Position numbers and translations under genes: made by a program. The notes under the pieces were generated by a model. The model was not told the DNA's origin, made no database searches, and saw only the letters and a list, made by a program, of their open reading frames with translations. A DNA stretch of 64,000 nucleotides from Rhizobacter sp. SG703 (lineage in GTDB: Bacteria; Pseudomonadota; Gammaproteobacteria; Burkholderiales; Burkholderiaceae_C): NCBI RefSeq assembly GCF_012275445.1, contig NZ_JAAZQK010000003.1, forward strand, positions 124,001 through 188,000. Reading direction: 5' to 3'. Below, one piece after another: positions 1 through 64,000 of this stretch. Every line of letters starts with the position of its first letter. Positions within the stretch are counted from its first letter, which is position 1.

Positions 1-425
1 GCGAGTTCAAGGGCCAGGAAGGCGACCCCGAGATCAAGGGCCAGCGCAAGCAGCTGGCGCGCGAGCTGGCCGAGGAAGACCCGAAGCAGGCGGTCGGCCG
101 CGCCGATGCGGTGATCGTCAACCCGACCCACTACGCGGTGGCGATCCGCTACCGCGCCGACGAGGCCGGCGTGCCGGTGGTGCTGGCCAAGGGCGTCGAC
201 GACGCGGCGCTGGTCATCCGCGGCCATGCCGAAGCGATGGGCGTGCCGGTGTTCGCGCACCCGCCGCTCGCGCGTGCGCTGCACAAGGTGCCGGTCGACC
301 ACGCCGTGCCCGAGGAACTCTTCGAATCGGTGGCCGTGGTGCTGCGCTGGGTGGACGAGATCGGCGCGAAGCGCGGCGATCCGGCCGCAGCCCGGCCCTC
401 CGGCGACGACAACCCCGTTCATTGA
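1..425 (+). CDS. sctU: SctU (HrcU/YscU/FlhB family) export switch protein, C-terminal part only
   Basis: Only the cytoplasmic C-terminal domain is inside the window; the start lies upstream. Reading from base 3, the frame gives EFKGQEGDPEIKG, then the autocleavage motif NPTH (about bases 120-131) followed by YAVAIRY, both hallmarks of the YscU/FlhB family. In that family the protein cleaves itself between N and P of NPTH and, with SctP, switches export from early (rod, filament) to later substrates. The four membrane helices of the N-terminal half are not visible. The stop (423-425) lies 24 bases before sctV, so the two genes look co-transcribed, as in Xanthomonas and Ralstonia hrp clusters. 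Family assignment is secure from the motif and the neighbours. Confidence 0.95.
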   Translation, partial: EFKGQEGDPEIKGQRKQLARELAEEDPKQAVGRADAVIVNPTHYAVAIRYRADEAGVPVVLAKGVDDAALVIRGHAEAMGVPVFAHPPLARALHKVPVDHAVPEELFESVAVVLRWVDEIGAKRGDPAAARPSGDDNPVH

Positions 426-448
426 CTCTCATCACCCAGGCGGATGCC

Positions 449-2404
449 ATGAAGAAATTCAAGATCAACATAGGCGGCGATGCCGCGATGGTGGCCACGA
501 TCGTGGCCATCCTCGCGCTGATGGTGCTGCCGCTGCCGACCTTCCTGATCGACGGCCTGCTGGCGGTGAACCTCACCATCAGCACGCTGCTGCTGATGGT
601 GACGATGTACATCCCGAGCGCGGTCTCGCTGACCTCGTTCCCGGCGCTGCTGCTGTTCACGACGCTGTTCCGGCTGTCGCTGAACATCTCGTCGACCAAG
701 CTGATCCTGCTGCATGCCGACGCCGGCCACATCATCGAGTCGTTCGGCAACCTGGTGGTGGGCGGCAACCTGGTGGTGGGCATCGTGGTGTTCCTGATCA
801 TCACGGTGGTGCAGTTCATCGTGATCGCGAAAGGCTCGGAGCGGGTCGCCGAGGTCGGCGCGCGCTTCACGCTGGACGCGATGCCGGGCAAGCAGATGAG
901 CATCGACGCCGACCTGCGCGCCGGCCACCTGACCGCCGACGAGGCGCGCCAGCGCCGCGCCGCGCTCGCGATGGAAAGCCAGCTGCACGGCGGCATGGAC
1001 GGCGCGATGAAGTTCGTGAAGGGCGATGCGATCGCGGCGCTGATCATCACGGTGATCAACATCCTGGCCGGCATCGTGATCGGCATCACCTACCACGGCA
1101 TGCCGGCGGCCGAGGCGGCGAACCGCTTCGCGATCCTGTCGATCGGCGATGCGATGGTGTCGCAGATCCCGTCGCTGCTGATCTGCGTGGCGGCCGGCGT
1201 GATGATCACGCGGGTGGCCGACGAGCATGCGGCCAAGCCGAAGTCGCTCGGCGAGGAAATCACCTTCCAGCTGACGCGCAGCCCGCGCGCGCTGTACCTG
1301 GCGGCCGGCTTCCTGTGCGGCTTCGCGCTGGTGCCGGGCTTCCCGTGGTACGTGTTCCTGCTGCTGGCCGCGTCGCTGGTGATGCTGGGCCGCAAGCTGC
1401 AGGGCAAGACCGCCGGCAAGGCGACCTCGCACGAAGGCGAGGCCGATGCGCTGAAGGGCCTGCAGCGCGAAGGCGCGAAGGCGCGCAAGGGCGACATCCA
1501 GGCGATCGAGGACAAGGCGAGCGCGTTCACCGCGCCGCTCGCGGTGACGATGTCGCCGGCGCTGGCCGCCTCGCTGCGGCCCGACGTGCTGAACAGCGCC
1601 TTCGAGCGCGAGCGCCTGAGCCTGCAGGAGCAGCTGGGGTTGCCGTTCCCCGGCATCCGGCTGTGGACGCGCGCGAGCCACGCCGACAACGAGTACGAGC
1701 TGCTGCTGCACGACGTGCCGCACGGCAGCGGCCAGCTGGCGATCGGTCCGAAGGCCGACGGCGAGCCGTCGAACGAGGAGGTGATCGCGAAGCACGCGGT
1801 GCAGTCGCTGCACGAGCAGGCGCATCAGTTCCTCGGCATCCAGGAGGTGCAGTGGGTGCTGGAGCGGGTCGGCGCCGACTACCCCGGCCTGGTGGCCGAG
1901 ATGCAGAAGGTCGTCACGGTGCAGCGCATCGCCGAGGTGCTGCGCCGGCTGCTGGAAGAGCAGCTGCCGATCCGCAACATGCGGGCGATCTGCGAGAGCC
2001 TGATCAACTGGGGCCCGAAGGAAAAGGACGCGCTGATGCTGACCGAGTACGTGCGCGGCGACCTCGGGCGCTGGCTCAGCCACCGCGCGACGCAGGGCAG
2101 CGGGGCGCTGTCGGCGGTGCTGCTGGAGCCGGCGGTCGAGAAGATGATCCGCGACGCGATCAAGCCGACGCCGGCCGGCAACTACCTGGCGCTGGCACCG
2201 GACGCCGTCGGCGCGATCGCCCGGCGAGTGAAGGAACTGGCGGGGATGACGCCGCGCGCCGGCATCGCGGTGGTGACCTCGATGGACATCCGCCGCTATG
2301 TGCGCCGCATCGTCGAATCGGAATCGAAGTGGCTGGCGGTGTACTCGTACCAGGAGCTCGGCGCGCAGGTGCGCGTGGAGCCCCTGGGCAGGGTGGCGCT
2401 GTGA
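449..2404 (+). CDS. sctV: SctV (HrcV/FlhA family) export gate protein
   Basis: The product is 651 aa, about the usual SctV length (650-700). The N-terminal half is a block of membrane helices (residues about 15-310) with typical FlhA/HrcV segments such as PSAVSLTSFPALLL, FRLSLNISSTK and DAMPGKQMSIDADL. The C-terminal half is the soluble nonamer-forming domain. SctV is the major inner-membrane export gate and docks substrates and chaperones. I chose ATG 449 (MKKFKINIGGD) because it starts just before the first helix; a TTG nine codons upstream is open but overlaps sctU and has no better ribosome site. It sits between sctU and sctP, the standard Hrp2 order. Confidence 0.96.
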   Translation: MKKFKINIGGDAAMVATIVAILALMVLPLPTFLIDGLLAVNLTISTLLLMVTMYIPSAVSLTSFPALLLFTTLFRLSLNISSTKLILLHADAGHIIESFGNLVVGGNLVVGIVVFLIITVVQFIVIAKGSERVAEVGARFTLDAMPGKQMSIDADLRAGHLTADEARQRRAALAMESQLHGGMDGAMKFVKGDAIAALIITVINILAGIVIGITYHGMPAAEAANRFAILSIGDAMVSQIPSLLICVAAGVMITRVADEHAAKPKSLGEEITFQLTRSPRALYLAAGFLCGFALVPGFPWYVFLLLAASLVMLGRKLQGKTAGKATSHEGEADALKGLQREGAKARKGDIQAIEDKASAFTAPLAVTMSPALAASLRPDVLNSAFERERLSLQEQLGLPFPGIRLWTRASHADNEYELLLHDVPHGSGQLAIGPKADGEPSNEEVIAKHAVQSLHEQAHQFLGIQEVQWVLERVGADYPGLVAEMQKVVTVQRIAEVLRRLLEEQLPIRNMRAICESLINWGPKEKDALMLTEYVRGDLGRWLSHRATQGSGALSAVLLEPAVEKMIRDAIKPTPAGNYLALAPDAVGAIARRVKELAGMTPRAGIAVVTSMDIRRYVRRIVESESKWLAVYSYQELGAQVRVEPLGRVAL

Positions 2405-2432
2405 CGCCCACCCCCGGAGGCGCTTCGCGCCA

Positions 2433-2472
2433 CCCCCTCGAGGGGGCAACCCCAGTGGCCCGGCAAAGCCGG
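2433..2472. repeat. REP-like double palindrome in the sctV-sctP gap
   Basis: The 115-base gap between sctV and sctP holds two palindromes. One is CCCCCTCGAGGGGG (2433-2446); the other is the hairpin CCGGC-AAA-GCCGG (2460-2472), in the context GGCCCGGCAAAGCCGGTTCC. Short intergenic elements of this flavour are scattered through Burkholderiales genomes, from general memory rather than a search. No second copy was noticed in this window. It could be an mRNA-stabilising or attenuating hairpin inside the operon. Confidence 0.5.
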
Positions 2473-2519
2473 TTCCACGGGGTTCGCTGGATCACGTTCA
2501 AGTTGCGTCGAGGTGCTGA

Positions 2520-3161
2520 ATGAGCCGCACTCGTCCTGTCACCTTCGAAGTGCACCGCAGCCCGCTGCCGAAGCAGCCGGTGCCTGCCGACATTCTGCGC
2601 GCGCCGAGCTTCACCGACCTGTTGCGCCAGCGCCGGTCGTCGAGCGGCGCACGGCCGTTCGGCGAGCGTCTGCGCGCCGATCCAGAGCCGTCATCGTCAC
2701 AGCCGGTCGATGCCGAGTTCGCCATCTCCGCCGAACCCGAACACGCCACCGCAGTCGCCCGCGAACCCGAGCCCGAGCAACACGCCGAGCCCGAATGGGC
2801 CGACGAACTGGTGCCGAGCCCCGAGCTGCTGCAGCCGCTGCTGCACGGCGCCGCCCGCGTGGCCCGCGTCGCCGCGCCGACGCACCCGGTGGTCGCCGCG
2901 ATCGCACAGACCATCGCGCGCTTCTGCAACGAGAGCGCGGTCGACGACAGCGAAGGCTGGCAGGTGCGCATGCCGCTGCGCCCGGACGTGCTGCCCGACA
3001 CCACGCTGGCGCTGTCGCTTTCGTCGTACTGGCTGCAGCTTCGCTTCGAGACCACCGACTCGAGGGCCCGCGACCTACTCTTTGCCCATCGCGACGCCCT
3101 CGCCGCAACGCTCGAAGAATCCCTGAACCGCCGGCGCGATGTCGCCATCTCCATTGACTGA
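2520..3161 (+). CDS. sctP: SctP-type substrate-specificity switch protein (HpaP/HpaC-like)
   Basis: The 213-aa product occupies the slot between hrcV and hrcQ that encodes HpaC in Xanthomonas and HpaP in Ralstonia. The first ~100 residues are proline-, serine- and acid-rich and look disordered. The C-terminal ~100 residues form a compact region ending in LNRRRDVAISID, the kind of ending seen in HpaP proteins. In those systems the protein binds the SctU C-terminal domain and helps switch export to translocators and effectors. ATG 2520 has GAGGTG seven bases upstream. The family diverges quickly, so position carries as much weight as sequence here. Confidence 0.75.
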   Translation: MSRTRPVTFEVHRSPLPKQPVPADILRAPSFTDLLRQRRSSSGARPFGERLRADPEPSSSQPVDAEFAISAEPEHATAVAREPEPEQHAEPEWADELVPSPELLQPLLHGAARVARVAAPTHPVVAAIAQTIARFCNESAVDDSEGWQVRMPLRPDVLPDTTLALSLSSYWLQLRFETTDSRARDLLFAHRDALAATLEESLNRRRDVAISID

Positions 3162-3167
3162 TTCGCC

Positions 3168-4238
3168 ATGACCGCTGCCACCCGCATCGAACCCGTCACG
3201 CCGATCGCCGCCCACCTGGGGGCCGTCGGCGCCGCCGCCGCCAGCGCCTCGCGCCTGCTGCACGACCGCCGCCTCGGCGCGTTGTGGCGCGCGCTGGACC
3301 TGCGGCGTGGTCTCTCGCTCGCCGCGGCGCCGGATGCAAACGACGCCCTCCGCGGTTTCGCAAGCTACGCGCTGGAGCTCGACTGCGACGCTGGCCGCTT
3401 CAGCCTCGCGATCGCCTGCCGCGCCGATGCCGCGTTGTCGCTGGCCGCGGCACCCGACCTGGGGGCGCCGCTGCGCGCGCTGGCCGCCGAGGCGCTGTTC
3501 GGCGAGACCACCGAGCGCCTGTCGCGCCTGGTGCTGCCCGGCGTGCAGGCGGTGGCGCTCGCGCCGCTGCCGGCCGAGCAGGCGCCGCGCACCGGCTGGT
3601 GCAGCCTGCGCCGCGACGGCGCCGAGATCGCACGCGTCGCGGTGCAACAACTTCCCGGGCCGGTGCACGACGCGCTGCGCGGCGCCGCGCGGCCGCACGG
3701 CCAGCGCAGCGCCTGGCGCTCGGTGCTGCGCCTGCCGGGCGCCGTGGCGATCGCGAGCCGCGCGCTGTCGATCGACGTGCTGCGCTCGCTGCGCGTCGGC
3801 GACGTGGTGCTGCTGCCGGCCGCGCTGCAGGCCCTGGAGGGGGCCGCCGCGGCGCTGCGCCTCGGGCCGCGCGGTGCGCGCTGCCTGGCGGCGCCGGGAC
3901 GGATTCAAGGCAATTCATGGACAGTCGAAGGAGGACTTCAGATGTTGGACGATGACCAGGACCTGCTCGCCGAACCCGGCGAACCCGCGGATGCGATCGG
4001 CGAGCTCGAGCTGCCGGTGCGTTTCGAGATCGAGACCGTGTCGGTGCCGCTGGCCGACCTGGAGGCGATCGAGCCCGGCTACGTGATCGAGCTCGCGGTG
4101 CCGGCGGCCGAGGCGCGACTGCGCCTGGTGTCGTGCGGCCAGGTGATCGGCCACGCGGAACTGGTGGCGGTCGGCTCGCGGCTGGGCGCCCGCATCACAC
4201 GCATGGTGGCACGCGATGACGCAGACCACCACGGGTGA
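3168..4238 (+). CDS. sctQ: SctQ (HrcQ/YscQ) cytoplasmic sorting-platform protein
   Basis: The product is 356 aa. The N-terminal ~240 residues are alanine-rich and variable. The last ~85 residues (from about GELELPVRFEIETVSVPLADL to LGARITRMV) form a SpoA (surface presentation of antigens) domain, the C-ring signature shared with FliN/FliM. SctQ builds the cytoplasmic sorting platform with SctK and SctL, both encoded in the minus-strand operon here. An internal ATG at 3941, just upstream of the SpoA domain and preceded by GAAGGAGG, could give a separate short SctQ product, as known for several YscQ/HrcQ proteins. The gene overlaps sctR by 23 bases. Confidence 0.88.
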   Translation: MTAATRIEPVTPIAAHLGAVGAAAASASRLLHDRRLGALWRALDLRRGLSLAAAPDANDALRGFASYALELDCDAGRFSLAIACRADAALSLAAAPDLGAPLRALAAEALFGETTERLSRLVLPGVQAVALAPLPAEQAPRTGWCSLRRDGAEIARVAVQQLPGPVHDALRGAARPHGQRSAWRSVLRLPGAVAIASRALSIDVLRSLRVGDVVLLPAALQALEGAAAALRLGPRGARCLAAPGRIQGNSWTVEGGLQMLDDDQDLLAEPGEPADAIGELELPVRFEIETVSVPLADLEAIEPGYVIELAVPAAEARLRLVSCGQVIGHAELVAVGSRLGARITRMVARDDADHHG

Positions 4239-4872
4239 ACTGCTCCCGCTGCTCGTCATCGCGTTCGCGATCGGCGTGCTGCCCTTCGTCGCGATGATGG
4301 TGACCTCGTACACCAAGATCGTCGTGGTGCTGGGGCTGCTGCGCAACGCGCTCGGCGTGCAGCAGGTGCCGCCCAACATGGTGCTCAACGGCATCGCGAT
4401 CATCGTGTCGGCCTACATCATGGCGCCGCTGGTGATGGATTCGTACGACAAGATGAAGGACCAGGGCTTCGCGCCGTCGAGTGCCGGCCAGATCGGCCAG
4501 ATCCTCGAGGTCGCGAAGGACCCGGTGCGCAAGTTCCTCGACAAGCATGCGCAGGCGCGCGAGAAGGCCTTCTTCCTGAAATCGGCGGCCGCGGTGTGGC
4601 CGCCGGAGCGGGCGAGGGCGCTGAAGGCCGACGACCTGATCGTGCTGGCCCCGGCCTTCACGCTGTCGGAGCTGACGGCGGCCTTCAAGATCGGCTTCCT
4701 GCTGTACCTGGCCTTCGTCGTCGTCGACCTGATCATCGCGAACATCCTGCTCGCGCTCGGCCTGTCGCAGGTGACGCCGACGCAGGTGGCGATCCCGTTC
4801 AAGCTGCTGCTGTTCGTGGTGATGGACGGCTGGTCGACGCTGATCCACGGCCTGGTCCTGACCTACAAGTAG
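4216..4872 (+). CDS. sctR: SctR (HrcR/FliP family) export apparatus protein
   Basis: This 218-aa protein has four strongly hydrophobic segments and the FliP/SctR signature MMVTSYTKIVVVLGLLRNALG near the N-terminus, followed by QQVPPNMVLNG. SctR forms the core of the SctRST export gate in the inner membrane. The length matches the family (about 215-220 aa). The start (ATG 4216) lies inside the end of sctQ, which implies translational coupling; sctS begins 13 bases after the stop. Confidence 0.97.
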   Translation: MTQTTTGELLPLLVIAFAIGVLPFVAMMVTSYTKIVVVLGLLRNALGVQQVPPNMVLNGIAIIVSAYIMAPLVMDSYDKMKDQGFAPSSAGQIGQILEVAKDPVRKFLDKHAQAREKAFFLKSAAAVWPPERARALKADDLIVLAPAFTLSELTAAFKIGFLLYLAFVVVDLIIANILLALGLSQVTPTQVAIPFKLLLFVVMDGWSTLIHGLVLTYK

Positions 4873-4885
4873 CGAGCGAGCCCCC

Positions 4886-5146
4886 ATGGACTACGACAAC
4901 ATCGTTCGACTGACCTCGCAGGCCATGCTGCTGTGCCTGATGGTCTCGCTGCCGGCCGTGCTGGTGGCGGCGCTGGTGGGCCTGCTGGTGTCCTTCGTGC
5001 AGGCGATCACCTCGCTGCAGGACCAGGCCATCTCGCAGGGCGCCAAGCTGATCGCGGTGGTGATCACGCTGGTGGTCGCCGCGCCGTGGGGTGCCTCGAT
5101 GGTGCTCGGCTTCGCCCAGCAGGCGGTACAGGCGGCGCTGCAATGA
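4886..5146 (+). CDS. sctS: SctS (HrcS/FliQ family) export apparatus protein
   Basis: The 86-aa product has two transmembrane hairpin helices and the family motif SLQDQAISQGAKL. SctS is the small FliQ-type subunit of the SctRST gate. Length and position directly after sctR are canonical. The stop overlaps the start of the next gene as ATGA (5143-5146), so the HpaA-like protein is translationally coupled. Confidence 0.96.
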   Translation: MDYDNIVRLTSQAMLLCLMVSLPAVLVAALVGLLVSFVQAITSLQDQAISQGAKLIAVVITLVVAAPWGASMVLGFAQQAVQAALQ

Positions 5147-6000
5147 GCATCACCCGTTCGTTCACCCGGATGGCGCCGGTCGTCGCGCCGCGTGCGGCCG
5201 CGGTCGCCGCCACCGCCACCACCGCGCAGACCGCGCCGCCCGCGACGCCGCAGGCCACGCACCAGCACGGCGGCCACCACGGCCCGCACCGCGCCGGCGG
5301 GCAGGGCCGACACGTCGGCGGCAACCGGCCGGGCGCGCGCCCGAAGCGTTCGACGACCAACAAGGCGCGCAAGAGCCGGCGCCGCGGTGCGAACGGTATC
5401 CAGGGCGATGACGACGATCACGATTTCCACTCGGCGGAGTCGCAGCAGACTGGCACCGAGGCCGTCGGCCTGAAGGACCAGTCGCAGGACTCGGGCGACG
5501 ACCAGGACGAGGGCGGCGGCGAACGCTCGCGCCAGGACAAGCTGGCGCAGGCGCGCAGCCTGTCGGAGAAATCGGATGAACCCGGGCGTGGCGGGTCGCC
5601 GCGCCGGGTGTTCGATTCGAAGATCCCGCTGCAGCGCTGCAAGAAGGGCATGCTGGGCGTCGTGCAGAAGGCCGTCATCGACCGCGAGCTGAACAAGGCG
5701 GCCGACACCGGCAACGGCGCGCTCGCCGCGAGTGCGCTGCGCAAGCTGAACCTGGCGCTGCTCGGCAGCGCCCGGGCCGGCGCGCGGCTCGACAGCGGCG
5801 GGCTGAAGGCGGTGGCCGAGTACCTGGCCGCGAACTACCTGAAGCCGGCGCTGCCCGAAGGCGGCTTCCCGCTGTCGATCAAGATGCTGCACTGGATGCT
5901 GCCGATGAAGCTGTTGCAGCTGCAGGTGCCGCGCACCGAGGAACAGTCCGCGCTGAGCATCGCGAAGATGCTGGTGCAGGCGAGGAGGAACCAGCCATGA
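5143..6000 (+). CDS. HpaA-like T3SS control protein candidate
   Basis: The 285-aa product starts at ATG 5143, overlapping the sctS stop. The N-terminal 60 residues are Ala/Thr/His/Gly-rich. They are followed by a very basic cluster (GARPKRSTTNKARKSRRRG, about residues 64-82), then a long acidic stretch (GDDDDHD, GDDQDEGGGE, residues about 88-130). The C-terminal half is helical and ends in an amphipathic segment. In Xanthomonas the gene after hrcS is hpaA, a secreted control protein with nuclear-localisation-type basic sequences that binds HpaB. Gene position, the basic cluster and an acidic chaperone immediately downstream all fit; overall similarity could not be tested. Function is inferred mainly from synteny. 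Confidence 0.6.
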   Translation: MSITRSFTRMAPVVAPRAAAVAATATTAQTAPPATPQATHQHGGHHGPHRAGGQGRHVGGNRPGARPKRSTTNKARKSRRRGANGIQGDDDDHDFHSAESQQTGTEAVGLKDQSQDSGDDQDEGGGERSRQDKLAQARSLSEKSDEPGRGGSPRRVFDSKIPLQRCKKGMLGVVQKAVIDRELNKAADTGNGALAASALRKLNLALLGSARAGARLDSGGLKAVAEYLAANYLKPALPEGGFPLSIKMLHWMLPMKLLQLQVPRTEEQSALSIAKMLVQARRNQP

Positions 6001-6521
6001 GCGCTGTCATGAACGACGACGAGCTGCCCGAGGGCGCCGAGGGCGATGCACCCGATGGCGCAGACCCGGACCACGAGCGCTACATCGAGCTGCTGACCGC
6101 GCTGTGCGGCGAGCTCGACCTGCCGGACGTGCAGGCGGTGCTGCAGTCGCGGCGGGTCGAGGTCGAGGGCTTCAGCGTGATCGTCGACCACGTGACGAAC
6201 GATCCGCAGGCGATGTACATCCAGTTCGACTACGGCATCACGACCGCCGGACGCACGTTGTCGATCTTCCGGCTGATGCTGGAATCCAACCTGCTGGTCT
6301 ATGCGCAGGACCAGGCGCAGCTCGGCCTCGACCCCGACACCGGCTCGACGCAGCTGATCGTGCGCGTGCCGATGACAGACGACATCGACGGCCCGTGGCT
6401 GATGGACACGCTGACCCACTACGCCGAGCACGGCCGCTACTGGAAGGACCACCTGCTGCAAGCCCCTGACGACATGTTCGAGGCGATTTCCGCGGGCGAC
6501 TACCTCTGGCTGAGGGCCTGA
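5997..6521 (+). CDS. Acidic CesT-type T3SS chaperone (HpaB-like)
   Basis: The product is 174 aa, small and strongly acidic, with a CesT/Tir-like layout: an N-terminal helix (YIELLTALCGELDLPDV), antiparallel strands (EVEGFSVIVDH, MYIQFDYG), then LMLESNLL and a C-terminal helix. Class IB chaperones of this fold hold effectors near-unfolded for delivery to SctN/SctV. HpaB of Xanthomonas is the general effector chaperone and HpaA is its regulator, so the ATGA overlap with the HpaA-like gene supports this reading. Alternative: a dedicated chaperone for a single substrate. Confidence 0.75.
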   Translation: MSAVMNDDELPEGAEGDAPDGADPDHERYIELLTALCGELDLPDVQAVLQSRRVEVEGFSVIVDHVTNDPQAMYIQFDYGITTAGRTLSIFRLMLESNLLVYAQDQAQLGLDPDTGSTQLIVRVPMTDDIDGPWLMDTLTHYAEHGRYWKDHLLQAPDDMFEAISAGDYLWLRA

Positions 6522-6540
6522 GCGTTCACAATCCCGCCCC

Positions 6541-8397
6541 ATGCCCGACAGCGATCCGCACGACTTCTTCGAAGACCGCCCGACGCTCTGGCCGCACACC
6601 GCGCCGGAGCGGCTGCTGCCGTCGCAGGTCGAGCAGCGGCTGCTGAGGGCGATGGAGCGCGTCGCCGCCGACGGCCCGTATGCGGTCGCGCTGTGCGAGG
6701 AGGCGATCGCGCTGGCGCGCGCCGGCGGCGACGACGGCGAGACGGTGCGCACGCTGTTCCGCGCCGCGACCCTGGTGCTGCAGGCCCGCCGCCCCGACCG
6801 CGCCTACGTGCTGTGCCTCGAAGCGCAGCAGGCCTTCGAGCGCCGCGACGACCGCTGGCGCGCCACCCGCATCCTGCTGCTGCGCGGCCAGTGCTGGCTC
6901 GAGGTCGGCGAGCACGAGCGCGCGATGACGCTGATCGCCGAAGCCACCGAGCGCTTCCGGCTGATGGACCACCGCGCCGACCTGGCGCGCTGCCAGGCCG
7001 CGATGGCGATGGCGCACCGGCTGGGCGGCGACCTCGACAGCGCGATCGCGATGGCCGCGCACGCGGTCGGCACGCCCGGTGCGCCGAACGACCACCACCT
7101 CGACATCAGCCTGCGCCACAACGAAGCGCTGATGCGCCTGGAGCGCGGCCGCCAGCTGGCGCAGCAGGGCGACGTGCAGGGCGCGCAGGCCGAGTACGCG
7201 CGGGCCTCGGCGGTGCTGCCGGATGCGCGCCACATCGAATCCCCGCGCAGCCAGCCCGATGGCGGGCAGGTGCTGCAGAACATCGCCCAGGTCGCGACCG
7301 CGATCGGCGACGACGCGACGGTGCTGCTCGCACTGCGAAGGCTGGCCGACTGGGCGCGCCGCCGCGGCAGCCGGCTGGAGCGCGGCGCCGTGTGGCTGCA
7401 GATGGCCGAGCTGCAGCGCGCGCGCCACCGCAGCCGGGCGGCGGTGGCCTGCGCGCGCGCGGCGGTGCGGCACCTGGTGACGCTGCCGAACGAGCCGCGG
7501 CTGGTGACCGCGCGGCTGCTGCTGGCCGACCTGCTGGAAGACCAGGGCGACTACCCCGGCGCCTACGAGGCCTACGCCGAGGGCTCGCGCGTGGCCGCCG
7601 AGCAGCAGCGCGAGGCGATCGCGCTGCGTGCCGAGATGCTGGCGCTGGACCGCGATGCCGAGCAGGTGCTGCGCAGCACCGAGCAGACGCTGGCGTATGC
7701 GCAGCGGCTGTCGAACGTCGGCCACCTGGTCGCGAGCATCAACCACGAGCTGAACCAGCCGATGGCATCGATCCGGCTCGTCGCCGAGACGGCGCTCGAA
7801 CTGATCGACAGCGGCGAGACCGCCGAGGTGCTGGCCAGCATGCGCTCGATGCTGAAACTGTCGACCCGGCTGACCGACCTGACCGCGCAGCTGGCGGCGT
7901 TCCCGGCCCGTTCGACCGCGCAGGTGCAGCAGCTGAGCCTGCGCCAGGCGGTGCTCGAGGCGCTGGGCATGCTGCGCTCGCGGCTGGGCCAGACGCCGTG
8001 CGAGATCGTGATCGGTTTCGACGATGCGCTGGCGCACGGTTTCGAGGGCCAGTTGGTGCGGGTGATCGCGAACCTGGTCAACAACGCGCTCGACGTGCTG
8101 GAGCCGGTGCCGGCGCGCCGCATCGAATTCGGCTGTGTGGCCGACGGCGAGTTCATCGTGCTGAGCGTGGCCGACAACGGCCCGGGGCTCGCGCCGGCAG
8201 TGCTGGAGCGGCTGTTCCAGCCGTTCTTCTCGACCAAGGCGGCCGGCCGCGGGCTGGGCCTGGGCCTGGCGCTGTCGCGCGACGTGATGCGCGAGATGGG
8301 CGGCGACCTGCTGGCGCGCAACGGCAGCGGCGGCGGCGCGGTCTTCGACGTGCGGCTGCCGCTCGAAGACCCGACGACGGTGCCGGGGACCTTGTAG
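6541..8397 (+). CDS. Soluble TPR-containing histidine kinase (DctB/NtrB-like catalytic half)
   Basis: The product is 618 aa with no membrane segment. Residues about 30-370 are a run of helical pairs with TPR-like spacing. The transmitter follows: the H-box INHELNQPMASIRL (phospho-acceptor His402), N-box NLVNNALDVL, G1 DNGPGLAP, F-box PFFSTK and G2 GLGLGLALS. The HELNQP form of the H-box is typical of DctB-like kinases that partner sigma-54 activators. The gene starts 19 bases after the chaperone gene, so it rides at the end of the sctU operon. The likely partner is the enhancer-binding regulator at 9903-11291. Having a protein-interaction sensor instead of a periplasmic one suggests it senses a cytosolic state, possibly T3SS assembly or chaperone occupancy; that is inference. 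Confidence 0.85.
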   Translation: MPDSDPHDFFEDRPTLWPHTAPERLLPSQVEQRLLRAMERVAADGPYAVALCEEAIALARAGGDDGETVRTLFRAATLVLQARRPDRAYVLCLEAQQAFERRDDRWRATRILLLRGQCWLEVGEHERAMTLIAEATERFRLMDHRADLARCQAAMAMAHRLGGDLDSAIAMAAHAVGTPGAPNDHHLDISLRHNEALMRLERGRQLAQQGDVQGAQAEYARASAVLPDARHIESPRSQPDGGQVLQNIAQVATAIGDDATVLLALRRLADWARRRGSRLERGAVWLQMAELQRARHRSRAAVACARAAVRHLVTLPNEPRLVTARLLLADLLEDQGDYPGAYEAYAEGSRVAAEQQREAIALRAEMLALDRDAEQVLRSTEQTLAYAQRLSNVGHLVASINHELNQPMASIRLVAETALELIDSGETAEVLASMRSMLKLSTRLTDLTAQLAAFPARSTAQVQQLSLRQAVLEALGMLRSRLGQTPCEIVIGFDDALAHGFEGQLVRVIANLVNNALDVLEPVPARRIEFGCVADGEFIVLSVADNGPGLAPAVLERLFQPFFSTKAAGRGLGLGLALSRDVMREMGGDLLARNGSGGGAVFDVRLPLEDPTTVPGTL

Positions 8398-8664
8398 CTA
8401 CCGCTGCCGGCCTGCCAGCACCTGCGCGACCGGCGAATCGGCGCCGAACGCCGACCGGTTGGCCTCGGCCAGCAGCGCGATCGCGGCCAGGCGGCAGGCC
8501 TCGCGGTCATGGGCCGGGCCGTTGTCGACCGGATCGTTCATCAGGCCGTCGGTCACGCGGTCGACCAACGCTTCGAAGCGGCGCATCGCTTCGGACTGCA
8601 GGTCGTCGAACGAGGCGTCGTCGAACGGGAGATCGGCGTCGCAGAGGTCGGTGTTCAGGCGCAT
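8398..8664 (-). CDS. Small acidic protein downstream of a candidate T3SS substrate
   Basis: The 88-aa product is rich in Asp, Glu and Ala, with no signal peptide or membrane segment. It starts at ATG 8664 with AAGGA a few bases upstream, 25 bases after the 8690-9700 gene, so both would be read from the same PIP-box promoter. No family is recognised. Small acidic proteins beside secreted substrates are often chaperones, but the CesT fold is not evident and the length is short for one. Confidence 0.6.
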   Translation of the reverse strand: MRLNTDLCDADLPFDDASFDDLQSEAMRRFEALVDRVTDGLMNDPVDNGPAHDREACRLAAIALLAEANRSAFGADSPVAQVLAGRQR

Positions 8665-8689
8665 CGGAAGGGTCCTTGGGAGAATCGGA

Positions 8690-9700
8690 TCAGGGGGCGG
8701 ATGACGGCGTCGTGGCCGACGGCGCCGTTCCGGCGTCGGCCAGCACAGCGCGGTTCAGCGCGACCATGAACCTGCCGAGCTTCGGCCCGTCGTCGACGAT
8801 GGACAGATCCGCCTGGTCCTTGTACTTGTCGAGCAGCTCGTCGTGGGTCGGCTGGGCGAACAGCTTGTAGTTGCGCATGTCCTGCTGAAGTGCCTTCAGG
8901 TCGACGCCCCGCTCGCGCAACGACTGGACCCCTTCCGCGGCCGTGGACTTCGACAGCGAGACGGGCTCGGGCTTGGCGCCGAGGCCCAGCGGCGCGGACG
9001 GCCGGGCCGCCGCCGGTTGCTGCGGGGTCGGCTTCTCGGCAGTCGGCTTCTCCGTGGTCGGCTTCTGGGTCGGGGGCTTCTGCCCGCTCGGCTTCGGCCC
9101 GCCGGACAACCCGGCCAGGCCGGACTGGAAGCGCTGGATCATGTCGTGGATCGACTGCAGGCCGGTGCGCGCCTCGCCGAGCATCTGGGCCACCAGCGGC
9201 GGGGCGAAGTTCTGGTACAGCGCGTTGCTTTCGATGTCGTGCAGCGCCTGCAGGAACTCGCCGGCCACGCGCGAGGCGCGGTCCGAGCCCTTCAGCGCCG
9301 CGGCCATCGGCCTGTGCAGCGCCGACTGCGCGGCATCGCGGATCTGGCCGAACTGCCCCGTCGGAAGGTGACCGAGGTTCGGCAGGGGTCCCATCGGTCC
9401 CGTGCTCCCCATCTGCGCAGCCTGCCCCAGTCGCCCCATCTTCCCCAGCAACGACGCGTTCTGCAGGCGCGGGCGCAGTCCGGCGATGCCGGATTGCAAC
9501 GTCGCGGCGGTCGGCAGTTTCGACGGCAGGCGCTCGGCCAGGCCGCTCAATCCGCTCATCTGCTTCGCCGCGAGGCGCGCGGCGCCGGTCGCTTTTTCCG
9601 CCAGCCCGGGGGCGGACGTCGCCAGCTTGCCGGCCTGCTGGCCGATCCGGTTGAGCGCCTGGAGGCCGCTTTTCACCAACAGCGGATTGATCGGAGGCAT
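8690..9700 (-). CDS. Candidate type III-secreted protein under a PIP-box promoter
   Basis: The 336-aa product is of unrecognised family. The N-terminal ~110 residues are Ala/Gly/Leu/Lys-rich with amphipathic helices. A central region (about 130-190) is helical. A Pro/Thr/Lys repeat follows (about 200-240), with PTQKP, PTTEKP, PTAEKP and PTPQQP in succession. The C-terminal ~90 residues are charged and helical (SLRERGVDLKALQQDMRNYK). There is no Sec signal. A PIP/hrpII box and -10-like element lie at 9736-9798. That promoter makes T3SS co-regulation the best lead; the protein could be an effector, a translocator accessory or a regulator. Confidence 0.7.
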   Translation of the reverse strand: MPPINPLLVKSGLQALNRIGQQAGKLATSAPGLAEKATGAARLAAKQMSGLSGLAERLPSKLPTAATLQSGIAGLRPRLQNASLLGKMGRLGQAAQMGSTGPMGPLPNLGHLPTGQFGQIRDAAQSALHRPMAAALKGSDRASRVAGEFLQALHDIESNALYQNFAPPLVAQMLGEARTGLQSIHDMIQRFQSGLAGLSGGPKPSGQKPPTQKPTTEKPTAEKPTPQQPAAARPSAPLGLGAKPEPVSLSKSTAAEGVQSLRERGVDLKALQQDMRNYKLFAQPTHDELLDKYKDQADLSIVDDGPKLGRFMVALNRAVLADAGTAPSATTPSSAP

Positions 9701-9735
9701 GCGGATTCCTTGGGGCTGTGACGTCGTTGGCCGCC

Positions 9736-9798
9736 ACGGTAGGCTGGCCGGGCGCCGCGGGTTGCGGCATCACGCGAAGCGGCGCATGCGGACGCGAA
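9736..9798 (-). promoter_or_regulatory. PIP/hrpII box promoter for the 8690-9700 gene
   Basis: On the minus strand TTCGC-N15-TTCGC spans bases 9798-9774 (plus-strand CGAA at 9775-9778 and 9795-9798, exactly 16 bases apart). It is followed 33 bases later by TACCGT (9741-9736), which fits the YANNNT -10 rule for these promoters. A transcript from about 9729 would have a ~29-base leader before ATG 9700, which has AAGGA upstream. HrpX (Xanthomonas) and HrpB (Ralstonia) bind this element. Confidence 0.75.
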
Positions 9799-9902
9799 GT
9801 TGGCCGCCGCGGCCCGTGCAACAGGCCGGCAGGGCGCTACGATCGCTGCATTGCTTGCATTGCACCGAACGCCACGTGAAGCCCTCGATTCCCGACAAGA
9901 CC

Positions 9903-11291
9903 ATGCAAGACACCGACGCGGCCGCCAGTGCCGCCACGCCCGCGACGCGCATCCTGGTGATCGAGGACGACGAAGCCTTCCGTGCCAGCGTGAAGCGCGC
10001 GCTGGAGCTGGCCGGCTACCAGGTCAGCCTGTTCGAGGACGCCGAATCGGCGATGGAGCAGATGGCCGCCGTGGCCCCCGCCGCGGTGCTGACCGACCTG
10101 CGGCTGCCGAAGGCCGACGGCCTGTTCGTGCTGCAGCGCACGCGCGAGAAAGACGCCGACCTGCCGGTCGTGCTGATGACCGGCCATGGCGACATCCCGA
10201 CCGCGATCCAGGCGATCCGCTCGGGCGCCTACGATTTCCTCGAGAAGCCGTTCAGCCGCGAGCGGCTGCTGGCCGTGATGCAGCGCGCGGCCGACCAGTA
10301 CCGGCTGGTGCAGGAGAACCGCCAGCTGAAGACGCGGCTGGCCGAGTCGTCCGGGATCGACCAGATCGTGCGCGGCGACGCGGCCCCGGTGCGCGAGCTG
10401 CGCGACCTGATCCTGCGCCTCGCGCCGACCCCGGTCGACGTGCTGATCCACGGCGAGACCGGCACCGGCAAGGAACTGGTCGCGCGCTGCCTGCACGATT
10501 TCGGCCGGCGCAGCGGCAACTTCGTCGCGCTGAACTGCGCGGCCATTCCCGAGAGCCTGTTCGAGAGCGAGCTGTTCGGCCACGAGGCCGGCGCCTTCAC
10601 CGGCGCGGGCAAGCAGCGCATCGGCAAGATCGAGCATGCGAAGGACGGCACGCTGTTCCTCGACGAGATCGAGGCGATGCCGCTGGCGCTGCAGGCCAAG
10701 GTGCTGCGCGTGATCCAGGAGCGCGAGATCGAGCGCCTGGGCAACAACAAGCCGATCCCGGTGAACTTCCGCGTTGTCGCGGCCACCAAGGTGAGCCTCG
10801 AAGACCTCGCGAAGAAGGGCGAGTTCCGGCCCGACCTGTTCTACCGGCTCAACGTGGCATCGCTGAAGATCCCGGCGCTGCGCGACCGGCTGGGCGACAT
10901 CCTCGGGCTGTTCCAGATCTTCCTGCAGCAGGCGAGCCTGCGCTTCCAGATGCCGGTGCCGTCGCTGACGCCGGACCAGCACCAGGCGCTGCTCGCGTCG
11001 CGCTGGCCGGGCAACGTGCGCGAGCTGAAGGCCTGCGCCGAACGGATGATCCTCGGCCTGCCGATCTTCGTCGATGGCGAGCCGACGGCCTCGGCCCCGC
11101 GCTCGTTCGACGAATCGGTCGCGATGATCGAACGCAGCCTGCTCGAAGAAGCGCTGCGCCGCCACGGCGGCTCGGTGAAGGCCGCCTGCGCCGAGCTGTC
11201 GCTGACGCCGGCGACGATGTACCGCAAGCTGAAGGCGCTGGCGGTGGACCCGTCGGCGTACAAGGACCCGAGCACCGATCCTGCCGGCTGA
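9903..11291 (+). CDS. NtrC/DctD-family sigma-54 enhancer-binding response regulator
   Basis: The product is 462 aa from ATG 9903. A receiver domain spans residues about 15-130, with the phospho-acceptor in VLTDLRLPKADG (Asp65) and the Lys of FLEKPFS. The AAA+ domain has Walker A GETGTGKE (from Gly184), the sigma-54 contact loop GAFTGA (230-235), Walker B GTLFLDEIE and an arginine-finger region. The C-terminus is a Fis-type helix-turn-helix (GGSVKAACAELSLTPATMYRKL). GAFTGA is diagnostic for direct sigma-54 activation. The frame is open far upstream, but receiver homology begins just after ATG 9903. Probable partner kinase: 6541-8397. Probable target: the -24/-12 promoter at 11542-11556. Confidence 0.93.
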   Translation: MQDTDAAASAATPATRILVIEDDEAFRASVKRALELAGYQVSLFEDAESAMEQMAAVAPAAVLTDLRLPKADGLFVLQRTREKDADLPVVLMTGHGDIPTAIQAIRSGAYDFLEKPFSRERLLAVMQRAADQYRLVQENRQLKTRLAESSGIDQIVRGDAAPVRELRDLILRLAPTPVDVLIHGETGTGKELVARCLHDFGRRSGNFVALNCAAIPESLFESELFGHEAGAFTGAGKQRIGKIEHAKDGTLFLDEIEAMPLALQAKVLRVIQEREIERLGNNKPIPVNFRVVAATKVSLEDLAKKGEFRPDLFYRLNVASLKIPALRDRLGDILGLFQIFLQQASLRFQMPVPSLTPDQHQALLASRWPGNVRELKACAERMILGLPIFVDGEPTASAPRSFDESVAMIERSLLEEALRRHGGSVKAACAELSLTPATMYRKLKALAVDPSAYKDPSTDPAG

Positions 11292-11487
11292 GCACGATCG
11301 CGCCGCCGACTGACGCGAACCTGACGGCCCCCCAGAGGCCGCTGTCCCGCTGCCGCGCTGCGCTGTCGCAGTCGTGAGAGAGCCGCACCCCCTCGCTTCT
11401 CAATCTTGATTCTCCGCCCGGCCCGGCCGCTGTCGGATGCCTGCGGCACGCCCGTTCGCTTCGGTGGCGCATGACGGCGAATCAAGC

Positions 11488-11519
11488 ACTTGCATGCGAT
11501 TGTGAAACCGCTTGCAAGT
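11488..11519. promoter_or_regulatory. Inverted repeat upstream of the sigma-54 promoter (candidate enhancer site)
   Basis: A perfect 7-base inverted repeat, ACTTGCA (11488-11494) and TGCAAGT (11513-11519), is separated by 18 bases and lies 22 bases upstream of the -24 element. Enhancer-binding proteins of the NtrC family usually bind dyads upstream of the promoter, and the gene for such a protein ends at 11291. This is close to the promoter for an enhancer but within the known range. The rest of the 308-base gap (11292-11487) shows no gene and no clear terminator. Confidence 0.45.
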
Positions 11520-11541
11520 CGCGCAGCCATACATCGCTTCG

Positions 11542-11556
11542 TGGCACATGCCTTGC
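11542..11556 (+). promoter_or_regulatory. Sigma-54 (-24/-12) promoter of the HrpG-like operon
   Basis: TGGCACATGCCTTGC matches the sigma-54 consensus TGGCAC-N5-TTGC at every defined base, with the invariant GG (11543-11544) and GC (11555-11556) ten bases apart. Transcription would start near 11568, leaving a ~32-base leader with GGGGAG before the GTG start at 11600. It is the only clean match I found in an intergenic region of the window. Confidence 0.85.
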
Positions 11557-11599
11557 GGAACAGGCCGGTCAGACATCATTCAACACATAGGGGAGTCTC

Positions 11600-12361
11600 G
11601 TGAACAAAGCAGCCTTGTTGATCGAAGACAAAGACACGCAACTGGTCGTGCGGACCGCACTGGAGTGCGCCGGTTTCCACTGCGAGGTCTATGCGTCCAC
11701 CGGAACGCTGTTGCGCGGCATCAAGCGCGACGACCACGGCCTGATCGTCGTCGACGTCGACGACCCCGCCACCGATTGCGCCGCGCTGGTCGACTGGCGC
11801 CGCAACTGGCTGAACCCCGAAGTGACTTTGGTCGCCCTCGGCCGCACCGACCCGCTGACGGCCGCCCGCGTGCTGAACGCCGGCGTCGACGATTTCGTCG
11901 CGAAGCCGGTGCGCGGTGCCGAGCTGCTGGCGCGCATCGGCGCCGCCGCGCGCCGCCGCCAACCCGCCCCGGCCGAGGCCGGCCTCAGCGTCGCCGGCTG
12001 CAGCATCGACCGCAGCGCCTGCGCGATCGTCTCGCGCTCGCATCGCGTCGGCCTGACCGCCCGCGAACTGGCGCTGGCCCAGCTGCTGTTCGAGAACGCC
12101 GGCCAGCTGGTGACCCGGGCCCGCCTTGCGCAGGACGTCTGGGGCGCCGACGCCGGCATCACCGGCCGCTCGATCGAGCAGCACATCTACCAGTTGCGCC
12201 GCAAGCTCAAGCGCTGTGCCGGCGAAGCGCTCGCGCTGCGCGGCGTCTACGGCAGCGGCTACCGCATCGACGCGGCCGCCGCGCCGCGCTCCGCCAGCGG
12301 CCCCTCTTCCGCGCCGGCCGCCGCCCCCGGGCTGGCGGTGCAGGCCACGCTCCACGCCTAG
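11600..12361 (+). CDS. OmpR-family response regulator (HrpG-like)
   Basis: The 253-aa product starts at GTG 11600 (GGGGAG at 11590-11595). It has a receiver-like domain (residues 1-115) with IVVDVDDPATD around the acceptor position and a conserved Lys in FVAKPVRG. A winged-helix domain (about 130-225) has the OmpR-type LTARELALAQLLFENAG, RSIEQHIYQLRRKL and YGSGYRI segments. The receiver is divergent: DVD replaces the usual LLD acceptor context. HrpG of Xanthomonas and Ralstonia belongs to this family and switches on hrpX/hrpB. HrpG function is inferred from its place inside the T3SS locus. Translation frames in the region overlap heavily, but codon usage and motifs fix this frame. Confidence 0.82.
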   Translation: MNKAALLIEDKDTQLVVRTALECAGFHCEVYASTGTLLRGIKRDDHGLIVVDVDDPATDCAALVDWRRNWLNPEVTLVALGRTDPLTAARVLNAGVDDFVAKPVRGAELLARIGAAARRRQPAPAEAGLSVAGCSIDRSACAIVSRSHRVGLTARELALAQLLFENAGQLVTRARLAQDVWGADAGITGRSIEQHIYQLRRKLKRCAGEALALRGVYGSGYRIDAAAAPRSASGPSSAPAAAPGLAVQATLHA

Positions 12362-12403
12362 ATCACCACCGTCCACCACACGTCCACCACACCGCCCACC
12401 ACC

Positions 12404-14341
12404 ATGCGCTCCCACACCCACTCCACCTTCGACGGCCTGCGTCCCGACCGCGTCCCGCTGCCCTGGGGCGACGTGCGAGGGGCTTCGTTGTCCGCGCTGC
12501 TGTCGCTGATCACCACCGTGTCGTACGGCGCGGTGGCGGCCGGCTCGATTTCGTCGATGGGGCCGGGCGTGGTGTCGGCGATGGTGCTGTCGGGGCTGAT
12601 CGCCGCGTCGCTCGGCGCGCTGGTCGCGAGCGCGCTCGGCTCGGTGCCGACGCAGATCTTCTCGCCGCGGGCCTCGGTTGCGGTCGTGATCGCGGCAGCG
12701 GCCGCATCGTTCGCGGCCGGCGAAGGCACGAAGCTGCCGCAGGTGCTCGCGCTGCTGTCGCTGTGCCTGTTCATCGCGATGCTGTTCCAGCTGGCCTTCG
12801 CGGCGCTGCGGCTGGGCGGCCTGATCCGGCTGATCCCGACCTCGGTGACGGCCGGCCTGGTGATCGCACTGGCGCTGCGACTGGTGTGGTCCGAGCTGCC
12901 CGACCTGGTGGCCGCGCCGGACCGCCTGCGGCCGTGGGCGCCGCTGTGCACCGCCATCGGCACCTTCGGCGTGTTCGCGCTGCTGCGCGCCCGCTACGGC
13001 GCAGGCGGTGCGATGCTCGCCGGCCTGGCGGCCGGCCTGCTGATCGCGCTGGTGGTCGACCTCGGCGCGCCGGGTGCGCTGCCGCACCTGCCGGCCATCG
13101 ACCTGGCCGGCGGCCCGCTGCTGCCGGTGTCGCGCCTGGTCGGGCAGTTCGTCGACGGCTGGCCGCCGGGCCGCTGGCTCGACGTGCTGGCCTTCGCCGC
13201 GGTGATCGCGCTGGTCAACTCGGTCGAGACGCTGACCTCGGCGATGCAGATCGAAGACCTCGGCACGCAGCGATTCGATGCCAACCGCGCGCTGATGGCC
13301 GGTGCCCTCGGCTCGCTGGTGTCGCTGCTGGCCGGCGGGCTGCCGGTGGCCGGCGGGACCTCGACCTCGTCGGTGCACGTCAAGGCCGGCGCCAGCTCGC
13401 GCAGTTCGGCGCTCGCGTCGGCGCTGCTGGTGGGCCTGGGCACGCTGGTGTTCGCCTCGCTGATCGTCAAGGTTCCGCTGGCGGTGGTCGCCGCGCTGAT
13501 GCTGTGCGTGGCCGGCGAGATCGCCGTGCCGCCGGTGCGCGAGCTGCTGGCGCAATGGCAGGCCGGCCGGCACGGCATGCGCGGCGAGATCGCGGTGGTC
13601 GCGCTGGTGTGCGTGCTGCTGCTGTCGGCCGACATCCTGGTCGCGGTGGGCGCCGGTGTGGTCGCCGCCTCGGTGCTGGCCTTCGTGCAGATGCGCGACA
13701 GCCTGGTGCGCCGCGAATACAACGCCACCGATGCGATGGCCCCGACGATCGTCGGCGTGCCGATGGGCAAGACCAGCTCGCGCGACGTGCCGGTGATCGA
13801 GATCGGCCAGCCGCTGTTCTTCGCGACCGTCGAGGCCGCGGTGCATGCGGTCGAACGGGTGAACGCCAGCTCCCGCCAGGTGGTGCTCGACCTGACGCGC
13901 AGCGGCGGCCTGGACCTGACCGCGGCGAAGGCGCTGTCGCGCTGCGCCGCGGTGATGCAGCGCGACGATCGCCAGCTGCTGGTGGTCGGCGGCGAGCGCA
14001 TCTCCGAGATGGAATCGCCGTTGCGACCGTGCCTGGTGTTCGGCCACATCGGCGATGCGGTGAACTACTGCACCGATGCGCAAAGCCTGCGCGAGCTCGA
14101 AGCCGAGCGGGCGCGGCGCGATGCGCAGACCCTTCCGCTGGCGGTGATCGACCATGCGACCCGCTTGCTGGCGGAGCACATCGGTCCGATCGCCGACGTG
14201 CTGGTGCGCCGCGCCGCGGCCGCCGTCACCAGCCGCGACCAGTTCTGCAACGTGCTGGCCGGCCAGCTCGACGAGAGCCGTGTGCGCGAGGCCTTCCTCG
14301 CCGGCATGAAGCGCGTCGACATCGTCCGGAGCGCACCGTGA
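12404..14341 (+). CDS. SulP-family transporter with STAS domain and a C-terminal DUF8082-like domain
   Basis: The product is 645 aa. Residues about 20-430 hold 10-12 membrane helices with SulP features (FSPRASVAVVIAAAAAS; LPVAGGTSTSSVHVKAGA). Residues about 455-570 are a STAS domain (VVLDLTRSGGLDLTAAKAL). The last ~55 residues (from about Arg587: LLAEHIGPIADVLVRRAAAA, then TSRDQFCNVLAGQLDE) match a helical domain found twice in the Ser/Thr kinase at 32137-33591. SulP proteins move anions such as sulfate, bicarbonate or dicarboxylates; the substrate here is unknown. There is no clear ribosome site: the start follows a CA-rich tandem repeat (CGTCCACCACA twice). It is in the operon led by the HrpG-like gene. 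Confidence 0.88.
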   Translation: MRSHTHSTFDGLRPDRVPLPWGDVRGASLSALLSLITTVSYGAVAAGSISSMGPGVVSAMVLSGLIAASLGALVASALGSVPTQIFSPRASVAVVIAAAAASFAAGEGTKLPQVLALLSLCLFIAMLFQLAFAALRLGGLIRLIPTSVTAGLVIALALRLVWSELPDLVAAPDRLRPWAPLCTAIGTFGVFALLRARYGAGGAMLAGLAAGLLIALVVDLGAPGALPHLPAIDLAGGPLLPVSRLVGQFVDGWPPGRWLDVLAFAAVIALVNSVETLTSAMQIEDLGTQRFDANRALMAGALGSLVSLLAGGLPVAGGTSTSSVHVKAGASSRSSALASALLVGLGTLVFASLIVKVPLAVVAALMLCVAGEIAVPPVRELLAQWQAGRHGMRGEIAVVALVCVLLLSADILVAVGAGVVAASVLAFVQMRDSLVRREYNATDAMAPTIVGVPMGKTSSRDVPVIEIGQPLFFATVEAAVHAVERVNASSRQVVLDLTRSGGLDLTAAKALSRCAAVMQRDDRQLLVVGGERISEMESPLRPCLVFGHIGDAVNYCTDAQSLRELEAERARRDAQTLPLAVIDHATRLLAEHIGPIADVLVRRAAAAVTSRDQFCNVLAGQLDESRVREAFLAGMKRVDIVRSAP

Positions 14342-14955
14342 GCGCGGCCGCCGTGCAGGCCGGGGCGCGCGAACGCGACGCCTTCGTCTCGATGCTGGCG
14401 CGGCTCGACGCGCAACTCGACCGCGACCTGGCCTCTACCGAGACCGAGACCGAGGCCGACGACGAGCGCACCGACTTCGTGCCGACCTTGCAGATGCTGA
14501 AGCCCGACGAGATCGCCGCATTGACGACGGCCGCGCCGCGCCGCGAGACGACATCGGCCCGGGCCGCGGCGGCCAGGCCGGCGCGTTCGTACGCCCGGCT
14601 GTTGCCGTGGCTGGTGGGCGGCGGGCTGGCGGCCGGTGCGGCGTCGTTCGCGATGTCGTTCAGCGGTTCGCGGCCGGTGGCGCCGCGGATGCCGGAGGTC
14701 GCGACCCTCGTGCCGGTGGCGCCGGTCGTGTCGGCCGCAGCGGTTGCGCCGGCGGCCTCGGCTGTGCAGGTTGCGGCGACCGGACCGGTGCCCGCGCCGG
14801 AGTCTGCTGCGGTGTCCGTTGCCACGCCCGCCGTCACACCGCCCGTCACTCCAACCGCCACTGTCGCGCTGCTGCAGCCGATGCCGGCCCCGTCCATCGA
14901 TTCCTGTCCCCCTGCTCGCCGGGCCCTCGGCCTGTGCGAACTCCCGGCGCCTTGA
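14338..14955 (+). CDS. Single-pass membrane protein with Ala/Pro-rich exported region and C-terminal Cys motif
   Basis: The 205-aa product starts at GTG 14338, overlapping the SulP stop (GTGA). The N-terminal ~85 residues are charged and cytoplasmic-like (LDRDLASTETETEADDE). One membrane segment follows (LLPWLVGGGLAAGAASFAMSF, about 87-107), then a low-complexity Ala/Pro/Val tail. It ends in SIDSCPPARRALGLCELPAP. That two-cysteine ending recurs in the next gene product. No family is recognised. Coupling to SulP suggests an accessory or regulatory partner. Confidence 0.7.
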   Translation: MSAAAVQAGARERDAFVSMLARLDAQLDRDLASTETETEADDERTDFVPTLQMLKPDEIAALTTAAPRRETTSARAAAARPARSYARLLPWLVGGGLAAGAASFAMSFSGSRPVAPRMPEVATLVPVAPVVSAAAVAPAASAVQVAATGPVPAPESAAVSVATPAVTPPVTPTATVALLQPMPAPSIDSCPPARRALGLCELPAP

Positions 14956-14984
14956 GCGCCGTCCACCGTCCAACGGAGAAATCC

Positions 14985-16052
14985 ATGCGCCAACTTCTTC
15001 TGACCGCTGCCTTGTGCCTGGCCTCGCTGGGCGCCCATGCTGCCGGCGACCGCATCGTCACCGGCTCCGACCGCGGCACCTACATCGAGATCGGCCGCGA
15101 CCTGTCGCGCCTGATCGGCAAACCCGCCGGCCTGCCGCTGGAGGTGCTGCCCTCCAAGGGCTCGGCCGAGAACGTGCGCCGCCTGCGCTCCGAGCCGGGC
15201 GTGCGGCTCGCGCTGGTGCAGTCCGACGTGTACCGCGCCTACCTCGACCAGGCGAATGCCGGCGATGCCGAGGCGGCCCGGCTGATCAAGCCGCTGCGCG
15301 TGGTGATGCCGCTGTACGACGAGGAGATCTACTTCGTCGCGCGCGCCGATTCGCCGCTGCGCTCGATCCATGAGCTGCGCGACAAGCGCATCAACGTCGG
15401 CCCGGTCGGCAGCGGCACCGCATTGACCGCGACCACGCTGTACCGCGCGATGTTCGGCAGCCCGATGCTGGAGCAGAACACCAGCTTCCTGTCGAACGAG
15501 GAGGCGCTGGTGAAGCTCGCGACCGACAAGTCGATCGACGTGGTCGTGATCGTCGCCGGCCAGCCGGCCAAGCTGTTCGCCGACATGAAGTCGGAGGCGC
15601 GCCAGTACATCAAGCTGCTGACGCTGGACCGCGCGGCGCCCGAGACGCAGGCGCTGGACGGCACCTACGTGCCGGCGACGATCCGCGCCACCAGCTACCC
15701 GAACTGGCTGACGCAGGACGCGACCTCGCTGTCGGTCAAGTCGATGCTGGTGACCTACGACTACCAGTCGCCGGATGTGCGCGCCTCGCTGACGCGGTTC
15801 GCGAAGTCGATGTGCAGCAACTTCGAGAAGCTGAGGACCGAAGGCCACGCGAAGTGGCAGGAGGTGAGCCTCGCGCCGCCGCAGCTGCCGAAAGGCTGGT
15901 CGTACTACGCGCCGACGCAGAAGGTGCTGTCGCACTGCGACACCGAGGCCGAGCCGGCGCGCAACGTCGCGTCCGAAGGCAAGGCCCCGGCGGCATCGAG
16001 CTGCTCGCAGAGCCGCGAAGTGCTGGGCCTGTGCCGCGTGGCATCGCGCTGA
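14985..16052 (+). CDS. TAXI-family periplasmic solute-binding protein without TRAP permease genes
   Basis: The 355-aa product has a Sec signal peptide (MRQLLLTAALCLASLGAHAA) and the TAXI fold: ITV/TGSDRGTYIEIGRDLSRLI near the start, then LALVQSDV, NVGPVGSGTALTA and the lobe around VDVVVIVAGQP. The family usually feeds TRAP permeases of the DctQM type; no such permease is encoded nearby and the neighbour is SulP. The C-terminus carries an extra tail with ASSCSQSREVLGLCRVASR, the same two-cysteine motif as the preceding protein. The ribosome site GGAGAA is at 14975-14980. An orphan receptor with a sensory or T3SS-linked role is plausible but unproven. Confidence 0.82.
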   Translation: MRQLLLTAALCLASLGAHAAGDRIVTGSDRGTYIEIGRDLSRLIGKPAGLPLEVLPSKGSAENVRRLRSEPGVRLALVQSDVYRAYLDQANAGDAEAARLIKPLRVVMPLYDEEIYFVARADSPLRSIHELRDKRINVGPVGSGTALTATTLYRAMFGSPMLEQNTSFLSNEEALVKLATDKSIDVVVIVAGQPAKLFADMKSEARQYIKLLTLDRAAPETQALDGTYVPATIRATSYPNWLTQDATSLSVKSMLVTYDYQSPDVRASLTRFAKSMCSNFEKLRTEGHAKWQEVSLAPPQLPKGWSYYAPTQKVLSHCDTEAEPARNVASEGKAPAASSCSQSREVLGLCRVASR

Positions 16053-16058
16053 ACGGCC

Positions 16059-16763
16059 ATGCCGCCGCCGCAGATCCCGCTCGGTAACGCACCGCGGCTG
16101 CAGCGGTCGAACACGATCGGGCCCGGCGTCACGCCGGGGTCGGTGCCGGGCAGCCGGCCGGCGATCACGCCGCGGCCGTCGACGCCGTCGCAGCGCGATG
16201 CGGCGGTCGGCGGCCCGTCGCGGCGCGAGGGCGGTGCGACGCCGCTGGCCAGCGCGGCACAACGGCCGCGCTCGGCGAGCCTGCCGCCGCCGGTGCGGCG
16301 CGACGGCGCATCCCCGGGCGAAGGCGGATCGCAGGCGCTGGTGCTGCACAGCCAGGCCGGTGGGGCGGGCGGGCCGCCGAAGCTGCCGCCGCGGCCGCCG
16401 GCGACGGCGTCGCCGTTCGGACGACCGGGCCCGAACTCGAGCATGGCCTTGACCCGCCCGACGCTCGGCGGCTTGAAGCCGATCGGGCAGGGCAGCAGCC
16501 AGGCGCAGGCCACGTCGGCGGCGTCCGGCGCCGGCGACGGTGATCCCGAACTGTCGAAGATGCTCGACCAGCTCGAAAGCGCGACGCGCAATCTGCGCGA
16601 GCTCGAACAACACGGCGCCGACAAGAACGATCCGAAGAAGCTGATGGATGCGCTGGAGAAGATGCTCGACATCTTCAGCAAGATCAACGACAAGCTGAAC
16701 GCGCGCATGGAGGCGGCCGGGCAGTCGTTCGCGCAGGCAGCGCAGGCGCAGCCGCAGGGCTGA
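16059..16763 (+). CDS. Pro/Ser-rich protein with helical C-terminus, candidate secreted protein
   Basis: The 234-aa product starts six bases after the TAXI gene. Residues 1-160 are low-complexity Pro/Ser/Arg/Gly sequence without a Sec signal. Residues about 165-225 form a charged, probably coiled-coil region (LDQLESATRNLRELEQHG, KKLMDALEKMLDIFSKINDKL). T3SS substrates often combine a Ser/Pro-rich disordered N-terminus with a coiled coil, but no family is recognised and no PIP box precedes it. It is the last gene of the sigma-54 operon. Confidence 0.6.
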   Translation: MPPPQIPLGNAPRLQRSNTIGPGVTPGSVPGSRPAITPRPSTPSQRDAAVGGPSRREGGATPLASAAQRPRSASLPPPVRRDGASPGEGGSQALVLHSQAGGAGGPPKLPPRPPATASPFGRPGPNSSMALTRPTLGGLKPIGQGSSQAQATSAASGAGDGDPELSKMLDQLESATRNLRELEQHGADKNDPKKLMDALEKMLDIFSKINDKLNARMEAAGQSFAQAAQAQPQG

Positions 16764-16861
16764 CGCGCCGATGAAGAGGTTCATCTGGACCGGTTGACCC
16801 GCAAGGAGCCGGATTTCTAGACTGCGCCGCATCCTGAACGAACAGACCAGGGAGGTCTTTC

Positions 16862-19246
16862 ATGATGCATGCGCGCGCCGGCCTGTGGGTGGCGCTCGGT
16901 TGTTCCTTGTCATGTGCGATTCCATGCGCCGCGCCGGCGCAGGCGCCGCCACCGGTGTCGCCCTCGCCGACCACGCGCTACGAGTACGACGCGATGGGTC
17001 ACGTCACGAAGATCCTGCGTGGCGCGAGTGGCGACAGCACCTCCATCGCCTACGACGGCATCTACCGCATCACGTCGGTCACCGACGCGCGGCAGGGCAC
17101 GATCCGCTTCGAGTACTGGGGCATGACGCCGTACATCAACAAGGTGATCGACCCGCGCGGCCTGGAGACGCTCTATGAGCGCACCGGCCTGGGCCACGTG
17201 ATGAAAATCGTGAGTCCGGACACCGGCACGACGGAGTTCACCTATGTCCCCGGGACCTACCTGGTGCAGACCGCGCTCGACAGCCGCGGGGTGCTGACGC
17301 GCTACACCTATGACGCCGGCAGCGCGTTGACCAGCGTGGTGCGTGCCCTGGGCGGGCGCAGCGAGCTGCCGACGCAGTTCCGGTATGACGAGCAAGGGCC
17401 GGGCTTCACCTACACGATCGGCCGGCTCAGCAGCACGAGCCACGCGGGCGGCGGCAGCCGCTACAGCTACGCGCCGCTCGGCGACCTGCTGACGGACACG
17501 CAGTTTCTCGATGCGGCCGGTGGCGCCAACACAGCGACGGTCACTCACACGGTGCGCTACGGGTATGCCTCCGGTGGCCACGTCAGCAGCATCGTCTATC
17601 CCTCGGGCCACAAGCTGCACATCACGCACCACCGGGGCGACGTGACCGCGATGGCGCTGGCGCCCAACGAAACGGCCGAGCCGTCACCGCTGATCAGCGC
17701 CGTCAGGTGGGCGCCGTTCGGCTTCGGCATCGACGGCTGGCAATGGCACAGGAGCGGCGGACTGATGCCGCACGAGCGCACGTTCGACCTGAGCGGGCGC
17801 ATGACGCGCTATCCGGTCGGCCAGGTGCTGCGCGATGTGCGCTACGACGCGCAGGACCGCATCGCGGCGTTCACGCACCAGCAGCCCGACGGCACGCTGC
17901 AGCCTGCCCTCGACCAGCAGTTCGGCTACGACGAGGTCGACCGGCTCACGAGCGTGGTGACCGCGACGACGAGCTGGTCGATCGCCTACGACCCGAACAG
18001 CAACCGCGCGACCGTGAGCCTGGACGGCATTCCCAGCCGCTACGACACGGCGCCGACGAGCAACCGGCTGAGCGGTGTGACGAACCCGGCGCGCAGCCTG
18101 GCCCATGACGACGCCGGCAACACGACGAGCGACAGCGCGGGTTACACGGCGACCTACGACATGGCCGGCCGACTCGCCACGCTGACGAAGGGCGGCATCA
18201 CGACGACCTACACCTACAACGCGATGGGCCAGCGCATCCGCAAGGTGAGCAACACCGGGCCGCAGAGCACGGTGATCTACGTGTACGACCAAGAGGGCCA
18301 GTTGCTCGGCGAGTACGACCGCGAGGGCCGGGTGATCCGCGAGTACGTGTGGTTGCAAGACGTGCCGATCGCGGTCTTCATGCCGAACCCGGCGGATGCG
18401 AGCGGCCCGCCGCTGGTGTTCCACATCCACGCCGATCACCTGAACGCGCCGCGGGCGGTACTGGACACCGATGGCGTGATCCGCTGGCTGTGGCTGGCCG
18501 AGCCGTTCGGGACGACGGCGCCGGTGGTGGATCAGGGGGGGCACGGGCCGTTCGCGTTCAGCCTGCGCTTCCCGGGGCAGGTGGCGGATGCTGAGAGCGG
18601 GCTGTTCTACAACTGGAATCGGTACTACAACGCCGCGGACGGGCGGTACACGCAGAGCGATCCCATCGGGCTGGCGGGTGGCATCAACACCTACGCGCAT
18701 GCCGGGGGGAATCCGACGCTCTTCACGGATCCGACCGGCGAGTTTTTCTTCATCCCGGCCTTGGTGGGCGGTGGTGTCGGAGCGCTGTCCGATCTGGGGT
18801 TGCAGCTTCTGATGAATGGAGGGCGCATGAAGTGCGTCGACTGGACCCAGGTGGGAATTGCCGGTGCGGTCGGGGCCGTCGGTGGCGCCTGGGCGGGAGG
18901 TGCATTCAGGCATTCGGTGTCGGGAAAGAGCTGGCTCGAAGCCAGCCGTCGATGGCCTGCGGTGCGCGCACGCTACGGGCGCGCCCAGTCCTTGCCCCCG
19001 GGCAAGGATGTGCATCATTGGCTCTTTCCGCAAAATAGCGGGGTTGCGAGAAACTTCCCCGGCATTGCCAACCATCCGATGAACCTCAATCCCACGGTGC
19101 CAAACTCGATCAACAGGGGGCTTTTGAATACGATGGATCCTGTGTCGAGGACTTTGTATGGCTCGCCTGGCTGGGCGAGGGCCGCTGGCGGCTACGCAGG
19201 TGCGGGAGTGGCAATGGATGCAGCAGATGAATGCACCTGCAATTGA
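16862..19246 (+). CDS. Short Rhs/YD-repeat protein with HNH-like C-terminal toxin domain
   Basis: The 794-aa product has a Sec-type leader (MMHARAGLWVALGCSLSC, cleavage likely after APAQA), then YD repeats (YEYDAMGHVTKI, YTYDAGSALT, FGYDEVDRLTSV). The Rhs core end is YTQSDPIGLAGGINTYAHAGGNP...DPTGEF (about residue 625). The variable tip (625-794) contains HHWLFPQNSG and NHPMNLNPTVP, resembling HNH/His-Me-finger nuclease toxins. The two cysteine-rich ends (ECTCN) are odd. At ~800 aa it is short for an Rhs. There is no PAAR or VgrG gene nearby, so secretion by Sec or an unknown route is likelier than type VI; this is inference. The immunity gene overlaps its 3' end. Confidence 0.85.
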   Translation: MMHARAGLWVALGCSLSCAIPCAAPAQAPPPVSPSPTTRYEYDAMGHVTKILRGASGDSTSIAYDGIYRITSVTDARQGTIRFEYWGMTPYINKVIDPRGLETLYERTGLGHVMKIVSPDTGTTEFTYVPGTYLVQTALDSRGVLTRYTYDAGSALTSVVRALGGRSELPTQFRYDEQGPGFTYTIGRLSSTSHAGGGSRYSYAPLGDLLTDTQFLDAAGGANTATVTHTVRYGYASGGHVSSIVYPSGHKLHITHHRGDVTAMALAPNETAEPSPLISAVRWAPFGFGIDGWQWHRSGGLMPHERTFDLSGRMTRYPVGQVLRDVRYDAQDRIAAFTHQQPDGTLQPALDQQFGYDEVDRLTSVVTATTSWSIAYDPNSNRATVSLDGIPSRYDTAPTSNRLSGVTNPARSLAHDDAGNTTSDSAGYTATYDMAGRLATLTKGGITTTYTYNAMGQRIRKVSNTGPQSTVIYVYDQEGQLLGEYDREGRVIREYVWLQDVPIAVFMPNPADASGPPLVFHIHADHLNAPRAVLDTDGVIRWLWLAEPFGTTAPVVDQGGHGPFAFSLRFPGQVADAESGLFYNWNRYYNAADGRYTQSDPIGLAGGINTYAHAGGNPTLFTDPTGEFFFIPALVGGGVGALSDLGLQLLMNGGRMKCVDWTQVGIAGAVGAVGGAWAGGAFRHSVSGKSWLEASRRWPAVRARYGRAQSLPPGKDVHHWLFPQNSGVARNFPGIANHPMNLNPTVPNSINRGLLNTMDPVSRTLYGSPGWARAAGGYAGAGVAMDAADECTCN

Positions 19247-19694
19247 GTTCCCCACGCTCGTGTTGACGAGCAAGGAGCACCGCCATCTTTATGCCTACTG
19301 TGCGGCGAGCCAGAGGGAATTGGAGGCTTGTCCGCTGCACACGTACTTCAAAACGGGACGCCTCCAAGGTTTGCGTCGCTTCGATCCGCGGGGGCGCTGC
19401 TTTGCAGGGAAGGCCACCGGGCAGTGGAGGCTCGACAGAGCCTTGATTCGCGAGGTCGGGCCGGTCATCTGGGTCAGCGCGGTGATCGCTTCTGGCCTGG
19501 ATGTTGTTCTGTTGTTCGAGATGGAATGGGAGGAGGTGCCCAGTCAGTCGCTCGAGTTGGTCAAGAAGGAAGTGAAGGACTACGTGAGCCGGGATCCAAA
19601 GCCCTACACCAGGAGCCGTCCGCTGCAGACGGTGTTGGCCAGATTGACCAAGGCAGCCACCTTCGAACAGCTGTGTCGCGCAATCGAGTCGTGA
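19218..19694 (+). CDS. Probable immunity protein for Rhs island 1
   Basis: The product is about 158 aa from ATG 19218, which has GGGAGTGG seven bases upstream and lies inside the Rhs 3' end. The frame is open back to 19158, and ATG 19227 is an alternative start. There is no signal peptide, so a cytoplasmic inhibitor is expected, consistent with a nuclease toxin. Recognisable stretches are IEFPTLVLTSKEHRHLY and ACPLHTYFKTGRL. The family is not recognised; the immunity role is inferred from its position directly after and overlapping the toxin gene. Confidence 0.65.
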   Translation: MQQMNAPAIEFPTLVLTSKEHRHLYAYCAASQRELEACPLHTYFKTGRLQGLRRFDPRGRCFAGKATGQWRLDRALIREVGPVIWVSAVIASGLDVVLLFEMEWEEVPSQSLELVKKEVKDYVSRDPKPYTRSRPLQTVLARLTKAATFEQLCRAIES

Positions 19695-20034
19695 TCGAGT
19701 TCTCCGTCATCGGCGTATCAGAGGCCAAACCGGGGCGCCCTTGTGCGTTCGTTGCCAAGACGAGGAACGAGATGCATGAGTCACCGCTGCACACCTATGT
19801 CCGTGGGTACGAGGAAAGCTCTTGCAATGCCTCGACGTGGCACCTCGCTGCTTCACTTCGAATGCCTCCGAGAAAACTGTCAGGCGGCAGCTGAAGGCAG
19901 CGAAGGGGTATGCAGCGCCTGCTGCTGCTCTGACCATCTGGATGGATGCCGCATTGCGCGAAGCCCTTCTTGCCGGCACGCAGCTTGCCTGCGTTCTTGC
20001 CGAAGCGGCAGCACACATCGCATTGTCCAAATGA
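19691..20034 (+). pseudogene. Frameshifted paralogue of the adjacent immunity gene
   Basis: A GTG at 19691 overlaps the immunity stop (GTGA). The first 35 residues align without gaps to the upstream immunity protein: IEF at the start, Ala-Phe/Tyr and Ala in register, and PLHTY at the same position. That frame then diverges and stops at 19894. A shifted frame continues with GKLLQCLDVAPRCF, matching GRLQGLRRFDPRGRCF of the intact protein, and stops at 20034. The simplest reading is a duplicated immunity gene broken by a frameshift near 19800-19812. Alternatively the 67-aa first frame is a real truncated protein. Confidence 0.5.
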
Positions 20035-20080
20035 TTGGCCGGAATGCACCAAATGACAGCGCATCCCGATCACCAGCGGA

Positions 20081-21748
20081 TCAGAAGAAATCAGCCGCCT
20101 TCGGCTTCTCGCCGCTCGCCCCGTCCAGCCCGGCCTTCACGCCGCCGGTGATCATGCTGCCGGCGCTGCTGTTGGTCACCACGTTGAGGCCGGTGCCGGC
20201 CAGGTCGAGACCGGCGTCGCGCAGGGCCTTCTTCACGTCGCCGCCCTGGATCGCCGTCGCGGCCACATTGGTGCCTTCCGACCAGGCCCGCGAACCGACC
20301 GCGACTGCCTTGGCCACCAGGTTGAACGGCGGCGGCAGCACCTTGCCGAGCTTCTCGGCCACCTTGGAGATCACGTTGGCGATCTTCGACACCACGCTCA
20401 GGCAACCCTGCAGGAACTTCTTGAAGCCGCCGCCCTTGGCCTTCTTCTGGTCCGGCTGGTCCATCTCGCCGGCCACCATGTCGCCGACCGCCTTCTTGTC
20501 CTCGGCGCTCTTCGGCTTGTGCGTCGCATTCGCCGGTGTCGTCGCGACTTCCTTGTTCTCCAGGTGCTTGTTGAAGGCCTTGATGTCGTCGCGGCTGATG
20601 GTGCCGTCGTCCGACTGCTGCCACAGCTTCTTGGCGCCATGGATGTCGCGGCCGTGCTTCGCGTTGTCGAGCTTGCCGAACAGCACCGGGTCCTCGAGGA
20701 ACTTCTTCGCCGCTGCCTTGTCTTCCGGCGCGGCCTTCGGGTCGTCGGCGATCTTCTGCAGCTTGTCGCGGTTGAACTTGTTGCCGAACGCGCCGTTCGG
20801 GTCGGCATCGATGCGGTCCAGCGCCTTCTTCTGGTCGGCGTCGAGCTGGCCCTTGGCCGCGATCTTGTCCTCCATGCTCGCGTGCGAGACCTTGTCCTTG
20901 CCGTTGTTCAGGTCCTTCCACTCCTGCGGATGGTCGCTGAAGTACTTGGCCGCGGCGATCAGCTGCGGCGGGCACTTGCCGGTGTGCGAGGTGCCGTCGA
21001 CGATCTTGTGCAGCTCGTCCAGCGACATGTTCTTCGGCAGGTAGTCGGCGTACTTGTAGAGCTCGTTCTCGGCGTCGTTCTTCGTGATCGGCCGGCCCTC
21101 GGTGGTCTTGCCGTTGTCGCCCGACGGGATGTAGTTGTCGGCGTAGCCCTGGGCCTTCTCTTCGTTGTAGGCCTTCAGCTCCGGGTCGTCGGCCAGCTTC
21201 TGGATGTCCTTCGAGCTGATCTTGTGGTCGAGCTTGCCGTTCTTGCCGCCGTCGAGCATGTCCTGCAGGCCCTGGTCCGACAGCACGGTGTTCAGCGCCT
21301 TGCGCAGGTCCGGCGGCGTCTTCTCGTCCTTGGCCATCTTCTCCATGTCGGAGATCTTGGTGCCATGCTTGCTGAACGAGCCTTCATGGCGCTCCAGCGT
21401 CGACAGCGCATCCATGCGCGCCGCCTTCTGCTCGGCCGACACCGGCCGCTGCGCCGGCGGCAGCTGCTGCTGTTGCTGCTGCGCCGCCTTCTGCATCGCC
21501 TGCGCCTGCTGCGCACCGCCTTGCTGCACCGCGCCCATCATGCCTTTCAGCAGCTGTGCGCCGCCGCCTTCGCCATCGTCGTCGCCGCCACCGGGCAGCG
21601 ACAGCGGCGGCAACTGCCCCATCGTCGATTGCGCGAGCGACTGCATCGGGTCGCCGCCCTGCGGCGTGCCGCCGAGCTTGCCTTGCGGCGGCACCGCGAT
21701 GCCGATGCGGCCTTGCAGCCACGCCTTGTTGTCGACCATCATGTTCAT
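20081..21748 (-). CDS. HrpF/NolX/PopF-family T3SS translocator
   Basis: The 555-aa product starts at ATG 21748 (GGAGAG upstream). It has a Gly/Gln-rich N-terminus, including a six-Gln run. A long charged middle (about 110-400) holds repeated helical units (ISSKDIQKLADDPELKAYNEE, RDKLQKIADDPKAAPEDK, FGNKFNRDKL, DNYIPSGDNGK) that match the NolX/HrpF style. A hydrophobic region near the C-terminus (about 455-510: LSVVSKIANVISKVAEKLG, LVAKAVAVGS) could insert into host membrane. HrpF/PopF proteins form the translocon of plant-associated Hrp2 systems. It is the last gene of the sctC operon, 31 bases after sctT. Confidence 0.82.
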   Translation of the reverse strand: MNMMVDNKAWLQGRIGIAVPPQGKLGGTPQGGDPMQSLAQSTMGQLPPLSLPGGGDDDGEGGGAQLLKGMMGAVQQGGAQQAQAMQKAAQQQQQQLPPAQRPVSAEQKAARMDALSTLERHEGSFSKHGTKISDMEKMAKDEKTPPDLRKALNTVLSDQGLQDMLDGGKNGKLDHKISSKDIQKLADDPELKAYNEEKAQGYADNYIPSGDNGKTTEGRPITKNDAENELYKYADYLPKNMSLDELHKIVDGTSHTGKCPPQLIAAAKYFSDHPQEWKDLNNGKDKVSHASMEDKIAAKGQLDADQKKALDRIDADPNGAFGNKFNRDKLQKIADDPKAAPEDKAAAKKFLEDPVLFGKLDNAKHGRDIHGAKKLWQQSDDGTISRDDIKAFNKHLENKEVATTPANATHKPKSAEDKKAVGDMVAGEMDQPDQKKAKGGGFKKFLQGCLSVVSKIANVISKVAEKLGKVLPPPFNLVAKAVAVGSRAWSEGTNVAATAIQGGDVKKALRDAGLDLAGTGLNVVTNSSAGSMITGGVKAGLDGASGEKPKAADFF

Positions 21749-21779
21749 GTCTGCTCTCCGTGAGGAATGGGGTTGGAAA

Positions 21780-22598
21780 TCAACGCGCCTGCAGGCTGCC
21801 CTGCAGCTGCTGCAGCAGGCCGGTGGGCAGCAGCAGGTGGCGCACCTGGCTGACCAGCACGCCGATCAGCAGCGCGAGCATCAGCATCGTCACCGCGCCC
21901 TTGACCGGCTGGCTGAGGTTGGTGGGTTCGAGCTTGTCGGCGGCGCGCGTGATCAGCCCGAAGCCGAGGTCGATCAGCACCAGCACCAGCATCATCGGCG
22001 CGGCGAACTTGATGGTGCTGGTCATCAGCGAATCGGTCTGCTGCACGATGAACAGGTCGGGCACCTTCGCCAGGTCGGGCATCGGCGCGAACAGCGGCCA
22101 CACGTGGAACGAATCGAAGACCGCGCCGATGAACACCAGCATGCCGCCGAGCGCGAAGAACACCGCGATCACCAGCTGCACCAGCAGGTTCGACACCGGC
22201 GTGCTCTGCTGCCCGCTCATCGGGTTGGTCAGCTGCACGCTGTTGTAGCCGGCCTGCGTGTCGATCATCGCGCCGACGCATTCGGCGACCCAGAACACCG
22301 TCGACGCGGCAAAGCCCATCAGCAGGCCGATCATCGATTCCTTCAGCGCGAAGCCGGCCCACTGGCCGGCCGTCAGGTTGCTCGCGACATCGGCCGGCAG
22401 GCCGAACGCGACGAAGCCGCCGATGATCACGACCAGGCCAGCGCGCACGTAGCCCTGCACGAACTGGTCGCCCATCGGCGGCAGCACGTTGAAGGCAGCG
22501 AACAGGCGCAGGCTCGCAAGCGCGGTCGCGAGGAACAGGTCCTCCAGCGGGTGCAGCGTGCGCGCGGCCACCTCGTACAGGCCCTGCATGTCATCCAT
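21780..22598 (-). CDS. sctT: SctT (HrcT/FliR family) export apparatus protein
   Basis: The 272-aa product from ATG 22598 ([10 protein letters not shown]) has 6-8 hydrophobic helices and FliR/SctT landmarks, such as LASLRLFAAFNVLPPMG, ALKESMIGLLMGFAAS and DTQAGYNSVQLTNPMSGQQSTPVSNLL. SctT is the third component of the SctRST gate. The frame is open further upstream, but that region is inside sctO. The start overlaps the sctO stop by 8 bases. Gene order sctN-sctO-sctT is as in Hrp2 clusters. Confidence 0.95.
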   Translation of the reverse strand: MDDMQGLYEVAARTLHPLEDLFLATALASLRLFAAFNVLPPMGDQFVQGYVRAGLVVIIGGFVAFGLPADVASNLTAGQWAGFALKESMIGLLMGFAASTVFWVAECVGAMIDTQAGYNSVQLTNPMSGQQSTPVSNLLVQLVIAVFFALGGMLVFIGAVFDSFHVWPLFAPMPDLAKVPDLFIVQQTDSLMTSTIKFAAPMMLVLVLIDLGFGLITRAADKLEPTNLSQPVKGAVTMLMLALLIGVLVSQVRHLLLPTGLLQQLQGSLQAR

Positions 22599-23109
22599 GG
22601 GCGGCTTCCTGGCGCTGGGCGCGCTGGCGGGCCACGAAGCGCGCGGCACCGGTCTCCTCGGTTTCCTCCTCGGCCAGTTCCTCGATCGCGGCCTCGCGCT
22701 CGCGCAGGATGGTCGCGATGCGCTGCTCGAAGCCCTCGATGCGCTGGTCGTTGCGGCGCACCGCGGCCTGCGCGGCCTTGACCACGGCGGCCTGGCGGTC
22801 GACGTGCTTGTGGCTGTCGGCGAGCGCCTTCTCGGCCTGGCCGACCGCGGCCTTCAGGTCGTCGATGCGGTAGTCCGCCGCACGCACCGCGTACGGCGTG
22901 AACGAGGTGCGCAGCAGCTCGTCGCGCTCGTCGCGCGCGGTGGCCTCGTCGGCGCGGCAGGCCGCCAGCTCGCCCTCGGCGGTCTTGCGGGCCTCCTCCA
23001 GCTCGGCGAGCTGCTTGCGTGCAGCCTGCACCTCGGCCTCGAGCCGCTCGCCTTGCCGCTTGCGCACCTTGACGAGCGTGCGCAGCGCCTTCACCGGAGC
23101 CGCACTCAC
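22591..23109 (-). CDS. sctO: SctO (HrpB7/YscO/FliJ-like) ATPase stalk protein
   Basis: The 172-aa product starts at GTG 23109, overlapping the sctN stop (GTGA). It is almost wholly coiled coil with alternating basic and acidic heptads ([38 protein letters not shown]). FliJ/YscO proteins sit in the centre of the ATPase hexamer and link it to SctV. Sequence is poorly conserved in the family. The call rests on the coiled-coil form, the length and the position between sctN and sctT (hrpB7 in Xanthomonas). Confidence 0.85.
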
Positions 23110-24428
23110 CGCACCACCTCCGCCAGGTGCCCGAGGATGTCCTCGTACGGCATCAGGTCGCTGGTCTTCTGGTTCAGGAACGCGCGGATCTCGCCGACGC
23201 GCTCGATCGCCAGGTCGGCCACCGGGTCGTTGCCGGCCTGGTATTCGCCGACCTGCAGCAGCATCTCGACCTCGTCGTACTTGGCCATCAGGTTGCGCAG
23301 GTGGCCGGCCGCCTCGGCATGCTCCGGCGGCACGATCTGCGTCATCACCCGCGACAGGCTGCCCAGCACGTCGATCGCCGGGTACTGGTTCTTCGCCGCG
23401 ATCTTGCGCGACAGGATCATGTGGCCGTCCAGGATGCCGCGCACTTCCTCGGCGATCGGGTCGCCGCCGCTCTCGTCCTCGGCCAACACGGTGTACAGCG
23501 CGGTGATCGAGCCGACCGCGCCCATGCCGGTGCGCTCGAGCAGCCGCGGCAGCTCGGCGAACACCGACGGCGGGAAGCCGCGGCGCGCCGGCGGCTCGCC
23601 GGCGGCCAGGCCGATCTCGCGCTGGGCGCGTGCGAAGCGCGTCAACGAATCCATCATCAGCAGCACGCGCTTTCCCTGGTCGCGGTAGTACTCGGCGACC
23701 GCGGTGGCCACGTAGGCCGCCTTCGCGCGCTCGATGCTCGACCGGTCGGAGGTGGCGCACACCACGACCGACTTCGCCATGCCCTCGGGGCCGAGGATGA
23801 ATTCGATGAATTCGCGCACCTCGCGGCCGCGTTCGCCGATCAGCGCGATGACGCTGACGTCGCACTGCGCGCCGCGCGCCAGCATGCCCATCAGCGTGCT
23901 CTTGCCGACGCCGGCCGGCGCGAAGATGCCCATGCGCTGGCCTTCGCCGAGCGTCATCAGCCCGTCGATGATCTTGACGCCGGTGGGCAGCGGGTGCTCG
24001 ATCATCGCGCGGCTCATCGGGTCCGGCGGATCGGCGAACACCGGCCGTTCTTCATCGCCCAGCAGCGGGCCCAGCCCGTCGATCGGGTCGCCCAGGCCGC
24101 TGATCACGCGGCCGAGCAATTGCGGGCCGACGCGCACCGACAGCGGCCGGCCGGTGCCGACCACCTGCGTGCCTTCGGAGACGCCGCCCATCGAGCCGAA
24201 CGGCGACAGGATCGCGCCGTGTTTGCCGAAGCCGACCACCTCGGCGCGCTGCAGCAGGCGGCCGCGCGGGTCGCGCAGCTCGCACAGCTCGCCGACCTTG
24301 GCGTCCAGCCCGCTGGCGCGGATCAGCGTGCCGACCACCTCGGTCACGCGGCCGGTGCGGGCCAGCACGTCTTCGTGCGTCAGCTCCTGTTCGAGCGTGC
24401 TGACGAAGCGCTGGAAGCTGGTGTCCAT
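23106..24428 (-). CDS. sctN: SctN (HrcN/YscN/FliI family) T3SS ATPase
   Basis: The product is 440 aa, the standard length. It has an N-terminal beta domain, Walker [12 protein letters not shown] (near residue 175), [11 protein letters not shown], Walker [19 protein letters not shown] and the FliI/YscN signature [23 protein letters not shown]. SctN unfolds substrates and releases chaperones at the base of the apparatus. It starts two bases after the sctL stop and overlaps sctO, so it is tightly coupled. Confidence 0.98.
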
Positions 24429-24430
24429 GG

Positions 24431-25228
24431 TCAGGCGGCTTCCAGGTGGTCTTCGGTGGCGGTGTCGTCGATCGCGTCGTCGACGCCGTCGTCGGCGACC
24501 TCGTCGCCTGCGTCGCCCGAGTCGATTTCGTCAGCGTCGCCGGCCTGCGCCATCTCGCGGGCCGCGCGTTCGACCGCCCGGCGGATCGCCGCCAGCTGCG
24601 TGTCGAGCCCGGCATCGATGACGCCGCTGTCCGATTCGAAGCGGCAGGCGCCTTCGGGCATCAGCGCATCGGCGACGACCTCGATCGTCGTGCCCTGCGG
24701 CAGCTGCGCGCTCAGCTCGGCCACCGCGCGCTGCGCGTTGTCGCGGTCGGCCTCGGGCACGCGCAGCGTCAGCAGCGGCGAGTCCTTCACCAGCTTCGCG
24801 ATGGTGCGCAGCGAGCGGCGGTACAGCGCCGAGCGGTCTTCCTGCTCGATCACCCGCTCCACCGCCATCGAGACGATGCCCGACAGCCGCTCGCTCTGGC
24901 GCACCAGCGTGCGCCGGCGCGATTCGGCGGCCTGCAGTTGTTGCGAGGCCCAGTGCGCCGCGGCATCCTGCGTGCCCTGGTCGAAGCCCTGCTGCCAGGC
25001 GCCGTCGTACTGTTCCTGGGCCTGGGCCATCAGCGCGTCGGCCTGCGCCTGCGCCTCGGCGAGCAGCGCATCGGCCTGGGCCTGGGCCTCGGCCAGCACG
25101 CGCTCGCGCTCGGCGTCGATCGTCGCGGCGACCTCGGCCGACGACACCAGGCGCGCATGGTCCTGCGCGCGCAGCACGCCGTCGTCTAGGCCGACAGTGC
25201 ACGATCCATGGGTGAGCCAAACAGCCAT
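24431..25228 (-). CDS. sctL: SctL (HrpB5/YscL/FliH-like) ATPase stator
   Basis: The product is 265 aa from ATG 25228 ([10 protein letters not shown]). The N-terminal domain is followed by an Ala/Gln/Glu coiled coil with three near-repeats ([10 protein letters not shown], twice, then MAQAQEQ; about residues 48-75). A FliH-like C-terminal domain follows (LKVPEADR-like [36 protein letters not shown]). The C-terminal tail is very acidic ([19 protein letters not shown]). SctL tethers SctN to SctQ. The start lies within the sctK 3' end (43-base overlap). Confidence 0.9.
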
Positions 25229-25914
25229 GCATGCTCCGGAAAGTAGTGGGGAAGTCGAGCCATCATTGAATCGCCGGTGGGCGAGCCCGATGGGGCGGAG
25301 GAAGAAGACGTGGATGGAAACGCGAAGGAGGGATCGGACTGCGTGCTGCCCGGCGCCAGCGCCAGCCGAACCCAGGCCAGCGAATGCCGGCACTGCCATT
25401 CGCGGCGCTCGCTCAGGCGGGCGTAGCCGGCGGCAGCCAGCCGGTCGGGGTCGAGGTCGGACGCCGACAGCGCGCCCGCGCCGTGGTGGCCGGTGGCGCG
25501 CGGCGCGGCCAGCAGCTCGTTGTAGGCGGGCTCGCCGATGCGCTCGATGACGGCCTGGCGCGCGCCGCGGCCGATGCAGCGGCGCACGCGCTCGCGCTCG
25601 GCATGCAGCGCGACCGCGGCCAGCACGCGCAGCACCTGGTCGCGCGGCAGCAGTGCGATGCGGTGCGCCCGGTGCTGGAAGCCGGCCAGCGAGGCCCAGC
25701 GCAACCCGTAGACCGACCCGAGCGCGGCGGCCAGCGCCGCCTCGCTGCGCGCGCCGGCGGCGGCGGGCGGTGTGTCGAAGCCGATGCGCTGCCAGGCGGC
25801 CTGCACCCAGGCCGGGTGCAGCTGCGCGGCGATGTCGGCAGACTTGGCGCGCGCGGTCGCCAGCAGGTGGCGCAGCAGCGGCACGGGCTCGGCAGACGCG
25901 GGCAGCGCGTTCAT
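25186..25914 (-). CDS. sctK: SctK (HrpB4-like) sorting-platform protein
   Basis: The 242-aa product starts at ATG 25914, overlapping the sctJ stop (ATGA). Arg/Ala-rich helical sequence (LLPRDQVLRVLAAVALHAERERVRRCIG) precedes a Ser-rich linker near the C-terminus. HrpB4/SctK proteins connect the SctD ring to SctQ. Conservation in the family is low; the slot between hrcJ and hrpB5 in Xanthomonas and Ralstonia supports the call. Confidence 0.82.
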   Translation of the reverse strand: MNALPASAEPVPLLRHLLATARAKSADIAAQLHPAWVQAAWQRIGFDTPPAAAGARSEAALAAALGSVYGLRWASLAGFQHRAHRIALLPRDQVLRVLAAVALHAERERVRRCIGRGARQAVIERIGEPAYNELLAAPRATGHHGAGALSASDLDPDRLAAAGYARLSERREWQCRHSLAWVRLALAPGSTQSDPSFAFPSTSSSSAPSGSPTGDSMMARLPHYFPEHAWLFGSPMDRALSA

Positions 25915-26720
25915 CAAACGGCTCCGGCGGCGGCGTTCGCCGGCTTCAGCAGGCCGCGGCGGCGGGCGAAGACGAAGCCCCCGCCCAGCAACCCGGCCAC
26001 GCCGAACAGCAGCGACAGGCCCAGCACCGGCGACATGCCGCCGCGCTGCGCGATCGCGGCGGTGGCCGCCTCGGGCAGCGCGGCCGCGGCCACCAGCGTC
26101 ACGTTGACGTTCTCGTACGACAGGCCCTCGACACTGCGCACGACCAGGTTCTTGACCGTCGGCACCAGCGTGGCCACGTTCGATTCGGCACGGTGCTTGA
26201 TGAACACCGACGCGCTCGACGGCTTCACATGCTCGGCCAGCGGGTCGTTGTTCGGCAGCACCACGTGCACGCGGGCCGAGACCACGCCGTCGATGCTCGA
26301 CAGCGTCTTCTCGAGTTCCTGCGACACGCCGTAGATGAAGCGCACGCGCTCTTCGGTCGGCGTCGAGATCAGGCCGTCCTTCTTGAACATGTCGCCCAGG
26401 TTGGCGCGGCGCTCGGCCGGCAGGCCGTTGGCGCGCAGCACCGCGAGCGCGCGGCCCATGTGGTCGGTCTCGACCGCGACGTTCCAGGTCTTGCCGTCGG
26501 GGCTGGACTTGGCGGCGTCGAGGTTGGCGATCAGCAGCACGCCCAGCATGTCGTTGGCGTCGGCCTCGGTCAGCTTGGTGTAGACGTCCTGCTTGCAGCC
26601 GGCGAGCACGAGCGCGCAGGCGGCGAGCACGAGGGCGCGCATCAGCAACGCCGGCGGGCGCGCCGTCCGGATCTGCGGGATGGCGAGGGTCGGCAGGGGG
26701 GACGGCACGAGGATCGGCAC
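25914..26720 (-). CDS. sctJ: SctJ (HrcJ/YscJ/PrgK) inner-membrane ring lipoprotein
   Basis: A lipobox LVLAGC precedes KQDVYTKLTEADANDML, the classic YscJ start. PTEERVRFIYGVSQELEKTLSSIDGVVSARVHVVLP is conserved through the ring-building domain, and a C-terminal membrane helix (LGLSLLFGVAGLLGGGFVFA) is followed by basic residues. GTG 26720 has AAGGAG six bases upstream and gives 268 aa with a long n-region. ATG 26642 gives a more normal signal peptide but has no good ribosome site. The protein forms the inner-membrane ring with SctD. Confidence 0.95.
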   Translation of the reverse strand: MPILVPSPLPTLAIPQIRTARPPALLMRALVLAACALVLAGCKQDVYTKLTEADANDMLGVLLIANLDAAKSSPDGKTWNVAVETDHMGRALAVLRANGLPAERRANLGDMFKKDGLISTPTEERVRFIYGVSQELEKTLSSIDGVVSARVHVVLPNNDPLAEHVKPSSASVFIKHRAESNVATLVPTVKNLVVRSVEGLSYENVNVTLVAAAALPEAATAAIAQRGGMSPVLGLSLLFGVAGLLGGGFVFARRRGLLKPANAAAGAV

Positions 26721-26745
26721 GATGGGCTCCTTCGGGACCGCGAGG

Positions 26746-27174
26746 TCACTGGTTCTTCAACAGGGTTTGCAGGCTCTTGTTCGAGCCCTGCGTGATCGAG
26801 GTGGCGATCTGCAGCTTCAGGTTCGTCACCGCGACGTTGCGGCTGACGGCCATCGATGCGGCGACCACCTCGGAGGCACCCATGCCGGGCGCCGCGGCGA
26901 GGAAGTTCTCGACCTGGCCTTCGACGCGCTGCAGGTCGCCCTGCTGGCGCTCGATCACATGCTGGATCACGTTGCCGGGGTGGCTGACCGACGCGGCGGC
27001 GTGGTCGGTGTTGCGCTGCATCAGCGACTGGAAGTTCTGCTGCATCTCGGGCGTGACGGCGGCTTGCGCCGGCGCGACACCCTGGTGGCCGCCCTGCGCG
27101 GCCTGCGAGGCCAGGGCCTGCAGCGCCTGCTCGGCCGGGTTCAGCGGGGCAACGGATGAAATCGGGTTGATCAT
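26746..27174 (-). CDS. sctI: SctI (HrpB2-like) inner rod protein
   Basis: The 142-aa product from ATG 27174 begins MINPISSVAPLNPAEQAL and ends TNLKLQIATSITQGSNKSLQTLLKNQ. That C-terminus is conserved in HrpB2/YscI rod proteins and helps assemble the rod under the filament. No signal peptide, as expected for an early T3SS substrate. Its place directly before sctJ is that of hrpB2 in Xanthomonas and Ralstonia. Confidence 0.9.
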   Translation of the reverse strand: MINPISSVAPLNPAEQALQALASQAAQGGHQGVAPAQAAVTPEMQQNFQSLMQRNTDHAAASVSHPGNVIQHVIERQQGDLQRVEGQVENFLAAAPGMGASEVVAASMAVSRNVAVTNLKLQIATSITQGSNKSLQTLLKNQ

Positions 27175-27202
27175 GGTGGCATCCTCGGAAGGGGCTCGGG
27201 GT

Positions 27203-27658
27203 TCAGCAGGCCAGGCCCATCGGCGGGAACATCGACACCGGGCCGGCGCCGTGGGCGTCGTTCGAGGCCTTGCGGATCTGTTTGCCGGAGGCGGATTCGA
27301 GCGCATCGACGATGCCGCGTGCCGCGGCATCCGCTGGCAGCGCGATCGCCTCTTCGGCGTAGGTCTCCCACAGGCCGTCCTGCTGCACGAACAGCGTGAA
27401 CGACAGCATCGCCTTGATGACGGCATTGCCGGGGTGCTTGTGCTCGGCGCGTTCCAGCAGCGAGCGGGCTGCGGCGAAATCGCCGCCGTGGATCAGGATG
27501 CGGGCCTCGGCCGCGGCGAGCTGCGGCAGGTTCGGATGCACCGCCGACATCAGCTTCAGCACCGTGGCGACATCGTTGCGCGGCGCGATCTCGCTCGCGA
27601 GCGAATAGACCGCGGCGAACAGATCGGTTTGCCACTTCGGCAGCTTGCGTGCGGGCAT
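27203..27658 (-). CDS. hrpB1: HrpB1/HrpK-family TPR-like T3SS protein
   Basis: The 151-aa product (MPARKLPKWQTDLFAAVYSL) has helical hairpins of TPR type (LPQLAAAEARILIHGGDFAAARSLLERAEHKHPGNAVIKA), typical of the HrpB1/HrpK family found only in Hrp2 systems and related to the YscG co-chaperones. In Xanthomonas HrpB1 is periplasmic and needed for pilus formation. It lies between the filament candidate and sctI, the standard hrpB1-hrpB2 order. Confidence 0.88.
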   Translation of the reverse strand: MPARKLPKWQTDLFAAVYSLASEIAPRNDVATVLKLMSAVHPNLPQLAAAEARILIHGGDFAAARSLLERAEHKHPGNAVIKAMLSFTLFVQQDGLWETYAEEAIALPADAAARGIVDALESASGKQIRKASNDAHGAGPVSMFPPMGLAC

Positions 27659-27690
27659 GGTCGAATCCTTCAGGCCAGTTCAGGAGGTCT

Positions 27691-27760
27691 GGAAAAGGTG
27701 GCACCGCCGACGCGGTGCCCCGGGTGGAACAGCAGCAAAAGGGCGGACGATCGGTCCGCC
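27691..27760 (-). terminator. Two hairpins with short U-tracts after the filament gene (attenuator)
   Basis: Immediately downstream of the filament gene the minus strand has a perfect 7-bp stem (GGCGGAC / GTCCGCC, plus coordinates 27742-27760) followed by CTTTT. It then has a perfect 8-bp stem (GGCACCGC / GCGGTGCC, 27700-27719) followed by ACCTTTT. These look like weak intrinsic terminators or processing signals inside the operon. They would lower transcription into hrpB1 and raise the relative filament message. The 112-base gap holds no gene. Confidence 0.6.
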
Positions 27761-27770
27761 ATGAATGCGC

Positions 27771-28133
27771 TTATTGCGCGGCAGACTTGAACGACTCGCC
27801 GGCCTTCTTCATGACGCTGTTCAGGCCGTCGTTGATCGACGCCATCATGTTCATCTTGGCCATGGCCGAGCTGGCTTGCATCTGCATCTCGGTCATCGCC
27901 TGCGCGTCGGCCACCGCGCTGCCCAGCGAGGCCTGCGTGGCGTTGACGTCGCCGCTGCCGATGCTCTGCAGGGTGTTGCCGGTCGACGCCGACGCGCCGT
28001 TCGTCAGTGCGCTCAGGCCGCCCGACGATGCGGCGCCGCCGAGGGCCGAGCCGCCCATTTGACCGAAGGCACCGGCCTTGCCGAGGGTGCCGCTGTTGCC
28101 GAAAACCTTGCCTGCTGCGCTGGAGAGGGACAT
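27771..28133 (-). CDS. Candidate T3SS filament (pilin) protein
   Basis: The 120-aa product from ATG 28133 starts MSLSSAAGKVFGNSGTLG. It is Gly/Ser/Ala-rich to about residue 65 and then becomes a Met/Gln-rich helix (AQAMTEMQMQASSAMAKMNMM ... SVMKKAGESFKSAA). Small size, absence of Cys, a Gly/Ser-rich N-terminal half and a long C-terminal helix suit Hrp pilins such as HrpE/HrpY, whose primary sequences are not conserved. Its own spaced leader and flanking hairpins suggest high expression. Position between the sctD/hrpD6-like and hrpB1 genes also fits. It could instead be a small translocator or early substrate. Confidence 0.6.
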   Translation of the reverse strand: MSLSSAAGKVFGNSGTLGKAGAFGQMGGSALGGAASSGGLSALTNGASASTGNTLQSIGSGDVNATQASLGSAVADAQAMTEMQMQASSAMAKMNMMASINDGLNSVMKKAGESFKSAAQ

Positions 28134-28188
28134 GACAATTCCTTTGAGTTGAGGTGAGTGAAATAAAGATGAAGTTGCAACCACTTGC

Positions 28189-28208
28189 CGAACCCCGCGA
28201 AGGGTTCG
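28189..28208 (-). other. Intra-operon hairpin ahead of the filament gene
   Basis: CGAACCC (28189-28195) and GGGTTCG (28202-28208) form a perfect 7-bp stem with a 6-base loop in the 89-base gap upstream of the filament start. No U-tract follows on the minus strand, so it is more likely an mRNA processing or stability element than a terminator. Confidence 0.4.
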
Positions 28209-28222
28209 CGTTCGAGAGCGGG

Positions 28223-28417
28223 TTACGTTGCTCTTTCGAATTCGGTGTTGGCGATGGCCGAAGCCAGCGCGCGTTGAAGGGACCCGTCCTGCGGCCACAT
28301 GCGTGACAGCGCGGTGAAGATCGTGTCGGCGTCCTGTTCGCTGCCGTGCAGCAGGCCGAGCGCCATCGTGGCGGCCAGCTTGCGGACGACCTCGATCTCC
28401 AGGGGCTGTGCGTTCAT
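28223..28417 (-). CDS. Small TPR-like protein, possible filament co-chaperone
   Basis: The 64-aa product (MNAQPLEIEVVRKLAATMAL) has helix pairs with TPR-like spacing (LLHGSEQDADTIFTALSRMWPQDGSLQRALASAIANT). YscG/EscG-type co-chaperones of needle subunits look like this but are longer. It directly precedes the filament candidate. The role is inferred from form and position only. Confidence 0.55.
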   Translation of the reverse strand: MNAQPLEIEVVRKLAATMALGLLHGSEQDADTIFTALSRMWPQDGSLQRALASAIANTEFERAT

Positions 28418-28435
28418 GCGGCAGTCCTCAGATGG

Positions 28436-28708
28436 TCAGGAGACGAGCTCGCGGCCGTGCGTCTTCTGCCAGGCCAGCAGCACGATGCGGCGCGACGCGG
28501 CGAAGGCATCGCTCACCAGCCCGGCGAAGTTCTTCTCCTCGAAGTCCGTCGCGCGCAGCTGCATCTGCTGGCTCAGCGTCTCGGCCTGCGCGAAGTACTG
28601 CGCCAGGCGGCGCGTCCTGTCGCCGGTGGTGTCGCCGTTCACGGTGGCCTGCAGCTTGTCGAAATCGGCCAGCAGGTCGGCCGGCGGGGGGGCGAGATCG
28701 GTGCTCAT
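28436..28708 (-). CDS. Small helical T3SS protein in the hrpD6 position
   Basis: The 90-aa product starts at ATG 28708, overlapping the sctD stop (ATGA). It is helical and charged (LADFDKLQATVNGD, FAQAETLSQQMQLRATDFEEK) with no signal peptide. In Xanthomonas the gene between hrpD5 (sctD) and the pilin gene is hrpD6, of similar size. A YscE-like needle chaperone is the alternative. No motif decides between them. Confidence 0.6.
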   Translation of the reverse strand: MSTDLAPPPADLLADFDKLQATVNGDTTGDRTRRLAQYFAQAETLSQQMQLRATDFEEKNFAGLVSDAFAASRRIVLLAWQKTHGRELVS

Positions 28709-29724
28709 CAACGGACTCCTTGGAGGGCGGTCTGGCCGTTGGCCAGTACCGCATCGGGGGCGACGGTGAGCACCAGGTGCTTCACGCCGTCACGGGTTTC
28801 CATCACCGACACGCCGTCGGTCGACAGGGACGACAGGACCGACGGGCTCGGCGGCTGCGGCGTCGCGGGCTCCTCGAGCACCGCATCGATGCGCTTGACG
28901 AGCGGCGTCAGGTCGGCGGTGACGCGGTCGATCGAGGCCTGCGTCGCGGCGACGTCGTTGGCCTTCACCGCGTAGCTGAAGACGCCGGCGCCGCGGTAGG
29001 CGATCTGTGCGCCCGGCAGGCCGATCGCGTTGCGGATCGTCTCGGCCACGTCGGTCGCCACCGACACATGCTGCTGCAGCGGGAAGCCGGCAGGGGCGGC
29101 CTTCAGCGCGGCGTTGACCGCCCGCAGCTGCTCGGCGTTGTCGAGCAGGCCGTCGATGCTGAGCGAGCCCTGGGCGATGCGCACCGACAGCCGGCCGGCG
29201 GCCACCCCGTCGATCGCATGCTGCAGCGTGGCGCGGCTCGTCTCCAGCGTCGGCGCCGGGGCCTCGTTGGCCTTGGAGCTGGCCGAGACCAGCCAGCCGG
29301 CCGAGACCATCGCGACGATCACTGCGAGCGCTCCGGGGACGGCACGGGCAGGGTGGGCCACCAGCCGTTGACGGACGGCAGCCAGGCTGCCCGACGGCGC
29401 GACGGCACGGGTTGCGGCCAGCAGCGCGGCATCGTCGGGCCAGTCGGAATCGCTGGGGCCGGTGCAGACGCGGACACCGCCGAAGTCGACCGGGACGAAG
29501 TCATCGAAGCGAAGCAGCTGCGGGCTGCCGTTCGTCCACTGTGCCAGCGCGACACCGTCGGCGCCGAGGCGCAGCGTGAGGGCCTGAAACTGCCAGTCTG
29601 CAATGGAAATGTCGCATTCATCTGCTTGTCCGATCGAATGGGTTCCTGGACTCAAATCTAGGTAGGCACCGGCATGCGTGCCGCTCAGGATGCGAAGGCG
29701 TTTGTGCGCCGGCGAAGTGCTCAT
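28708..29724 (-). CDS. sctD: SctD (HrpD5/YscD-like) inner-membrane ring protein
   Basis: The product is 338 aa. It has an N-terminal FHA-like cytoplasmic domain (LRILSGTHAGAYLDLSPGTHSIGQADECDI), one membrane helix (AVPGALAVIVAMVSAGWLVS, about 130-150) and a periplasmic part with BON/ring-building-like segments (LQHAIDGVAAGRLSVRIAQGSLSIDG). SctD and SctJ form the inner-membrane rings and SctD contacts SctC and SctK. It follows the sctC stop by one base. At 338 aa it is somewhat short but within the hrpD5 range. Confidence 0.88.
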   Translation of the reverse strand: MSTSPAHKRLRILSGTHAGAYLDLSPGTHSIGQADECDISIADWQFQALTLRLGADGVALAQWTNGSPQLLRFDDFVPVDFGGVRVCTGPSDSDWPDDAALLAATRAVAPSGSLAAVRQRLVAHPARAVPGALAVIVAMVSAGWLVSASSKANEAPAPTLETSRATLQHAIDGVAAGRLSVRIAQGSLSIDGLLDNAEQLRAVNAALKAAPAGFPLQQHVSVATDVAETIRNAIGLPGAQIAYRGAGVFSYAVKANDVAATQASIDRVTADLTPLVKRIDAVLEEPATPQPPSPSVLSSLSTDGVSVMETRDGVKHLVLTVAPDAVLANGQTALQGVR

Positions 29725-29725
29725 G

Positions 29726-31777
29726 TCAGCGGGCTCCCTTGTTGTCGCAGCCGGTGGCCAGGCCCATCGCCTGTGCCGCGCAGCCTGCCTTTGGCACGGT
29801 GGTCTTGTTCGTCTTGCCGGTCGTGGCCGCCGCGGTCCGGGTGGCGGTCGCCGGGGTCGGCGTGGCCGGCGCGGTGCTGCCGGGGAACAGCGCGGCGCGC
29901 GGCGTCAGCAGCGGCTTCAGCGTCGGGATCACGTAGCCGGGCGACAGCGCGCCGTAGGTCGTCAGCGCGGCGACGGCGGTCGGCCCCGAGAAGCCGCGCT
30001 GCGTGCTGCCGGTGCGCGGCGTCGAGGACGACGACGGAGGCGGCGCGAGCGGTGCGGGCAGGTCGGGGACCGGTGCAGGCGCCGGCGTGGGGGTGGGGGT
30101 GGGCACGGTCGGTGTCGCCGCTGCACGGCCGACCCCGATCACCTTCGGCGTCAGCAGGAACAGTCGTTCGCTGCGGAAGCTCGCGTTCTCGTCGTGCCGG
30201 AAGGCAGCTCCGAGCAGCGGGATGCGCGAGAGCCCCGGCAGGCCGCTGCGGCCCTTGCTGTTCGATTCGATCGAGATGCCGCCGATCAGCAGGCTCTCGC
30301 CTTCGCGCACGGTGGCCTCGGTGTTGATCTCGGTCTGCTTGATGATCGGCACCGAATCGACGACCGTGCCTTCGAAGTTGCCGTCCTGGATCGACAGCGA
30401 CAGCCGCACCTCGCGGTGGTCGGCGTAGCTGACGATCTGCGGCGTCACCTGCAGCGTGGTGCCGGCCTCGATGGTGAAGAGGTTGGCGTCCAGGTTGCCG
30501 GCCACGCGCACCGAGGCGACGCGCTTGTCGGTCATGCTGGCCGTGCGGTTGACGGCGCCCAGCACCTTGGGGCGCGCCAGGATGTTGGCCTTGCCGGTGC
30601 CTTCCAGGGCCCGGATGCGGGCCAGCAGTTGCTTGCCGGCGTTGCCGACCAGCGTGGTGACATTGCTGCCGGCCAGCGTGCTGCTGCCGGCCGTGCCGGG
30701 CTGCGCGCCGGGCGAGCCCGGCGACACCGTCAGCCGGGTCACGCCGTCTTTCGTGAAGGTCCAGTCGACCCCGAGCGATTCGAAGGCATCGCTGCTGACG
30801 TCGATGATCGTCGCTTCGATCTCGACCAGGTCCTGCGCGATGTCGAGCTGGCGGATCAGCGTCTCGTACTCGCGCATCCGGTCGGGCAGGCCGCGCACGA
30901 TGATCGCGTTGGTGGCCTCTTCGGCCTGGAAGAACGGGCGCTCGGCATCGGCTGGCGTCAGCGCGTCGCTGCTGCTCAACTGGTTGGCGCGCACCTCGTC
31001 GTCGCGCTTGTTCGCGTTGCTGCCGCCGCCGGTCTCCGGCAACTTCAGTCCGTAGGTGGCCTGCGCGGCGCGGGCCTTGTTGGCGTTGCCGACGAGGCCG
31101 TTGACGGCACCCTTCAGCGCCTGGTTGCTGCCGCTCGCTCCGCCGCTGCCGTTGTTCGAGAACAGGTTGTTCAGCGTGCTGGCGAGGCCCGGCACCTTGG
31201 CGTTGCCGAACACCCGGTCGCCGGCCGTCGCGAAGCGCAGCGGGAACACCTGGATCGACTTGCCGACGCGGTCGTGGCCGTCGCGCTCCAACTGCTCGAG
31301 CACCGTCGAGACCAGCTCGATGTGGCGCGGCGGGCCGTAGGCCAGCAGCGTCTGCTGGCGGTCGTCGAACTTGAGCGGGAAGCGCGCATCGCCCAGGCCC
31401 AGCGAGCCCAGCATCGAGCGCACCTGCTGGCGGTCGTAGCCGCGCATGCGGAACACCCGGCTCTGCATCGCCCGGGACGGGTAGACGAACAGCGTCGTGC
31501 CGTCGAAGTACCAGATGACGCCGTAGGTGCGGGTCATCGCGTTCAGGAAGTCTTCCGGGCGGGTGTTGAAGTTCGCGTTCACCGAGCCGTCGACACCGGA
31601 GTCGACGACCACCGGGATGCCCTGGCTGGCGGCGAAGTCCTGCAGTACGTCGGGCAGCTTCTTGCCGTCGGCGCGGTAGACGAAGCGCTTGCCCGAGAAA
31701 GGCGTCGCATCGGCAGCAGCGGCGGGCTGCATGCTGGCGAGGGCGGCGGCGGCAATCAGGGTGGTCAGGAATCGCAC
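29726..31777 (-). CDS. sctC: SctC (HrcC) outer-membrane secretin with unusual C-terminal tail
   Basis: The 683-aa product has a Sec signal (MRFLTTLIAAAALASMQPAAA), N0/N1-type domains (FVYRADGKKLPDVLQDFAASQGIPVVVD) and the secretin core (LARPKVLGAVNRTASM, LTPKVIGVG near its end). The core ends near residue 535. The last ~145 residues are Pro/Thr/Ala-rich (PTPTPAPAPVPDLPAPLAPPP) and finish with CAAQAMGLATGC, a cysteine pair reminiscent of the motif in the 14338 and 14985 products. Standard HrcC proteins are ~570-610 aa and lack this tail. It is the first gene of the long minus operon, behind a PIP box. Confidence 0.95.
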   Translation of the reverse strand: MRFLTTLIAAAALASMQPAAAADATPFSGKRFVYRADGKKLPDVLQDFAASQGIPVVVDSGVDGSVNANFNTRPEDFLNAMTRTYGVIWYFDGTTLFVYPSRAMQSRVFRMRGYDRQQVRSMLGSLGLGDARFPLKFDDRQQTLLAYGPPRHIELVSTVLEQLERDGHDRVGKSIQVFPLRFATAGDRVFGNAKVPGLASTLNNLFSNNGSGGASGSNQALKGAVNGLVGNANKARAAQATYGLKLPETGGGSNANKRDDEVRANQLSSSDALTPADAERPFFQAEEATNAIIVRGLPDRMREYETLIRQLDIAQDLVEIEATIIDVSSDAFESLGVDWTFTKDGVTRLTVSPGSPGAQPGTAGSSTLAGSNVTTLVGNAGKQLLARIRALEGTGKANILARPKVLGAVNRTASMTDKRVASVRVAGNLDANLFTIEAGTTLQVTPQIVSYADHREVRLSLSIQDGNFEGTVVDSVPIIKQTEINTEATVREGESLLIGGISIESNSKGRSGLPGLSRIPLLGAAFRHDENASFRSERLFLLTPKVIGVGRAAATPTVPTPTPTPAPAPVPDLPAPLAPPPSSSSTPRTGSTQRGFSGPTAVAALTTYGALSPGYVIPTLKPLLTPRAALFPGSTAPATPTPATATRTAAATTGKTNKTTVPKAGCAAQAMGLATGCDNKGAR

Positions 31778-31838
31778 GGCTTGTGTCCGGTTTCGTTGGC
31801 TGTCGTTGCCGGTTCAGGGCGTCGACTGCATGGATGCA

Positions 31839-31900
31839 AGTGTGGGCGTCGCATCGAGTCCGGCCGGGTCCCGATGCGAAGCCGCGGACAGCGCCGCGAA
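31839..31900 (-). promoter_or_regulatory. PIP/hrpII box promoter of the sctC-hrpF operon
   Basis: On the minus strand TTCGC-N15-TTCGC (plus-strand CGAA at 31877-31880 and 31897-31900) is followed after 32 bases by CACACT (31844-31839), which fits YANNNT. The inferred start near 31832 gives a ~55-base leader to ATG 31777. Spacing and -10 sequence are identical to the promoter at 42693-42754. Confidence 0.8.
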
Positions 31901-31929
31901 GGGCTGGCAGCGCATTTCTTGAAAGCGGT

Positions 31930-31947
31930 TTCGAACGAACGTTCGAA
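31930..31947. promoter_or_regulatory. Perfect dyad TTCGAAC-GAAC-GTTCGAA
   Basis: Seven-base arms with a four-base spacer sit about 30 bases upstream of the sctC PIP box and 190 bases from the kinase start. It contains TTCG twice at 8-base spacing, which is not a PIP box. It could be an operator for either divergent gene. Confidence 0.4.
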
Positions 31948-31997
31948 AAGGCGGTGGAGACGGTTCCGGCGGGGGTTTCCACGCAGGAATGTCACAG

Positions 31998-32040
31998 GTG
32001 AAAGCTGTTGTGAAGGCCGTGTGAAAGCGGATGTGAAAGC
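31998..32040. promoter_or_regulatory. Four phased GTGAARGC direct repeats upstream of the Ser/Thr kinase gene
   Basis: GTGAAAGC begins at 31998, GTGAAGGC at 32010, GTGAAAGC at 32021 and again at 32033: spacings of 12, 11 and 12 bases, close to one helical turn. OmpR/PhoB-family regulators bind direct repeats with 11-base periodicity. The HrpG-like regulator at 11600-12361 is such a protein, so this is a candidate target. Confidence 0.5.
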
Positions 32041-32136
32041 ATTTGCGAGAAGGGACACGCCGGCGCCGCCGTTGTCGTGTAGCCTTGCATCGTTGCGCGT
32101 TTCCATCCTTTCTCGAGCCCTCCGACGCGACGTCGA

Positions 32137-33591
32137 ATGAACCATCCGACCCAGCTCTCCAAATACGCGATCAACCAGGTGATCGGCGAAGGCGCCATGG
32201 GCGTGGTCTACAAGGCCACCGACACCGTGTTGCGACGCACCGTCGCGATCAAGACCTTGCGGCGCCCGCTGGTGGAGCAGGGCGGTGGTGGCGCCGGTGG
32301 TGCGTTGCTGGCGCGCTTCCGCAACGAAGCGCAGGCCGCGGCGCGGCTGATGCACCACAACATCGTCGCGGTGCACGACTATGGTGAGCACGAGGCCGAG
32401 CCGTACATCGTGATGGAGTACGTGCAGGGTTCCACGCTGAAGGAGCCGCTGCGCCGCGGCACGCGCTTCGACGATGCCGACATCGTCGGCCTGATGGGCC
32501 AGTTGCTCGACGGCCTGCACTATGCGCACGAGCAAGGCGTGTGGCACCGCGACATCAAGCCGGCCAACCTGTTGTGGACCAACGACGGCCGCCTGAAGAT
32601 CGTCGACTTCGGCATCGCGCGCATCGCGACGATGGGGCTGTCGCAGGTCAGCTCGACGATCGGCACGCCCGGCCACATGGCACCCGAGCAATACGCCGGC
32701 GAACAGGTCGACCGGCGGGTCGACATCTTCGCGGCCGGCGTGCTGCTCTACATGCTGCTGGCCGGGCGGCCGCCGTTCGTCGGCAGCAACGAGAACGTGA
32801 TGTTCCAGACGCTCAGCAGCGAGCCGCTGCCGCCGTCGCGGGTGCATGGCAGCCACCGTCCGCAGTGGTTCGACCCGGTGGTCGCGCGCGCGATGGCCAA
32901 GCGCCCCGATGACCGTTTCGCGACGGCGATGGAGTTCAAGCACGCGCTGATGGCGCAGGCGAGCCGGGCGCTCGGGCTGCCGCCGATCGCGGCGCGGCTC
33001 GAGGCGGGCAGTTCGTTCATCGAGCTGCAAAGCGCGCCGACGCTGCCGGACCCGCGCGCGAGCGACTGGCAGCGCGGCACCTTCGCACTCGACACGCGAC
33101 CGCAGCCGGCAGCGGCGCGGCCATCGCAATGGCATTCCGAGACACTGCAGATGCTGGAGTCGGAGCTCGCGCAGTCGATCGGTCCGCTGGCGCGCGTGCT
33201 GGTGCAGCGCGCGGCGCGGTCGACCGGCGACCTGATGTCGCTGCGGCAGGCGCTGGCCGAGCAGATCGACACCGAAGCCGGGCGCGACCAGTTCCTTCAG
33301 CGCACGCGTTCGCGGGCCAGCTCGTTCGGCACGCTGGGGTCGGGCGGGGCCGCGGTCACGACGCGGCGGCGTGCCGCCGACGACACCTTGCTCGGCGACC
33401 AGGTGATGCGCGTGGCAGAGCTGGCGCTGACGCAGCACGTCGGGCCGGTGGCACGGGTGATCGTGTCGCGCGCGGCCGCGCGGGCGTCGTCGCGCGACGA
33501 GTTCTTCCGGCTGCTGGCGCAGCATGTGGAAGACGAGGACGAGCGCGAGGAGCTGATGCGCACGCTGGAGAGCAGTTCGGCGGGGCGATGA
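32137..33591 (+). CDS. Hanks-type Ser/Thr protein kinase with two C-terminal DUF8082-like domains
   Basis: The product is 484 aa. The kinase domain (about 8-280) has the Gly loop IGEGAMGVVY, VAIK (Lys39), HRDIKPAN (Asp139), DFGIAR (Asp157) and APEQY, so it should be active. There is no membrane segment. The C-terminal third carries two copies of a helical domain: about 339-391 (SELAQSIGPLARVLVQRAAR, LRQALAEQID) and about 423-480 (ALTQHVGPVARVIVSRAAAR, SSRDEFFRLLAQHVED). The same domain ends the SulP protein at 14341. The gene is divergent from sctC and is likely T3SS-linked. Substrates are unknown. Confidence 0.9.
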   Translation: MNHPTQLSKYAINQVIGEGAMGVVYKATDTVLRRTVAIKTLRRPLVEQGGGGAGGALLARFRNEAQAAARLMHHNIVAVHDYGEHEAEPYIVMEYVQGSTLKEPLRRGTRFDDADIVGLMGQLLDGLHYAHEQGVWHRDIKPANLLWTNDGRLKIVDFGIARIATMGLSQVSSTIGTPGHMAPEQYAGEQVDRRVDIFAAGVLLYMLLAGRPPFVGSNENVMFQTLSSEPLPPSRVHGSHRPQWFDPVVARAMAKRPDDRFATAMEFKHALMAQASRALGLPPIAARLEAGSSFIELQSAPTLPDPRASDWQRGTFALDTRPQPAAARPSQWHSETLQMLESELAQSIGPLARVLVQRAARSTGDLMSLRQALAEQIDTEAGRDQFLQRTRSRASSFGTLGSGGAAVTTRRRAADDTLLGDQVMRVAELALTQHVGPVARVIVSRAAARASSRDEFFRLLAQHVEDEDEREELMRTLESSSAGR

Positions 33592-33715
33592 GGGCTCGCG
33601 TCTCCGGAATCCGGATGGGTCGCGCAGCTGAAGCGCGATGGATCTGCATCATGTCGAGCGGTGTGACGCAGGCTTGCGTTCGGTGAGGGAACGGCAAATC
33701 GTCAACGATTGTCGT

Positions 33716-33732
33716 GAGCCTGCGACAGGCTC
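33716..33732. other. Hairpin in the 255-base gap before the second rhs gene
   Basis: GAGCCTG-CGA-CAGGCTC forms a perfect 7-bp stem with a 3-base loop. It is followed by TTGCTG rather than a U-run, so it is a weak terminator candidate for the kinase gene or a dispersed hairpin. A smaller dyad AATCGT-CA-ACGATT lies just upstream (33697-33710). Nothing else is seen in 33592-33846 except the GAGGAG ribosome site at 33834-33839. Confidence 0.35.
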
Positions 33733-33846
33733 TTGCTGCGGTCATTTCGTTCACGTCTAATCCGCCGGCTCGCGTTTCAGCAGTCTCCCGAAGAAGTACC
33801 TCGGGCGCGATGCACAAGTGCATTGGGGTCGACGAGGAGTTCATTG

Positions 33847-36800
33847 ATGACGAAGCAAGCGGGCCTCCACCGGTTCGGTGGAGTGCTGTGCGTTGGGCTG
33901 TCACGTGCATGGGCGCGGCCCATCGGGTACGTGGCGGGCTGGGTGTTCGTTCTGTTGTGTGTGCTGCACGGTCCGGCGCAGGCGAGCGAGACGGTGACGC
34001 CGGGTCCGGGCACCTACTATCGGCTGGAGGGTCCGTTCGATGGGGTAGGGCAGGGCTTCTGGGATGTTCGCTTTACCTCGACGGACGCGCCGCTGCAGGC
34101 AGCGATCGCGGCGAGGAACGCGACGGTCGCCCCTTGTACCCTGGTGGAGGACGGCGTACCGCACGGCTGCGCATCGGTGGTCTGGAGCGGACCGTACTGG
34201 GGCGACGCCAACTGTACGGCGGGCAACAGCGGCTGGTACGCCTGCGCGGCGACCGCCACGCTCACGAGCACCTACAACTCGACCGCGTTCGTGCTGGGCT
34301 GGCGCAACTCTGTCGATGTAACCCATAACCGGGTGCTGTACTACCTGCTGCGGGCGATCTCCTCCGATTCGGCCTGCCCGGCGAACTCGAGCTGGAACGG
34401 CGCACAGTGCATCTGCGACGAGGGCTACGCGGCCAACAGCACGGCGACCCAGTGCGTGCCCGCAACCGATGTGCCGTACGCATCGGCCCCACCGCCTCCC
34501 GAGTGCGAGGTGTGCAAGGGCAACCCGATCTACCCGCTGCGCGGGGTCAAGCGCGAGGAGGTGGACACGGGTCTCGCGATTGGCAACACGACGCTGCGCT
34601 TCACCTACGACAACGCGAGCCGGATCCCGACCGCATCGGGGGCGCTGACCGACATCGGCGCGGTGGAGAACCGCGCCGGCGTGATGGGCAGCCTGCAGTG
34701 GGTCAGCAACCTGCACCGGCAGGTGACCCTGTTCACGATCGGCGCCGGTTCAACCCCCGGGCTGCCGGTGCCCACCGTCTTTCCGCGCGGCAACGGCGTC
34801 GTCAAGACGATGACGAGCACCGACGGCGGCCCGCGGGTGGGAGAGCCGGGGAACAAGGACCGCTTCGTGCAGCTGCCCGGCGGGGAGTACGTGTACACCG
34901 ACAGCGGCAGCAACGTGCAGGAGACGTACACCGCGTCCAGCGGCACGGGCGTCCTGACGACGATGGCCTGGGCCGACGGCACGCGCATCGACTTCACGTA
35001 CGGCAGCACCGGCGGCATCCGCACGCTGAGCCAGGTGAGCGACAACCGGGGCCGCCGCCTGAGCTTCGGCTACACGCTGTCGACCAGCGGCGTGCCGCGG
35101 GTGAGCAGCATCACCGATGCGACGGGCCAGGTCACGACGCTGAGCCACGACAGCCGCAACAACCTGGTGGGCATCACCTGGGCGGATGGCAAGACCCAGG
35201 GCTTCGTGTACGAGAACACCGAGCTGCCGTGGGCGCTGACGGGCGTGATCGACGAGCGGGGGCTGCGCTACTCGACCTTCGGCTACGACGCCCAGGGCCG
35301 GGCGATCAGCACCGAGCATGCGGGTGGGGTCGACAAGTACACGGTGAGCTACACGACGCCACCGAGCATCCAGGTGACGAAGCAGACGTTCGGCGACGCC
35401 GTGGCGCGCTTCCACACCTGGAACCTGCCGCAGGGCATGGTGATGACCGAGCCGAGCGGGCAGACGACGACGTGGAGCGCGATCAGCCTGAACGGCAAGA
35501 ACTACTTCAGCGCGCAGGGGCAGCAGCCGGGGGCGGGCAGCCTGGCCAGCAGCCGAAGCCAGACCTACGACGCGAACGGCAACATCGCGAGCCGGGACGA
35601 CTTCAACGGCACGCGCCGCTGCGACCTGAACGACCTGACGCGCAACCTGCAGACGGTGAGCGTCACCTCGCTGGGCACGAGCCAGGACTGTGCGGCGGTC
35701 ACGGCCACCAACGCCACGCTGCCGGCCGGGGCGCTGAAGACCAGCACGCAGTGGCACCCGGACTGGAGCTTGCCGACGAAGGTGGCAGCGCCTGGCCGGA
35801 TGACGACCTACGTTTACCACGGCCAGCCCGATCCGTTCAATGCCAACACAGTGGCAAGCTGCGCACCGACCGCGGCAACGCTGCTGGACGGCCAGCCGAT
35901 CACCGCGCTGTGCAAGCAGGTGACGCAGGCGACGACGGATGCGGATGGCCACCTCGGCTTCGCTGCCACGCGGCAGGCCGGCACCACCGACACGGTGCAG
36001 ACCTGGACGTACGACGTGGATGGCCGGGTGCTGACGGCCAGCACGGCGTCCGGCACCAGCGATTACCTGCGCGCAGCGCAGACCACGGCCGATCACACCC
36101 TGGGCGACCTGCTGAGCATCACGTCGCCGAGCGGCGAGGTGACGCGCTTCGACCGCCACGACAGGTACGGCCAGGTGCTGCAGAGCACCAGCCCGGACGG
36201 CACCGTCACGACTTACACCTACGACCTGCGCCAGCGCATGCTCAGCCGCACGGTGGGCGACAAGACCACGGCATACGCGTATGACGCGGCTGGCCTGCTG
36301 ACGAAGGTGACGCTGCCCGACGGCAGCTGGATCGGCTACGAGTACGACGATGCCCACCGCGTGGTGGCGGTGACCGACAAGAAGGGCAACCGCATCGACT
36401 ACGTGCTGGACAACGCCGGCAACCGCACCGACCAGCGGGTCAAGGACCCGGCGGGCGAGTTGACACAGGTCCTGAACCGGCTGATGGACGCGCTCGGGCG
36501 CGAGCAGCAGGCGGGCGTGACCGATGCGGTGCCGGCCTCGCAGGTCGCCCCGTCGCTGCCGACGTCGCCGCTGCCGCTGGAGCGCTATGAGTACGACGCG
36601 CAGGGCAACCGCACCCAGATCACCCGCGGCGCCGGCACGCTGAACCTCGTCACGCGGCTGAGCTACGACGCACTGGAGCGGGTGAAGGACACGACCGACC
36701 CGAAGAACGGCACGACGCGCTTCGCGTACGACGGCGGCAGCCGCACGACGCAGGTCACCGACCCGAGGAACCTCTCGACGCAGTACCCGCGCAACGGCTT

Positions 36801-38808
36801 CGGCGACGCGACGCAGGTGATCAGCCCGGACACCGGCACCGAGAACCTGACCTATGACGCCTCTCGCAACCTGAAGACGAGCACCGACAGCCGCGGCGTG
36901 CTGACGACGTACGGCTACGACGCGAGCGACCGGCTGACCGTGGCGGTGGCGACGAAGAGCGGGCAGCCCACCGAGGCGGTGAGCCTGACCTACAGCCAGA
37001 CCGGCGCGGGCTTCAGCCACGGCGTGGGTCGGCTGACGAGCAGCGGCTACCCGGGCGGCTCGGCCCAGTACGGCTACGACGACCAGGGCGAGATCACGAG
37101 CGACCTGCAGCGCGTGGACGCGGTGGCCGGCGGCAATGCCACGCAACTCACGCAGACGGTGGTCTATAGCTACACGCTGGGCAACCTGACGGGGGTGAGC
37201 TACCCGTCAGGGCGGCAACTGGGGCTGAGCTGGGTCGATGGCGAAGTGACTGGGCTCACGCTGGGCGGCAACGCGCTCGTCACGCAGATCGAGTGGACGC
37301 CGTTCGCCGGCACCGTGAAACGCTGGCGGTGGGCGATGGCCGGTGGCGAGATCGCGAACGAGCGCTACTACGACCTGGCGGGCCGCGCGGTGCGCTACCC
37401 GCTGGGCGAGCTGTTGCGCGATGTGCGCTACGACGAGGCGAGCCGCATCGTGAGCTTCACGCACCTGAGTGCGAACGGCACGGCGCAGCCCGCGCTGGAC
37501 CAGGCCTTCGGCTACGACGAGAACAGCCGGTTGACCGGCATCACGACGCCCACGGCGAGCTGGGGCATCGGCTATGACGCCAACGGCAACCGCACGGGCA
37601 TCAGCCTGAACGGCAGCCTGAGCGCCTACAGCGTGGAGGCGACGAGCAACCGGACCACGAGCATCACGAACCCGGCAAGGAGCTTCGGCTACGACAGCGC
37701 GGGCAATACGACGACCGACAGCGAGGGCTACACCGCGACGTACAACCTGCGCGGGCAGCTCGCGACGCTGACGAAGGCCGGGGTGACGACGAGCTACACC
37801 TACAACGCGGCGGGGCAGCGGGTGCGCAAGGTGAGCAGCACCGGGGCGCAGAGCACGGTGGTCTTCGCATACGACCAGGCCGGGCACGTGCTGGGCGAGT
37901 ACGACCAGAACGGCGCGGCGCTGCGCGAATACGTGTGGCTGCGCGACACGCCGATGGCGATGTTCACGCCCGACCCGGCGAACCCGGCAGGCGAGCCGCT
38001 GGTGTTCTTTATCCACACCGACCACCTGAACACGCCGCGCGTGGTGGTGGACCGGCAGAACCGCGTGCGCTGGCGCTGGCTGGCCGAGCCCTTCGGCACG
38101 ACCGCACCGGAGACCAACCCGAGCGGGCTGGGGGTCTTTACGCAGAACCTGCGGTTCCCGGGGCAGTATGCGGATCAGGAGAGTGGGCTGGTCTACAACT
38201 ATCACCGCTACTACGACCAGAAGGGTGGTCGCTACTCGCAGAGTGATCCGATTGGGCTTGCTGCGGGCAGTCTGTCAACTTATGGGTATGTCGATGGGAA
38301 TCCGTTGAGCTACGTTGATCCGTTGGGTCTCGCTGCAACGGCTCTTTCCTCGCCAGCGGGAGGCGGACCGCGGGGTGGCTGCGACTGCGGCGAATTGAAG
38401 CGCGGAATTCTGAGAAAGTACGCGCTTCTGCTCGCAGAGCTTCGGGCCTACGATCCAGTTTTGGACGGACGGGGTGGATTCCCGATGCGCGGTGGCAAAT
38501 TGACCAAGCCCGGCGGCCACTACCAAGAGATCAACGATCTGCGACAAGGCATCAAGAACGACATAGACAAGTACAACACACAGTGCAAAGACCGGGATGA
38601 CGGAGACGGTGGCGCTTGGGCGGCAATTCCCAGATCGATCGATCGCGATGCAAATCGTCCGGTCGCGGAACCGGTGATCCAGCCTCCGCCGAATACCACG
38701 CCCTTTTGGCTTGGCGTTGGAGCGATTGGCATTGGTATTGGCGTCGTGACTGCGCCACAAATTGTGGTGCCCGCCCTTACCTTGGGTGGTGCCGCTGTTC
38801 AGCCTTGA
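33847..38808 (+). CDS. Large Rhs/YD-repeat protein with variable C-terminal tip
   Basis: The 1653-aa product starts at ATG 33847 with GAGGAG seven bases upstream. It has an N-terminal membrane/signal segment (VAGWVFVLLCVLHGPAQA), an EGF-like Cys patch (ACPANSSWNGAQCICDEGY), a CEVCKGNP motif and dense YD repeats. The conserved core end is YVDGNPLSYVDPLGL (about 1490). The tip (about 1495-1653) has a CDCGELKRGI segment, GGHYQEINDLRQGIKNDIDKY and a hydrophobic stretch (FWLGVGAIGIGIGVVTAP). The toxic activity is not recognised. Export route is uncertain: a Sec-like leader and no PAAR domain. An ankyrin-repeat immunity gene follows after 10 bases. Confidence 0.88.
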   Translation: MTKQAGLHRFGGVLCVGLSRAWARPIGYVAGWVFVLLCVLHGPAQASETVTPGPGTYYRLEGPFDGVGQGFWDVRFTSTDAPLQAAIAARNATVAPCTLVEDGVPHGCASVVWSGPYWGDANCTAGNSGWYACAATATLTSTYNSTAFVLGWRNSVDVTHNRVLYYLLRAISSDSACPANSSWNGAQCICDEGYAANSTATQCVPATDVPYASAPPPPECEVCKGNPIYPLRGVKREEVDTGLAIGNTTLRFTYDNASRIPTASGALTDIGAVENRAGVMGSLQWVSNLHRQVTLFTIGAGSTPGLPVPTVFPRGNGVVKTMTSTDGGPRVGEPGNKDRFVQLPGGEYVYTDSGSNVQETYTASSGTGVLTTMAWADGTRIDFTYGSTGGIRTLSQVSDNRGRRLSFGYTLSTSGVPRVSSITDATGQVTTLSHDSRNNLVGITWADGKTQGFVYENTELPWALTGVIDERGLRYSTFGYDAQGRAISTEHAGGVDKYTVSYTTPPSIQVTKQTFGDAVARFHTWNLPQGMVMTEPSGQTTTWSAISLNGKNYFSAQGQQPGAGSLASSRSQTYDANGNIASRDDFNGTRRCDLNDLTRNLQTVSVTSLGTSQDCAAVTATNATLPAGALKTSTQWHPDWSLPTKVAAPGRMTTYVYHGQPDPFNANTVASCAPTAATLLDGQPITALCKQVTQATTDADGHLGFAATRQAGTTDTVQTWTYDVDGRVLTASTASGTSDYLRAAQTTADHTLGDLLSITSPSGEVTRFDRHDRYGQVLQSTSPDGTVTTYTYDLRQRMLSRTVGDKTTAYAYDAAGLLTKVTLPDGSWIGYEYDDAHRVVAVTDKKGNRIDYVLDNAGNRTDQRVKDPAGELTQVLNRLMDALGREQQAGVTDAVPASQVAPSLPTSPLPLERYEYDAQGNRTQITRGAGTLNLVTRLSYDALERVKDTTDPKNGTTRFAYDGGSRTTQVTDPRNLSTQYPRNGFGDATQVISPDTGTENLTYDASRNLKTSTDSRGVLTTYGYDASDRLTVAVATKSGQPTEAVSLTYSQTGAGFSHGVGRLTSSGYPGGSAQYGYDDQGEITSDLQRVDAVAGGNATQLTQTVVYSYTLGNLTGVSYPSGRQLGLSWVDGEVTGLTLGGNALVTQIEWTPFAGTVKRWRWAMAGGEIANERYYDLAGRAVRYPLGELLRDVRYDEASRIVSFTHLSANGTAQPALDQAFGYDENSRLTGITTPTASWGIGYDANGNRTGISLNGSLSAYSVEATSNRTTSITNPARSFGYDSAGNTTTDSEGYTATYNLRGQLATLTKAGVTTSYTYNAAGQRVRKVSSTGAQSTVVFAYDQAGHVLGEYDQNGAALREYVWLRDTPMAMFTPDPANPAGEPLVFFIHTDHLNTPRVVVDRQNRVRWRWLAEPFGTTAPETNPSGLGVFTQNLRFPGQYADQESGLVYNYHRYYDQKGGRYSQSDPIGLAAGSLSTYGYVDGNPLSYVDPLGLAATALSSPAGGGPRGGCDCGELKRGILRKYALLLAELRAYDPVLDGRGGFPMRGGKLTKPGGHYQEINDLRQGIKNDIDKYNTQCKDRDDGDGGAWAAIPRSIDRDANRPVAEPVIQPPPNTTPFWLGVGAIGIGIGVVTAPQIVVPALTLGGAAVQP
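37282..38330 (+). repeat. Rhs core segment duplicated downstream (copy 1)
   Basis: From ACGCAGATCGAGTGGACG to the DPLGL codons this ~1.05-kb segment is nearly identical to 39428-40479, with one three-base indel near 37477 (AAC GGC versus AGC GAT GGC) and scattered substitutions. Homologous recombination between the copies would exchange the Rhs tip. Confidence 0.9.
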
Positions 38809-38818
38809 AGGAGATAGT

Positions 38819-39388
38819 GTGAAAGAAGTTGATGCAATCCTTGAATTCGATACTCAACGTCTGAAGGAAATTCTTTCGAAGGGCCTAGCGGGTGCGAATC
38901 AGGAATTCGAAGGCCAGTCATTGCTAGTTTGGGCTTGCTCTGTTGGGAACGAAGAGGCGGCTGTCTTTCTCCTCGACAATGGTGCTGACTACGACGTGCA
39001 TGGCCAGCGCAACGAAACGCCATTGATGCTGGCTTCTTACAGCGGAATGGATCGGTTCACCTCCAAGCTCCTGTCTCATGCGGTGAAGTTGGACACGGTG
39101 GATTCCTTAGGCCGCGATGCGCTTATGTTTGCCGCAAAGGGGGGGCATGCGTCCATTGTTCGCATGCTTTGTGCCGCGGGCGCGTTGCCGTCCAGAACCG
39201 ATGCTGCTGGTCGCTCCAGCCTGCAATGGGCTCTCGTAGAAGATGATCACGCAGAAGTTGTTGAATCGTTGATCGAATGCTGTCCCGGAGCGATCAACTC
39301 ATCAATCAAGGACGCAGCGCTGCATTACGCAAAGGAATTGGGAAGACATCAGAGTGAAAAGGTGATAGCAGCATCGCTGATTGGGTGA
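38819..39388 (+). CDS. Ankyrin-repeat protein, probable immunity protein of the large Rhs
   Basis: The 189-aa product starts at GTG 38819 (AAGGAG ending at 38812, ten bases after the Rhs stop). It has about four ankyrin repeats (GQSLLVWACSVGNEEAAVFLLDNGADYDVHGQ, ETPLMLASYSGM, GRDALMFAAKGGHASIVRMLCAAGA, GRSSLQWALVEDDHAEVVESLIE). No signal peptide, so it is cytoplasmic. Ankyrin proteins commonly serve as immunity partners in polymorphic toxin loci. Base composition is visibly lower in GC than the flanking Rhs core, as usual for exchanged tip/immunity cassettes. Confidence 0.75.
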   Translation: MKEVDAILEFDTQRLKEILSKGLAGANQEFEGQSLLVWACSVGNEEAAVFLLDNGADYDVHGQRNETPLMLASYSGMDRFTSKLLSHAVKLDTVDSLGRDALMFAAKGGHASIVRMLCAAGALPSRTDAAGRSSLQWALVEDDHAEVVESLIECCPGAINSSIKDAALHYAKELGRHQSEKVIAASLIG

Positions 39389-39421
39389 ACTACACGCAGA
39401 ACCTCGTTCGGTGTCACACCC

Positions 39422-40966
39422 TTGGTGACGCAGATTGAGTGGACGCTGTTCGCCGGCACGGTCAAGCGCTGGCGCTGGGCGATGGCCGGTGGCGAGATCG
39501 CGAACGAGCGCTACTACGACCTGGCGGGCCGCGCGGTGCGCTACCCGCTGGGCGAGCTGTTGCGCGATGTGCGCTACGACGAGGCGAGCCGCATCGTGAG
39601 CTTCACGCACCTGAGCGCGAGCGATGGCACGGCGCAGCCAGCGCTGGACCAGGCCTTCGGCTACGACGAGAACAGCCGGTTGACCAGCATCACGACGAAC
39701 GCGGCGAGCTGGGGCATCGGCTACGACGCCAACGGCAACCGCACCGGCATCAGCCTGAACGGCAGCCTGAGCGCCTACAGCGTGGAGGCGACGAGCAACC
39801 GGACCACGAGCATCACGAACCCGGCGAGGAGCTTCGGCTATGACAGCGCGGGCAATACGACGACCGACAGCGAGGGCTACACCGCGACGTACAACCTGCG
39901 CGGGCAGCTCGCGACGCTGACGAAGGCCGGGGTGACGACGAGCTACACCTACAACGCGGCGGGGCAGCGGGTGCGCAAGGTAAGCAGCACCGGGGCGCAG
40001 AGCACGGTGGTCTTCGCATACGACCAGGCCGGGCACGTGCTGGGCGAGTACGACCAGAACGGCGCGGCGCTGCGCGAATACGTGTGGCTGCGCGACACGC
40101 CGATGGCGATGTTCACGCCCGACCCGGCGAACCCCACCGGGGCGCCGCTGGTGTTCTACATCCACACCGACCACCTGAACACGCCGCGCGTGGTGGTGGA
40201 CCGGCAGAACCGCGTGCGCTGGCGCTGGCTGGCCGAGCCCTTCGGCACCACCGCGCCAGAGACCGACCCGAGCGGGCTGGGGGTCTTTACGCAGAACCTG
40301 CGGTTCCCGGGGCAGTATGCGGACCAGGAGAGTGGGCTGTTCTACAACTACCACCGCTACTACAAAGCAGGAGAGGGGCGCTACACGCAGAGTGACCCGA
40401 TCGGGTTGGTGGGTGGGAGCGTGTCGACGTACGGATATGTGGACGGAAATCCTCTGACAGCCGTTGATCCGTCGGGACTTTTCATCGTTGACGAGAACCC
40501 GCCTGAAGGCCTGAGCACGTATGAGCGCCAAGAGTGGACGAGAATGGTCAAGTCGTTGAAAGAGTTGGGGGAACGATTTCGAGCTCGGATCAAAACGGTC
40601 TGTTTCGTTGACCGTGCGAAGCTCCAGACCCTCTTTGATGATTGGGTATTGAGAATTGATCCCAACGTTTTCGCGTTGCGAAGGAATCGCTCTGATTTTG
40701 CTGACACACGGTATCCAAACTCCACGTTTTATTCTCGGTTCTTCCAGGAAGGCGACGCATATAATTCTGAAGCTGCTCCAGGTCAAGAATTCATCTTCGC
40801 GCATGAGTTTCGGCACCTCAGTCCTTCCAACAGAGCGAAGGGCTCGGCCAGTCTCACAGCCGGAAATCGCCTCAGCGGTCGAGGGGGTTTCGACCCGGCA
40901 GAAGCGGATGCAGATAAATTCGCAGAATTGTTTTTAGGAAGGTGTCCATGCGGCATTTCGAATTGA
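39422..40966 (+). CDS. Orphan Rhs C-terminal cassette with HExxH metallopeptidase-like toxin domain
   Basis: The open frame of ~514 codons has no credible start, signal or ribosome site: it opens inside the duplicated core (about residues 1-350) and continues into a new tip (about 355-514). The tip holds FIFAHEFRHLSPSNR (HEFRH, His461-His465, an HExxH zinc site) and EADADKFAELF, a likely third-ligand region, suggesting a zincin-type protease. This is the layout of a silent, displaced Rhs tip that could replace the tip of the gene upstream by recombination. The last 19 bases overlap the following immunity gene. Confidence 0.8.
   Translation: MVTQIEWTLFAGTVKRWRWAMAGGEIANERYYDLAGRAVRYPLGELLRDVRYDEASRIVSFTHLSASDGTAQPALDQAFGYDENSRLTSITTNAASWGIGYDANGNRTGISLNGSLSAYSVEATSNRTTSITNPARSFGYDSAGNTTTDSEGYTATYNLRGQLATLTKAGVTTSYTYNAAGQRVRKVSSTGAQSTVVFAYDQAGHVLGEYDQNGAALREYVWLRDTPMAMFTPDPANPTGAPLVFYIHTDHLNTPRVVVDRQNRVRWRWLAEPFGTTAPETDPSGLGVFTQNLRFPGQYADQESGLFYNYHRYYKAGEGRYTQSDPIGLVGGSVSTYGYVDGNPLTAVDPSGLFIVDENPPEGLSTYERQEWTRMVKSLKELGERFRARIKTVCFVDRAKLQTLFDDWVLRIDPNVFALRRNRSDFADTRYPNSTFYSRFFQEGDAYNSEAAPGQEFIFAHEFRHLSPSNRAKGSASLTAGNRLSGRGGFDPAEADADKFAELFLGRCPCGISN
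39428..40479 (+). repeat. Rhs core segment duplicated (copy 2, orphan cassette)
   Basis: Near-identical to 37282-38330 of the full rhs gene, in the same orientation. The identity ends at the conserved DPxGL codons, exactly where the two tips diverge. Confidence 0.9.
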
Positions 40967-41430
40967 CAACGACTTTGTGCCTTGCATTGGGTCTCACTTG
41001 CTCGGCGAACGCGTCAGAGTTTTTCTACGCGAATGCCGTGCATCCTTCATCGGGGCAGATCATCATCAAGCCCGATTCAATAGGTGGGCATCGGGCCGCG
41101 GCCGCGACAATGTGTACGGCGCAGGAGTTGATGTGGTGTTATCAGAGTGACATTTTTTCGTTTGCGCTTCCGAAGCAAGGCATCAATGCGAAGGCGTGGA
41201 TGCACGCCGGCTTCCGGTACGAGATTCAGAAGCAGACGAAGCTCTCTTTGCTCGGCAGCGAGCTCGAAGTGCTTGAGATACTGCAGAGCCGCGATGGCAA
41301 GAAGGTGATGCACTTCGTCTACTCAACAGAGCGTGGGCTCATTTCGTTCCAAGCTGCACAGGCGGCTGCGCCGTCATTTCTTTCAGAGAGCCGCTGTGGT
41401 CTCGGGGCGCCAGAGAGCTGCAAGGAATAG
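40948..41430 (+). CDS. Periplasmic immunity protein candidate A
   Basis: The 160-aa product from ATG 40948 (AGGAAGG upstream) has a Sec signal peptide (MRHFELTTTLCLALGLTCSANA). The mature part has SDIFSFALPKQG, GFRYEIQKQ and HFVYSTERGLISFQ and two late cysteines. It overlaps the orphan toxin gene. The signal peptide places it in the periplasm, which fits a toxin acting there. It is a paralogue of the next gene. The immunity role is inferred from position. Confidence 0.65.
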   Translation: MRHFELTTTLCLALGLTCSANASEFFYANAVHPSSGQIIIKPDSIGGHRAAAATMCTAQELMWCYQSDIFSFALPKQGINAKAWMHAGFRYEIQKQTKLSLLGSELEVLEILQSRDGKKVMHFVYSTERGLISFQAAQAAAPSFLSESRCGLGAPESCKE

Positions 41431-41517
41431 AAATTCATGGACTGATGTTGATTTGTAGGCGCGCACGGGATGCAAAGCTGTCAGGGCGGGATGCAGTTTT
41501 TTCAGAGAGGTGTGCAC

Positions 41518-42000
41518 GTGCAAAAAATAGTGGTATTGATTTTGGCTGGCGCTTTCTCTGCTGCATCGAACGCTGCAAGGGCACAGGAAATTGTTCGGTA
41601 CGTGAATCTATTCGGCGAGAAGTCGATGATTCTAGGTGTCGGCGATAAAATCGTCAGGCTGTTGGATCTTGAGTACCCTTTGCAAAAATGTTCGCCCGAA
41701 GAAAGATTCGTCTGTCTGAAATCTGACGTTTTTGCTTTCGCGGTGCCCAGTGCCAAGAAATGGGCGCCGCAATGGACCTATGGTGGGGCGCGGTACATGG
41801 TGCTGCGGCAGGGTGCCATGACATTCAATGGCGAATTACTTGAGTATCAAGTGATCCGCCAAGATTGGCGTGAAAATACCATCGACTATGCGTACTCGAA
41901 GGAGCGCGGAGTGATTGCAATTCGCGCCAAGGGTGGAGATCAATTGACGTTGAGCGGCGATTGTGGATTCGCTGCAACCTCCACAAGGTATTGTCCATAG
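41518..42000 (+). CDS. Periplasmic immunity protein candidate B (tandem paralogue)
   Basis: The 160-aa product starts at GTG 41518 (AGAGAGG eight bases upstream) with a signal peptide (VQKIVVLILAGAFSAASNAARA). It is the same length as the preceding protein and aligns along it: SDVFAFAVPSA with SDIFSFALPKQ, GARYMVLRQ with GFRYEIQKQ, YAYSKERGVIAI with FVYSTERGLISF. Tandem divergent immunity genes are common where toxin tips have been exchanged. Confidence 0.62.
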   Translation: MQKIVVLILAGAFSAASNAARAQEIVRYVNLFGEKSMILGVGDKIVRLLDLEYPLQKCSPEERFVCLKSDVFAFAVPSAKKWAPQWTYGGARYMVLRQGAMTFNGELLEYQVIRQDWRENTIDYAYSKERGVIAIRAKGGDQLTLSGDCGFAATSTRYCP

Positions 42001-42106
42001 CCAACTCTTCACAAGCCATCGGCTCGATGGCCCGAATCAACGAGCCGCCAGCGCGTGGTCGCGCAGTTCCGTCGAGACGCAGTGAGCGCAGACAGCGATG
42101 ACACGC

Positions 42107-42655
42107 TCAATGCAAGGTCGGCCGCTTCGCCCGTGCACTGCCGGCCTCGTCCCACGGCATGTCGAACTCGTCGGCCAGATCGCTGAAGCTGCCGACATTG
42201 GGACTGAGTTTGGCGGCATCCAGTTCGGCCCCGTCGTCCGTCTCCTCGTCCTCATCGACGAACAAGCTCTCCAACGCCTGCATTCCCACCGCATGCCCGA
42301 GATCCAGCGCGGCGACCGCGTCGCTCGGCTGCTCGATCCACTTCAGCGGGCTCAACTGCAGCATGCCTTCGGACGACAGCCCGAGCATCCAGCCGTATTC
42401 CAGCATCACGGCCTGCTGCATCGCCATCATCTGCTCGACGCGCAGCCCCGCGAGCTCGCGGGCCAGCATCGGCAGCAGCACCTGCGGGCGCACCGCGGTG
42501 ACCGCACCGTCATGCTGCATCTGCAGCCGGCACAGCAGGCCGCCAGGGCCCCAGAACGCCGAACTGTCCTGCAACGCGGTGGCGCCGCCTTGCGGCAGCC
42601 CCATCAGCAGGGACATCTCGGACAGGAACTCATTCGAAGTGGTGGTGGTGTTCAC
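42107..42655 (-). CDS. CesT-type T3SS chaperone under a PIP-box promoter
   Basis: The ~182-aa product starts at GTG 42655; the promoter at 42693-42754 rules out the earlier open codons. A short Thr-rich start is followed by a chaperone-like core (LMGLPQGGATALQDSSAF, LCRLQMQHDG, VLLPMLARELAGLRVEQMMAMQQAVMLEYGWMLGLSSEGMLQLSPLKW) and an acidic tail (VDEDEETDDGAELDAAKL). The layout fits the small acidic CesT family. No substrate gene is adjacent, so it may serve one of the candidate substrates elsewhere in the window. Family similarity was not tested. Confidence 0.62.
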   Translation of the reverse strand: MNTTTTSNEFLSEMSLLMGLPQGGATALQDSSAFWGPGGLLCRLQMQHDGAVTAVRPQVLLPMLARELAGLRVEQMMAMQQAVMLEYGWMLGLSSEGMLQLSPLKWIEQPSDAVAALDLGHAVGMQALESLFVDEDEETDDGAELDAAKLSPNVGSFSDLADEFDMPWDEAGSARAKRPTLH

Positions 42656-42692
42656 GGTGGCAGGGCGTGCGGGAGTGGCTGATCGTGAATGC

Positions 42693-42754
42693 AGTGTGCT
42701 TGCCGCACGCGGGCGGTGCGCTGCTGCAAGCGAACGGTCGTACGTCAGCCCGAA
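42693..42754 (-). promoter_or_regulatory. PIP/hrpII box promoter of the chaperone gene
   Basis: Minus strand TTCGG-N15-TTCGC (plus-strand CGAA at 42731-42734 and 42751-42754), then exactly 32 bases, then CACACT (42698-42693). This matches the sctC promoter in spacing and -10 sequence. The leader to GTG 42655 would be ~30 bases. Confidence 0.78.
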
Positions 42755-42804
42755 GTCGGGGCAGGTAAGCTGCGCGGGCTTTCGACAACTGCCAAAGGTC
42801 ATGC

Positions 42805-43329
42805 ATGACGATCACCCTCCGGCGTGCCAACCCCGATGACGCCGCCGCCTTCGCCCGCATCATGGGCGACCCGCAGGTGTTCCCCGGTCTGATGCAGATG
42901 CCCCACACCGATGCGCATTCGTGGAAGTCCCGGCTGACCGACACCTGCGCGCCCGGCAAGACCGACCTGCCGCTGGTGGCCGAGCTTCATGGCGAGGTGG
43001 TCGGCACCGCCGGGCTGCACCCGGTCGGACCCCACCTGCGCCGCCGCCACGCGCTGGTGCTGGGCATTTCGGTGGCGCCGTCGGCGCAAGGCAAGGGAGT
43101 CGGCAGCGCGTTGATGGCCGCGATGTGCGACTACGCCGACAACTGGGTCGGCGCGCTGCGCCTGGAGCTGACGGTGTACACCGACAACGCGGCCGCGCTG
43201 CGGCTGTATCGCAAGTTCGGCTTCGAGGTCGAAGGCACGTTCAAGGGCTATGCGCTGCGCGACGGGCAGTATGTGGATGCGCACGCGATGGTCCGCTTCC
43301 ATCCGAACCCGCCGCGCATCGGGAACTGA
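42805..43329 (+). CDS. GNAT-family N-acetyltransferase
   Basis: The 174-aa product has the GNAT acetyl-CoA loop (SVAPSAQGKGVGSALMAAM, with Q/RxxGxG/A as QGKGVG) and the family end YRKFGFEVEGTFKGYALRDGQYVDAHAM, which resembles the YhhY/AaaT amino-acid acetyltransferases. Substrate is unknown. It is divergent from the chaperone gene and convergent with the ABC binding-protein gene. It may belong functionally with the amino-acid locus. Confidence 0.85.
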   Translation: MTITLRRANPDDAAAFARIMGDPQVFPGLMQMPHTDAHSWKSRLTDTCAPGKTDLPLVAELHGEVVGTAGLHPVGPHLRRRHALVLGISVAPSAQGKGVGSALMAAMCDYADNWVGALRLELTVYTDNAAALRLYRKFGFEVEGTFKGYALRDGQYVDAHAMVRFHPNPPRIGN

Positions 43330-43338
43330 TCCGTTCGA

Positions 43339-44220
43339 TCAGCCCGCCGGCTTGCAGGACGGCAGCTTCCAGTCGGCCGGGCGGTCGACGCCGGCGCGCA
43401 GGTTCTGGCCCACCGGCACGAACCACACATCCTGCACCAGGCCGTAGGTCTTGCCGATGTTGCGCAGCTCGCAGCTCTGCCACAGCTTCGCGATCTCGGC
43501 GTTGACGGCCTTCGCGAGTTCGGGGTTGTCTTTGTTCAGGCCGAACACCACCTGGCCAAGGCCGGTCAGCAGCGGGAAGTCCGGCGACTGGTCGGTGAAG
43601 GCATTGAACCTGATGTGCCATTGCGGGTTGCGCGAGATCGCGTACTGCATCACTGGCGGATCGCCGATCACCGCGTCGATGCGGCCGGCCAGCAGGTCGC
43701 GCACCGCGGCGTCGGAGGTGTCGTACAGCGCAAGCGTCAGGCCGCTGATCTTGCGCAGCTCGGGAATGAACGAGAAGCCGGTGATGGTGCCGACCTTCTT
43801 GCCTTCCAGGTCCTTCAGCTTGCTCCAGTTGTTCTTCTCGGTCTGCGTGATGCCGTTCTTGAAGTAGTGGATCGGGTCGCTCAGCGTCATGATCTTCGAG
43901 CGCTGCTCGGTCCAGCCCATCGTGCCCGCCATCACGTCGACGCGCCTGGCCTGCACCGAGGCGATCGTGCCCGACCACTCCATCAGCGCCGGCTTCACCT
44001 TCAGCTTGGCCGCTTCGCTGATGCGCTGCAGGATCTCGCCGTCGTAGCCGACCATCTTGCCGTCCTGGTAGCCGGTGCCGGGCATGTCGCCGGTGAAGGC
44101 GATGGTCAGCGCGCCCTTCTCGATGGTCTCGACCGCCTGCGCGGCAGCCGGTGCCGCGGCGGCGAAGGCGAGCAGCAGCGTGGCCAGCAGGGCAGCGATT
44201 CGAATGCGTCCGTTCAACAT
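43339..44220 (-). CDS. Periplasmic amino-acid-binding protein (SBP_bac_3)
   Basis: The 293-aa product from ATG 44220 (AGGAG upstream) has a signal peptide (IRIAALLATLLLAFAAAAPAAA) and family-3 binding-protein features (GTGYQDGKMVGYDGEILQRI, RRVDVMAGTMGWTEQRSKIM, GKKVGTITGFSF, GRIDAVIGDPPVMQY). The permeases and ATPase are encoded at 48049-50170. It has its own upstream region with an ArgR-type site and is cut off from the DadA operon by a terminator. Ligand: an amino acid or derivative, not further resolved. Confidence 0.9.
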   Translation of the reverse strand: MLNGRIRIAALLATLLLAFAAAAPAAAQAVETIEKGALTIAFTGDMPGTGYQDGKMVGYDGEILQRISEAAKLKVKPALMEWSGTIASVQARRVDVMAGTMGWTEQRSKIMTLSDPIHYFKNGITQTEKNNWSKLKDLEGKKVGTITGFSFIPELRKISGLTLALYDTSDAAVRDLLAGRIDAVIGDPPVMQYAISRNPQWHIRFNAFTDQSPDFPLLTGLGQVVFGLNKDNPELAKAVNAEIAKLWQSCELRNIGKTYGLVQDVWFVPVGQNLRAGVDRPADWKLPSCKPAG

Positions 44221-44302
44221 GGGGAACTCCTGGAAGTGTTGACGTTGTGGGTCTGGAACGGCAGCGAATATAGGGACGCAACCCCCGCATGGATTGCAGG
44301 CG

Positions 44303-44330
44303 CTGACACGTGAATTGCACGCTTGCGACA
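44303..44330 (-). promoter_or_regulatory. TGTCGC-N8-AA operator upstream of the binding-protein gene
   Basis: Minus strand TGTCGC (44330-44325), eight bases, AA (44316-44315) fits the half-site known for the GATase1/AraC regulator ArgR of Pseudomonas. A degenerate second half (TGTCAG, 44308-44303, with AA 21 bases from the first) follows. The 14-mer TGCGACATGCCGGG on the plus strand (44324-44337) recurs at 50264-50277 in front of the transporter operon. Confidence 0.6.
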
Positions 44331-44375
44331 TGCCGGGTAAGCCCTCGGGGCCCGTGTTGGTGCATGCGCGGCGGC

Positions 44376-44408
44376 AAAAAAAAAGCCCCGGTGTGCGAGC
44401 ACCGGGGC
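44376..44408 (-). terminator. Rho-independent terminator of the amino-acid operon
   Basis: On the minus strand GCCCCGGTG and CACCGGGGC (44408-44385) form a perfect 9-bp stem with a 6-base loop, followed by nine T (44384-44376). It lies 29 bases after the FAD oxidoreductase stop and ends the minus-strand operon that starts at 50170. Confidence 0.92.
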
Positions 44409-44436
44409 CAGGGCAACACGGCGAAGAAAGATCGGC

Positions 44437-45648
44437 TCAGGCGGCGTACCGCTGCACCGCTTCGGCCAGCCGCTCGGCGCTGCCCGCCGCCAGCGTCAGC
44501 CCGAGCGCCCCCTGGCCGGCATTGACGAAGACGTTGCTGTCGCGCACGCGGCCGATGATCGGTACCGAATCGGGCGTCGCCGGGCGCAGGCCGGCCCAGG
44601 TCTGCGGCGCGTCCAGCTCGCACAGCCCGGGGTACACCGCCTCCACGCTGTCGACCATCGCCCGCACGCGCGAGGCCGGCACGTCCAGCCGGTAACCGGT
44701 GATCTCGGCCATCGCGGCCACGCGCAGCCGGTCGCCGAGCGGCGCGAACACCGTCTTGCGGCCGAGGTGCGTGACGCTGGCGGTCGGCCGCGCGCCGCCC
44801 TTGAACGGCACCGTGATGCTGTAGCCCTTGATCGGGTAGACCGGCAGGTGCAGCCCGACGTCCGAGGCCAGCGCCGCGGCATGCGGGCCGGCGGCCAGCA
44901 CGAAGGCATCGGCCTTCAGTTCACCGCGGTCCGATTGCGCTGCGGCATAGCGCCGGCCGTCGCGCACGAAGCCGCTGACCGCGGTGTCGAACGTCACCGT
45001 GCCGCCGAGCCGCCGCAGCCCGGCCACCAGTTCGCGGCACAGCAGGTACGGGTCGGCGACGCATTCGTCTTCGGTCCAGATGCCGCCGGCGATGTCTTCG
45101 CGCGCGGCCGCCAGCGCCGGCTCGCGGTCGCGGCATTCGGCGGGCGACAGCACCTGCTGCCGGCAGCCGAACTGTGCCTGCAGCTCGACCTGCGCGCGCT
45201 GCCGCCTCAGGGTTTCGTCGTCCGGGCACAGCACCAGCTTGCCGTTCTGCGCGAAGCCGAACGACCAGCGCTCCTCGGCCATCCAGCCGTCGAGCACGCG
45301 GCGGCTGCGCTGCGCCAGGTCGAGCAGCGCGGCGGTGCCGTGCAGCGCGGTCCCACGCCGGCAGGCGCGCAGGAACTGCAGGCCCCAGGTCCATTGCCGC
45401 CAATCGGCGCGCAAGCGGAACTTCACCGGCGAGTCTGCAGACCACAGCATCTTCGGCAGCGACTGCAGCGTGCCCGGCGATGCGAACGGCTCGACGTAGC
45501 TGTAGCTCAGCTGCGCACCGTTGGCGAAGCTGGTGCCGGTGCCCGGTTCGGGCGCCGCATCGACCAACTGCACCTCGAAGCCGGCCTTCGCCAGCTGGTA
45601 CGCACTGGCGCAGCCGATCACGCCGGCCCCGACGACGCAGACCTTCAT
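44437..45648 (-). CDS. DadA-like FAD D-amino-acid dehydrogenase
   Basis: The 403-aa product (MKVCVVGAGVIGCASAYQLAKAG, the FAD-binding GxGxxG) has DAO-family features: TSFANGAQLSYSYVEPFASPG, YPIKGYSITVPF, GLRPATPDSVPIIGR and the C-terminal VNAGQGALGLTLAAGSAERLAE. DadA enzymes oxidise D-amino acids in the membrane-associated respiratory chain. The actual substrate here is not shown. It overlaps the ornithine cyclodeaminase-like gene by four bases and is the last gene of the operon. Confidence 0.88.
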   Translation of the reverse strand: MKVCVVGAGVIGCASAYQLAKAGFEVQLVDAAPEPGTGTSFANGAQLSYSYVEPFASPGTLQSLPKMLWSADSPVKFRLRADWRQWTWGLQFLRACRRGTALHGTAALLDLAQRSRRVLDGWMAEERWSFGFAQNGKLVLCPDDETLRRQRAQVELQAQFGCRQQVLSPAECRDREPALAAAREDIAGGIWTEDECVADPYLLCRELVAGLRRLGGTVTFDTAVSGFVRDGRRYAAAQSDRGELKADAFVLAAGPHAAALASDVGLHLPVYPIKGYSITVPFKGGARPTASVTHLGRKTVFAPLGDRLRVAAMAEITGYRLDVPASRVRAMVDSVEAVYPGLCELDAPQTWAGLRPATPDSVPIIGRVRDSNVFVNAGQGALGLTLAAGSAERLAEAVQRYAA

Positions 45649-46586
45649 GGCCGCGCCTCGTCCGACGCCAGCAGCCAGCCGCCGCGCGCCCGCGACAGCA
45701 CCAGTTGCGCGGTGGCCACGTCGGCCAGCCCGACACCGACCGACTTGAACACCGTGATGCCGGGCTGCTGCAGCTGCCACGGCTGCCGGCCGCCGAACAG
45801 CTCCGGCAGGTCGACGTACTTCTCGCTCAGGTGGCGCTGGTTCCACAGCACGATCTCGCCGGCCTCGACCAGGCTCTGCTGCTTCCATTCGACGACGATG
45901 CGCGCGGCGCGCGTCATCGTGGTGTCGTCCAGCTCGCGGCCCTTCGGCGTGCTGGTGCCGATCGCGGCGACGAAGGCGCCCGGCTCCAGCCACGCGCCGT
46001 CGAACACCGGCTCGGCCGAGCGCGTCGCGGTGACGACGATGCCGGCATCGCGCACCGCCTTCTCGGCGGTGGTCAGGCGCACCCGCGCACCGCTCCGCGC
46101 GTGCAGCCGGTCGATCCAGGCCGGGTCCGCCTTCGGGTCGACGACGCAGATCTCGTCGAAGCGGAACACCTCGCACAGCGCGTGCGCCTGCGAGCGCCCC
46201 TGCAGCCCGGCGCCGAACAACGCCAGCTTGCGCGGCGACGGCGCGACCGCGCGCGACGCGACCATGCGGGTGATGGCTGCGGTGCGAAAGCGCGTCAGCT
46301 CGTTGCCGTCGAGCACCGCCACCGGCGTGTTGGTCGACAGGTCGAACAGGATCACCGCGAAGCTGAACTGGCCGGCCACCGTCGGGTAGACCTTGACGCC
46401 GGCCACGTTGCGCGCGGCCCAGACGCCGCCCATGGTGCTGAGCTTCGTGCCGGCGCAATCGGTGCGCTGGCGGCCGTGCACGGCGGCCTTGTCGTCGGCC
46501 AGGTCCTGGAAGGCCTCGGCCAGCACGTCGGCGACGCCGCGGAAGTCCAGCAGCTCGGCAACCTGCGGATCGGTGATGTGAAGCAT
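45645..46586 (-). CDS. Ornithine cyclodeaminase / mu-crystallin family protein
   Basis: The 313-aa product from ATG 46586 has the NAD(P) site LALFGAGLQGRSQAHAL and family motifs KVYPTVAGQFSFAVILFDLSTN, ELTRFRTAAITRMVASRAVA and IGTSTPKGRELDD. The family includes ornithine cyclodeaminases, ketimine reductases and alanine dehydrogenases. With a DadA-like enzyme beside it, a ketimine/imino-acid reduction step is plausible. Confidence 0.87.
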   Translation of the reverse strand: MLHITDPQVAELLDFRGVADVLAEAFQDLADDKAAVHGRQRTDCAGTKLSTMGGVWAARNVAGVKVYPTVAGQFSFAVILFDLSTNTPVAVLDGNELTRFRTAAITRMVASRAVAPSPRKLALFGAGLQGRSQAHALCEVFRFDEICVVDPKADPAWIDRLHARSGARVRLTTAEKAVRDAGIVVTATRSAEPVFDGAWLEPGAFVAAIGTSTPKGRELDDTTMTRAARIVVEWKQQSLVEAGEIVLWNQRHLSEKYVDLPELFGGRQPWQLQQPGITVFKSVGVGLADVATAQLVLSRARGGWLLASDEARP

Positions 46587-46612
46587 GGGGTTCGCCTTGA
46601 CGTTGATGGGGA

Positions 46613-48052
46613 TCAATCCAGCCCGTTGGGAACGGCCTCGTGCCAGGGGGTGGCCTTCTCGAAGGCATGCGCGACGCGCAGCACCAGCGGCTCGGCCATC
46701 GGCTTGCCGACGAACTGCACCGAGACCGGCAGGCCCTGGCCCGAGAGCCCCGCCTGCACCGCGACCGAGCACAGGTCGAGCAGGTTCACGAAGCGGCCGA
46801 AGCGCGACAGCGGCGTCGACAGCTCGTCGACCTCGCCGACCGGGATCGCGGTGATCGCGTTGGTCGGCATGAAGCACACGTCGACGCCCTCCATCGCGTC
46901 GAGCATCGCGGTGCGCGCCTTGTCGCGCATCTTCAGCAGTTCGATGTACTGCGCGGCGTCGATGTCCTTGCCGGCCAGGATGCGGCGCCGCACATGCGGG
47001 TCGAACACCAGGTCCTGCTCGAACAGCTCGCCGAGGTTGGCGTAGCCCTCGGCGCTCATCAGCTTGCCGGCGATGCGCATCGATTCGGTCAGGCTCTGCG
47101 GCAGCGGCCGCTCGACCAGCTGCATGCCCAGCTCGGCCAGCGTCGACAGCGCGCGGTCGTACAGCGACAGCACGTCCGATTCGATCGAATGCCGCTCCGA
47201 CGCCGGCAGCACCCAGACCCGCGTGCCGGCCGCGTCGTGCTCGATGTGGTGGACCGCGCGGCGCACCGGCGCGCCGGCGCTGACCGGGTCGCGCGGGTCG
47301 GGCCCGGCGATCGCGTCGAGCAGCAACGCCGCATCGCGCACGCTGCGCGCGATCGGGCCGACGGTGTCGTGCGTCGGGCACAGCTCGACCAGGCCGTGGC
47401 GGCTCACCAGGCCGTGCGTGGTCTTCAGCCCGACCAGCCCGCACAGCCCGGCCGGGATGCGCACCGAGCCGCCGGTGTCGGTGCCGAGCGCGCCGCAGGC
47501 GAGGCCCGCCGCGACCGCCACCGACGAGCCGCTGCTCGAGCCGCCCGGCACGCGGTGCGTGTGCAGGTCCCACGGGTTCCACGGCGTGCCCATCACCGCA
47601 TTGGTGCCCCAGCCGCCGAACGCGAACTCCACCGTCTGCGTCTTGCCGATGATCACCGCGCCGGCCGCGCGCAGCCGCTCCACCACCGTCGCGTTCAGCG
47701 TCGACACCTTGGCCGGCACGGCGCGCGAGCCGGCGCCGATCGGCCGGCCTTCGATCTCGAACAGGTCCTTGACCGCGATCGTCACGCCATGCAGCGGCCC
47801 GAGCCGGATGCCGGCACGCAGCAGCCCGTCGAGCGCGCGCGCCACCTGCCGCGCCTCGTCGGCATAGACCTCGACGAAGGCCTTCAACTGCGGCTCGAAG
47901 CGCGCGATGCGCGCCAGCCGGTGCTCGACCAGCGCCTCGCTGCTGACCTGGCCGTCGCTGATCGCGGCGGCGGTCTCTTCGAGGGTGGCCCAGGTCAGCG
48001 ATTCGATGCGCGACGGATCGATGTTCTTGCGGGTGTCGAGGTTTGGCGTCAT
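46613..48052 (-). CDS. Amidase-signature hydrolase
   Basis: The 479-aa product from ATG 48052 carries the amidase signature: the catalytic Lys in TIAVKDLFEI, VPGGSSSGSSVAVAAG, and GTDTGGSVRIPAGLCGLVGLK with the Ser-cis-Ser-Lys triad. It probably releases an amino acid from an amide taken up by the co-encoded transporter. The stop lies 27 bases before the cyclodeaminase-like gene; the start overlaps the permease stop. Confidence 0.92.
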   Translation of the reverse strand: MTPNLDTRKNIDPSRIESLTWATLEETAAAISDGQVSSEALVEHRLARIARFEPQLKAFVEVYADEARQVARALDGLLRAGIRLGPLHGVTIAVKDLFEIEGRPIGAGSRAVPAKVSTLNATVVERLRAAGAVIIGKTQTVEFAFGGWGTNAVMGTPWNPWDLHTHRVPGGSSSGSSVAVAAGLACGALGTDTGGSVRIPAGLCGLVGLKTTHGLVSRHGLVELCPTHDTVGPIARSVRDAALLLDAIAGPDPRDPVSAGAPVRRAVHHIEHDAAGTRVWVLPASERHSIESDVLSLYDRALSTLAELGMQLVERPLPQSLTESMRIAGKLMSAEGYANLGELFEQDLVFDPHVRRRILAGKDIDAAQYIELLKMRDKARTAMLDAMEGVDVCFMPTNAITAIPVGEVDELSTPLSRFGRFVNLLDLCSVAVQAGLSGQGLPVSVQFVGKPMAEPLVLRVAHAFEKATPWHEAVPNGLD

Positions 48053-48735
48053 GGGGTTCCCAGGGCGCGTCGTCCGCGCGACAGCCGCCGGCCCAGCAGG
48101 CGGGAAACCATCGACAGCGGGAACGCGATTGCGAAATAGAAGAGTCCGACCAGCACGAAGATGTGCAGCGGCAGGAAGTACTCGCTGGACATCGCGCGGG
48201 CCGCGAGCATCAGCTCGTCGGTCGCGATCAGCGCGCACAGCGAGCTGTCCTTCAGCAGCGAGACGTAGCAGTTGACGAGCGGCGGCAGCATCACGCGCAG
48301 CGCTTGCGGCAGCACGACCGCGGTGAACACCTGGCGCGGCGTCAGCCCGGCGGCGAGCGCGGCCTCGCGCTGGCCACGGTGCACCGAATCGAGCCCGCCG
48401 CGGAACACCTCGGCCACGTAGGCCGCGCCCTGCAGCCCGAGGCCGAGGATGCCGGCCCAGTAGCCCGACAGCGTGAGCCCGAACGCCGGCAGCCCGAAGT
48501 ACAGCGCCAGCAGCAGCGCCAGCAGCGGCACCGCGCGCACGAACTGCACCACCGCGTTCGATGCCAGCCGCAGCGCCGGCGAGCGCGAGCGGGCCATCGC
48601 CACCAGCAGGGCCGCCAGCAGCAGCGCGAGCAGGAAGCCGAGTGTCGAGAGCTCGGCGGTGACGCGCGCCGCCTCGAGCAGCCGCGGCCACCATTCGGGC
48701 AGGTACTCCCGGTAGACCTGGAAGAAAGCGCTCAT
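48049..48735 (-). CDS. Amino-acid ABC transporter permease (HisM/GlnP family) 2
   Basis: The 228-aa product has five membrane helices, FVRAVPLLALLLALYFGLP and the permease loop GQREAALAAGLTPRQVFTAVVLPQALRVMLPPLVNCYVSLLKDSSL. It overlaps the next permease gene by four bases, which fits a heterodimeric permease. Confidence 0.94.
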   Translation of the reverse strand: MSAFFQVYREYLPEWWPRLLEAARVTAELSTLGFLLALLLAALLVAMARSRSPALRLASNAVVQFVRAVPLLALLLALYFGLPAFGLTLSGYWAGILGLGLQGAAYVAEVFRGGLDSVHRGQREAALAAGLTPRQVFTAVVLPQALRVMLPPLVNCYVSLLKDSSLCALIATDELMLAARAMSSEYFLPLHIFVLVGLFYFAIAFPLSMVSRLLGRRLSRGRRALGTP

Positions 48736-49382
48736 CGTCCGACTCCCAGCCGACGCTCCATGCGGTTGAACATCCAGCTGACGGGGAACACGATGCTCGC
48801 GTAGAGCACCACCGCACTGGCATAGATCAGCGGCGTCTGGAAGGTCGACGTCACCAGGTTGCGGGCGTAGAACATGATCTCGGGCGCGGCGATGGCCGAC
48901 GCGATCGAGGTGTCCTTGATCAGCTGGCTCGCGTAGTTGCCGATCGCCGGCAGCGTCAGCCGCAGCATCTGCGGCAGCACGATGCAGCGCAGCGCCTGCA
49001 TCGGCGTCAGCCCGCAGGCGAGCGCCGCTTCGCGCTGGCCGACGTGCAGCGCGCGCATGCCGGCGCCGAACACGTCGCACAGCACGGCCGCGCCGACCAG
49101 GCCCAGGCCGACGATGGCGGCGCCCTTCGGCGAGAAGCGCAGGCCGATCGACGCGAGGCCGAAGTACAGGATGAACAGGTGGGCGAGCGCCGGCACGTTG
49201 CGCATCCATTCGACGTAGGCGCCGATCGCGGTGCGCACCAGTGCGAGCGAGCTGAACACGTCGAGCAGCGCGAGCAGCAGCCCGAGCGCGAACGCGATCA
49301 GCGCCGCGCCGAGTGCAACCTGCGCGGCGGTGACGGCGCCCTCGAGCAGCGTCACGGCGATGGTGGGCAGGGCGTCGAGCAT
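48732..49382 (-). CDS. Amino-acid ABC transporter permease (HisM/GlnP family) 1
   Basis: The 216-aa product has MRNVPALAHLFILYFGLASIG and the EAA-type loop GQREAALACGLTPMQALRCIVLPQMLRLTLPAIGNYASQLIKDTSI. It shares its first base with the ATPase gene stop region, so the three transporter genes are translationally coupled. Confidence 0.94.
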   Translation of the reverse strand: MLDALPTIAVTLLEGAVTAAQVALGAALIAFALGLLLALLDVFSSLALVRTAIGAYVEWMRNVPALAHLFILYFGLASIGLRFSPKGAAIVGLGLVGAAVLCDVFGAGMRALHVGQREAALACGLTPMQALRCIVLPQMLRLTLPAIGNYASQLIKDTSIASAIAAPEIMFYARNLVTSTFQTPLIYASAVVLYASIVFPVSWMFNRMERRLGVGR

Positions 49383-50170
49383 CACGCCGCCAGCCCGGAC
49401 GCTTCGCCGACCTGGCCGAGGAAGGCGCGCGTGCGCTCCTTCTGCGGGCGGTTGATCACGTCGGCGGCCGGGCCTTCCTCGACGATCACGCCGCCGTCCA
49501 TGAAGATCACGCGGTCGGCGACGTCGCGCGCGAAGCGGATCTCGTGCGTCACCAGGATCATCGAGCGGCCGTCCTCGGCCAGTTCGCGGATCACGCCCAG
49601 CACCTCGCCGACCAGCTCGGGGTCGAGCGCCGAGGTGGGTTCGTCGAACAGGATCAGCTTGGGCTTCTGCGCCAGCGCGCGGGCGATCGCGACGCGCTGC
49701 TGCTGGCCGCCGGACAGCCGCTCGGGGTATTCGTCGGCCTTGTGGCGCAGGTGCACCTTCTCGAGCATCTGCTCGGCCAGCGCGTGGGCCTCGGCGCGCG
49801 GCATGCCGCCGGCCTTGATCGACGCGAGCGCGACGTTGTCGCGTACGTTCAAGTGCGGCCACAGGTAGAAGCCCTGGAACACCATCCCGATCTCGCTGCG
49901 CTGCGGCGCGAGTTCGCGGTCGCTCATGATGCGCTCGCGCCCGTTGCCGGTGCGCACCGTTCCGATGCGCTCGCCTTCGAGCACGATCTCGCCGCCGCTC
50001 GGTTTCTCGAGGTAGTTCACGCAACGCAGGCAGGTCGACTTGCCGGACCCGCTGGGGCCGATCAGCGAGAGCGTTTCGCCGCGCTGCAGCTGGAACGAGA
50101 TGTCCTTGAGCACTTCGGCGGCGCCGTAGCTCTTCTTCAGGCCCTTGACCGTCAGCAATGTGTTTTCCAT
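49382..50170 (-). CDS. Amino-acid ABC transporter ATP-binding protein (GlnQ/HisP family)
   Basis: The 262-aa product has Walker [15 protein letters not shown]-loop [14 protein letters not shown], signature [15 protein letters not shown], Walker [17 protein letters not shown] and switch His in [14 protein letters not shown]. It is the first gene of the minus operon; an ArgR-type site lies 85-100 bases upstream. Confidence 0.96.
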
Positions 50171-50254
50171 GTGTCCCCGTCGTGCGTACTGATTGCGACG
50201 AGGGGGATGCTAGGAACGATCGCCGCAACGGCATGGCAGGGCGGTGCGGCTATA

Positions 50255-50270
50255 TTGAACGGATGCGACA
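50255..50270 (-). promoter_or_regulatory. TGTCGC-N8-AA operator between the ABC operon and its regulator
   Basis: Minus strand TGTCGC (50270-50265), eight bases, AA (50256-50255): the same pattern as at 44315-44330, and at a similar distance from the downstream start codon (85 versus 95 bases). It overlaps the start codon of the divergent regulator gene, so binding could also repress that gene. Confidence 0.58.
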
Positions 50271-51360
50271 TGCCGGGAAAACCCTGACCGATGACGACCG
50301 CACCGATCAGGCGCGCTCGCTGGTCGACCGGCTCGACCAGGCCGGGCAGCCGGCGCGGCCCGGCAGGAAGGCGGCATCGAAGGCCGAGCTGCGGGTCGGC
50401 ATCCTGTTGTGGCCGGGCTTTCCGCTGCTGTCTCTGGCCGGCCTGTGCGACGGCCTGCGCCATGCCGCCGACCTGGGCGACCAGAGCCGGCAGAATCGCT
50501 GCTCGTGGGCCATCCTCGGCACGCCGGGCGAATCGGTGACCGCGAGCTGCGGCGTGCGGGTGCCGGTCGACCTGCCGCTGTCGGCACCGGTCGACTACGA
50601 CTACGTCGCGGTGATCGGCGGGCTGTTGCCGCGCATCGGCGGCGCCGACCCGCGCTACGTGGCCTTCCTGCGCTCGGTGGCGGCAGCCCAGGTGCCGCTG
50701 ATCGGCATCTGCACCGGCAGCTTCGTGCTGGCGCGCTTCGAGCTGCTGAACGGCCATGCGCCGTGCATCCACCCGTTCCACGTCGACGACTGGCAATCGA
50801 TGCACCCGGGCCTGGCCTTCGAGACGCGCTCGCACTATGCGATCGGCTCGAACCGCATCACCTGCGCCGGCGGCATCTCGATCGTCGAGCTGGCGGCCGA
50901 ACTGGTGCGGGTGCACTGCGGCGCCGACCGTGCGGCCAAGGTGGTGCACCAGATGACGGTGAACGCCGAGAAGACCGCGAGCCACGTCGCGCGCCGGCAT
51001 GCGCTCGGCTACGAGTCGAGCGACCACGAGAAGCTGCGCCAGGCCATCGTGCTGATGGAGAAGAACATCACGACGCCGCTGGAGATCGCGGTGATCGCGC
51101 GGCTGGTGAAGTCGAGCAGCCGGCAGCTGGAGCGGGTGTTCCTCGCCGAGACCGGCGCGACGCCGTCGGAGCACTACCGCAATTCGCGGCTGAAGTACGC
51201 CCGCTACCTGCTGACCACCACCGACCTGCCGGTGGTGACGATCGCCGGCGAGAGCGGCTTCTCGGACGCGTCGCATTTCATCCGCCACTTCCAGCAGCTG
51301 TACGGCATGGCGCCGGGGCGGCTGCGCAAGGCGCTCAGCGGGCCGACGCCGGCGGTCTGA
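50263..51360 (+). CDS. GATase1-like/AraC-type transcriptional regulator (ArgR/GlxA family)
   Basis: The 365-aa product from ATG 50263 has an amidotransferase-like DJ-1/PfpI domain (RVGILLWPGFPLLSLAGLCDGLR; IGICTGSFVLARFELLNG with the elbow Cys; about residues 45-230). An AraC DNA-binding domain follows (LEIAVIARLVKSSSRQLERVFLAETGATPSEHYRNSRLKYARYLL, about 265-360). Members such as ArgR, CdhR and GbdR activate amino-acid or quaternary-amine catabolism. It is divergent from the ABC operon, and both candidate operators match this family. The frame is open to 50158, but that would run into the ABC gene. Confidence 0.9.
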   Translation: MRHAGKTLTDDDRTDQARSLVDRLDQAGQPARPGRKAASKAELRVGILLWPGFPLLSLAGLCDGLRHAADLGDQSRQNRCSWAILGTPGESVTASCGVRVPVDLPLSAPVDYDYVAVIGGLLPRIGGADPRYVAFLRSVAAAQVPLIGICTGSFVLARFELLNGHAPCIHPFHVDDWQSMHPGLAFETRSHYAIGSNRITCAGGISIVELAAELVRVHCGADRAAKVVHQMTVNAEKTASHVARRHALGYESSDHEKLRQAIVLMEKNITTPLEIAVIARLVKSSSRQLERVFLAETGATPSEHYRNSRLKYARYLLTTTDLPVVTIAGESGFSDASHFIRHFQQLYGMAPGRLRKALSGPTPAV

Positions 51361-51388
51361 TGACGGCGCGAGGACCGGTGCGCGCAGC

Positions 51389-51449
51389 TTCGGTTGAGCG
51401 CACGCGGCTTCGCAGGTCATGCGAGCGTCACATCCGGGATGGCAAGAAT
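51389..51449 (+). promoter_or_regulatory. PIP/hrpII box promoter of the 51489 candidate effector gene
   Basis: TTCGG-N15-TTCGC (TTCG at 51389-51392 and 51409-51412, 16 bases apart) is followed after 30 bases by CAAGAAT, an imperfect YANNNT. The leader to ATG 51489 would be about 33 bases. The -10 is weaker than in the other three PIP-box promoters. Confidence 0.7.
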
Positions 51450-51488
51450 CGATCGGGTACCGCAAACACCCCACTCGAAGGCTCTGCC

Positions 51489-53222
51489 ATGTCCATCCCG
51501 ACCCACACCTCACCCGTTGTCTCGCGCAGCAATTCGCGCGCGTCGTTGCCGAGTCCGTCCGAGACGCCGCTGCCGTCGTCGCAGCCGACGCAACTGACGC
51601 GATCCGGATCGACCCATTCCGACAAGGCGCAAGGGGCCGGACTGCCGAAGGGCCGCAGCCGCACCGGGTCGCAGGCCAGCCAGGCCTCGGTGCAGTCGGT
51701 GCGGCGCCCGTCGAGCAGCGAAGCCACCAGCAAGCTGGCGGCGCTCGACAAGCAGAAGGGGGTCGACAGGACGCCCGAGGCGCCGGCGATCCTGCACGGT
51801 GGGCGCTCCCGTTCCGACGACATCACGCCGATGGATGTGGAGCGGGCGCGCGGCGAGATGATGTCGCACCTCGACCTCGAAGGTCTTGCGAAGCAGTACG
51901 AGCAGGTCAAAGGCGCCGGCCTGAGCGACCAGGACATTGCCGGGCATGCGCTGGCAAACCTGTTCGACGAGCCGCCTGCCGCAAGGCACTCGCCGTCGAA
52001 CATGACGCCTGCGGCTTCCGACAGCGGCGATGCGCAGCGGGGCAACATGCTGCAGCGCGCGGCCTCGACGACGAAACAGTTCGCCCAGCGCGTCGCTGCA
52101 AACAAGGACTTCACCAGCAGCTGGGGCAAGATTCTCGCGTCCGGCGCCAACGTCACGGTTCGCAACTTTCCCGGCGTGTTCGTCGGGACGTTCGCGCGAC
52201 AGTTCATCACCATGGGGCAGGAGGCCGCCTTCGCCAAGTACGGCACCTCGCCGCAGGCCAGGGCTGCCCTGGGCACGCTGTTCGGCGTGGGGCCGGCGCT
52301 GGTTGCGCATGGCGCCGGCGCCATCCGCGACGAAATGGCCGGCACCGCGACCTGGACCAGCCGCCGCTCGCGCATGATCATGGCCGGCACCGCAGTGGCT
52401 GCGACCGCCTTCGAGCTGGGCATGGGCGCCGCTGACGAGAACTCCTCGCTGCACATCGGGTTCACCGCCTACACCGCGATCCGCGACCTGCTGGTGCAGT
52501 CCAACCTCCGACTGGACAACCACAACACCGACGGGCTGGTGCCGGACTGGAAGCACTTCGGCGCAATGATGGTGGCCTATGGCATCGACCAGGGCGTGGT
52601 CAGCTACTGCATGTCGAAGTTCGCATCGCCCTCCGGTCCGGGCGCTTTCAAGGCGCATGCCGGTGTCAAGGAACAGCTGACCAATGCGGGTGTGCGCGCC
52701 TTCATCAACCTGCTGGGCGAAATCGGCGAGGACCTGATGTTCCAGTCGATCCCGGCAGTCCGTGCCTGGTGGAACAACGCCGACGACGCCCACGTGCTGC
52801 AGCTGGGCATCCACTCGGAGGGCTACCAGGCGGGCTATCTCGCGAACGCCGCGATGGGACCATGGGCGGTGCGAACCGGCATCCTCGCGACGACGATCGC
52901 GCTGACCGGCGTGACCGGCAAGAAAGTGCCCGAGAAGTTCCAGGAGTTGACGGCCGACATGATCATCGGCGGCGTGAACGCGTTGCTGTACGAGCCGTTC
53001 GCGAACGCCGGTTCCGGTCAACCCGACCCGAAGGGCAGGGCGCGCATCGAGGATGCGGAAGCCGCCGACGCGCACGGCGCGGAGAGCGATGCCGACAGCG
53101 TGCGCACCTATCCCCACCCCAACGCCGATATGACGAACCTGGCCGCCGTGAAGCGGCAGCAGGACATGCAACTGACGCAGCGCCGGCCCGGCCCGAACGA
53201 CGCGTCGACCTCGACCGCCTGA
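51489..53222 (+). CDS. Candidate type III effector of unknown function
   Basis: The 577-aa product begins MSIPTHTSPVVSRSNSRASL: a Ser/Thr/Pro/Gln-rich, acid-poor first 90 residues, as typical for T3SS signals. Residues about 160-470 contain Gly/Ala-rich hydrophobic helices (NFPGVFVGTFARQFITMG, LGTLFGVGPALVAHGAGAI, MIMAGTAVAATAFELGMGA, VRTGILATTIALTGVTG), which could insert into a membrane. The C-terminus is acidic and then polar. No enzyme motif is recognised. The PIP-box promoter directly upstream makes it the best effector candidate in the window. A putative racemase follows after 59 bases. Confidence 0.72.
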   Translation: MSIPTHTSPVVSRSNSRASLPSPSETPLPSSQPTQLTRSGSTHSDKAQGAGLPKGRSRTGSQASQASVQSVRRPSSSEATSKLAALDKQKGVDRTPEAPAILHGGRSRSDDITPMDVERARGEMMSHLDLEGLAKQYEQVKGAGLSDQDIAGHALANLFDEPPAARHSPSNMTPAASDSGDAQRGNMLQRAASTTKQFAQRVAANKDFTSSWGKILASGANVTVRNFPGVFVGTFARQFITMGQEAAFAKYGTSPQARAALGTLFGVGPALVAHGAGAIRDEMAGTATWTSRRSRMIMAGTAVAATAFELGMGAADENSSLHIGFTAYTAIRDLLVQSNLRLDNHNTDGLVPDWKHFGAMMVAYGIDQGVVSYCMSKFASPSGPGAFKAHAGVKEQLTNAGVRAFINLLGEIGEDLMFQSIPAVRAWWNNADDAHVLQLGIHSEGYQAGYLANAAMGPWAVRTGILATTIALTGVTGKKVPEKFQELTADMIIGGVNALLYEPFANAGSGQPDPKGRARIEDAEAADAHGAESDADSVRTYPHPNADMTNLAAVKRQQDMQLTQRRPGPNDASTSTA

Positions 53223-53281
53223 GCGCACAGCAGCGTCCGCGCATTCTTCGCCACCCTTCCATCCGAGCAGAAAGAACCATC

Positions 53282-54934
53282 ATGTTCAATTCTTTGTCAG
53301 CCAGGCGCAGCAACGCCGCAGAGTCCGGCAGCCGCGCAGTCATTCCCGATCCGGCGAGCCGCAACCAGGGCTGCGGGACCACGCCGGCGACGTCCACCAG
53401 CACACCCACCAACACGCCGACCACGCGCGACACCACCAGCGGGCCGAAGACGCGCAATCCGGCATCGGCCGCCCGGCGTGGCCAGGGCCCGCGCGGCGGA
53501 CTGCTGTCGACACTGGGCCGCCTGACCGGCACGACGCAGGCGGCCGAGGCCAAGACGGCGGCCGAAGCCGCTGACGCGAAGGCCGATGACGCTGCGCGGC
53601 GCGCCACCTTCGCCCGCGCCGTCGCGACCACCGACCTCGGTGCGATGCGGCGCAACATCCGCCTCGGCATGGCCATGATCGGTGCCGGTCCCCGCCCGGA
53701 CTACAGCGATCCGGATGCCACCGAACCGAAGTGGATCCCGGGCCGCCGCGCGGCCGTCGTCGTCAAGGCCAGCGGCTACGGGCTGGACGACAAGCATGGT
53801 CCCGGGCTGGACGAGAAACGCGTCAAGGTCGCGATGATGGCGCTCTCCGAAGGCATCCGCGACTTCTTCGTGGCCAGCGCGGAGGAAGCGGCAGACCTGC
53901 GCGCGGCGTTCAAGGCCCAGCGGCCGGACCTGGCGGGCGACGTCGCGATCAACATGCTCGACGGCATCGCGCCCGGCGAGGACCTGCAGTACCTGATCCA
54001 GCACAGGATCACGCCGGTGCTCAACAGCGTCGACGAGGTGAAGATGTGGAACGAAGCAGGCCAGGCGGCGAACCGAAAGCTGCCCGCGATCCTGCAGTTC
54101 GACACCGGCATGACGCGCGCCGGTATCCGCGAGAAGCACGTGGCCGACCTGGCCGAGCAGTGGCGCTCCGGGCAGTTGCCGGGCCTGGACATCAAGATGG
54201 TGATGTCGCACCTGTCCGACTCCGACGATGCGTCGGCGCTCGAGGGCTCGACGCTCTACGAGCATGTCGCCGGCAAGAAGACGCAGCAGCAGCTGGAGGC
54301 GTTCAACAGGATTTCCGAGCAGTTCCCCGGCATCGACGAATCGATCGGCGCTTCGTCCACGGTGTTCCTCGGCAAGGAGCTGCACAAGGACATGGTGCGC
54401 ATGGGCGCGACCTTCCACGGCCAGGCGCCGTTCGGCGACGAGGACCATCCGCTGGAGCCGACGCTGAAGATCGAGGCCAAGATCCGCCAGGTGGATGTCG
54501 CCGAGACGGGCTCGCAGATCGGCTACGGCAGCAACTACACGGTGAAGGGCGAGCCGGAACTGCACGGCGCCATCGCCTGGGGCTACACCGAGGGCGCTCC
54601 GAGGCGCAGCAACGGAAACAAGGAGGGGGATCCGGCGCGGCCCTACGTGATGGTCGGCACGCACAAGGCGGAGTTCATCGGCTCGACGTCGATGGACCAG
54701 TCGCAGATCAGGCTCGACGGCGTGCCGGCCGACCTGCGCAAGCCGGGCGACATGGTGACCGTGCTCGGCGACGGCATCAGCGTCAACCAGTTCTCGAAGA
54801 TGCACGGCTCCGGCGTCTCCGAGCTGAACGTCAAGCTCGGCTCGCGGGTGGCGCGGAAGTACGTGGACGACAACGCCCCGTCGGTGGTGGGCGAGGCCTA
54901 TGTCGACCCGTCGCCGCACGCCTGGAAGGACTGA
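53282..54934 (+). CDS. Alanine racemase-like protein with a T3SS-type disordered N-terminus
   Basis: The product is 550 aa from ATG 53282. Residues 1-~125 are Ser/Thr/Pro/Ala-rich (NTPTTRDTTSGPKTRNPAS) with no Sec signal, unlike any normal racemase. From about 150 it matches fold-type III alanine racemase: VVVKASGYGLD with the PLP Lys162, LQFDTGMTRAGI, MSHLSDSDDAS, DMVRMGATFHG, GYGSNYTVKG with the catalytic-type Tyr415, GAIAWGYTEGAPR and STSMDQ. Normal Alr is ~360 aa. It has no PIP box of its own and probably shares that of 51489. It could be an exported D-amino-acid enzyme; activity and secretion are inference. Housekeeping Alr is unlikely given the extension. Confidence 0.82.
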   Translation: MFNSLSARRSNAAESGSRAVIPDPASRNQGCGTTPATSTSTPTNTPTTRDTTSGPKTRNPASAARRGQGPRGGLLSTLGRLTGTTQAAEAKTAAEAADAKADDAARRATFARAVATTDLGAMRRNIRLGMAMIGAGPRPDYSDPDATEPKWIPGRRAAVVVKASGYGLDDKHGPGLDEKRVKVAMMALSEGIRDFFVASAEEAADLRAAFKAQRPDLAGDVAINMLDGIAPGEDLQYLIQHRITPVLNSVDEVKMWNEAGQAANRKLPAILQFDTGMTRAGIREKHVADLAEQWRSGQLPGLDIKMVMSHLSDSDDASALEGSTLYEHVAGKKTQQQLEAFNRISEQFPGIDESIGASSTVFLGKELHKDMVRMGATFHGQAPFGDEDHPLEPTLKIEAKIRQVDVAETGSQIGYGSNYTVKGEPELHGAIAWGYTEGAPRRSNGNKEGDPARPYVMVGTHKAEFIGSTSMDQSQIRLDGVPADLRKPGDMVTVLGDGISVNQFSKMHGSGVSELNVKLGSRVARKYVDDNAPSVVGEAYVDPSPHAWKD

Positions 54935-54994
54935 GCGGCCTGCGTGTGCGAGGATCGCCCCCTCGGCAATGCGGCAACAGTGAAAGGGCAGGGC

Positions 54995-55753
54995 GTGGCA
55001 ACGGTCAGAGGCAATCGATCCGTCGTGGCGGGCATGGGGCAGGCGGTGCTGGCGCTGTGGGTGTCGTGGCCGGCGGCGTCGGCCGCGCAGCCACTGGCCC
55101 AGGCGGTGCCACCGTCGGTCATCGAGCCGGCGGTGACGTTCCCGGTGACCTCGGCGGCGGAGTTGATCACGCCGCTGCCGGCGCAGGGCGCTGACGCCGG
55201 GTCGGCGCCCGAGGCGGCGCCGCTGCGCTCGCTGTGGGCCGACCCGCGCGCGGTGGCGCGCCTGTTCCGAGAGGCCTGCATCCAGACCGAAGGCCAGCCG
55301 GCCGCGGCGGTCGACTGGGCGCTTGCGCAGGGCTTCTCGCCGGTCGACCCGATGCGCGGCTCCACCGACGAGCTGCTCGCCGGCGAACCCGGCACGGTGC
55401 TGGCCGCGCCGGGCAGCGACAGCCGGGTGCTGCTGGTGGCCGCGCAAGGCTCGCGCTGCACGGTGTGGGCCGAGCGTGTCTCCGGACCGGGGCTGCGGCT
55501 GGCGCTGGCCGAGGTGACCGGCGAACTGACCGGCAAGGGCGCCCGCGTGCAGCTGCAGGTGGAACGCAGCATCGAACGCGCCGGTGCCTGGCGCACCCAG
55601 ATGCAATGGCGCTACCGGCGCGTCGGCGGTTCGCAGGACTTCGGCATCGGCGCGGTGACGACGCTCAGCGCCGCGCCGGGGACGCAGGCCCTGAATTTCG
55701 CGCCGATGCCAGCGGCGACCGGCATCGCGCCGGACGGCGTGAGGGCACCGTGA
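54995..55753 (+). CDS. Periplasmic protein of unknown function
   Basis: The ~252-aa product starts at GTG 54995 (AAGGG eight bases upstream); earlier GTG codons are possible. It has a signal-like segment (GMGQAVLALWVSWPAASA). The mature part has ARLFREACIQTEGQPAAAVDWALAQGF and a beta-rich C-terminal half. It resembles small conserved periplasmic proteins of proteobacteria with one Cys pair, but no function is recognised. Its stop overlaps the next start (GTGA). Confidence 0.62.
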   Translation: MATVRGNRSVVAGMGQAVLALWVSWPAASAAQPLAQAVPPSVIEPAVTFPVTSAAELITPLPAQGADAGSAPEAAPLRSLWADPRAVARLFREACIQTEGQPAAAVDWALAQGFSPVDPMRGSTDELLAGEPGTVLAAPGSDSRVLLVAAQGSRCTVWAERVSGPGLRLALAEVTGELTGKGARVQLQVERSIERAGAWRTQMQWRYRRVGGSQDFGIGAVTTLSAAPGTQALNFAPMPAATGIAPDGVRAP

Positions 55754-56628
55754 TCCGCGTCGCGCCGCGCTGGCGGTGCCTGCTGGCGGCCGTGGGTTGC
55801 GCCGCGGTGTTCGGCGCGCAGGCGCAGACCGAGGTCGCCTTCGACAGCCTGGATCGCCGCGGCGGCCAGGTCGTCACGCTGAAGGCCTGGTGGTTCGGTG
55901 TCGACAGGCGGCAGGCGCCCGCGGTCGTGCTGCTGCACGGCTGCAGCGGCCCGTACGACCACCGCGGCCGGCTCGGCGAGCGCATGCGCGAGTACGCGCA
56001 GCTTCTCAACGCGCAAGGCCTGCATGCGCTGGTGGTGGATTCGCTGACGCCGCGCGGCGAGACCGAGCTGTGCACGCAGCGCGTCGGCACGCGGCAGGTG
56101 ACGCAGGCGAATCGCCGGCTCGACGCGCTCGCGTCGCTGCACTGGCTGGCGCAACGGCCCGACGTCGATGCGCGGCGGCTGGGCCTTGTCGGCTGGTCGA
56201 ACGGCGGCAGCACCGTGTTGTCGGCCACCAACCTGCGGCAGCGCGAGGTGCGCGATGCGCCGCTGCGGCCGGCCTTCGCGGTCGCGTTCTACCCCGGTTG
56301 CGAGGCCGACCTGCGCCGCGGCTACCAGCCGTCGGCACCGCTGCTGGTGCTGGTCGGCGAGGCCGACGACTGGACGCCCGCCGAACCCTGCCATGCGCTG
56401 GCGGCACGGGCGGTCATCGACAGCGGTGCCGGAACGCCGGCGGTGCAGATCGAGGCCTATCCCGGCGCGTACCACGGCTTCGATTCGCATGCGCCGGTGC
56501 GCGTGCGCAAGGAAGTGCCGAACGGCCTGCACCCGGGCGAGGGGGTGCATGTCGGCGGCAACCCCGAGGCGCTGCAGCGCTCGCGGCAGCGCCTGCTCGA
56601 GTTCATCGCGCCCTGGGCAAGGCACTGA
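55750..56628 (+). CDS. Exported dienelactone-hydrolase family protein
   Basis: The 292-aa product starts at GTG 55750 with a signal peptide (CLLAAVGCAAVFGAQA). It has an alpha/beta-hydrolase fold: the oxyanion region VVLLHGCSGPYDHRG, nucleophile elbow LVGWSNGGSTVL (Ser in GWSNGG), acid around VGEADDWTP and the His in YPGAYHGFDS. The nucleophile is Ser rather than the Cys of classical dienelactone hydrolase. Substrate unknown. It is coupled to the upstream gene. Confidence 0.85.
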   Translation: MIRVAPRWRCLLAAVGCAAVFGAQAQTEVAFDSLDRRGGQVVTLKAWWFGVDRRQAPAVVLLHGCSGPYDHRGRLGERMREYAQLLNAQGLHALVVDSLTPRGETELCTQRVGTRQVTQANRRLDALASLHWLAQRPDVDARRLGLVGWSNGGSTVLSATNLRQREVRDAPLRPAFAVAFYPGCEADLRRGYQPSAPLLVLVGEADDWTPAEPCHALAARAVIDSGAGTPAVQIEAYPGAYHGFDSHAPVRVRKEVPNGLHPGEGVHVGGNPEALQRSRQRLLEFIAPWARH

Positions 56629-56640
56629 AGCGCATCACGC

Positions 56641-58506
56641 TCACATCAGCATCACGATGCCGTTGCGGCCGGCCGACTTCGCGCCGTAGAGCGCCATGTC
56701 GGCCCGCTTCAGCAGCCGGTCGAAGGCGATGTCGGGCGGCGGGCGCTCGGTCATGCACAGCGTCGCGATGCCCATGCTGACCGTGACGAAGCCGAGCGGC
56801 GAATCGGCATGCGGGATCGCCATGTGGTGGAGGGTCTGGCGGATGCGCTCGCAGCGGCGTTCGGCGTCGTCCGCACTGACGTCGGGCAGCAGGACCGCGA
56901 ACTCCTCGCCGCCGATGCGGGCCGCGCATTCGCCGCCGCGCTCGAAGGCGGCGCCGATCGCCCGCGCGACGCGCGCCAGGCAGTCGTCGCCGGCCGCGTG
57001 CCCGTAGCGGTCGTTGAATCGCTTGAAGTGGTCGATGTCGACCATCACCAGCGTCAGCGGGCGCTGCGAACGCCAGGCGCGGCGGACTTCTTCCAGCTTG
57101 CGTTCGTCGAACGCGCGGCGGTTCGCGAGGCCGGTCAGCGCATCGCTGCGCGATTGGTGCAACAGCTCGCGGCGCGCCTGCTCCAGCTGCGCGAGGTCGC
57201 GCCAGCGCGCGAGCGCGCCGAACAGCGGCTTCGCGATCAGCGCGATCTCGCGTTCCTCGACCGCCTGCGGCAGGTCCAGGCAGGCCAGCAGCTGGCCGCT
57301 GTCGGCGGCATCGTGCCGGCACACCTGCAGCGAGCCGGCCGCGCAGCCATGCAGCAGTGCGCGGGATTCATGGCAGTCGCTGCTTTCGGTGCACCACTGC
57401 ATCTGCCAGCCGTCGACCGGGAACAGCGGCGGCAGCTCGGTGCCTTCGGCCGGGCAGCCGCCGGTGCCGCCGCTGAAGGTCCAGGTCCAGCGGCGGGCGT
57501 CGCCGCGTTCGGCCAGCGCGCAGGCACGCGCACCGAGCAGCTCGGCGATGTCGGCCAGCGCCATCCGAAGCGCGAGCGGATAGGCATCGGGTGGCAGGTA
57601 GATCAGGCGGGCCGACAGGCGCGAGGCCGATTCGAGCACGCGGTTCAGGCGCGTCAGGTCGGCGGTGCGCTGCTGCACCGCGGTCTCGAGGCGGTCGCGC
57701 TCGGCACCGAGCCGCTGCAACGCGCGGTCGCGCTCGCCGACATAGCGTGCGATGCCGCGGTGCAACTGCTGGAAGCTGTCGGCTACCAGGTCGATCTCGT
57801 CGCGCCAGCGGCGCTGCGGACGCGGCCAGATCGGCAGCGGGCCGAGTTCTTCGGGCTTCAGCAACGCCGCCTGCCGGGCGATCAGGCGCAGGCCGCGGGA
57901 GATGTCGCGATGCAGCATCCAGGCCACCAGCAGCCCGAGCAGCACGGCCGGCAGCACGATCGCAACGGCCGTTCTGGCGACGCTGCGCCGCATCTCGGCC
58001 GACAGGCCGCTGCGATCGAAGTCGAGCTCCAGCCGGCCGAGCGTCGTGGGGTCGGCGCCTGCCGCGGCGATCGGCATCTCGATGCCGTGCAGCGCCGCGC
58101 GCGGCAGCATGTCGTGCAGCACGCCTTGCGGCGCGCCGGGCAGGTCGGACGGTGCCCCGGCCGCGTAGGCGGCGCCGGTCTCGGCGAACAGCCGCGCGTT
58201 CACGACGCGTGGGTAGCGGGAGATCAGGTCGAGCTCCTGCTGGATCGCGCTGCCGTCGCGTCGGCGCAGCGCATCGGCGAGTCGCGGCAGGCGCGTGGCG
58301 GCGATGTCGCGTGCCATCGATCGTTCGTCATCGACCTGGGCGCCGAAGGTGAGCCAGGCCTGCAAGCCGAGCGACAGCGTCGAGCACACCAGGCAGCTCA
58401 GGGCAATGGCGACGAGCGTGCGCAACACCAGCGGGCGGAAGCGCCGCCCGGCCGGGGTGGGCGGCGCAGGCAGGGCAGCGAGGGTGGACGACAAGTCGAT
58501 GGTCAT
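56641..58506 (-). CDS. Membrane-bound diguanylate cyclase
   Basis: The 621-aa product from ATG 58506 has one N-terminal membrane helix (VLRTLVAIALSCLVCSTLSL), a periplasmic region, a second helix (TAVAIVLPAVLLGLLVAWML), a HAMP-like segment and a coiled coil. A GAF-like region follows, then a GGDEF domain (SRSDALTGLANRRAFDERKL ... RIGGEEFAVLLPD). The active site is GGEEF. No RxxD inhibitory site is visible five residues before it. It makes cyclic di-GMP and is read convergently with 55750-56628. Confidence 0.93.
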   Translation of the reverse strand: MTIDLSSTLAALPAPPTPAGRRFRPLVLRTLVAIALSCLVCSTLSLGLQAWLTFGAQVDDERSMARDIAATRLPRLADALRRRDGSAIQQELDLISRYPRVVNARLFAETGAAYAAGAPSDLPGAPQGVLHDMLPRAALHGIEMPIAAAGADPTTLGRLELDFDRSGLSAEMRRSVARTAVAIVLPAVLLGLLVAWMLHRDISRGLRLIARQAALLKPEELGPLPIWPRPQRRWRDEIDLVADSFQQLHRGIARYVGERDRALQRLGAERDRLETAVQQRTADLTRLNRVLESASRLSARLIYLPPDAYPLALRMALADIAELLGARACALAERGDARRWTWTFSGGTGGCPAEGTELPPLFPVDGWQMQWCTESSDCHESRALLHGCAAGSLQVCRHDAADSGQLLACLDLPQAVEEREIALIAKPLFGALARWRDLAQLEQARRELLHQSRSDALTGLANRRAFDERKLEEVRRAWRSQRPLTLVMVDIDHFKRFNDRYGHAAGDDCLARVARAIGAAFERGGECAARIGGEEFAVLLPDVSADDAERRCERIRQTLHHMAIPHADSPLGFVTVSMGIATLCMTERPPPDIAFDRLLKRADMALYGAKSAGRNGIVMLM

Positions 58507-58729
58507 GGGAACGCCCGCGGGCGGGCGAGGGAGGCGCGACGGAGAGGCATCGTGCACGCCATTTCGGCATCGCAGCGGGCCGGCTGTTGCGGTGGCCCGT
58601 GACTTATTCCGGCGCTCCGCGAAGCACCGCGGCGAGTTGACAGTTGTTGGCGATTGAAGCGCTGCAGCCGTCGGCAAACGCCTCGATCCGGCCTTGCACT
58701 GCGCCGACGGCTCCGCCCACAATGAACCC

Positions 58730-59989
58730 ATGACAGCCCCATCGTCACGCCCGGACCACCTGCCCGTCACCACGCGTGCCGTGCCGCTCCGGCGCGGCGG
58801 CTGGCAACGGCTTCTGCAGCACCTGTCCGCACTGGGCCGCAACGGCCCGATGCTGAGCCCGCGGCGCCAGCGTCGTGCAGTCGCCGACGCCCATCTCGGC
58901 CCGATGCTGCTGGTGAATGCCACCGGGCGCATCGACCACGCGAACGCTGCCGCGCAGGCCTGCTTCAACGGGCCGTCCGGCGGTCTGCTGCAGGGGCGGG
59001 ACATCGCCGATCTCTTCAGCGGCACGGTCCGCCTCAGCGACCGGGCGGCGGTGTGGCCGCCGGGCGATGCGCCGCAACACGGTTTCGAATGCGAATCGCA
59101 GGACCGGCAGCACCGCCATCTGATCGTGCGCGCGACGCCGCGGTTCGGCGTGTTCGGCAGCGTGTCGGGCTGGACGGTCTCCGTGCGCGACTGCACCGCC
59201 GAGCACCTCGCCCAGCAGCAGCTCGACGCGGCGCTTCGCCTGCTCAACCACGACCTGCGTGCGCCGCACTCCACCATCCTCAGCGTGGTCGAGTTGTGGC
59301 GGTTGCGCCGGGGGGCGACGAACGAAGCCGATCTGCTGTCGCAGGTCGAAAACAACGCGATCACTGCGTTGTCGATGGCCGACAACTTCGTTCGCTATGT
59401 GCGGGCGCAGCAAACTGAGCTGCGCTGCGAAACGATCGACCTGAACGAAGTGGCAGCCGAGGCCGTCGACGATCTGTGGGAACGCTCACGCGAACGCCGG
59501 GTCACGATCCGCCGTCCCCAGCCCGGCGCGGCACCGGTGCATGTCGTCGCCGATGCGCAACTGCTGCAGCGGGCGCTCGGTCATTTGCTCCGACATGCGC
59601 TCGCGCGCAGCCCGGGAGGAGCCAGCATCCAATGCCATGTGGTCTGCAGCGGCACCGGTGCTGCCTTCGAAGTGACCGACCACGGCGCCACGCCAGAGGC
59701 CGTTGATGGCGGCGTCGATCTCGCCGGCAGCCGGGCCGTCAATGCCGGCGATGGCGTGCCGGTGTTGCCGGCGGAGGGCGATTACGCGCTCGGGTTCGCC
59801 GCGCTGGTGGCACGCCGCCACGGCGGCATGCTGCGTCAGCGCCGTGCCACCACGCAAGGGCTGACGATGAGCCTGTACCTGCCGCGGTCTCAGTCTGGCG
59901 GGCCGGATTCAGGTCCCATGCCGACTGCCCCGACTGCCCCGACGGTCCCGGCCTCGTCCAGCGTCTCGAGCCGGTATCCCACGCCATAG
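58730..59989 (+). CDS. Degenerate soluble histidine-kinase-like protein
   Basis: The 419-aa product from ATG 58730 has a PAS-like region (LLVNATGRIDHANAAAQACF), an H-box (RLLNHDLRAPHSTILSVVEL) and a poor ATP-binding domain. The N-box is LLRHALARSP (His where Asn is normal), the G1 motif is DHGATPEA instead of DxGxG, and G2 is GDYALGFAAL. Kinase activity is doubtful; it may act as a scaffold or phosphatase. Its last 100 bases run antisense through the 3' end of the 59890-60636 regulator gene. The 223-base gap upstream (58507-58729) shows no clear promoter. Confidence 0.75.
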   Translation: MTAPSSRPDHLPVTTRAVPLRRGGWQRLLQHLSALGRNGPMLSPRRQRRAVADAHLGPMLLVNATGRIDHANAAAQACFNGPSGGLLQGRDIADLFSGTVRLSDRAAVWPPGDAPQHGFECESQDRQHRHLIVRATPRFGVFGSVSGWTVSVRDCTAEHLAQQQLDAALRLLNHDLRAPHSTILSVVELWRLRRGATNEADLLSQVENNAITALSMADNFVRYVRAQQTELRCETIDLNEVAAEAVDDLWERSRERRVTIRRPQPGAAPVHVVADAQLLQRALGHLLRHALARSPGGASIQCHVVCSGTGAAFEVTDHGATPEAVDGGVDLAGSRAVNAGDGVPVLPAEGDYALGFAALVARRHGGMLRQRRATTQGLTMSLYLPRSQSGGPDSGPMPTAPTAPTVPASSSVSSRYPTP

Positions 59990-60636
59990 ACGGCGCTGAG
60001 CCGATAGCCGGACGAAGGTCGCAAGCCGAGCTTGTTGCGAAGGTTCGAGACATGCGTGTCGAGGCTTCGCGACCAGATCTCCGGATTCACGCCCCACACC
60101 TTCTCGAGCAGGTGCTGTCTCGACAACAGGCGGCCCACGTTGTGGAACAGGAAGTGCGCCAGCTCGTACTCCTTCTGCTTCAACTCGATGGCATGTCCGT
60201 CGATCGACAGCATGCGCCGCCGGGTGTCGAAGCTGTAGCGGCCGAAGGATTCGACTTCGCTCGTGGCCGCGGGGTAGCTGCGGCGCATCAGCGCGTTCAC
60301 GCGGGCGGCCAGTTCGCCGACCCGCACCGGCTTGGTCAGGTAGTCGTCGGCGCCGTTGGCCAACGCGTCCATCAGGTCGCGCTCCTCATTGCGATTCGTC
60401 ACGAAGAGGATCGGGATGCGGTGCTCGACCTTGTTTCGAACCCAGGTCACGATTTCCGGTCCGGTCATGTCCGGCAGGTGCCAGTCGAGGACCAGGAAAT
60501 CGAAGGTGTCGCGCCGCATCTGCCGGATCAGCGCCTGGCCGCGCTCGAATCCCTGGCAATCGTGCCCGAGGCTGGAGATGGCATGCGAGATCAAGTCGAC
60601 CTGTGAAGGATCGTCGTCAACGATTGCGACTTTCAT
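59890..60636 (-). CDS. OmpR-family response regulator
   Basis: The 248-aa product from ATG 60636 has a receiver (MKVAIVDDDPSQVDLISHAI; acceptor in FLVLDWHLPDMTG; Lys in YLTKPVRV) and a winged helix (KEYELAHFLFHNVGRLLSRQHLLEKVWG, RSLDTHVSNLRNKLGL, YGVGYRLE). The C-terminal extra ~20 residues (GAVGAVGMGPESGPPD) are unusual and fall in the overlap with the convergent kinase-like gene, its likely functional neighbour. Confidence 0.9.
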   Translation of the reverse strand: MKVAIVDDDPSQVDLISHAISSLGHDCQGFERGQALIRQMRRDTFDFLVLDWHLPDMTGPEIVTWVRNKVEHRIPILFVTNRNEERDLMDALANGADDYLTKPVRVGELAARVNALMRRSYPAATSEVESFGRYSFDTRRRMLSIDGHAIELKQKEYELAHFLFHNVGRLLSRQHLLEKVWGVNPEIWSRSLDTHVSNLRNKLGLRPSSGYRLSAVYGVGYRLETLDEAGTVGAVGAVGMGPESGPPD

Positions 60637-60738
60637 CGGGTCCCCCGGAGGAAGCGGCCGGCCTGCGAGGCCGGTCGGTGAGTTTGAACATACCTGAAAA
60701 CAGGTCTCTTTTGGCAGGACACGCACGGGGTTGACGCG

Positions 60739-61425
60739 TCATGGGTCGAAGCGGTAGCCGACGCCGTACACCGCGACGATGCCCGAGCCCTGAGGTCGCA
60801 CCTCCTCGAGCTTGCGCCGCAGGTTGCGGATGTGGCTGTCGACGGTGCGGTCGGCGGTGTCGCGAAAGTCCTGCCGCACCGCGTCGAGCAGCTGGGCGCG
60901 CGACAGGATGGCGCCGGCGCGAACCAGCAGTGCTCGCAGGATGCGGTATTCGGAGGTCGTCAGGTCGAGCGCGCGGCCCTGCCACAGGATGCGCTGCGCC
61001 GCCTCGTTGACGTCGAAGCCGCCGTGCGACATGGTGCGGAACTGGCCGGTGACGCGGCGCCATTGCGCCTTCACGCGCGCGGCGACCTCGCGCGGGCTGA
61101 ACGGCTTGCAGACATAGTCGTCGGCGCCGGCTTCGAGGCCGAGCAGGCGATCGACTTCGTCGATGCGCGCCGTCAGCATGATGATCGGCACCGAGGAAAA
61201 CTCGCGGATCGAGCGGCACACCTCGAGGCCGTCGAGCCCGGGCAGCATCAGGTCCAGCAGCAGGATCGATGCACGCTGCATGCGCACCTCGTTCACCGCA
61301 GCGACGCCGTTGTGGACCACCAGCGTCTGCCAGCCTTGCGCACGCAGGTAGTTGCCGAGCATGTCGGCGATCTTCACGTCGTCCTCGGCGATGAGGATCG
61401 AGGTGGTATCCATCGAGGTGTTCAT
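60739..61425 (-). CDS. OmpR-family response regulator (BaeR-like)
   Basis: The 228-aa product has the acceptor in ILLLDLMLPGLDG, Lys in YVCKPFSPRE and a winged helix (LTTSEYRILRALLVRAGAILSRAQLLDAV, DRTVDSHIRNLRRKLEE, YGVGYRFDP). Its start overlaps the stop of the sensor gene 61422-62849, so the pair is coupled. BaeSR-type systems respond to envelope stress. Just downstream a dyad ACCTG-AAAA-CAGGT (60692-60705) lies before the other regulator gene. Confidence 0.9.
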   Translation of the reverse strand: MNTSMDTTSILIAEDDVKIADMLGNYLRAQGWQTLVVHNGVAAVNEVRMQRASILLLDLMLPGLDGLEVCRSIREFSSVPIIMLTARIDEVDRLLGLEAGADDYVCKPFSPREVAARVKAQWRRVTGQFRTMSHGGFDVNEAAQRILWQGRALDLTTSEYRILRALLVRAGAILSRAQLLDAVRQDFRDTADRTVDSHIRNLRRKLEEVRPQGSGIVAVYGVGYRFDP

Positions 61426-62849
61426 GCGGAGGCTCCTTGCTGCTGTGCCTTCACCGGAAGCATCACCTGCATCGCCAGGCCTCCCCAGGTCGACGGGCTG
61501 GCGTCGACCGTGCCGCCGTGGGCGATCACGATGGCACGCACGATCGCGAGGCCCAGGCCGCTGCCGGTTCCGCTGCGCTGCCGGGACCGGTCGCCGCGGA
61601 ACAGCGGCTCGAAGATGTGGGGGATGTCGGCCGGCTCGACGCAGGGCGCCGAGTCTTCGACGATCAGCCTCAGGTGCCGGTCGTCCTCGCTCGGCGCCCA
61701 CGACACGCGCACGCGTCCCGGGCGGGTCGTGTAGCGGCCGCTGTTGGTCAACAGGTTCCGCAGCACCTGCTCGATGCGCACCGGATCCCACGAGGCCCGC
61801 AGCATGCGCGGTGCGGCGGCGGTCACCTCCACCTCCAGGCCGTCGAGCGACGGATGGCGGACGAGCTTCGCAACGACGTACTCCAGCGTGTCCAGCGGAT
61901 CCAGATCGACCTTGTGGCAAGGCAGGCTGCCGAGGTCGGCGACCGCCAGCAGGTGCAGGTCGTCGACGATGCGCACCATGTGGCGGACTTCCTCGCCGAG
62001 GTTCATCACCAGGGCGCGGTTGGGTTCACGTGCGCCGTCTTCCATCGATTCGATCTCGCCTTGCAGCACCGACAGCGGCGTGCGCAGCTCATGGGAGATC
62101 TGCGCCATCCACTTGCGCCGAGTCAGCTCCAGGCGGCGCAGCGAGGTCGCCATCGCCGACACGTCGTGCGACAACTGCACGATCTCCTGCGGGCCGTCGA
62201 ACGACGGTTCGGCCGACTCGAAATGGCCGGCAGCGAGCTTGCGCGTCACATCCTGAAGCGCGCCGAGCGGCCGGCTCCATCGACGGGCGACGCGCACCGC
62301 CAGGGCCATCGAGACGGCCAGCGACACGAAGGCGGCGACCGCGACGCCCTGGTACTGGCTTTGCAGGACATCAATGTCCGATTCGCCGGTGCGGCCGCCG
62401 AGATCCAGCAGGGCCGTGCCCACCGCACGACCGTTGACGAGAATCTCGCGGCGCAGCGTGCGGCCGCTCGGCTCGGCCGGACTGCCTGCCATCCGCGCGC
62501 CGCTCGTGTCGAGGATCCGGACGCGGCCGGCGAAGCCGGGTTGCCGGACACGGCTGGCCTGCGCACCGGGGGCCGGCTCCTGCGGATCGCCCTCGCGGGC
62601 GAGAAAGCCGTCGATCAGCCTGCGCATGCCGTCGAAGTCGGAAGCCACCGCGGCCAGGCCGCCCCGGTCGCTCGCCTGCTCGCCGACATAGACCGCAAAA
62701 CGATTCAGCCGGCGCGACTCGCGATCGTGGACATAGTCGGACGCGCCACCGCTCAGGTCGAGCAGCGCGCCGACGACGACGCAGAGCACCGACAGACTGA
62801 CTGTCGCCAGCAGCAACAGCGCCAATTGATGAACCATTCGCAAGCGCAT
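61422..62849 (-). CDS. Membrane sensor histidine kinase (BaeS-like)
   Basis: The 475-aa product from ATG 62849 has two membrane helices (LALLLLATVSLSVLCVVVGALL; VAVAAFVSLAVSMALAV) flanking a periplasmic sensor. HAMP, the H-box WMAQISHELRTPLSVLQGEIE, N-box LRNLLTNSGRY, a BaeS-type G1 (VEDSAPCVE), F-box FEPLFRGDRSR and G2 GSGLGLAIV follow. The frame is open to 62987, but the first helix begins right after ATG 62849. It forms a two-component pair with 60739-61425. Confidence 0.92.
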   Translation of the reverse strand: MRLRMVHQLALLLLATVSLSVLCVVVGALLDLSGGASDYVHDRESRRLNRFAVYVGEQASDRGGLAAVASDFDGMRRLIDGFLAREGDPQEPAPGAQASRVRQPGFAGRVRILDTSGARMAGSPAEPSGRTLRREILVNGRAVGTALLDLGGRTGESDIDVLQSQYQGVAVAAFVSLAVSMALAVRVARRWSRPLGALQDVTRKLAAGHFESAEPSFDGPQEIVQLSHDVSAMATSLRRLELTRRKWMAQISHELRTPLSVLQGEIESMEDGAREPNRALVMNLGEEVRHMVRIVDDLHLLAVADLGSLPCHKVDLDPLDTLEYVVAKLVRHPSLDGLEVEVTAAAPRMLRASWDPVRIEQVLRNLLTNSGRYTTRPGRVRVSWAPSEDDRHLRLIVEDSAPCVEPADIPHIFEPLFRGDRSRQRSGTGSGLGLAIVRAIVIAHGGTVDASPSTWGGLAMQVMLPVKAQQQGASA

Positions 62850-63077
62850 CGCAGAGATCTTCTGATCGTGGGGTGATGTCGGTGTTGTCGGCGTGTGCCG
62901 GCGCGATGACAGGGTCCAAAGCGCAGGTCTGTGCATGCTCGGTGCAGAGGCCTCGACTTGGCAACGAGGGTTCGCAATCGTTGACATTTGCCGCCCTCGA
63001 AACGGGCACTTGTGGGTGGCATTCGCATTCTGTTACCCCGATCATTCGGGCCTGCCCACTCGCAACAAATTGCAACC

Positions 63078-63521
63078 ATGGCTTCTACCCATTCGATTTC
63101 CCGCGGCTTCACCCTTGTCGAACTGAGCGTCGTCCTCGCCGTCGCGCTGGTGACCGTGGCGGTGGCGCTCCCCGGGTACAGCGCCCAGGTCCGGAAGTCG
63201 CGAGCCATGCCTGCGCTGATGGAACTGTCGGTGACGGGCATCAAGATGGAAAAGGCCTTCCAGCGCAACCAGCGCTACGGAACCGGCGGGAAATGTGCAG
63301 TTCCGGATTCCGAGGTGGAACATTTCTCGGTGCATTGCTCACTCAGGGACGACGGAGGCGGTTACACGCTCGATGCCATCGGCCATGGACCGATGGCGGG
63401 CCACCAGTACCGCACCGACGAAAAAGGCCGCCAACAGACGATCTCCCTCCCCCAGGCGGGCAACGCAGCCCAGGCAGCGTTGCCTTGCTGGTCACCGGAT
63501 GGTCGTGCCTGCGGGGCGTGA
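63078..63521 (+). CDS. Type IV pilin-like protein
   Basis: The 147-aa product from ATG 63078 has a prepilin leader ending in SRG, then FTLVELSVVLAVALVTVAVALPGY, with Glu at +5 of the mature protein, the N-methylation and assembly signature. The globular part is short and has two pairs of Cys, including CWSPDGRACGA at the end, like PilE/minor pilins. No pilus assembly genes are in the window. Confidence 0.9.
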   Translation: MASTHSISRGFTLVELSVVLAVALVTVAVALPGYSAQVRKSRAMPALMELSVTGIKMEKAFQRNQRYGTGGKCAVPDSEVEHFSVHCSLRDDGGGYTLDAIGHGPMAGHQYRTDEKGRQQTISLPQAGNAAQAALPCWSPDGRACGA

Positions 63522-63547
63522 GATTGCCGCTATCGATCGAGCTTTTC

Positions 63548-64000
63548 ATGACCAATACCTTGGATACCTCGCGTCCGCGCGCCGATGAGCAGCCTCTCCT
63601 GTTGAGTCTCGCCCGTGCGGACCCGGCGGGTGCCGCGTCCGACGCCTCGACCCGCATCGAGGATGTCGATGCAACGGAACGCGCGACCGACACGTTCAAC
63701 GAGACGCCGATGGACATGCCGACGGCGTTGCCGGAAGACACCGTGTTCGTCGTGGCACAGGACGAGCGGCACCGTGCAAGGTTCCGCCGGGTCTGCGCCA
63801 ACCTCGGCCGGCAGTGCGTGGTGGCCTCGGTGGCTGAAGTGATCGTGCAGGCGCCTCGCACCGGTCCGGCCCGGCTGGCGATCGTTGCAGCCAACGGCCT
63901 CGACGTGCCGCTCGGCGCCGTGCTCGAGGCCTTGCGCGACGCAGGCGTGTCGTCGGTGGCCTTGTATGGCCCGGCGTTCGGCAGCCTGGTGCATCTGCTC
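63548..64000 (+). CDS. Partial gene of unknown function
   Basis: ATG 63548 opens a frame of 151 codons with no stop before the window end. The first ~65 residues are polar and low-complexity. Then EDTVFVVAQDERHRARFRR and LAIVAANGLDVPLGAVLEAL suggest an alpha/beta domain of the receiver or Rossmann type. It starts 26 bases after the pilin gene. Identity cannot be decided from this part. Confidence 0.6.
   Translation, partial: MTNTLDTSRPRADEQPLLLSLARADPAGAASDASTRIEDVDATERATDTFNETPMDMPTALPEDTVFVVAQDERHRARFRRVCANLGRQCVVASVAEVIVQAPRTGPARLAIVAANGLDVPLGAVLEALRDAGVSSVALYGPAFGSLVHLL

Follow-up and report, generated by a model that had tools for sequence, protein, structure and literature searches.

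A conserved sigma-54 promoter element ahead of an HrpG-like regulator gene at a Hrp2-type secretion locus of Rhizobacter and related genera

Genes of the secretion locus

The type III secretion system (T3SS) gene row at this locus runs in the order sctU-V-P-Q-R-S-orf-CesT-kinase. In the window, which is the whole 64 kb stretch of DNA analysed, sctV occupies 449..2404 (+ strand; TIGR01399 above cut-off), and sctP (HpaP), sctQ, sctR and sctS occupy 2520..5146 (+; HpaP 1.6e-34, SctQ TIGR02551); the names sctR, sctS and sctU are presumed, and the same order is found in relatives. On the opposite strand lie genes for an HrpB1/HrpK family protein (27203..27658; PF09613, 1.9e-21), a marker of Hrp2-type T3SS, and for a NolX family protein (20081..21748; PF05819, 7.3e-182) that we take to be the HrpF/NolX translocator. 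An AraC-type activator with a TPR-like front half, presumably HrpB/HrpX, is encoded in all six loci that share the gene set described below, and in the window genome its gene (G000:C3:112421-113980) lies 10 kb before the window. Hrp2-type T3SSs are recognized by HpaP, HrpB1/HrpK, NolX, an AraC regulator and PIP boxes, all five of which were found.

The sct row ends with a gene for a soluble histidine kinase (6541..8397, +), preceded at 19 bp by a gene for a CesT-like T3SS chaperone (5997..6521, +; Pfam CesT E 0.00058, below the curated cut-off) that lies before the kinase gene in the other loci too. A TPR solenoid (residues ~27–375) is followed by HisKA and HATPase domains with intact H, N, G1 and G2 boxes. 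The helical sensor half has no membrane segment, and the highest 19-residue hydropathy is 1.16, against 3.18 for SctV. The structural model has a mean pLDDT of 62, with the TPR part mostly at 65–89 (dipping to 56) and a poor kinase core, and the PDB entries it matches are assorted TPR proteins that give no hint of a ligand. The first-pass annotation had placed a DctB-like kinase in the sct operon; the place stands, but the DctB label was rejected for the sensor half, which is a soluble TPR solenoid instead of a membrane-bound, periplasmic dicarboxylate sensor. Additionally, a full-length, catalytically degenerate paralog of the kinase is encoded beside sctU.

Downstream of the kinase, and beyond an opposite-strand gene at 8690-9700, lies the gene for an NtrC/DctD-type response regulator and enhancer-binding protein (EBP; 9903..11291, +). 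As expected of an NtrC-type EBP, the protein has a receiver, an AAA+ domain with GAFTGA and a Fis-type HTH (receiver, Sigma54_activat and HTH_8 domains), and by alignment its receiver is canonical. An alternative in-frame ATG at 9876 is possible. The gene that follows (11600..12361, +) encodes an OmpR-type regulator (Pfam Response_reg 7e-8, Trans_reg_C 2.5e-17) and starts with a GTG at 11600, preceded by GGGGAG.

The -24/-12 element and its recurrence

The complete gene set, namely the kinase, EBP and OmpR-type genes, occurs in six genomes of about four lineages, belonging to Rhizobacter and two related genera. These module genomes are G000, G119 and G547, a trio of close-kin Rhizobacter, and G539 (locus L104), G096 (L089) and G580 (L090). 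The soluble TPR kinase was found in 6 of 48 genomes. Of these 48, the same six also have orthologs of the OmpR-type protein (gap 1e-106 to 1e-47), and among 21 tested they alone have EBP orthologs (gap 1e-266 to 1e-155). The genomes came from samples of 150 and 399 family members, 399 members of the order, 274 of the class and 11 of the genus, so the module may occur more widely.

A -24/-12 element, TGGCACATGCCTTGC, lies at 11542..11556 (+), 58 bp before the OmpR-type gene, with a predicted transcript start at ~11568. It is the sole exact match to TGGCAC-N5-TTGC in the 64 kb window, with correct GG-N10-GC spacing. The element has an A after TGGCAC and a G after TTGC, and scores 15.6 of a maximum 19.4 on a matrix whose weights were hand-set after the sigma-54 consensus. 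Significance by counts alone was rejected: the window holds 8 one-mismatch matches against 6.1 expected. Exact matches number 25 genome-wide, against 10 for the reversed pattern. The site is taken beyond chance by its recurrence before the orthologous OmpR gene in all six module genomes. Specifically, an element scoring at least 14 precedes that gene by 41–80 bp in 6/6 module genomes and is present before one of 24 other OmpR-family genes (Fisher p = 1e-5, or 2e-4 if the trio counts as one genome; the corresponding values for the HrpG-like clade are 0.0014 and 0.007). In these loci, a score of at least 14.3 in a given 150 bp on one strand has a probability of ~0.003.

The first upstream scan used rough start codons for the comparison genes, so that some rows began inside the gene; a rescan beginning 300 bp upstream of the most distal in-frame start again gave 6/6 and 1/24. 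An in-frame start codon is present upstream of the site in G539, G580 and G096, so the site lies outside the gene there only with the start codons used. The G539 promoter reads TGGCAT instead of TGGCAC, and its activator has GAFAGE in place of GAFTGA. A site scoring 14.4 is also carried by G622, a genome without the TPR kinase. A scan of 15 partly overlapping T3SS loci returned 22 matches scoring at least 14, six of which are the OmpR sites. An antisense match inside sctV recurs (L104 -2720, L089 +14948, L090 +9039) and is put down to coding conservation, and a match before the EBP gene of G580 (L090 -2484) is without counterpart among the listed T3SS-locus matches. In line with a sigma-54 promoter, rpoN is present in 6/6 module genomes, and each genome of the trio carries three rpoN genes. 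A search upstream of the OmpR promoters for a shared enhancer site found no 7-mer common to the four lineages; an inverted repeat, CACTTGCA..TGCAAG, is restricted to the trio.

Taken together, these results bear out the earlier description of a perfect -24/-12 promoter ahead of the OmpR-type gene, the window match being exact and correctly spaced and a -24/-12 element being conserved in 6/6, and of an enhancer-binding response regulator with GAFTGA upstream of it. As to gene order in relatives, which had been put forward as a check, the kinase lies in the sct row and the promoter before the OmpR gene in the module genomes, and the OmpR gene is 7 kb from the EBP gene in G096 and 16 kb in G580.

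The genes behind the promoter bear on what it serves. A SulP-type permease gene with a STAS domain (12404..14341, +) follows the OmpR gene at 42 bp, perhaps on one transcript with it, and is followed by genes for a single-TM-like protein (14340..14955, +) and an NMT1_3 periplasmic receptor (14985..16052, +), presumably TAXI-like. A SulP gene follows the OmpR gene in each genome of the trio and did not turn up in the OmpR loci analysed for G539, G096 and G580. Linkage between the NMT1_3 and OmpR genes is seen in the trio and in G580; in the latter, judged by eye, a protein similar to the single-TM-like one is encoded between the two. The kinase and EBP might be a transport regulator of the DctB/DctD kind, with the promoter serving the SulP and NMT1_3 genes and the OmpR gene as a passenger. 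Besides the downstream genes of the trio and G580, this is favoured by the next-best EBP relatives, which are ~50% identical and, in both cases checked (G543 and G580:C33), adjoined by a kinase-domain match. However, the ORF lists of G539 and G096, read by eye, have a convergent next long ORF, which leaves the OmpR gene alone behind the sigma-54 promoter there, and the kinase, with its soluble TPR sensor, lies in the sct row of the module genomes. We consider a transport role unlikely.

Receiver residues and PIP boxes at the OmpR-type gene

In a tree that represents T3SS genomes only partly (locus L100 of G722 was entered but fell out) and is without any named Xanthomonas or Ralstonia HrpG sequence, the OmpR-type protein falls among T3SS-linked regulators, a group of 18 rows separated by a 100/99 split from the rest of the 38 (35 of the 38 being different). 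This supports its earlier designation as HrpG-like, yet its receiver is degenerate. The switch Thr is lost in 6/6 module genomes, the Lys in three of the four lineages, and the Asp is replaced by Glu in G580; such residues are lost in 13/13 HrpG-like rows and kept in the 20 other readable rows. The receiver of the module proteins does not match the phosphorylatable one described for HpaS/HrpG, and its degeneracy makes control through amount likelier than control through phosphorylation.

The same residues weigh on the idea that the TPR kinase signals directly to the OmpR-type protein, the EBP serving other promoters and the sigma-54 site being incidental. HpaS and HrpG of Xanthomonas are described as two-component partners (PMC6085468), the kinase and OmpR genes lie within a few kb of each other in G000, G119, G547 and G539, and the window protein retains both Asp and Lys. 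The losses listed above speak against such signalling, as does the canonical EBP receiver, and the conserved sigma-54 site would have to be a coincidence; direct signalling is, in our judgement, highly improbable.

The window holds exact PIP/hrpII boxes, consistent with the PIP-box regulon proposed earlier. One (3020..3043, +) sits inside the last part of sctP, ahead of sctQ, and has TACTCT at a distance of 32 bases; it occupies the same place in G539, G096 and G618, a recurrence perhaps due only to conservation of the coding sequence. The others, on the minus strand, lie ~100 bp before 29726-31777, which we take to be sctC (box 31877..31900), ~370 bp ahead of the start adopted for the 28708-29322 gene (29693..29716), before the 42107 gene (42731..42754; start 42655 or 42682), for which a Pfam search gave no match, and before the 8690-9700 gene, between kinase and EBP (9775..9798). 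In all six module genomes, a PIP box with one mismatch precedes sctU, its -10 lying at exactly 32 bases. None is listed before the HrpB-like gene in the PIP scan of the six module loci.

Directly abutting the -24 element is a one-mismatch PIP-like box, GTCG-N16-TTCG (11518..11541, +), with CATCAT 32 bases on (11574-11579), a possible second input to the OmpR gene. If this pair were the real promoter, the OmpR gene would be an HrpB/PIP-box target. Box and spacing are kept in the three close Rhizobacter genomes, where the same GTCG form precedes sctU, but a scan allowing at most one mismatch, with the -10 at exactly 32, lists none ahead of the OmpR gene in L104, L089 or L090, which retain the sigma-54 site, and CATCAT is a weak -10; we regard this as very unlikely. 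One overlapping promoter in the trio might truly receive both inputs, ignition by sigma-54/EBP and feedback by HrpB/PIP, as the abutting of the two elements in all three genomes suggests. These genomes are, however, close kin, and the box was found post hoc with one mismatch, so that we give a dual input little credence.

A proposed sigma-54 layer above HrpG-like control

We propose, with a probability of about 0.68, a cascade from the TPR kinase through the EBP, sigma-54, the HrpG-like protein and the HrpB/HrpX-like activator to PIP boxes, with feedback. It is read from sequence, that is, from gene content, the promoter, co-occurrence, the PIP box, the degenerate OmpR receiver and the canonical kinase and EBP. 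The soluble kinase would phosphorylate the neighbouring NtrC/DctD-type activator, which would drive RNA polymerase–sigma-54 at 11542-11556 and so transcription of the HrpG-like gene. The HrpG-like protein, acting via its amount, would raise the HrpB/HrpX-like AraC activator, which would act at PIP boxes, the one before sctU among them; phosphotransfer, EBP binding and the step from HrpG-like to HrpB are steps that we infer. Several observations given above weigh against the cascade: GAFAGE and TGGCAT in G539, the fruitless search for a shared enhancer site, the hand-set matrix, the kinship of three of the six genomes, the in-frame starts upstream of the site in three genomes, the distance between OmpR and EBP genes in G096 and G580, the site in G622, and the lack of a listed PIP box ahead of the HrpB-like gene. 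The kinase, and in three genomes also the activator, is colinear with the PIP-box sctU row, which implies positive feedback: if the row is co-transcribed, its expression would yield more kinase (plus activator in three genomes). As a genomic reading, the sigma-54 layer over a HrpG/HrpB/PIP-box cascade that was suggested from the first inspection is supported by co-occurrence and by the promoter in 6/6, though the wiring looks circular and not like a plain layer on top, given the kinase and partly the EBP in the sctU row.

More tentatively, the TPR part may read a T3SS protein, so that the kinase, partnered by the paralog, would sense whether the injectisome is assembled or secreting (via the export gate or a free chaperone), and the EBP would pass this on by activating the HrpG-like gene through sigma-54. 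The evidence for such an FlgS/FlgR-like checkpoint is gene position and the soluble sensor domain; it is a possibility that we hold doubtful, and, if true, the loop would be self-amplifying, since the kinase would be a product of the very operon it switches on.

The sigma-54/HrpL and HrpG/HrpX-HrpB schemes usually occur in separate bacterial groups and are treated as separate regulatory lineages. With the HrpG to HrpX/HrpB cascade of Xanthomonas and Ralstonia (Hrp2), the present system shares the OmpR clade, the AraC activator, PIP boxes, HpaP, HrpB1 and NolX, and it differs in the sigma-54 promoter, dedicated EBP and kinase placed ahead of the HrpG-like gene. The HrpR/HrpS to HrpL cascade of Pseudomonas syringae (Hrp1) is likewise ignited by sigma-54 and EBPs. 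There the target is the gene of an ECF sigma factor, here an OmpR-type, HrpG-like gene, and the present T3SS is of Hrp2 type. The EBP's own receiver further sets the window system apart from HrpR/HrpS.

Effects of rpoN on virulence are cited for X. oryzae, X. citri and Ralstonia, and an rpoN1 rpoN2 double mutant of X. campestris is as virulent as the wild type (PMC6085468). XibR of X. campestris is, like the present EBP, an NtrC-family protein with GAFTGA, and its deletion lowers hrpG and hrpX transcripts, but it is orphan, iron-responsive and global, and the available passages of its account describe no sigma-54 promoter at hrpG (PMC5130282). GluR of Burkholderia glumae is a response regulator above hrpB, whose mutant has no detectable hrpB and hrpG transcripts; unlike the EBP, it is OmpR-type, unlinked to T3SS genes and binds the hrpB promoter, with sigma-54 unmentioned in the passages available (PMC9452761). 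FlgS/FlgR, FlrB/FlrC and FleS/FleR of polar flagellates likewise combine a kinase, an NtrC-type activator and sigma-54 with a type III export apparatus, and FlgS is a cytoplasmic kinase (PMC7064773). The present system differs in having an injectisome instead of a flagellum, a TPR sensor, and one master regulator gene rather than rod/hook genes as output.

The first-pass annotation knew of no standard description of the arrangement. This holds for a sigma-54 promoter before hrpG, which was not found in the accessible text of the open-licence literature among the matches listed, but not for an NtrC-family influence on hrpG, already published for XibR; the open-licence matches listed for Rhizobacter and T3SS deal mostly with rhizobacteria at large, none of them being named for the genus. 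The parts are known, and the novelty lies in their combination: a sigma-54 two-component layer appears joined to HrpG-type control, its soluble kinase being produced beside the export apparatus. This suggests that an HrpG-like protein with a degenerate receiver could remain signal-controlled through its promoter, and Rhizobacter, a tractable non-model root-associated genus, could be used to find out if a kinase keeps watch over an injectisome, as happens with the polar flagellum.

Conservation of the sigma-54 site

The first-pass annotation had placed a sigma-54 promoter ahead of the OmpR-type gene (11600-12361), with a GAFTGA-bearing enhancer-binding protein (EBP) upstream of it, and both are present in the window. 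Specifically, TGGCACATGCCTTGC lies at 11542-11556, 58 bp from the GTG of the OmpR-type gene, and the EBP gene upstream of it (9903-11291) encodes a receiver-AAA-Fis protein with GAFTGA. The motif by itself says little, since one-mismatch matches to the sigma-54 pattern number 8 in the window against 6.1 expected, and the 6.5 Mb genome that contains the window has 25 exact matches, compared with 10 when the pattern is reversed. With a hand-set matrix, the probability of a match scoring at least 14.3 within 150 bp of one strand is 0.003.

Conservation in related genomes supports the promoter: a sigma-54 site precedes the OmpR gene in all six genomes that carry the module of TPR kinase, EBP and OmpR gene. 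The site reads TGGCACATGCCTTGC at -58 in the window's genome (G000) and G547, TGGCACATGGCTTGC at -58 in G119, TGGCATGGCGGTTGC at -80 in G539, TGGCACAAGCCTTGC at -54 in G580 (-60 with the other start choice) and TGGCACGGCAGTTGC at -41 in G096 (-44 with the other start choice); three of these genes (G539, G580 and G096) also have an in-frame start codon above the site. Among 24 other OmpR-family genes, 9 within the HrpG-like clade and 15 outside it, only one, from G622, has a site scoring at least 14 (Fisher p = 1e-5, or 2e-4 with the close kin G000, G119 and G547 counted once; inside the clade, p = 0.0014 and 0.007, respectively). This G622 gene (L171, minus strand 10775) is HrpG-like, carries TGGCACAGGTTGTGCA 57 bp upstream and lies in a genome with no TPR kinase; perhaps another EBP serves it.

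The sole constant gene behind the promoter is the OmpR gene. By eye, the next long ORF past it is convergent in G539 and G096, so that there it seems to stand alone behind the promoter. In the three close kin the genes after it encode a SulP permease, an NMT1_3 receptor and, between them, a short membrane protein (seen in the window only); in G580 they encode a comparable short protein and the NMT1_3 receptor. Inspection by eye also finds an LGLC motif near the end of both the short membrane protein (14340-14955) and the NMT1_3 receptor (14985-16052), as well as in G580 (L090:16044-17981). Toward their C termini, the SulP permease (12404-14341) and a Ser/Thr kinase (32137-33591) resemble each other by eye, each having a GPxA.VLV.RAA stretch, which hints at a domain common to both.

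Co-occurrence and predicted signal flow

Searches for the kinase (6541-8397) among 399 genomes from the order and 274 from the class each returned its own genome as the sole match, and the loci of Rhizobacter sp. Root1238 and OV335, which match it at 97-99%, belong to the same genus. An SctV search of 399 family genomes gave 47 matches; in these plus G539 (n = 48), the kinase profile is positive in the six module genomes alone. The OmpR profile finds some match in 48/48, the same six standing apart at 1e-106 or below (next, 1e-47), and the EBP profile, run on 21 genomes, again sets them apart at 1e-266 or below (next, 1e-155). The OmpR protein itself was searched in 150 family genomes and the EBP in 11 genomes of the genus. 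G618, which has a T3SS (SctV 80% identical over 435 residues), yields no kinase or EBP ortholog by profile; this counts against the reading, implying that the sigma-54 layer either is not essential or has been gained or lost.

In a 38-row tree, the OmpR protein groups with T3SS-locus regulators from other genomes, apart from ordinary OmpR proteins (support 100/99); we call it HrpG-like on the T3SS linkage of this clade rather than by comparison with named Xanthomonas or Ralstonia HrpG. One clade member (G622) sits 59 kb from its sctV. In the alignment, the 20 ordinary OmpR rows retain the receiver residues (acidic pair, Asp, Thr, Lys) at every position that can be read, one of them having Glu within the acidic pair. 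All 13 clade rows are missing one or more of these residues, and the window protein keeps Asp and Lys, with Gly in place of Thr. This receiver is degenerate, while the EBP receiver and, in the kinase, the H, N, G1 and G2 boxes are intact; we infer that the kinase would pass phosphate to the EBP and that control of the OmpR protein would be through its amount. Counter-evidence comes from G539, whose EBP (L104:9062-10420) reads GAFAGE for GAFTGA and whose promoter reads TGGCAT for TGGCAC; a search for an enhancer motif common to the module lineages found none.

Additionally, a full-length kinase paralog adjoins sctU in 6/6 module genomes (hhalign 99.8%, 7e-29); in G000 it lies just before the window on the minus strand (L108:17415-19166, equal to G000:C3:121415-123166). 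Its N and G1 boxes are gone and HE is changed to HS or HA, so it may be a pseudokinase partner of the TPR kinase. Above the family cut-off, rpoN numbers three in G000 (C5:324254, C11:186717, C1:520969), G119, G547 and G539, two in G096 and one in G580.

The T3SS row and its PIP boxes

The kinase had been assigned to an sct operon; it does end a single plus-strand row, sctU-V-P-Q-R-S, a gene without assigned identity, a CesT-like chaperone and the kinase, which may be one transcript (the names sctU, sctR, sctS and sctC are putative assignments). On the same strand, the kinase starts 19 bp past the CesT gene in G000; in G539, G096 and G580 this gap is 101 to 148 bp, and the EBP gene comes a further 54 to 234 bp after the kinase. 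Two large proteins with RHS-like repeats, recognized by eye, lie within the T3SS region (16862-19246, 34333-38808). An alanine racemase-like protein and an adjoining 510-residue protein (51690-54934) have relatives near the G539 T3SS too (L104:15436-18590).

An AraC-type protein with a TPR-like front half (G000:C3:112421-113980, 10 kb before the window) shares 44% and 38% identity, over 81-84% of its length, with T3SS-locus regulators of Burkholderia stagnalis and Mycetohabitans, which are annotated as helix-turn-helix proteins; we name it HrpB/HrpX-like. Its relatives occur at 6/6 module loci and at several loci without the module. Exact TTCG-N16-TTCG (PIP) boxes number 9 in the 84 kb stretch against 2.9 expected (maximum of 20 random runs, 6). 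Four precede genes starting at 9700, 29322, 31777 (sctC) and 42655, one lies within the sctP end before sctQ, and four are in no such place. Before sctU, a one-mismatch box is followed exactly 32 bases on by a TANNNT -10 in 6/6 genomes, in a scan tolerating two mismatches and a -10 at 28-33; the same scan listed no box before the HrpB-like gene. Across the two strands of 204 kb, 25 boxes have at most one mismatch and a YANNNT at 32. If the sct row is one transcript, the sctU box would also make the kinase, giving feedback. An exact box with a -10 at 32 recurs in the sctP end before sctQ (window 3020-3043; L104:3590; L089:14084 and L091:18399, both minus strand), reflecting either an internal promoter or coding conservation.

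Relation to known systems

The first-pass observation of a sigma-54 site and an EBP at the HrpG-like gene stands, and its interpretation as a sigma-54 layer over a PIP-box cascade largely holds as an inference. Sigma-54 transcription of an hrpG gene was not found in the open-licence literature, among the matches listed, nor in passages of PMC6085468, PMC7280030, PMC9452761, PMC5130282 and PMC7064773. According to PMC6085468, a double rpoN mutant of Xanthomonas campestris keeps wild-type virulence, and rpoN effects are cited for X. oryzae, X. citri and Ralstonia. XibR (PMC5130282) is a precedent for NtrC-family influence on hrpG, and the flagellar FlgS/FlgR checkpoint (PMC7064773) is, as far as we know, the closest working analogy to the kinase/EBP layer. 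The parts of the arrangement are known, and the arrangement is new as a combination.
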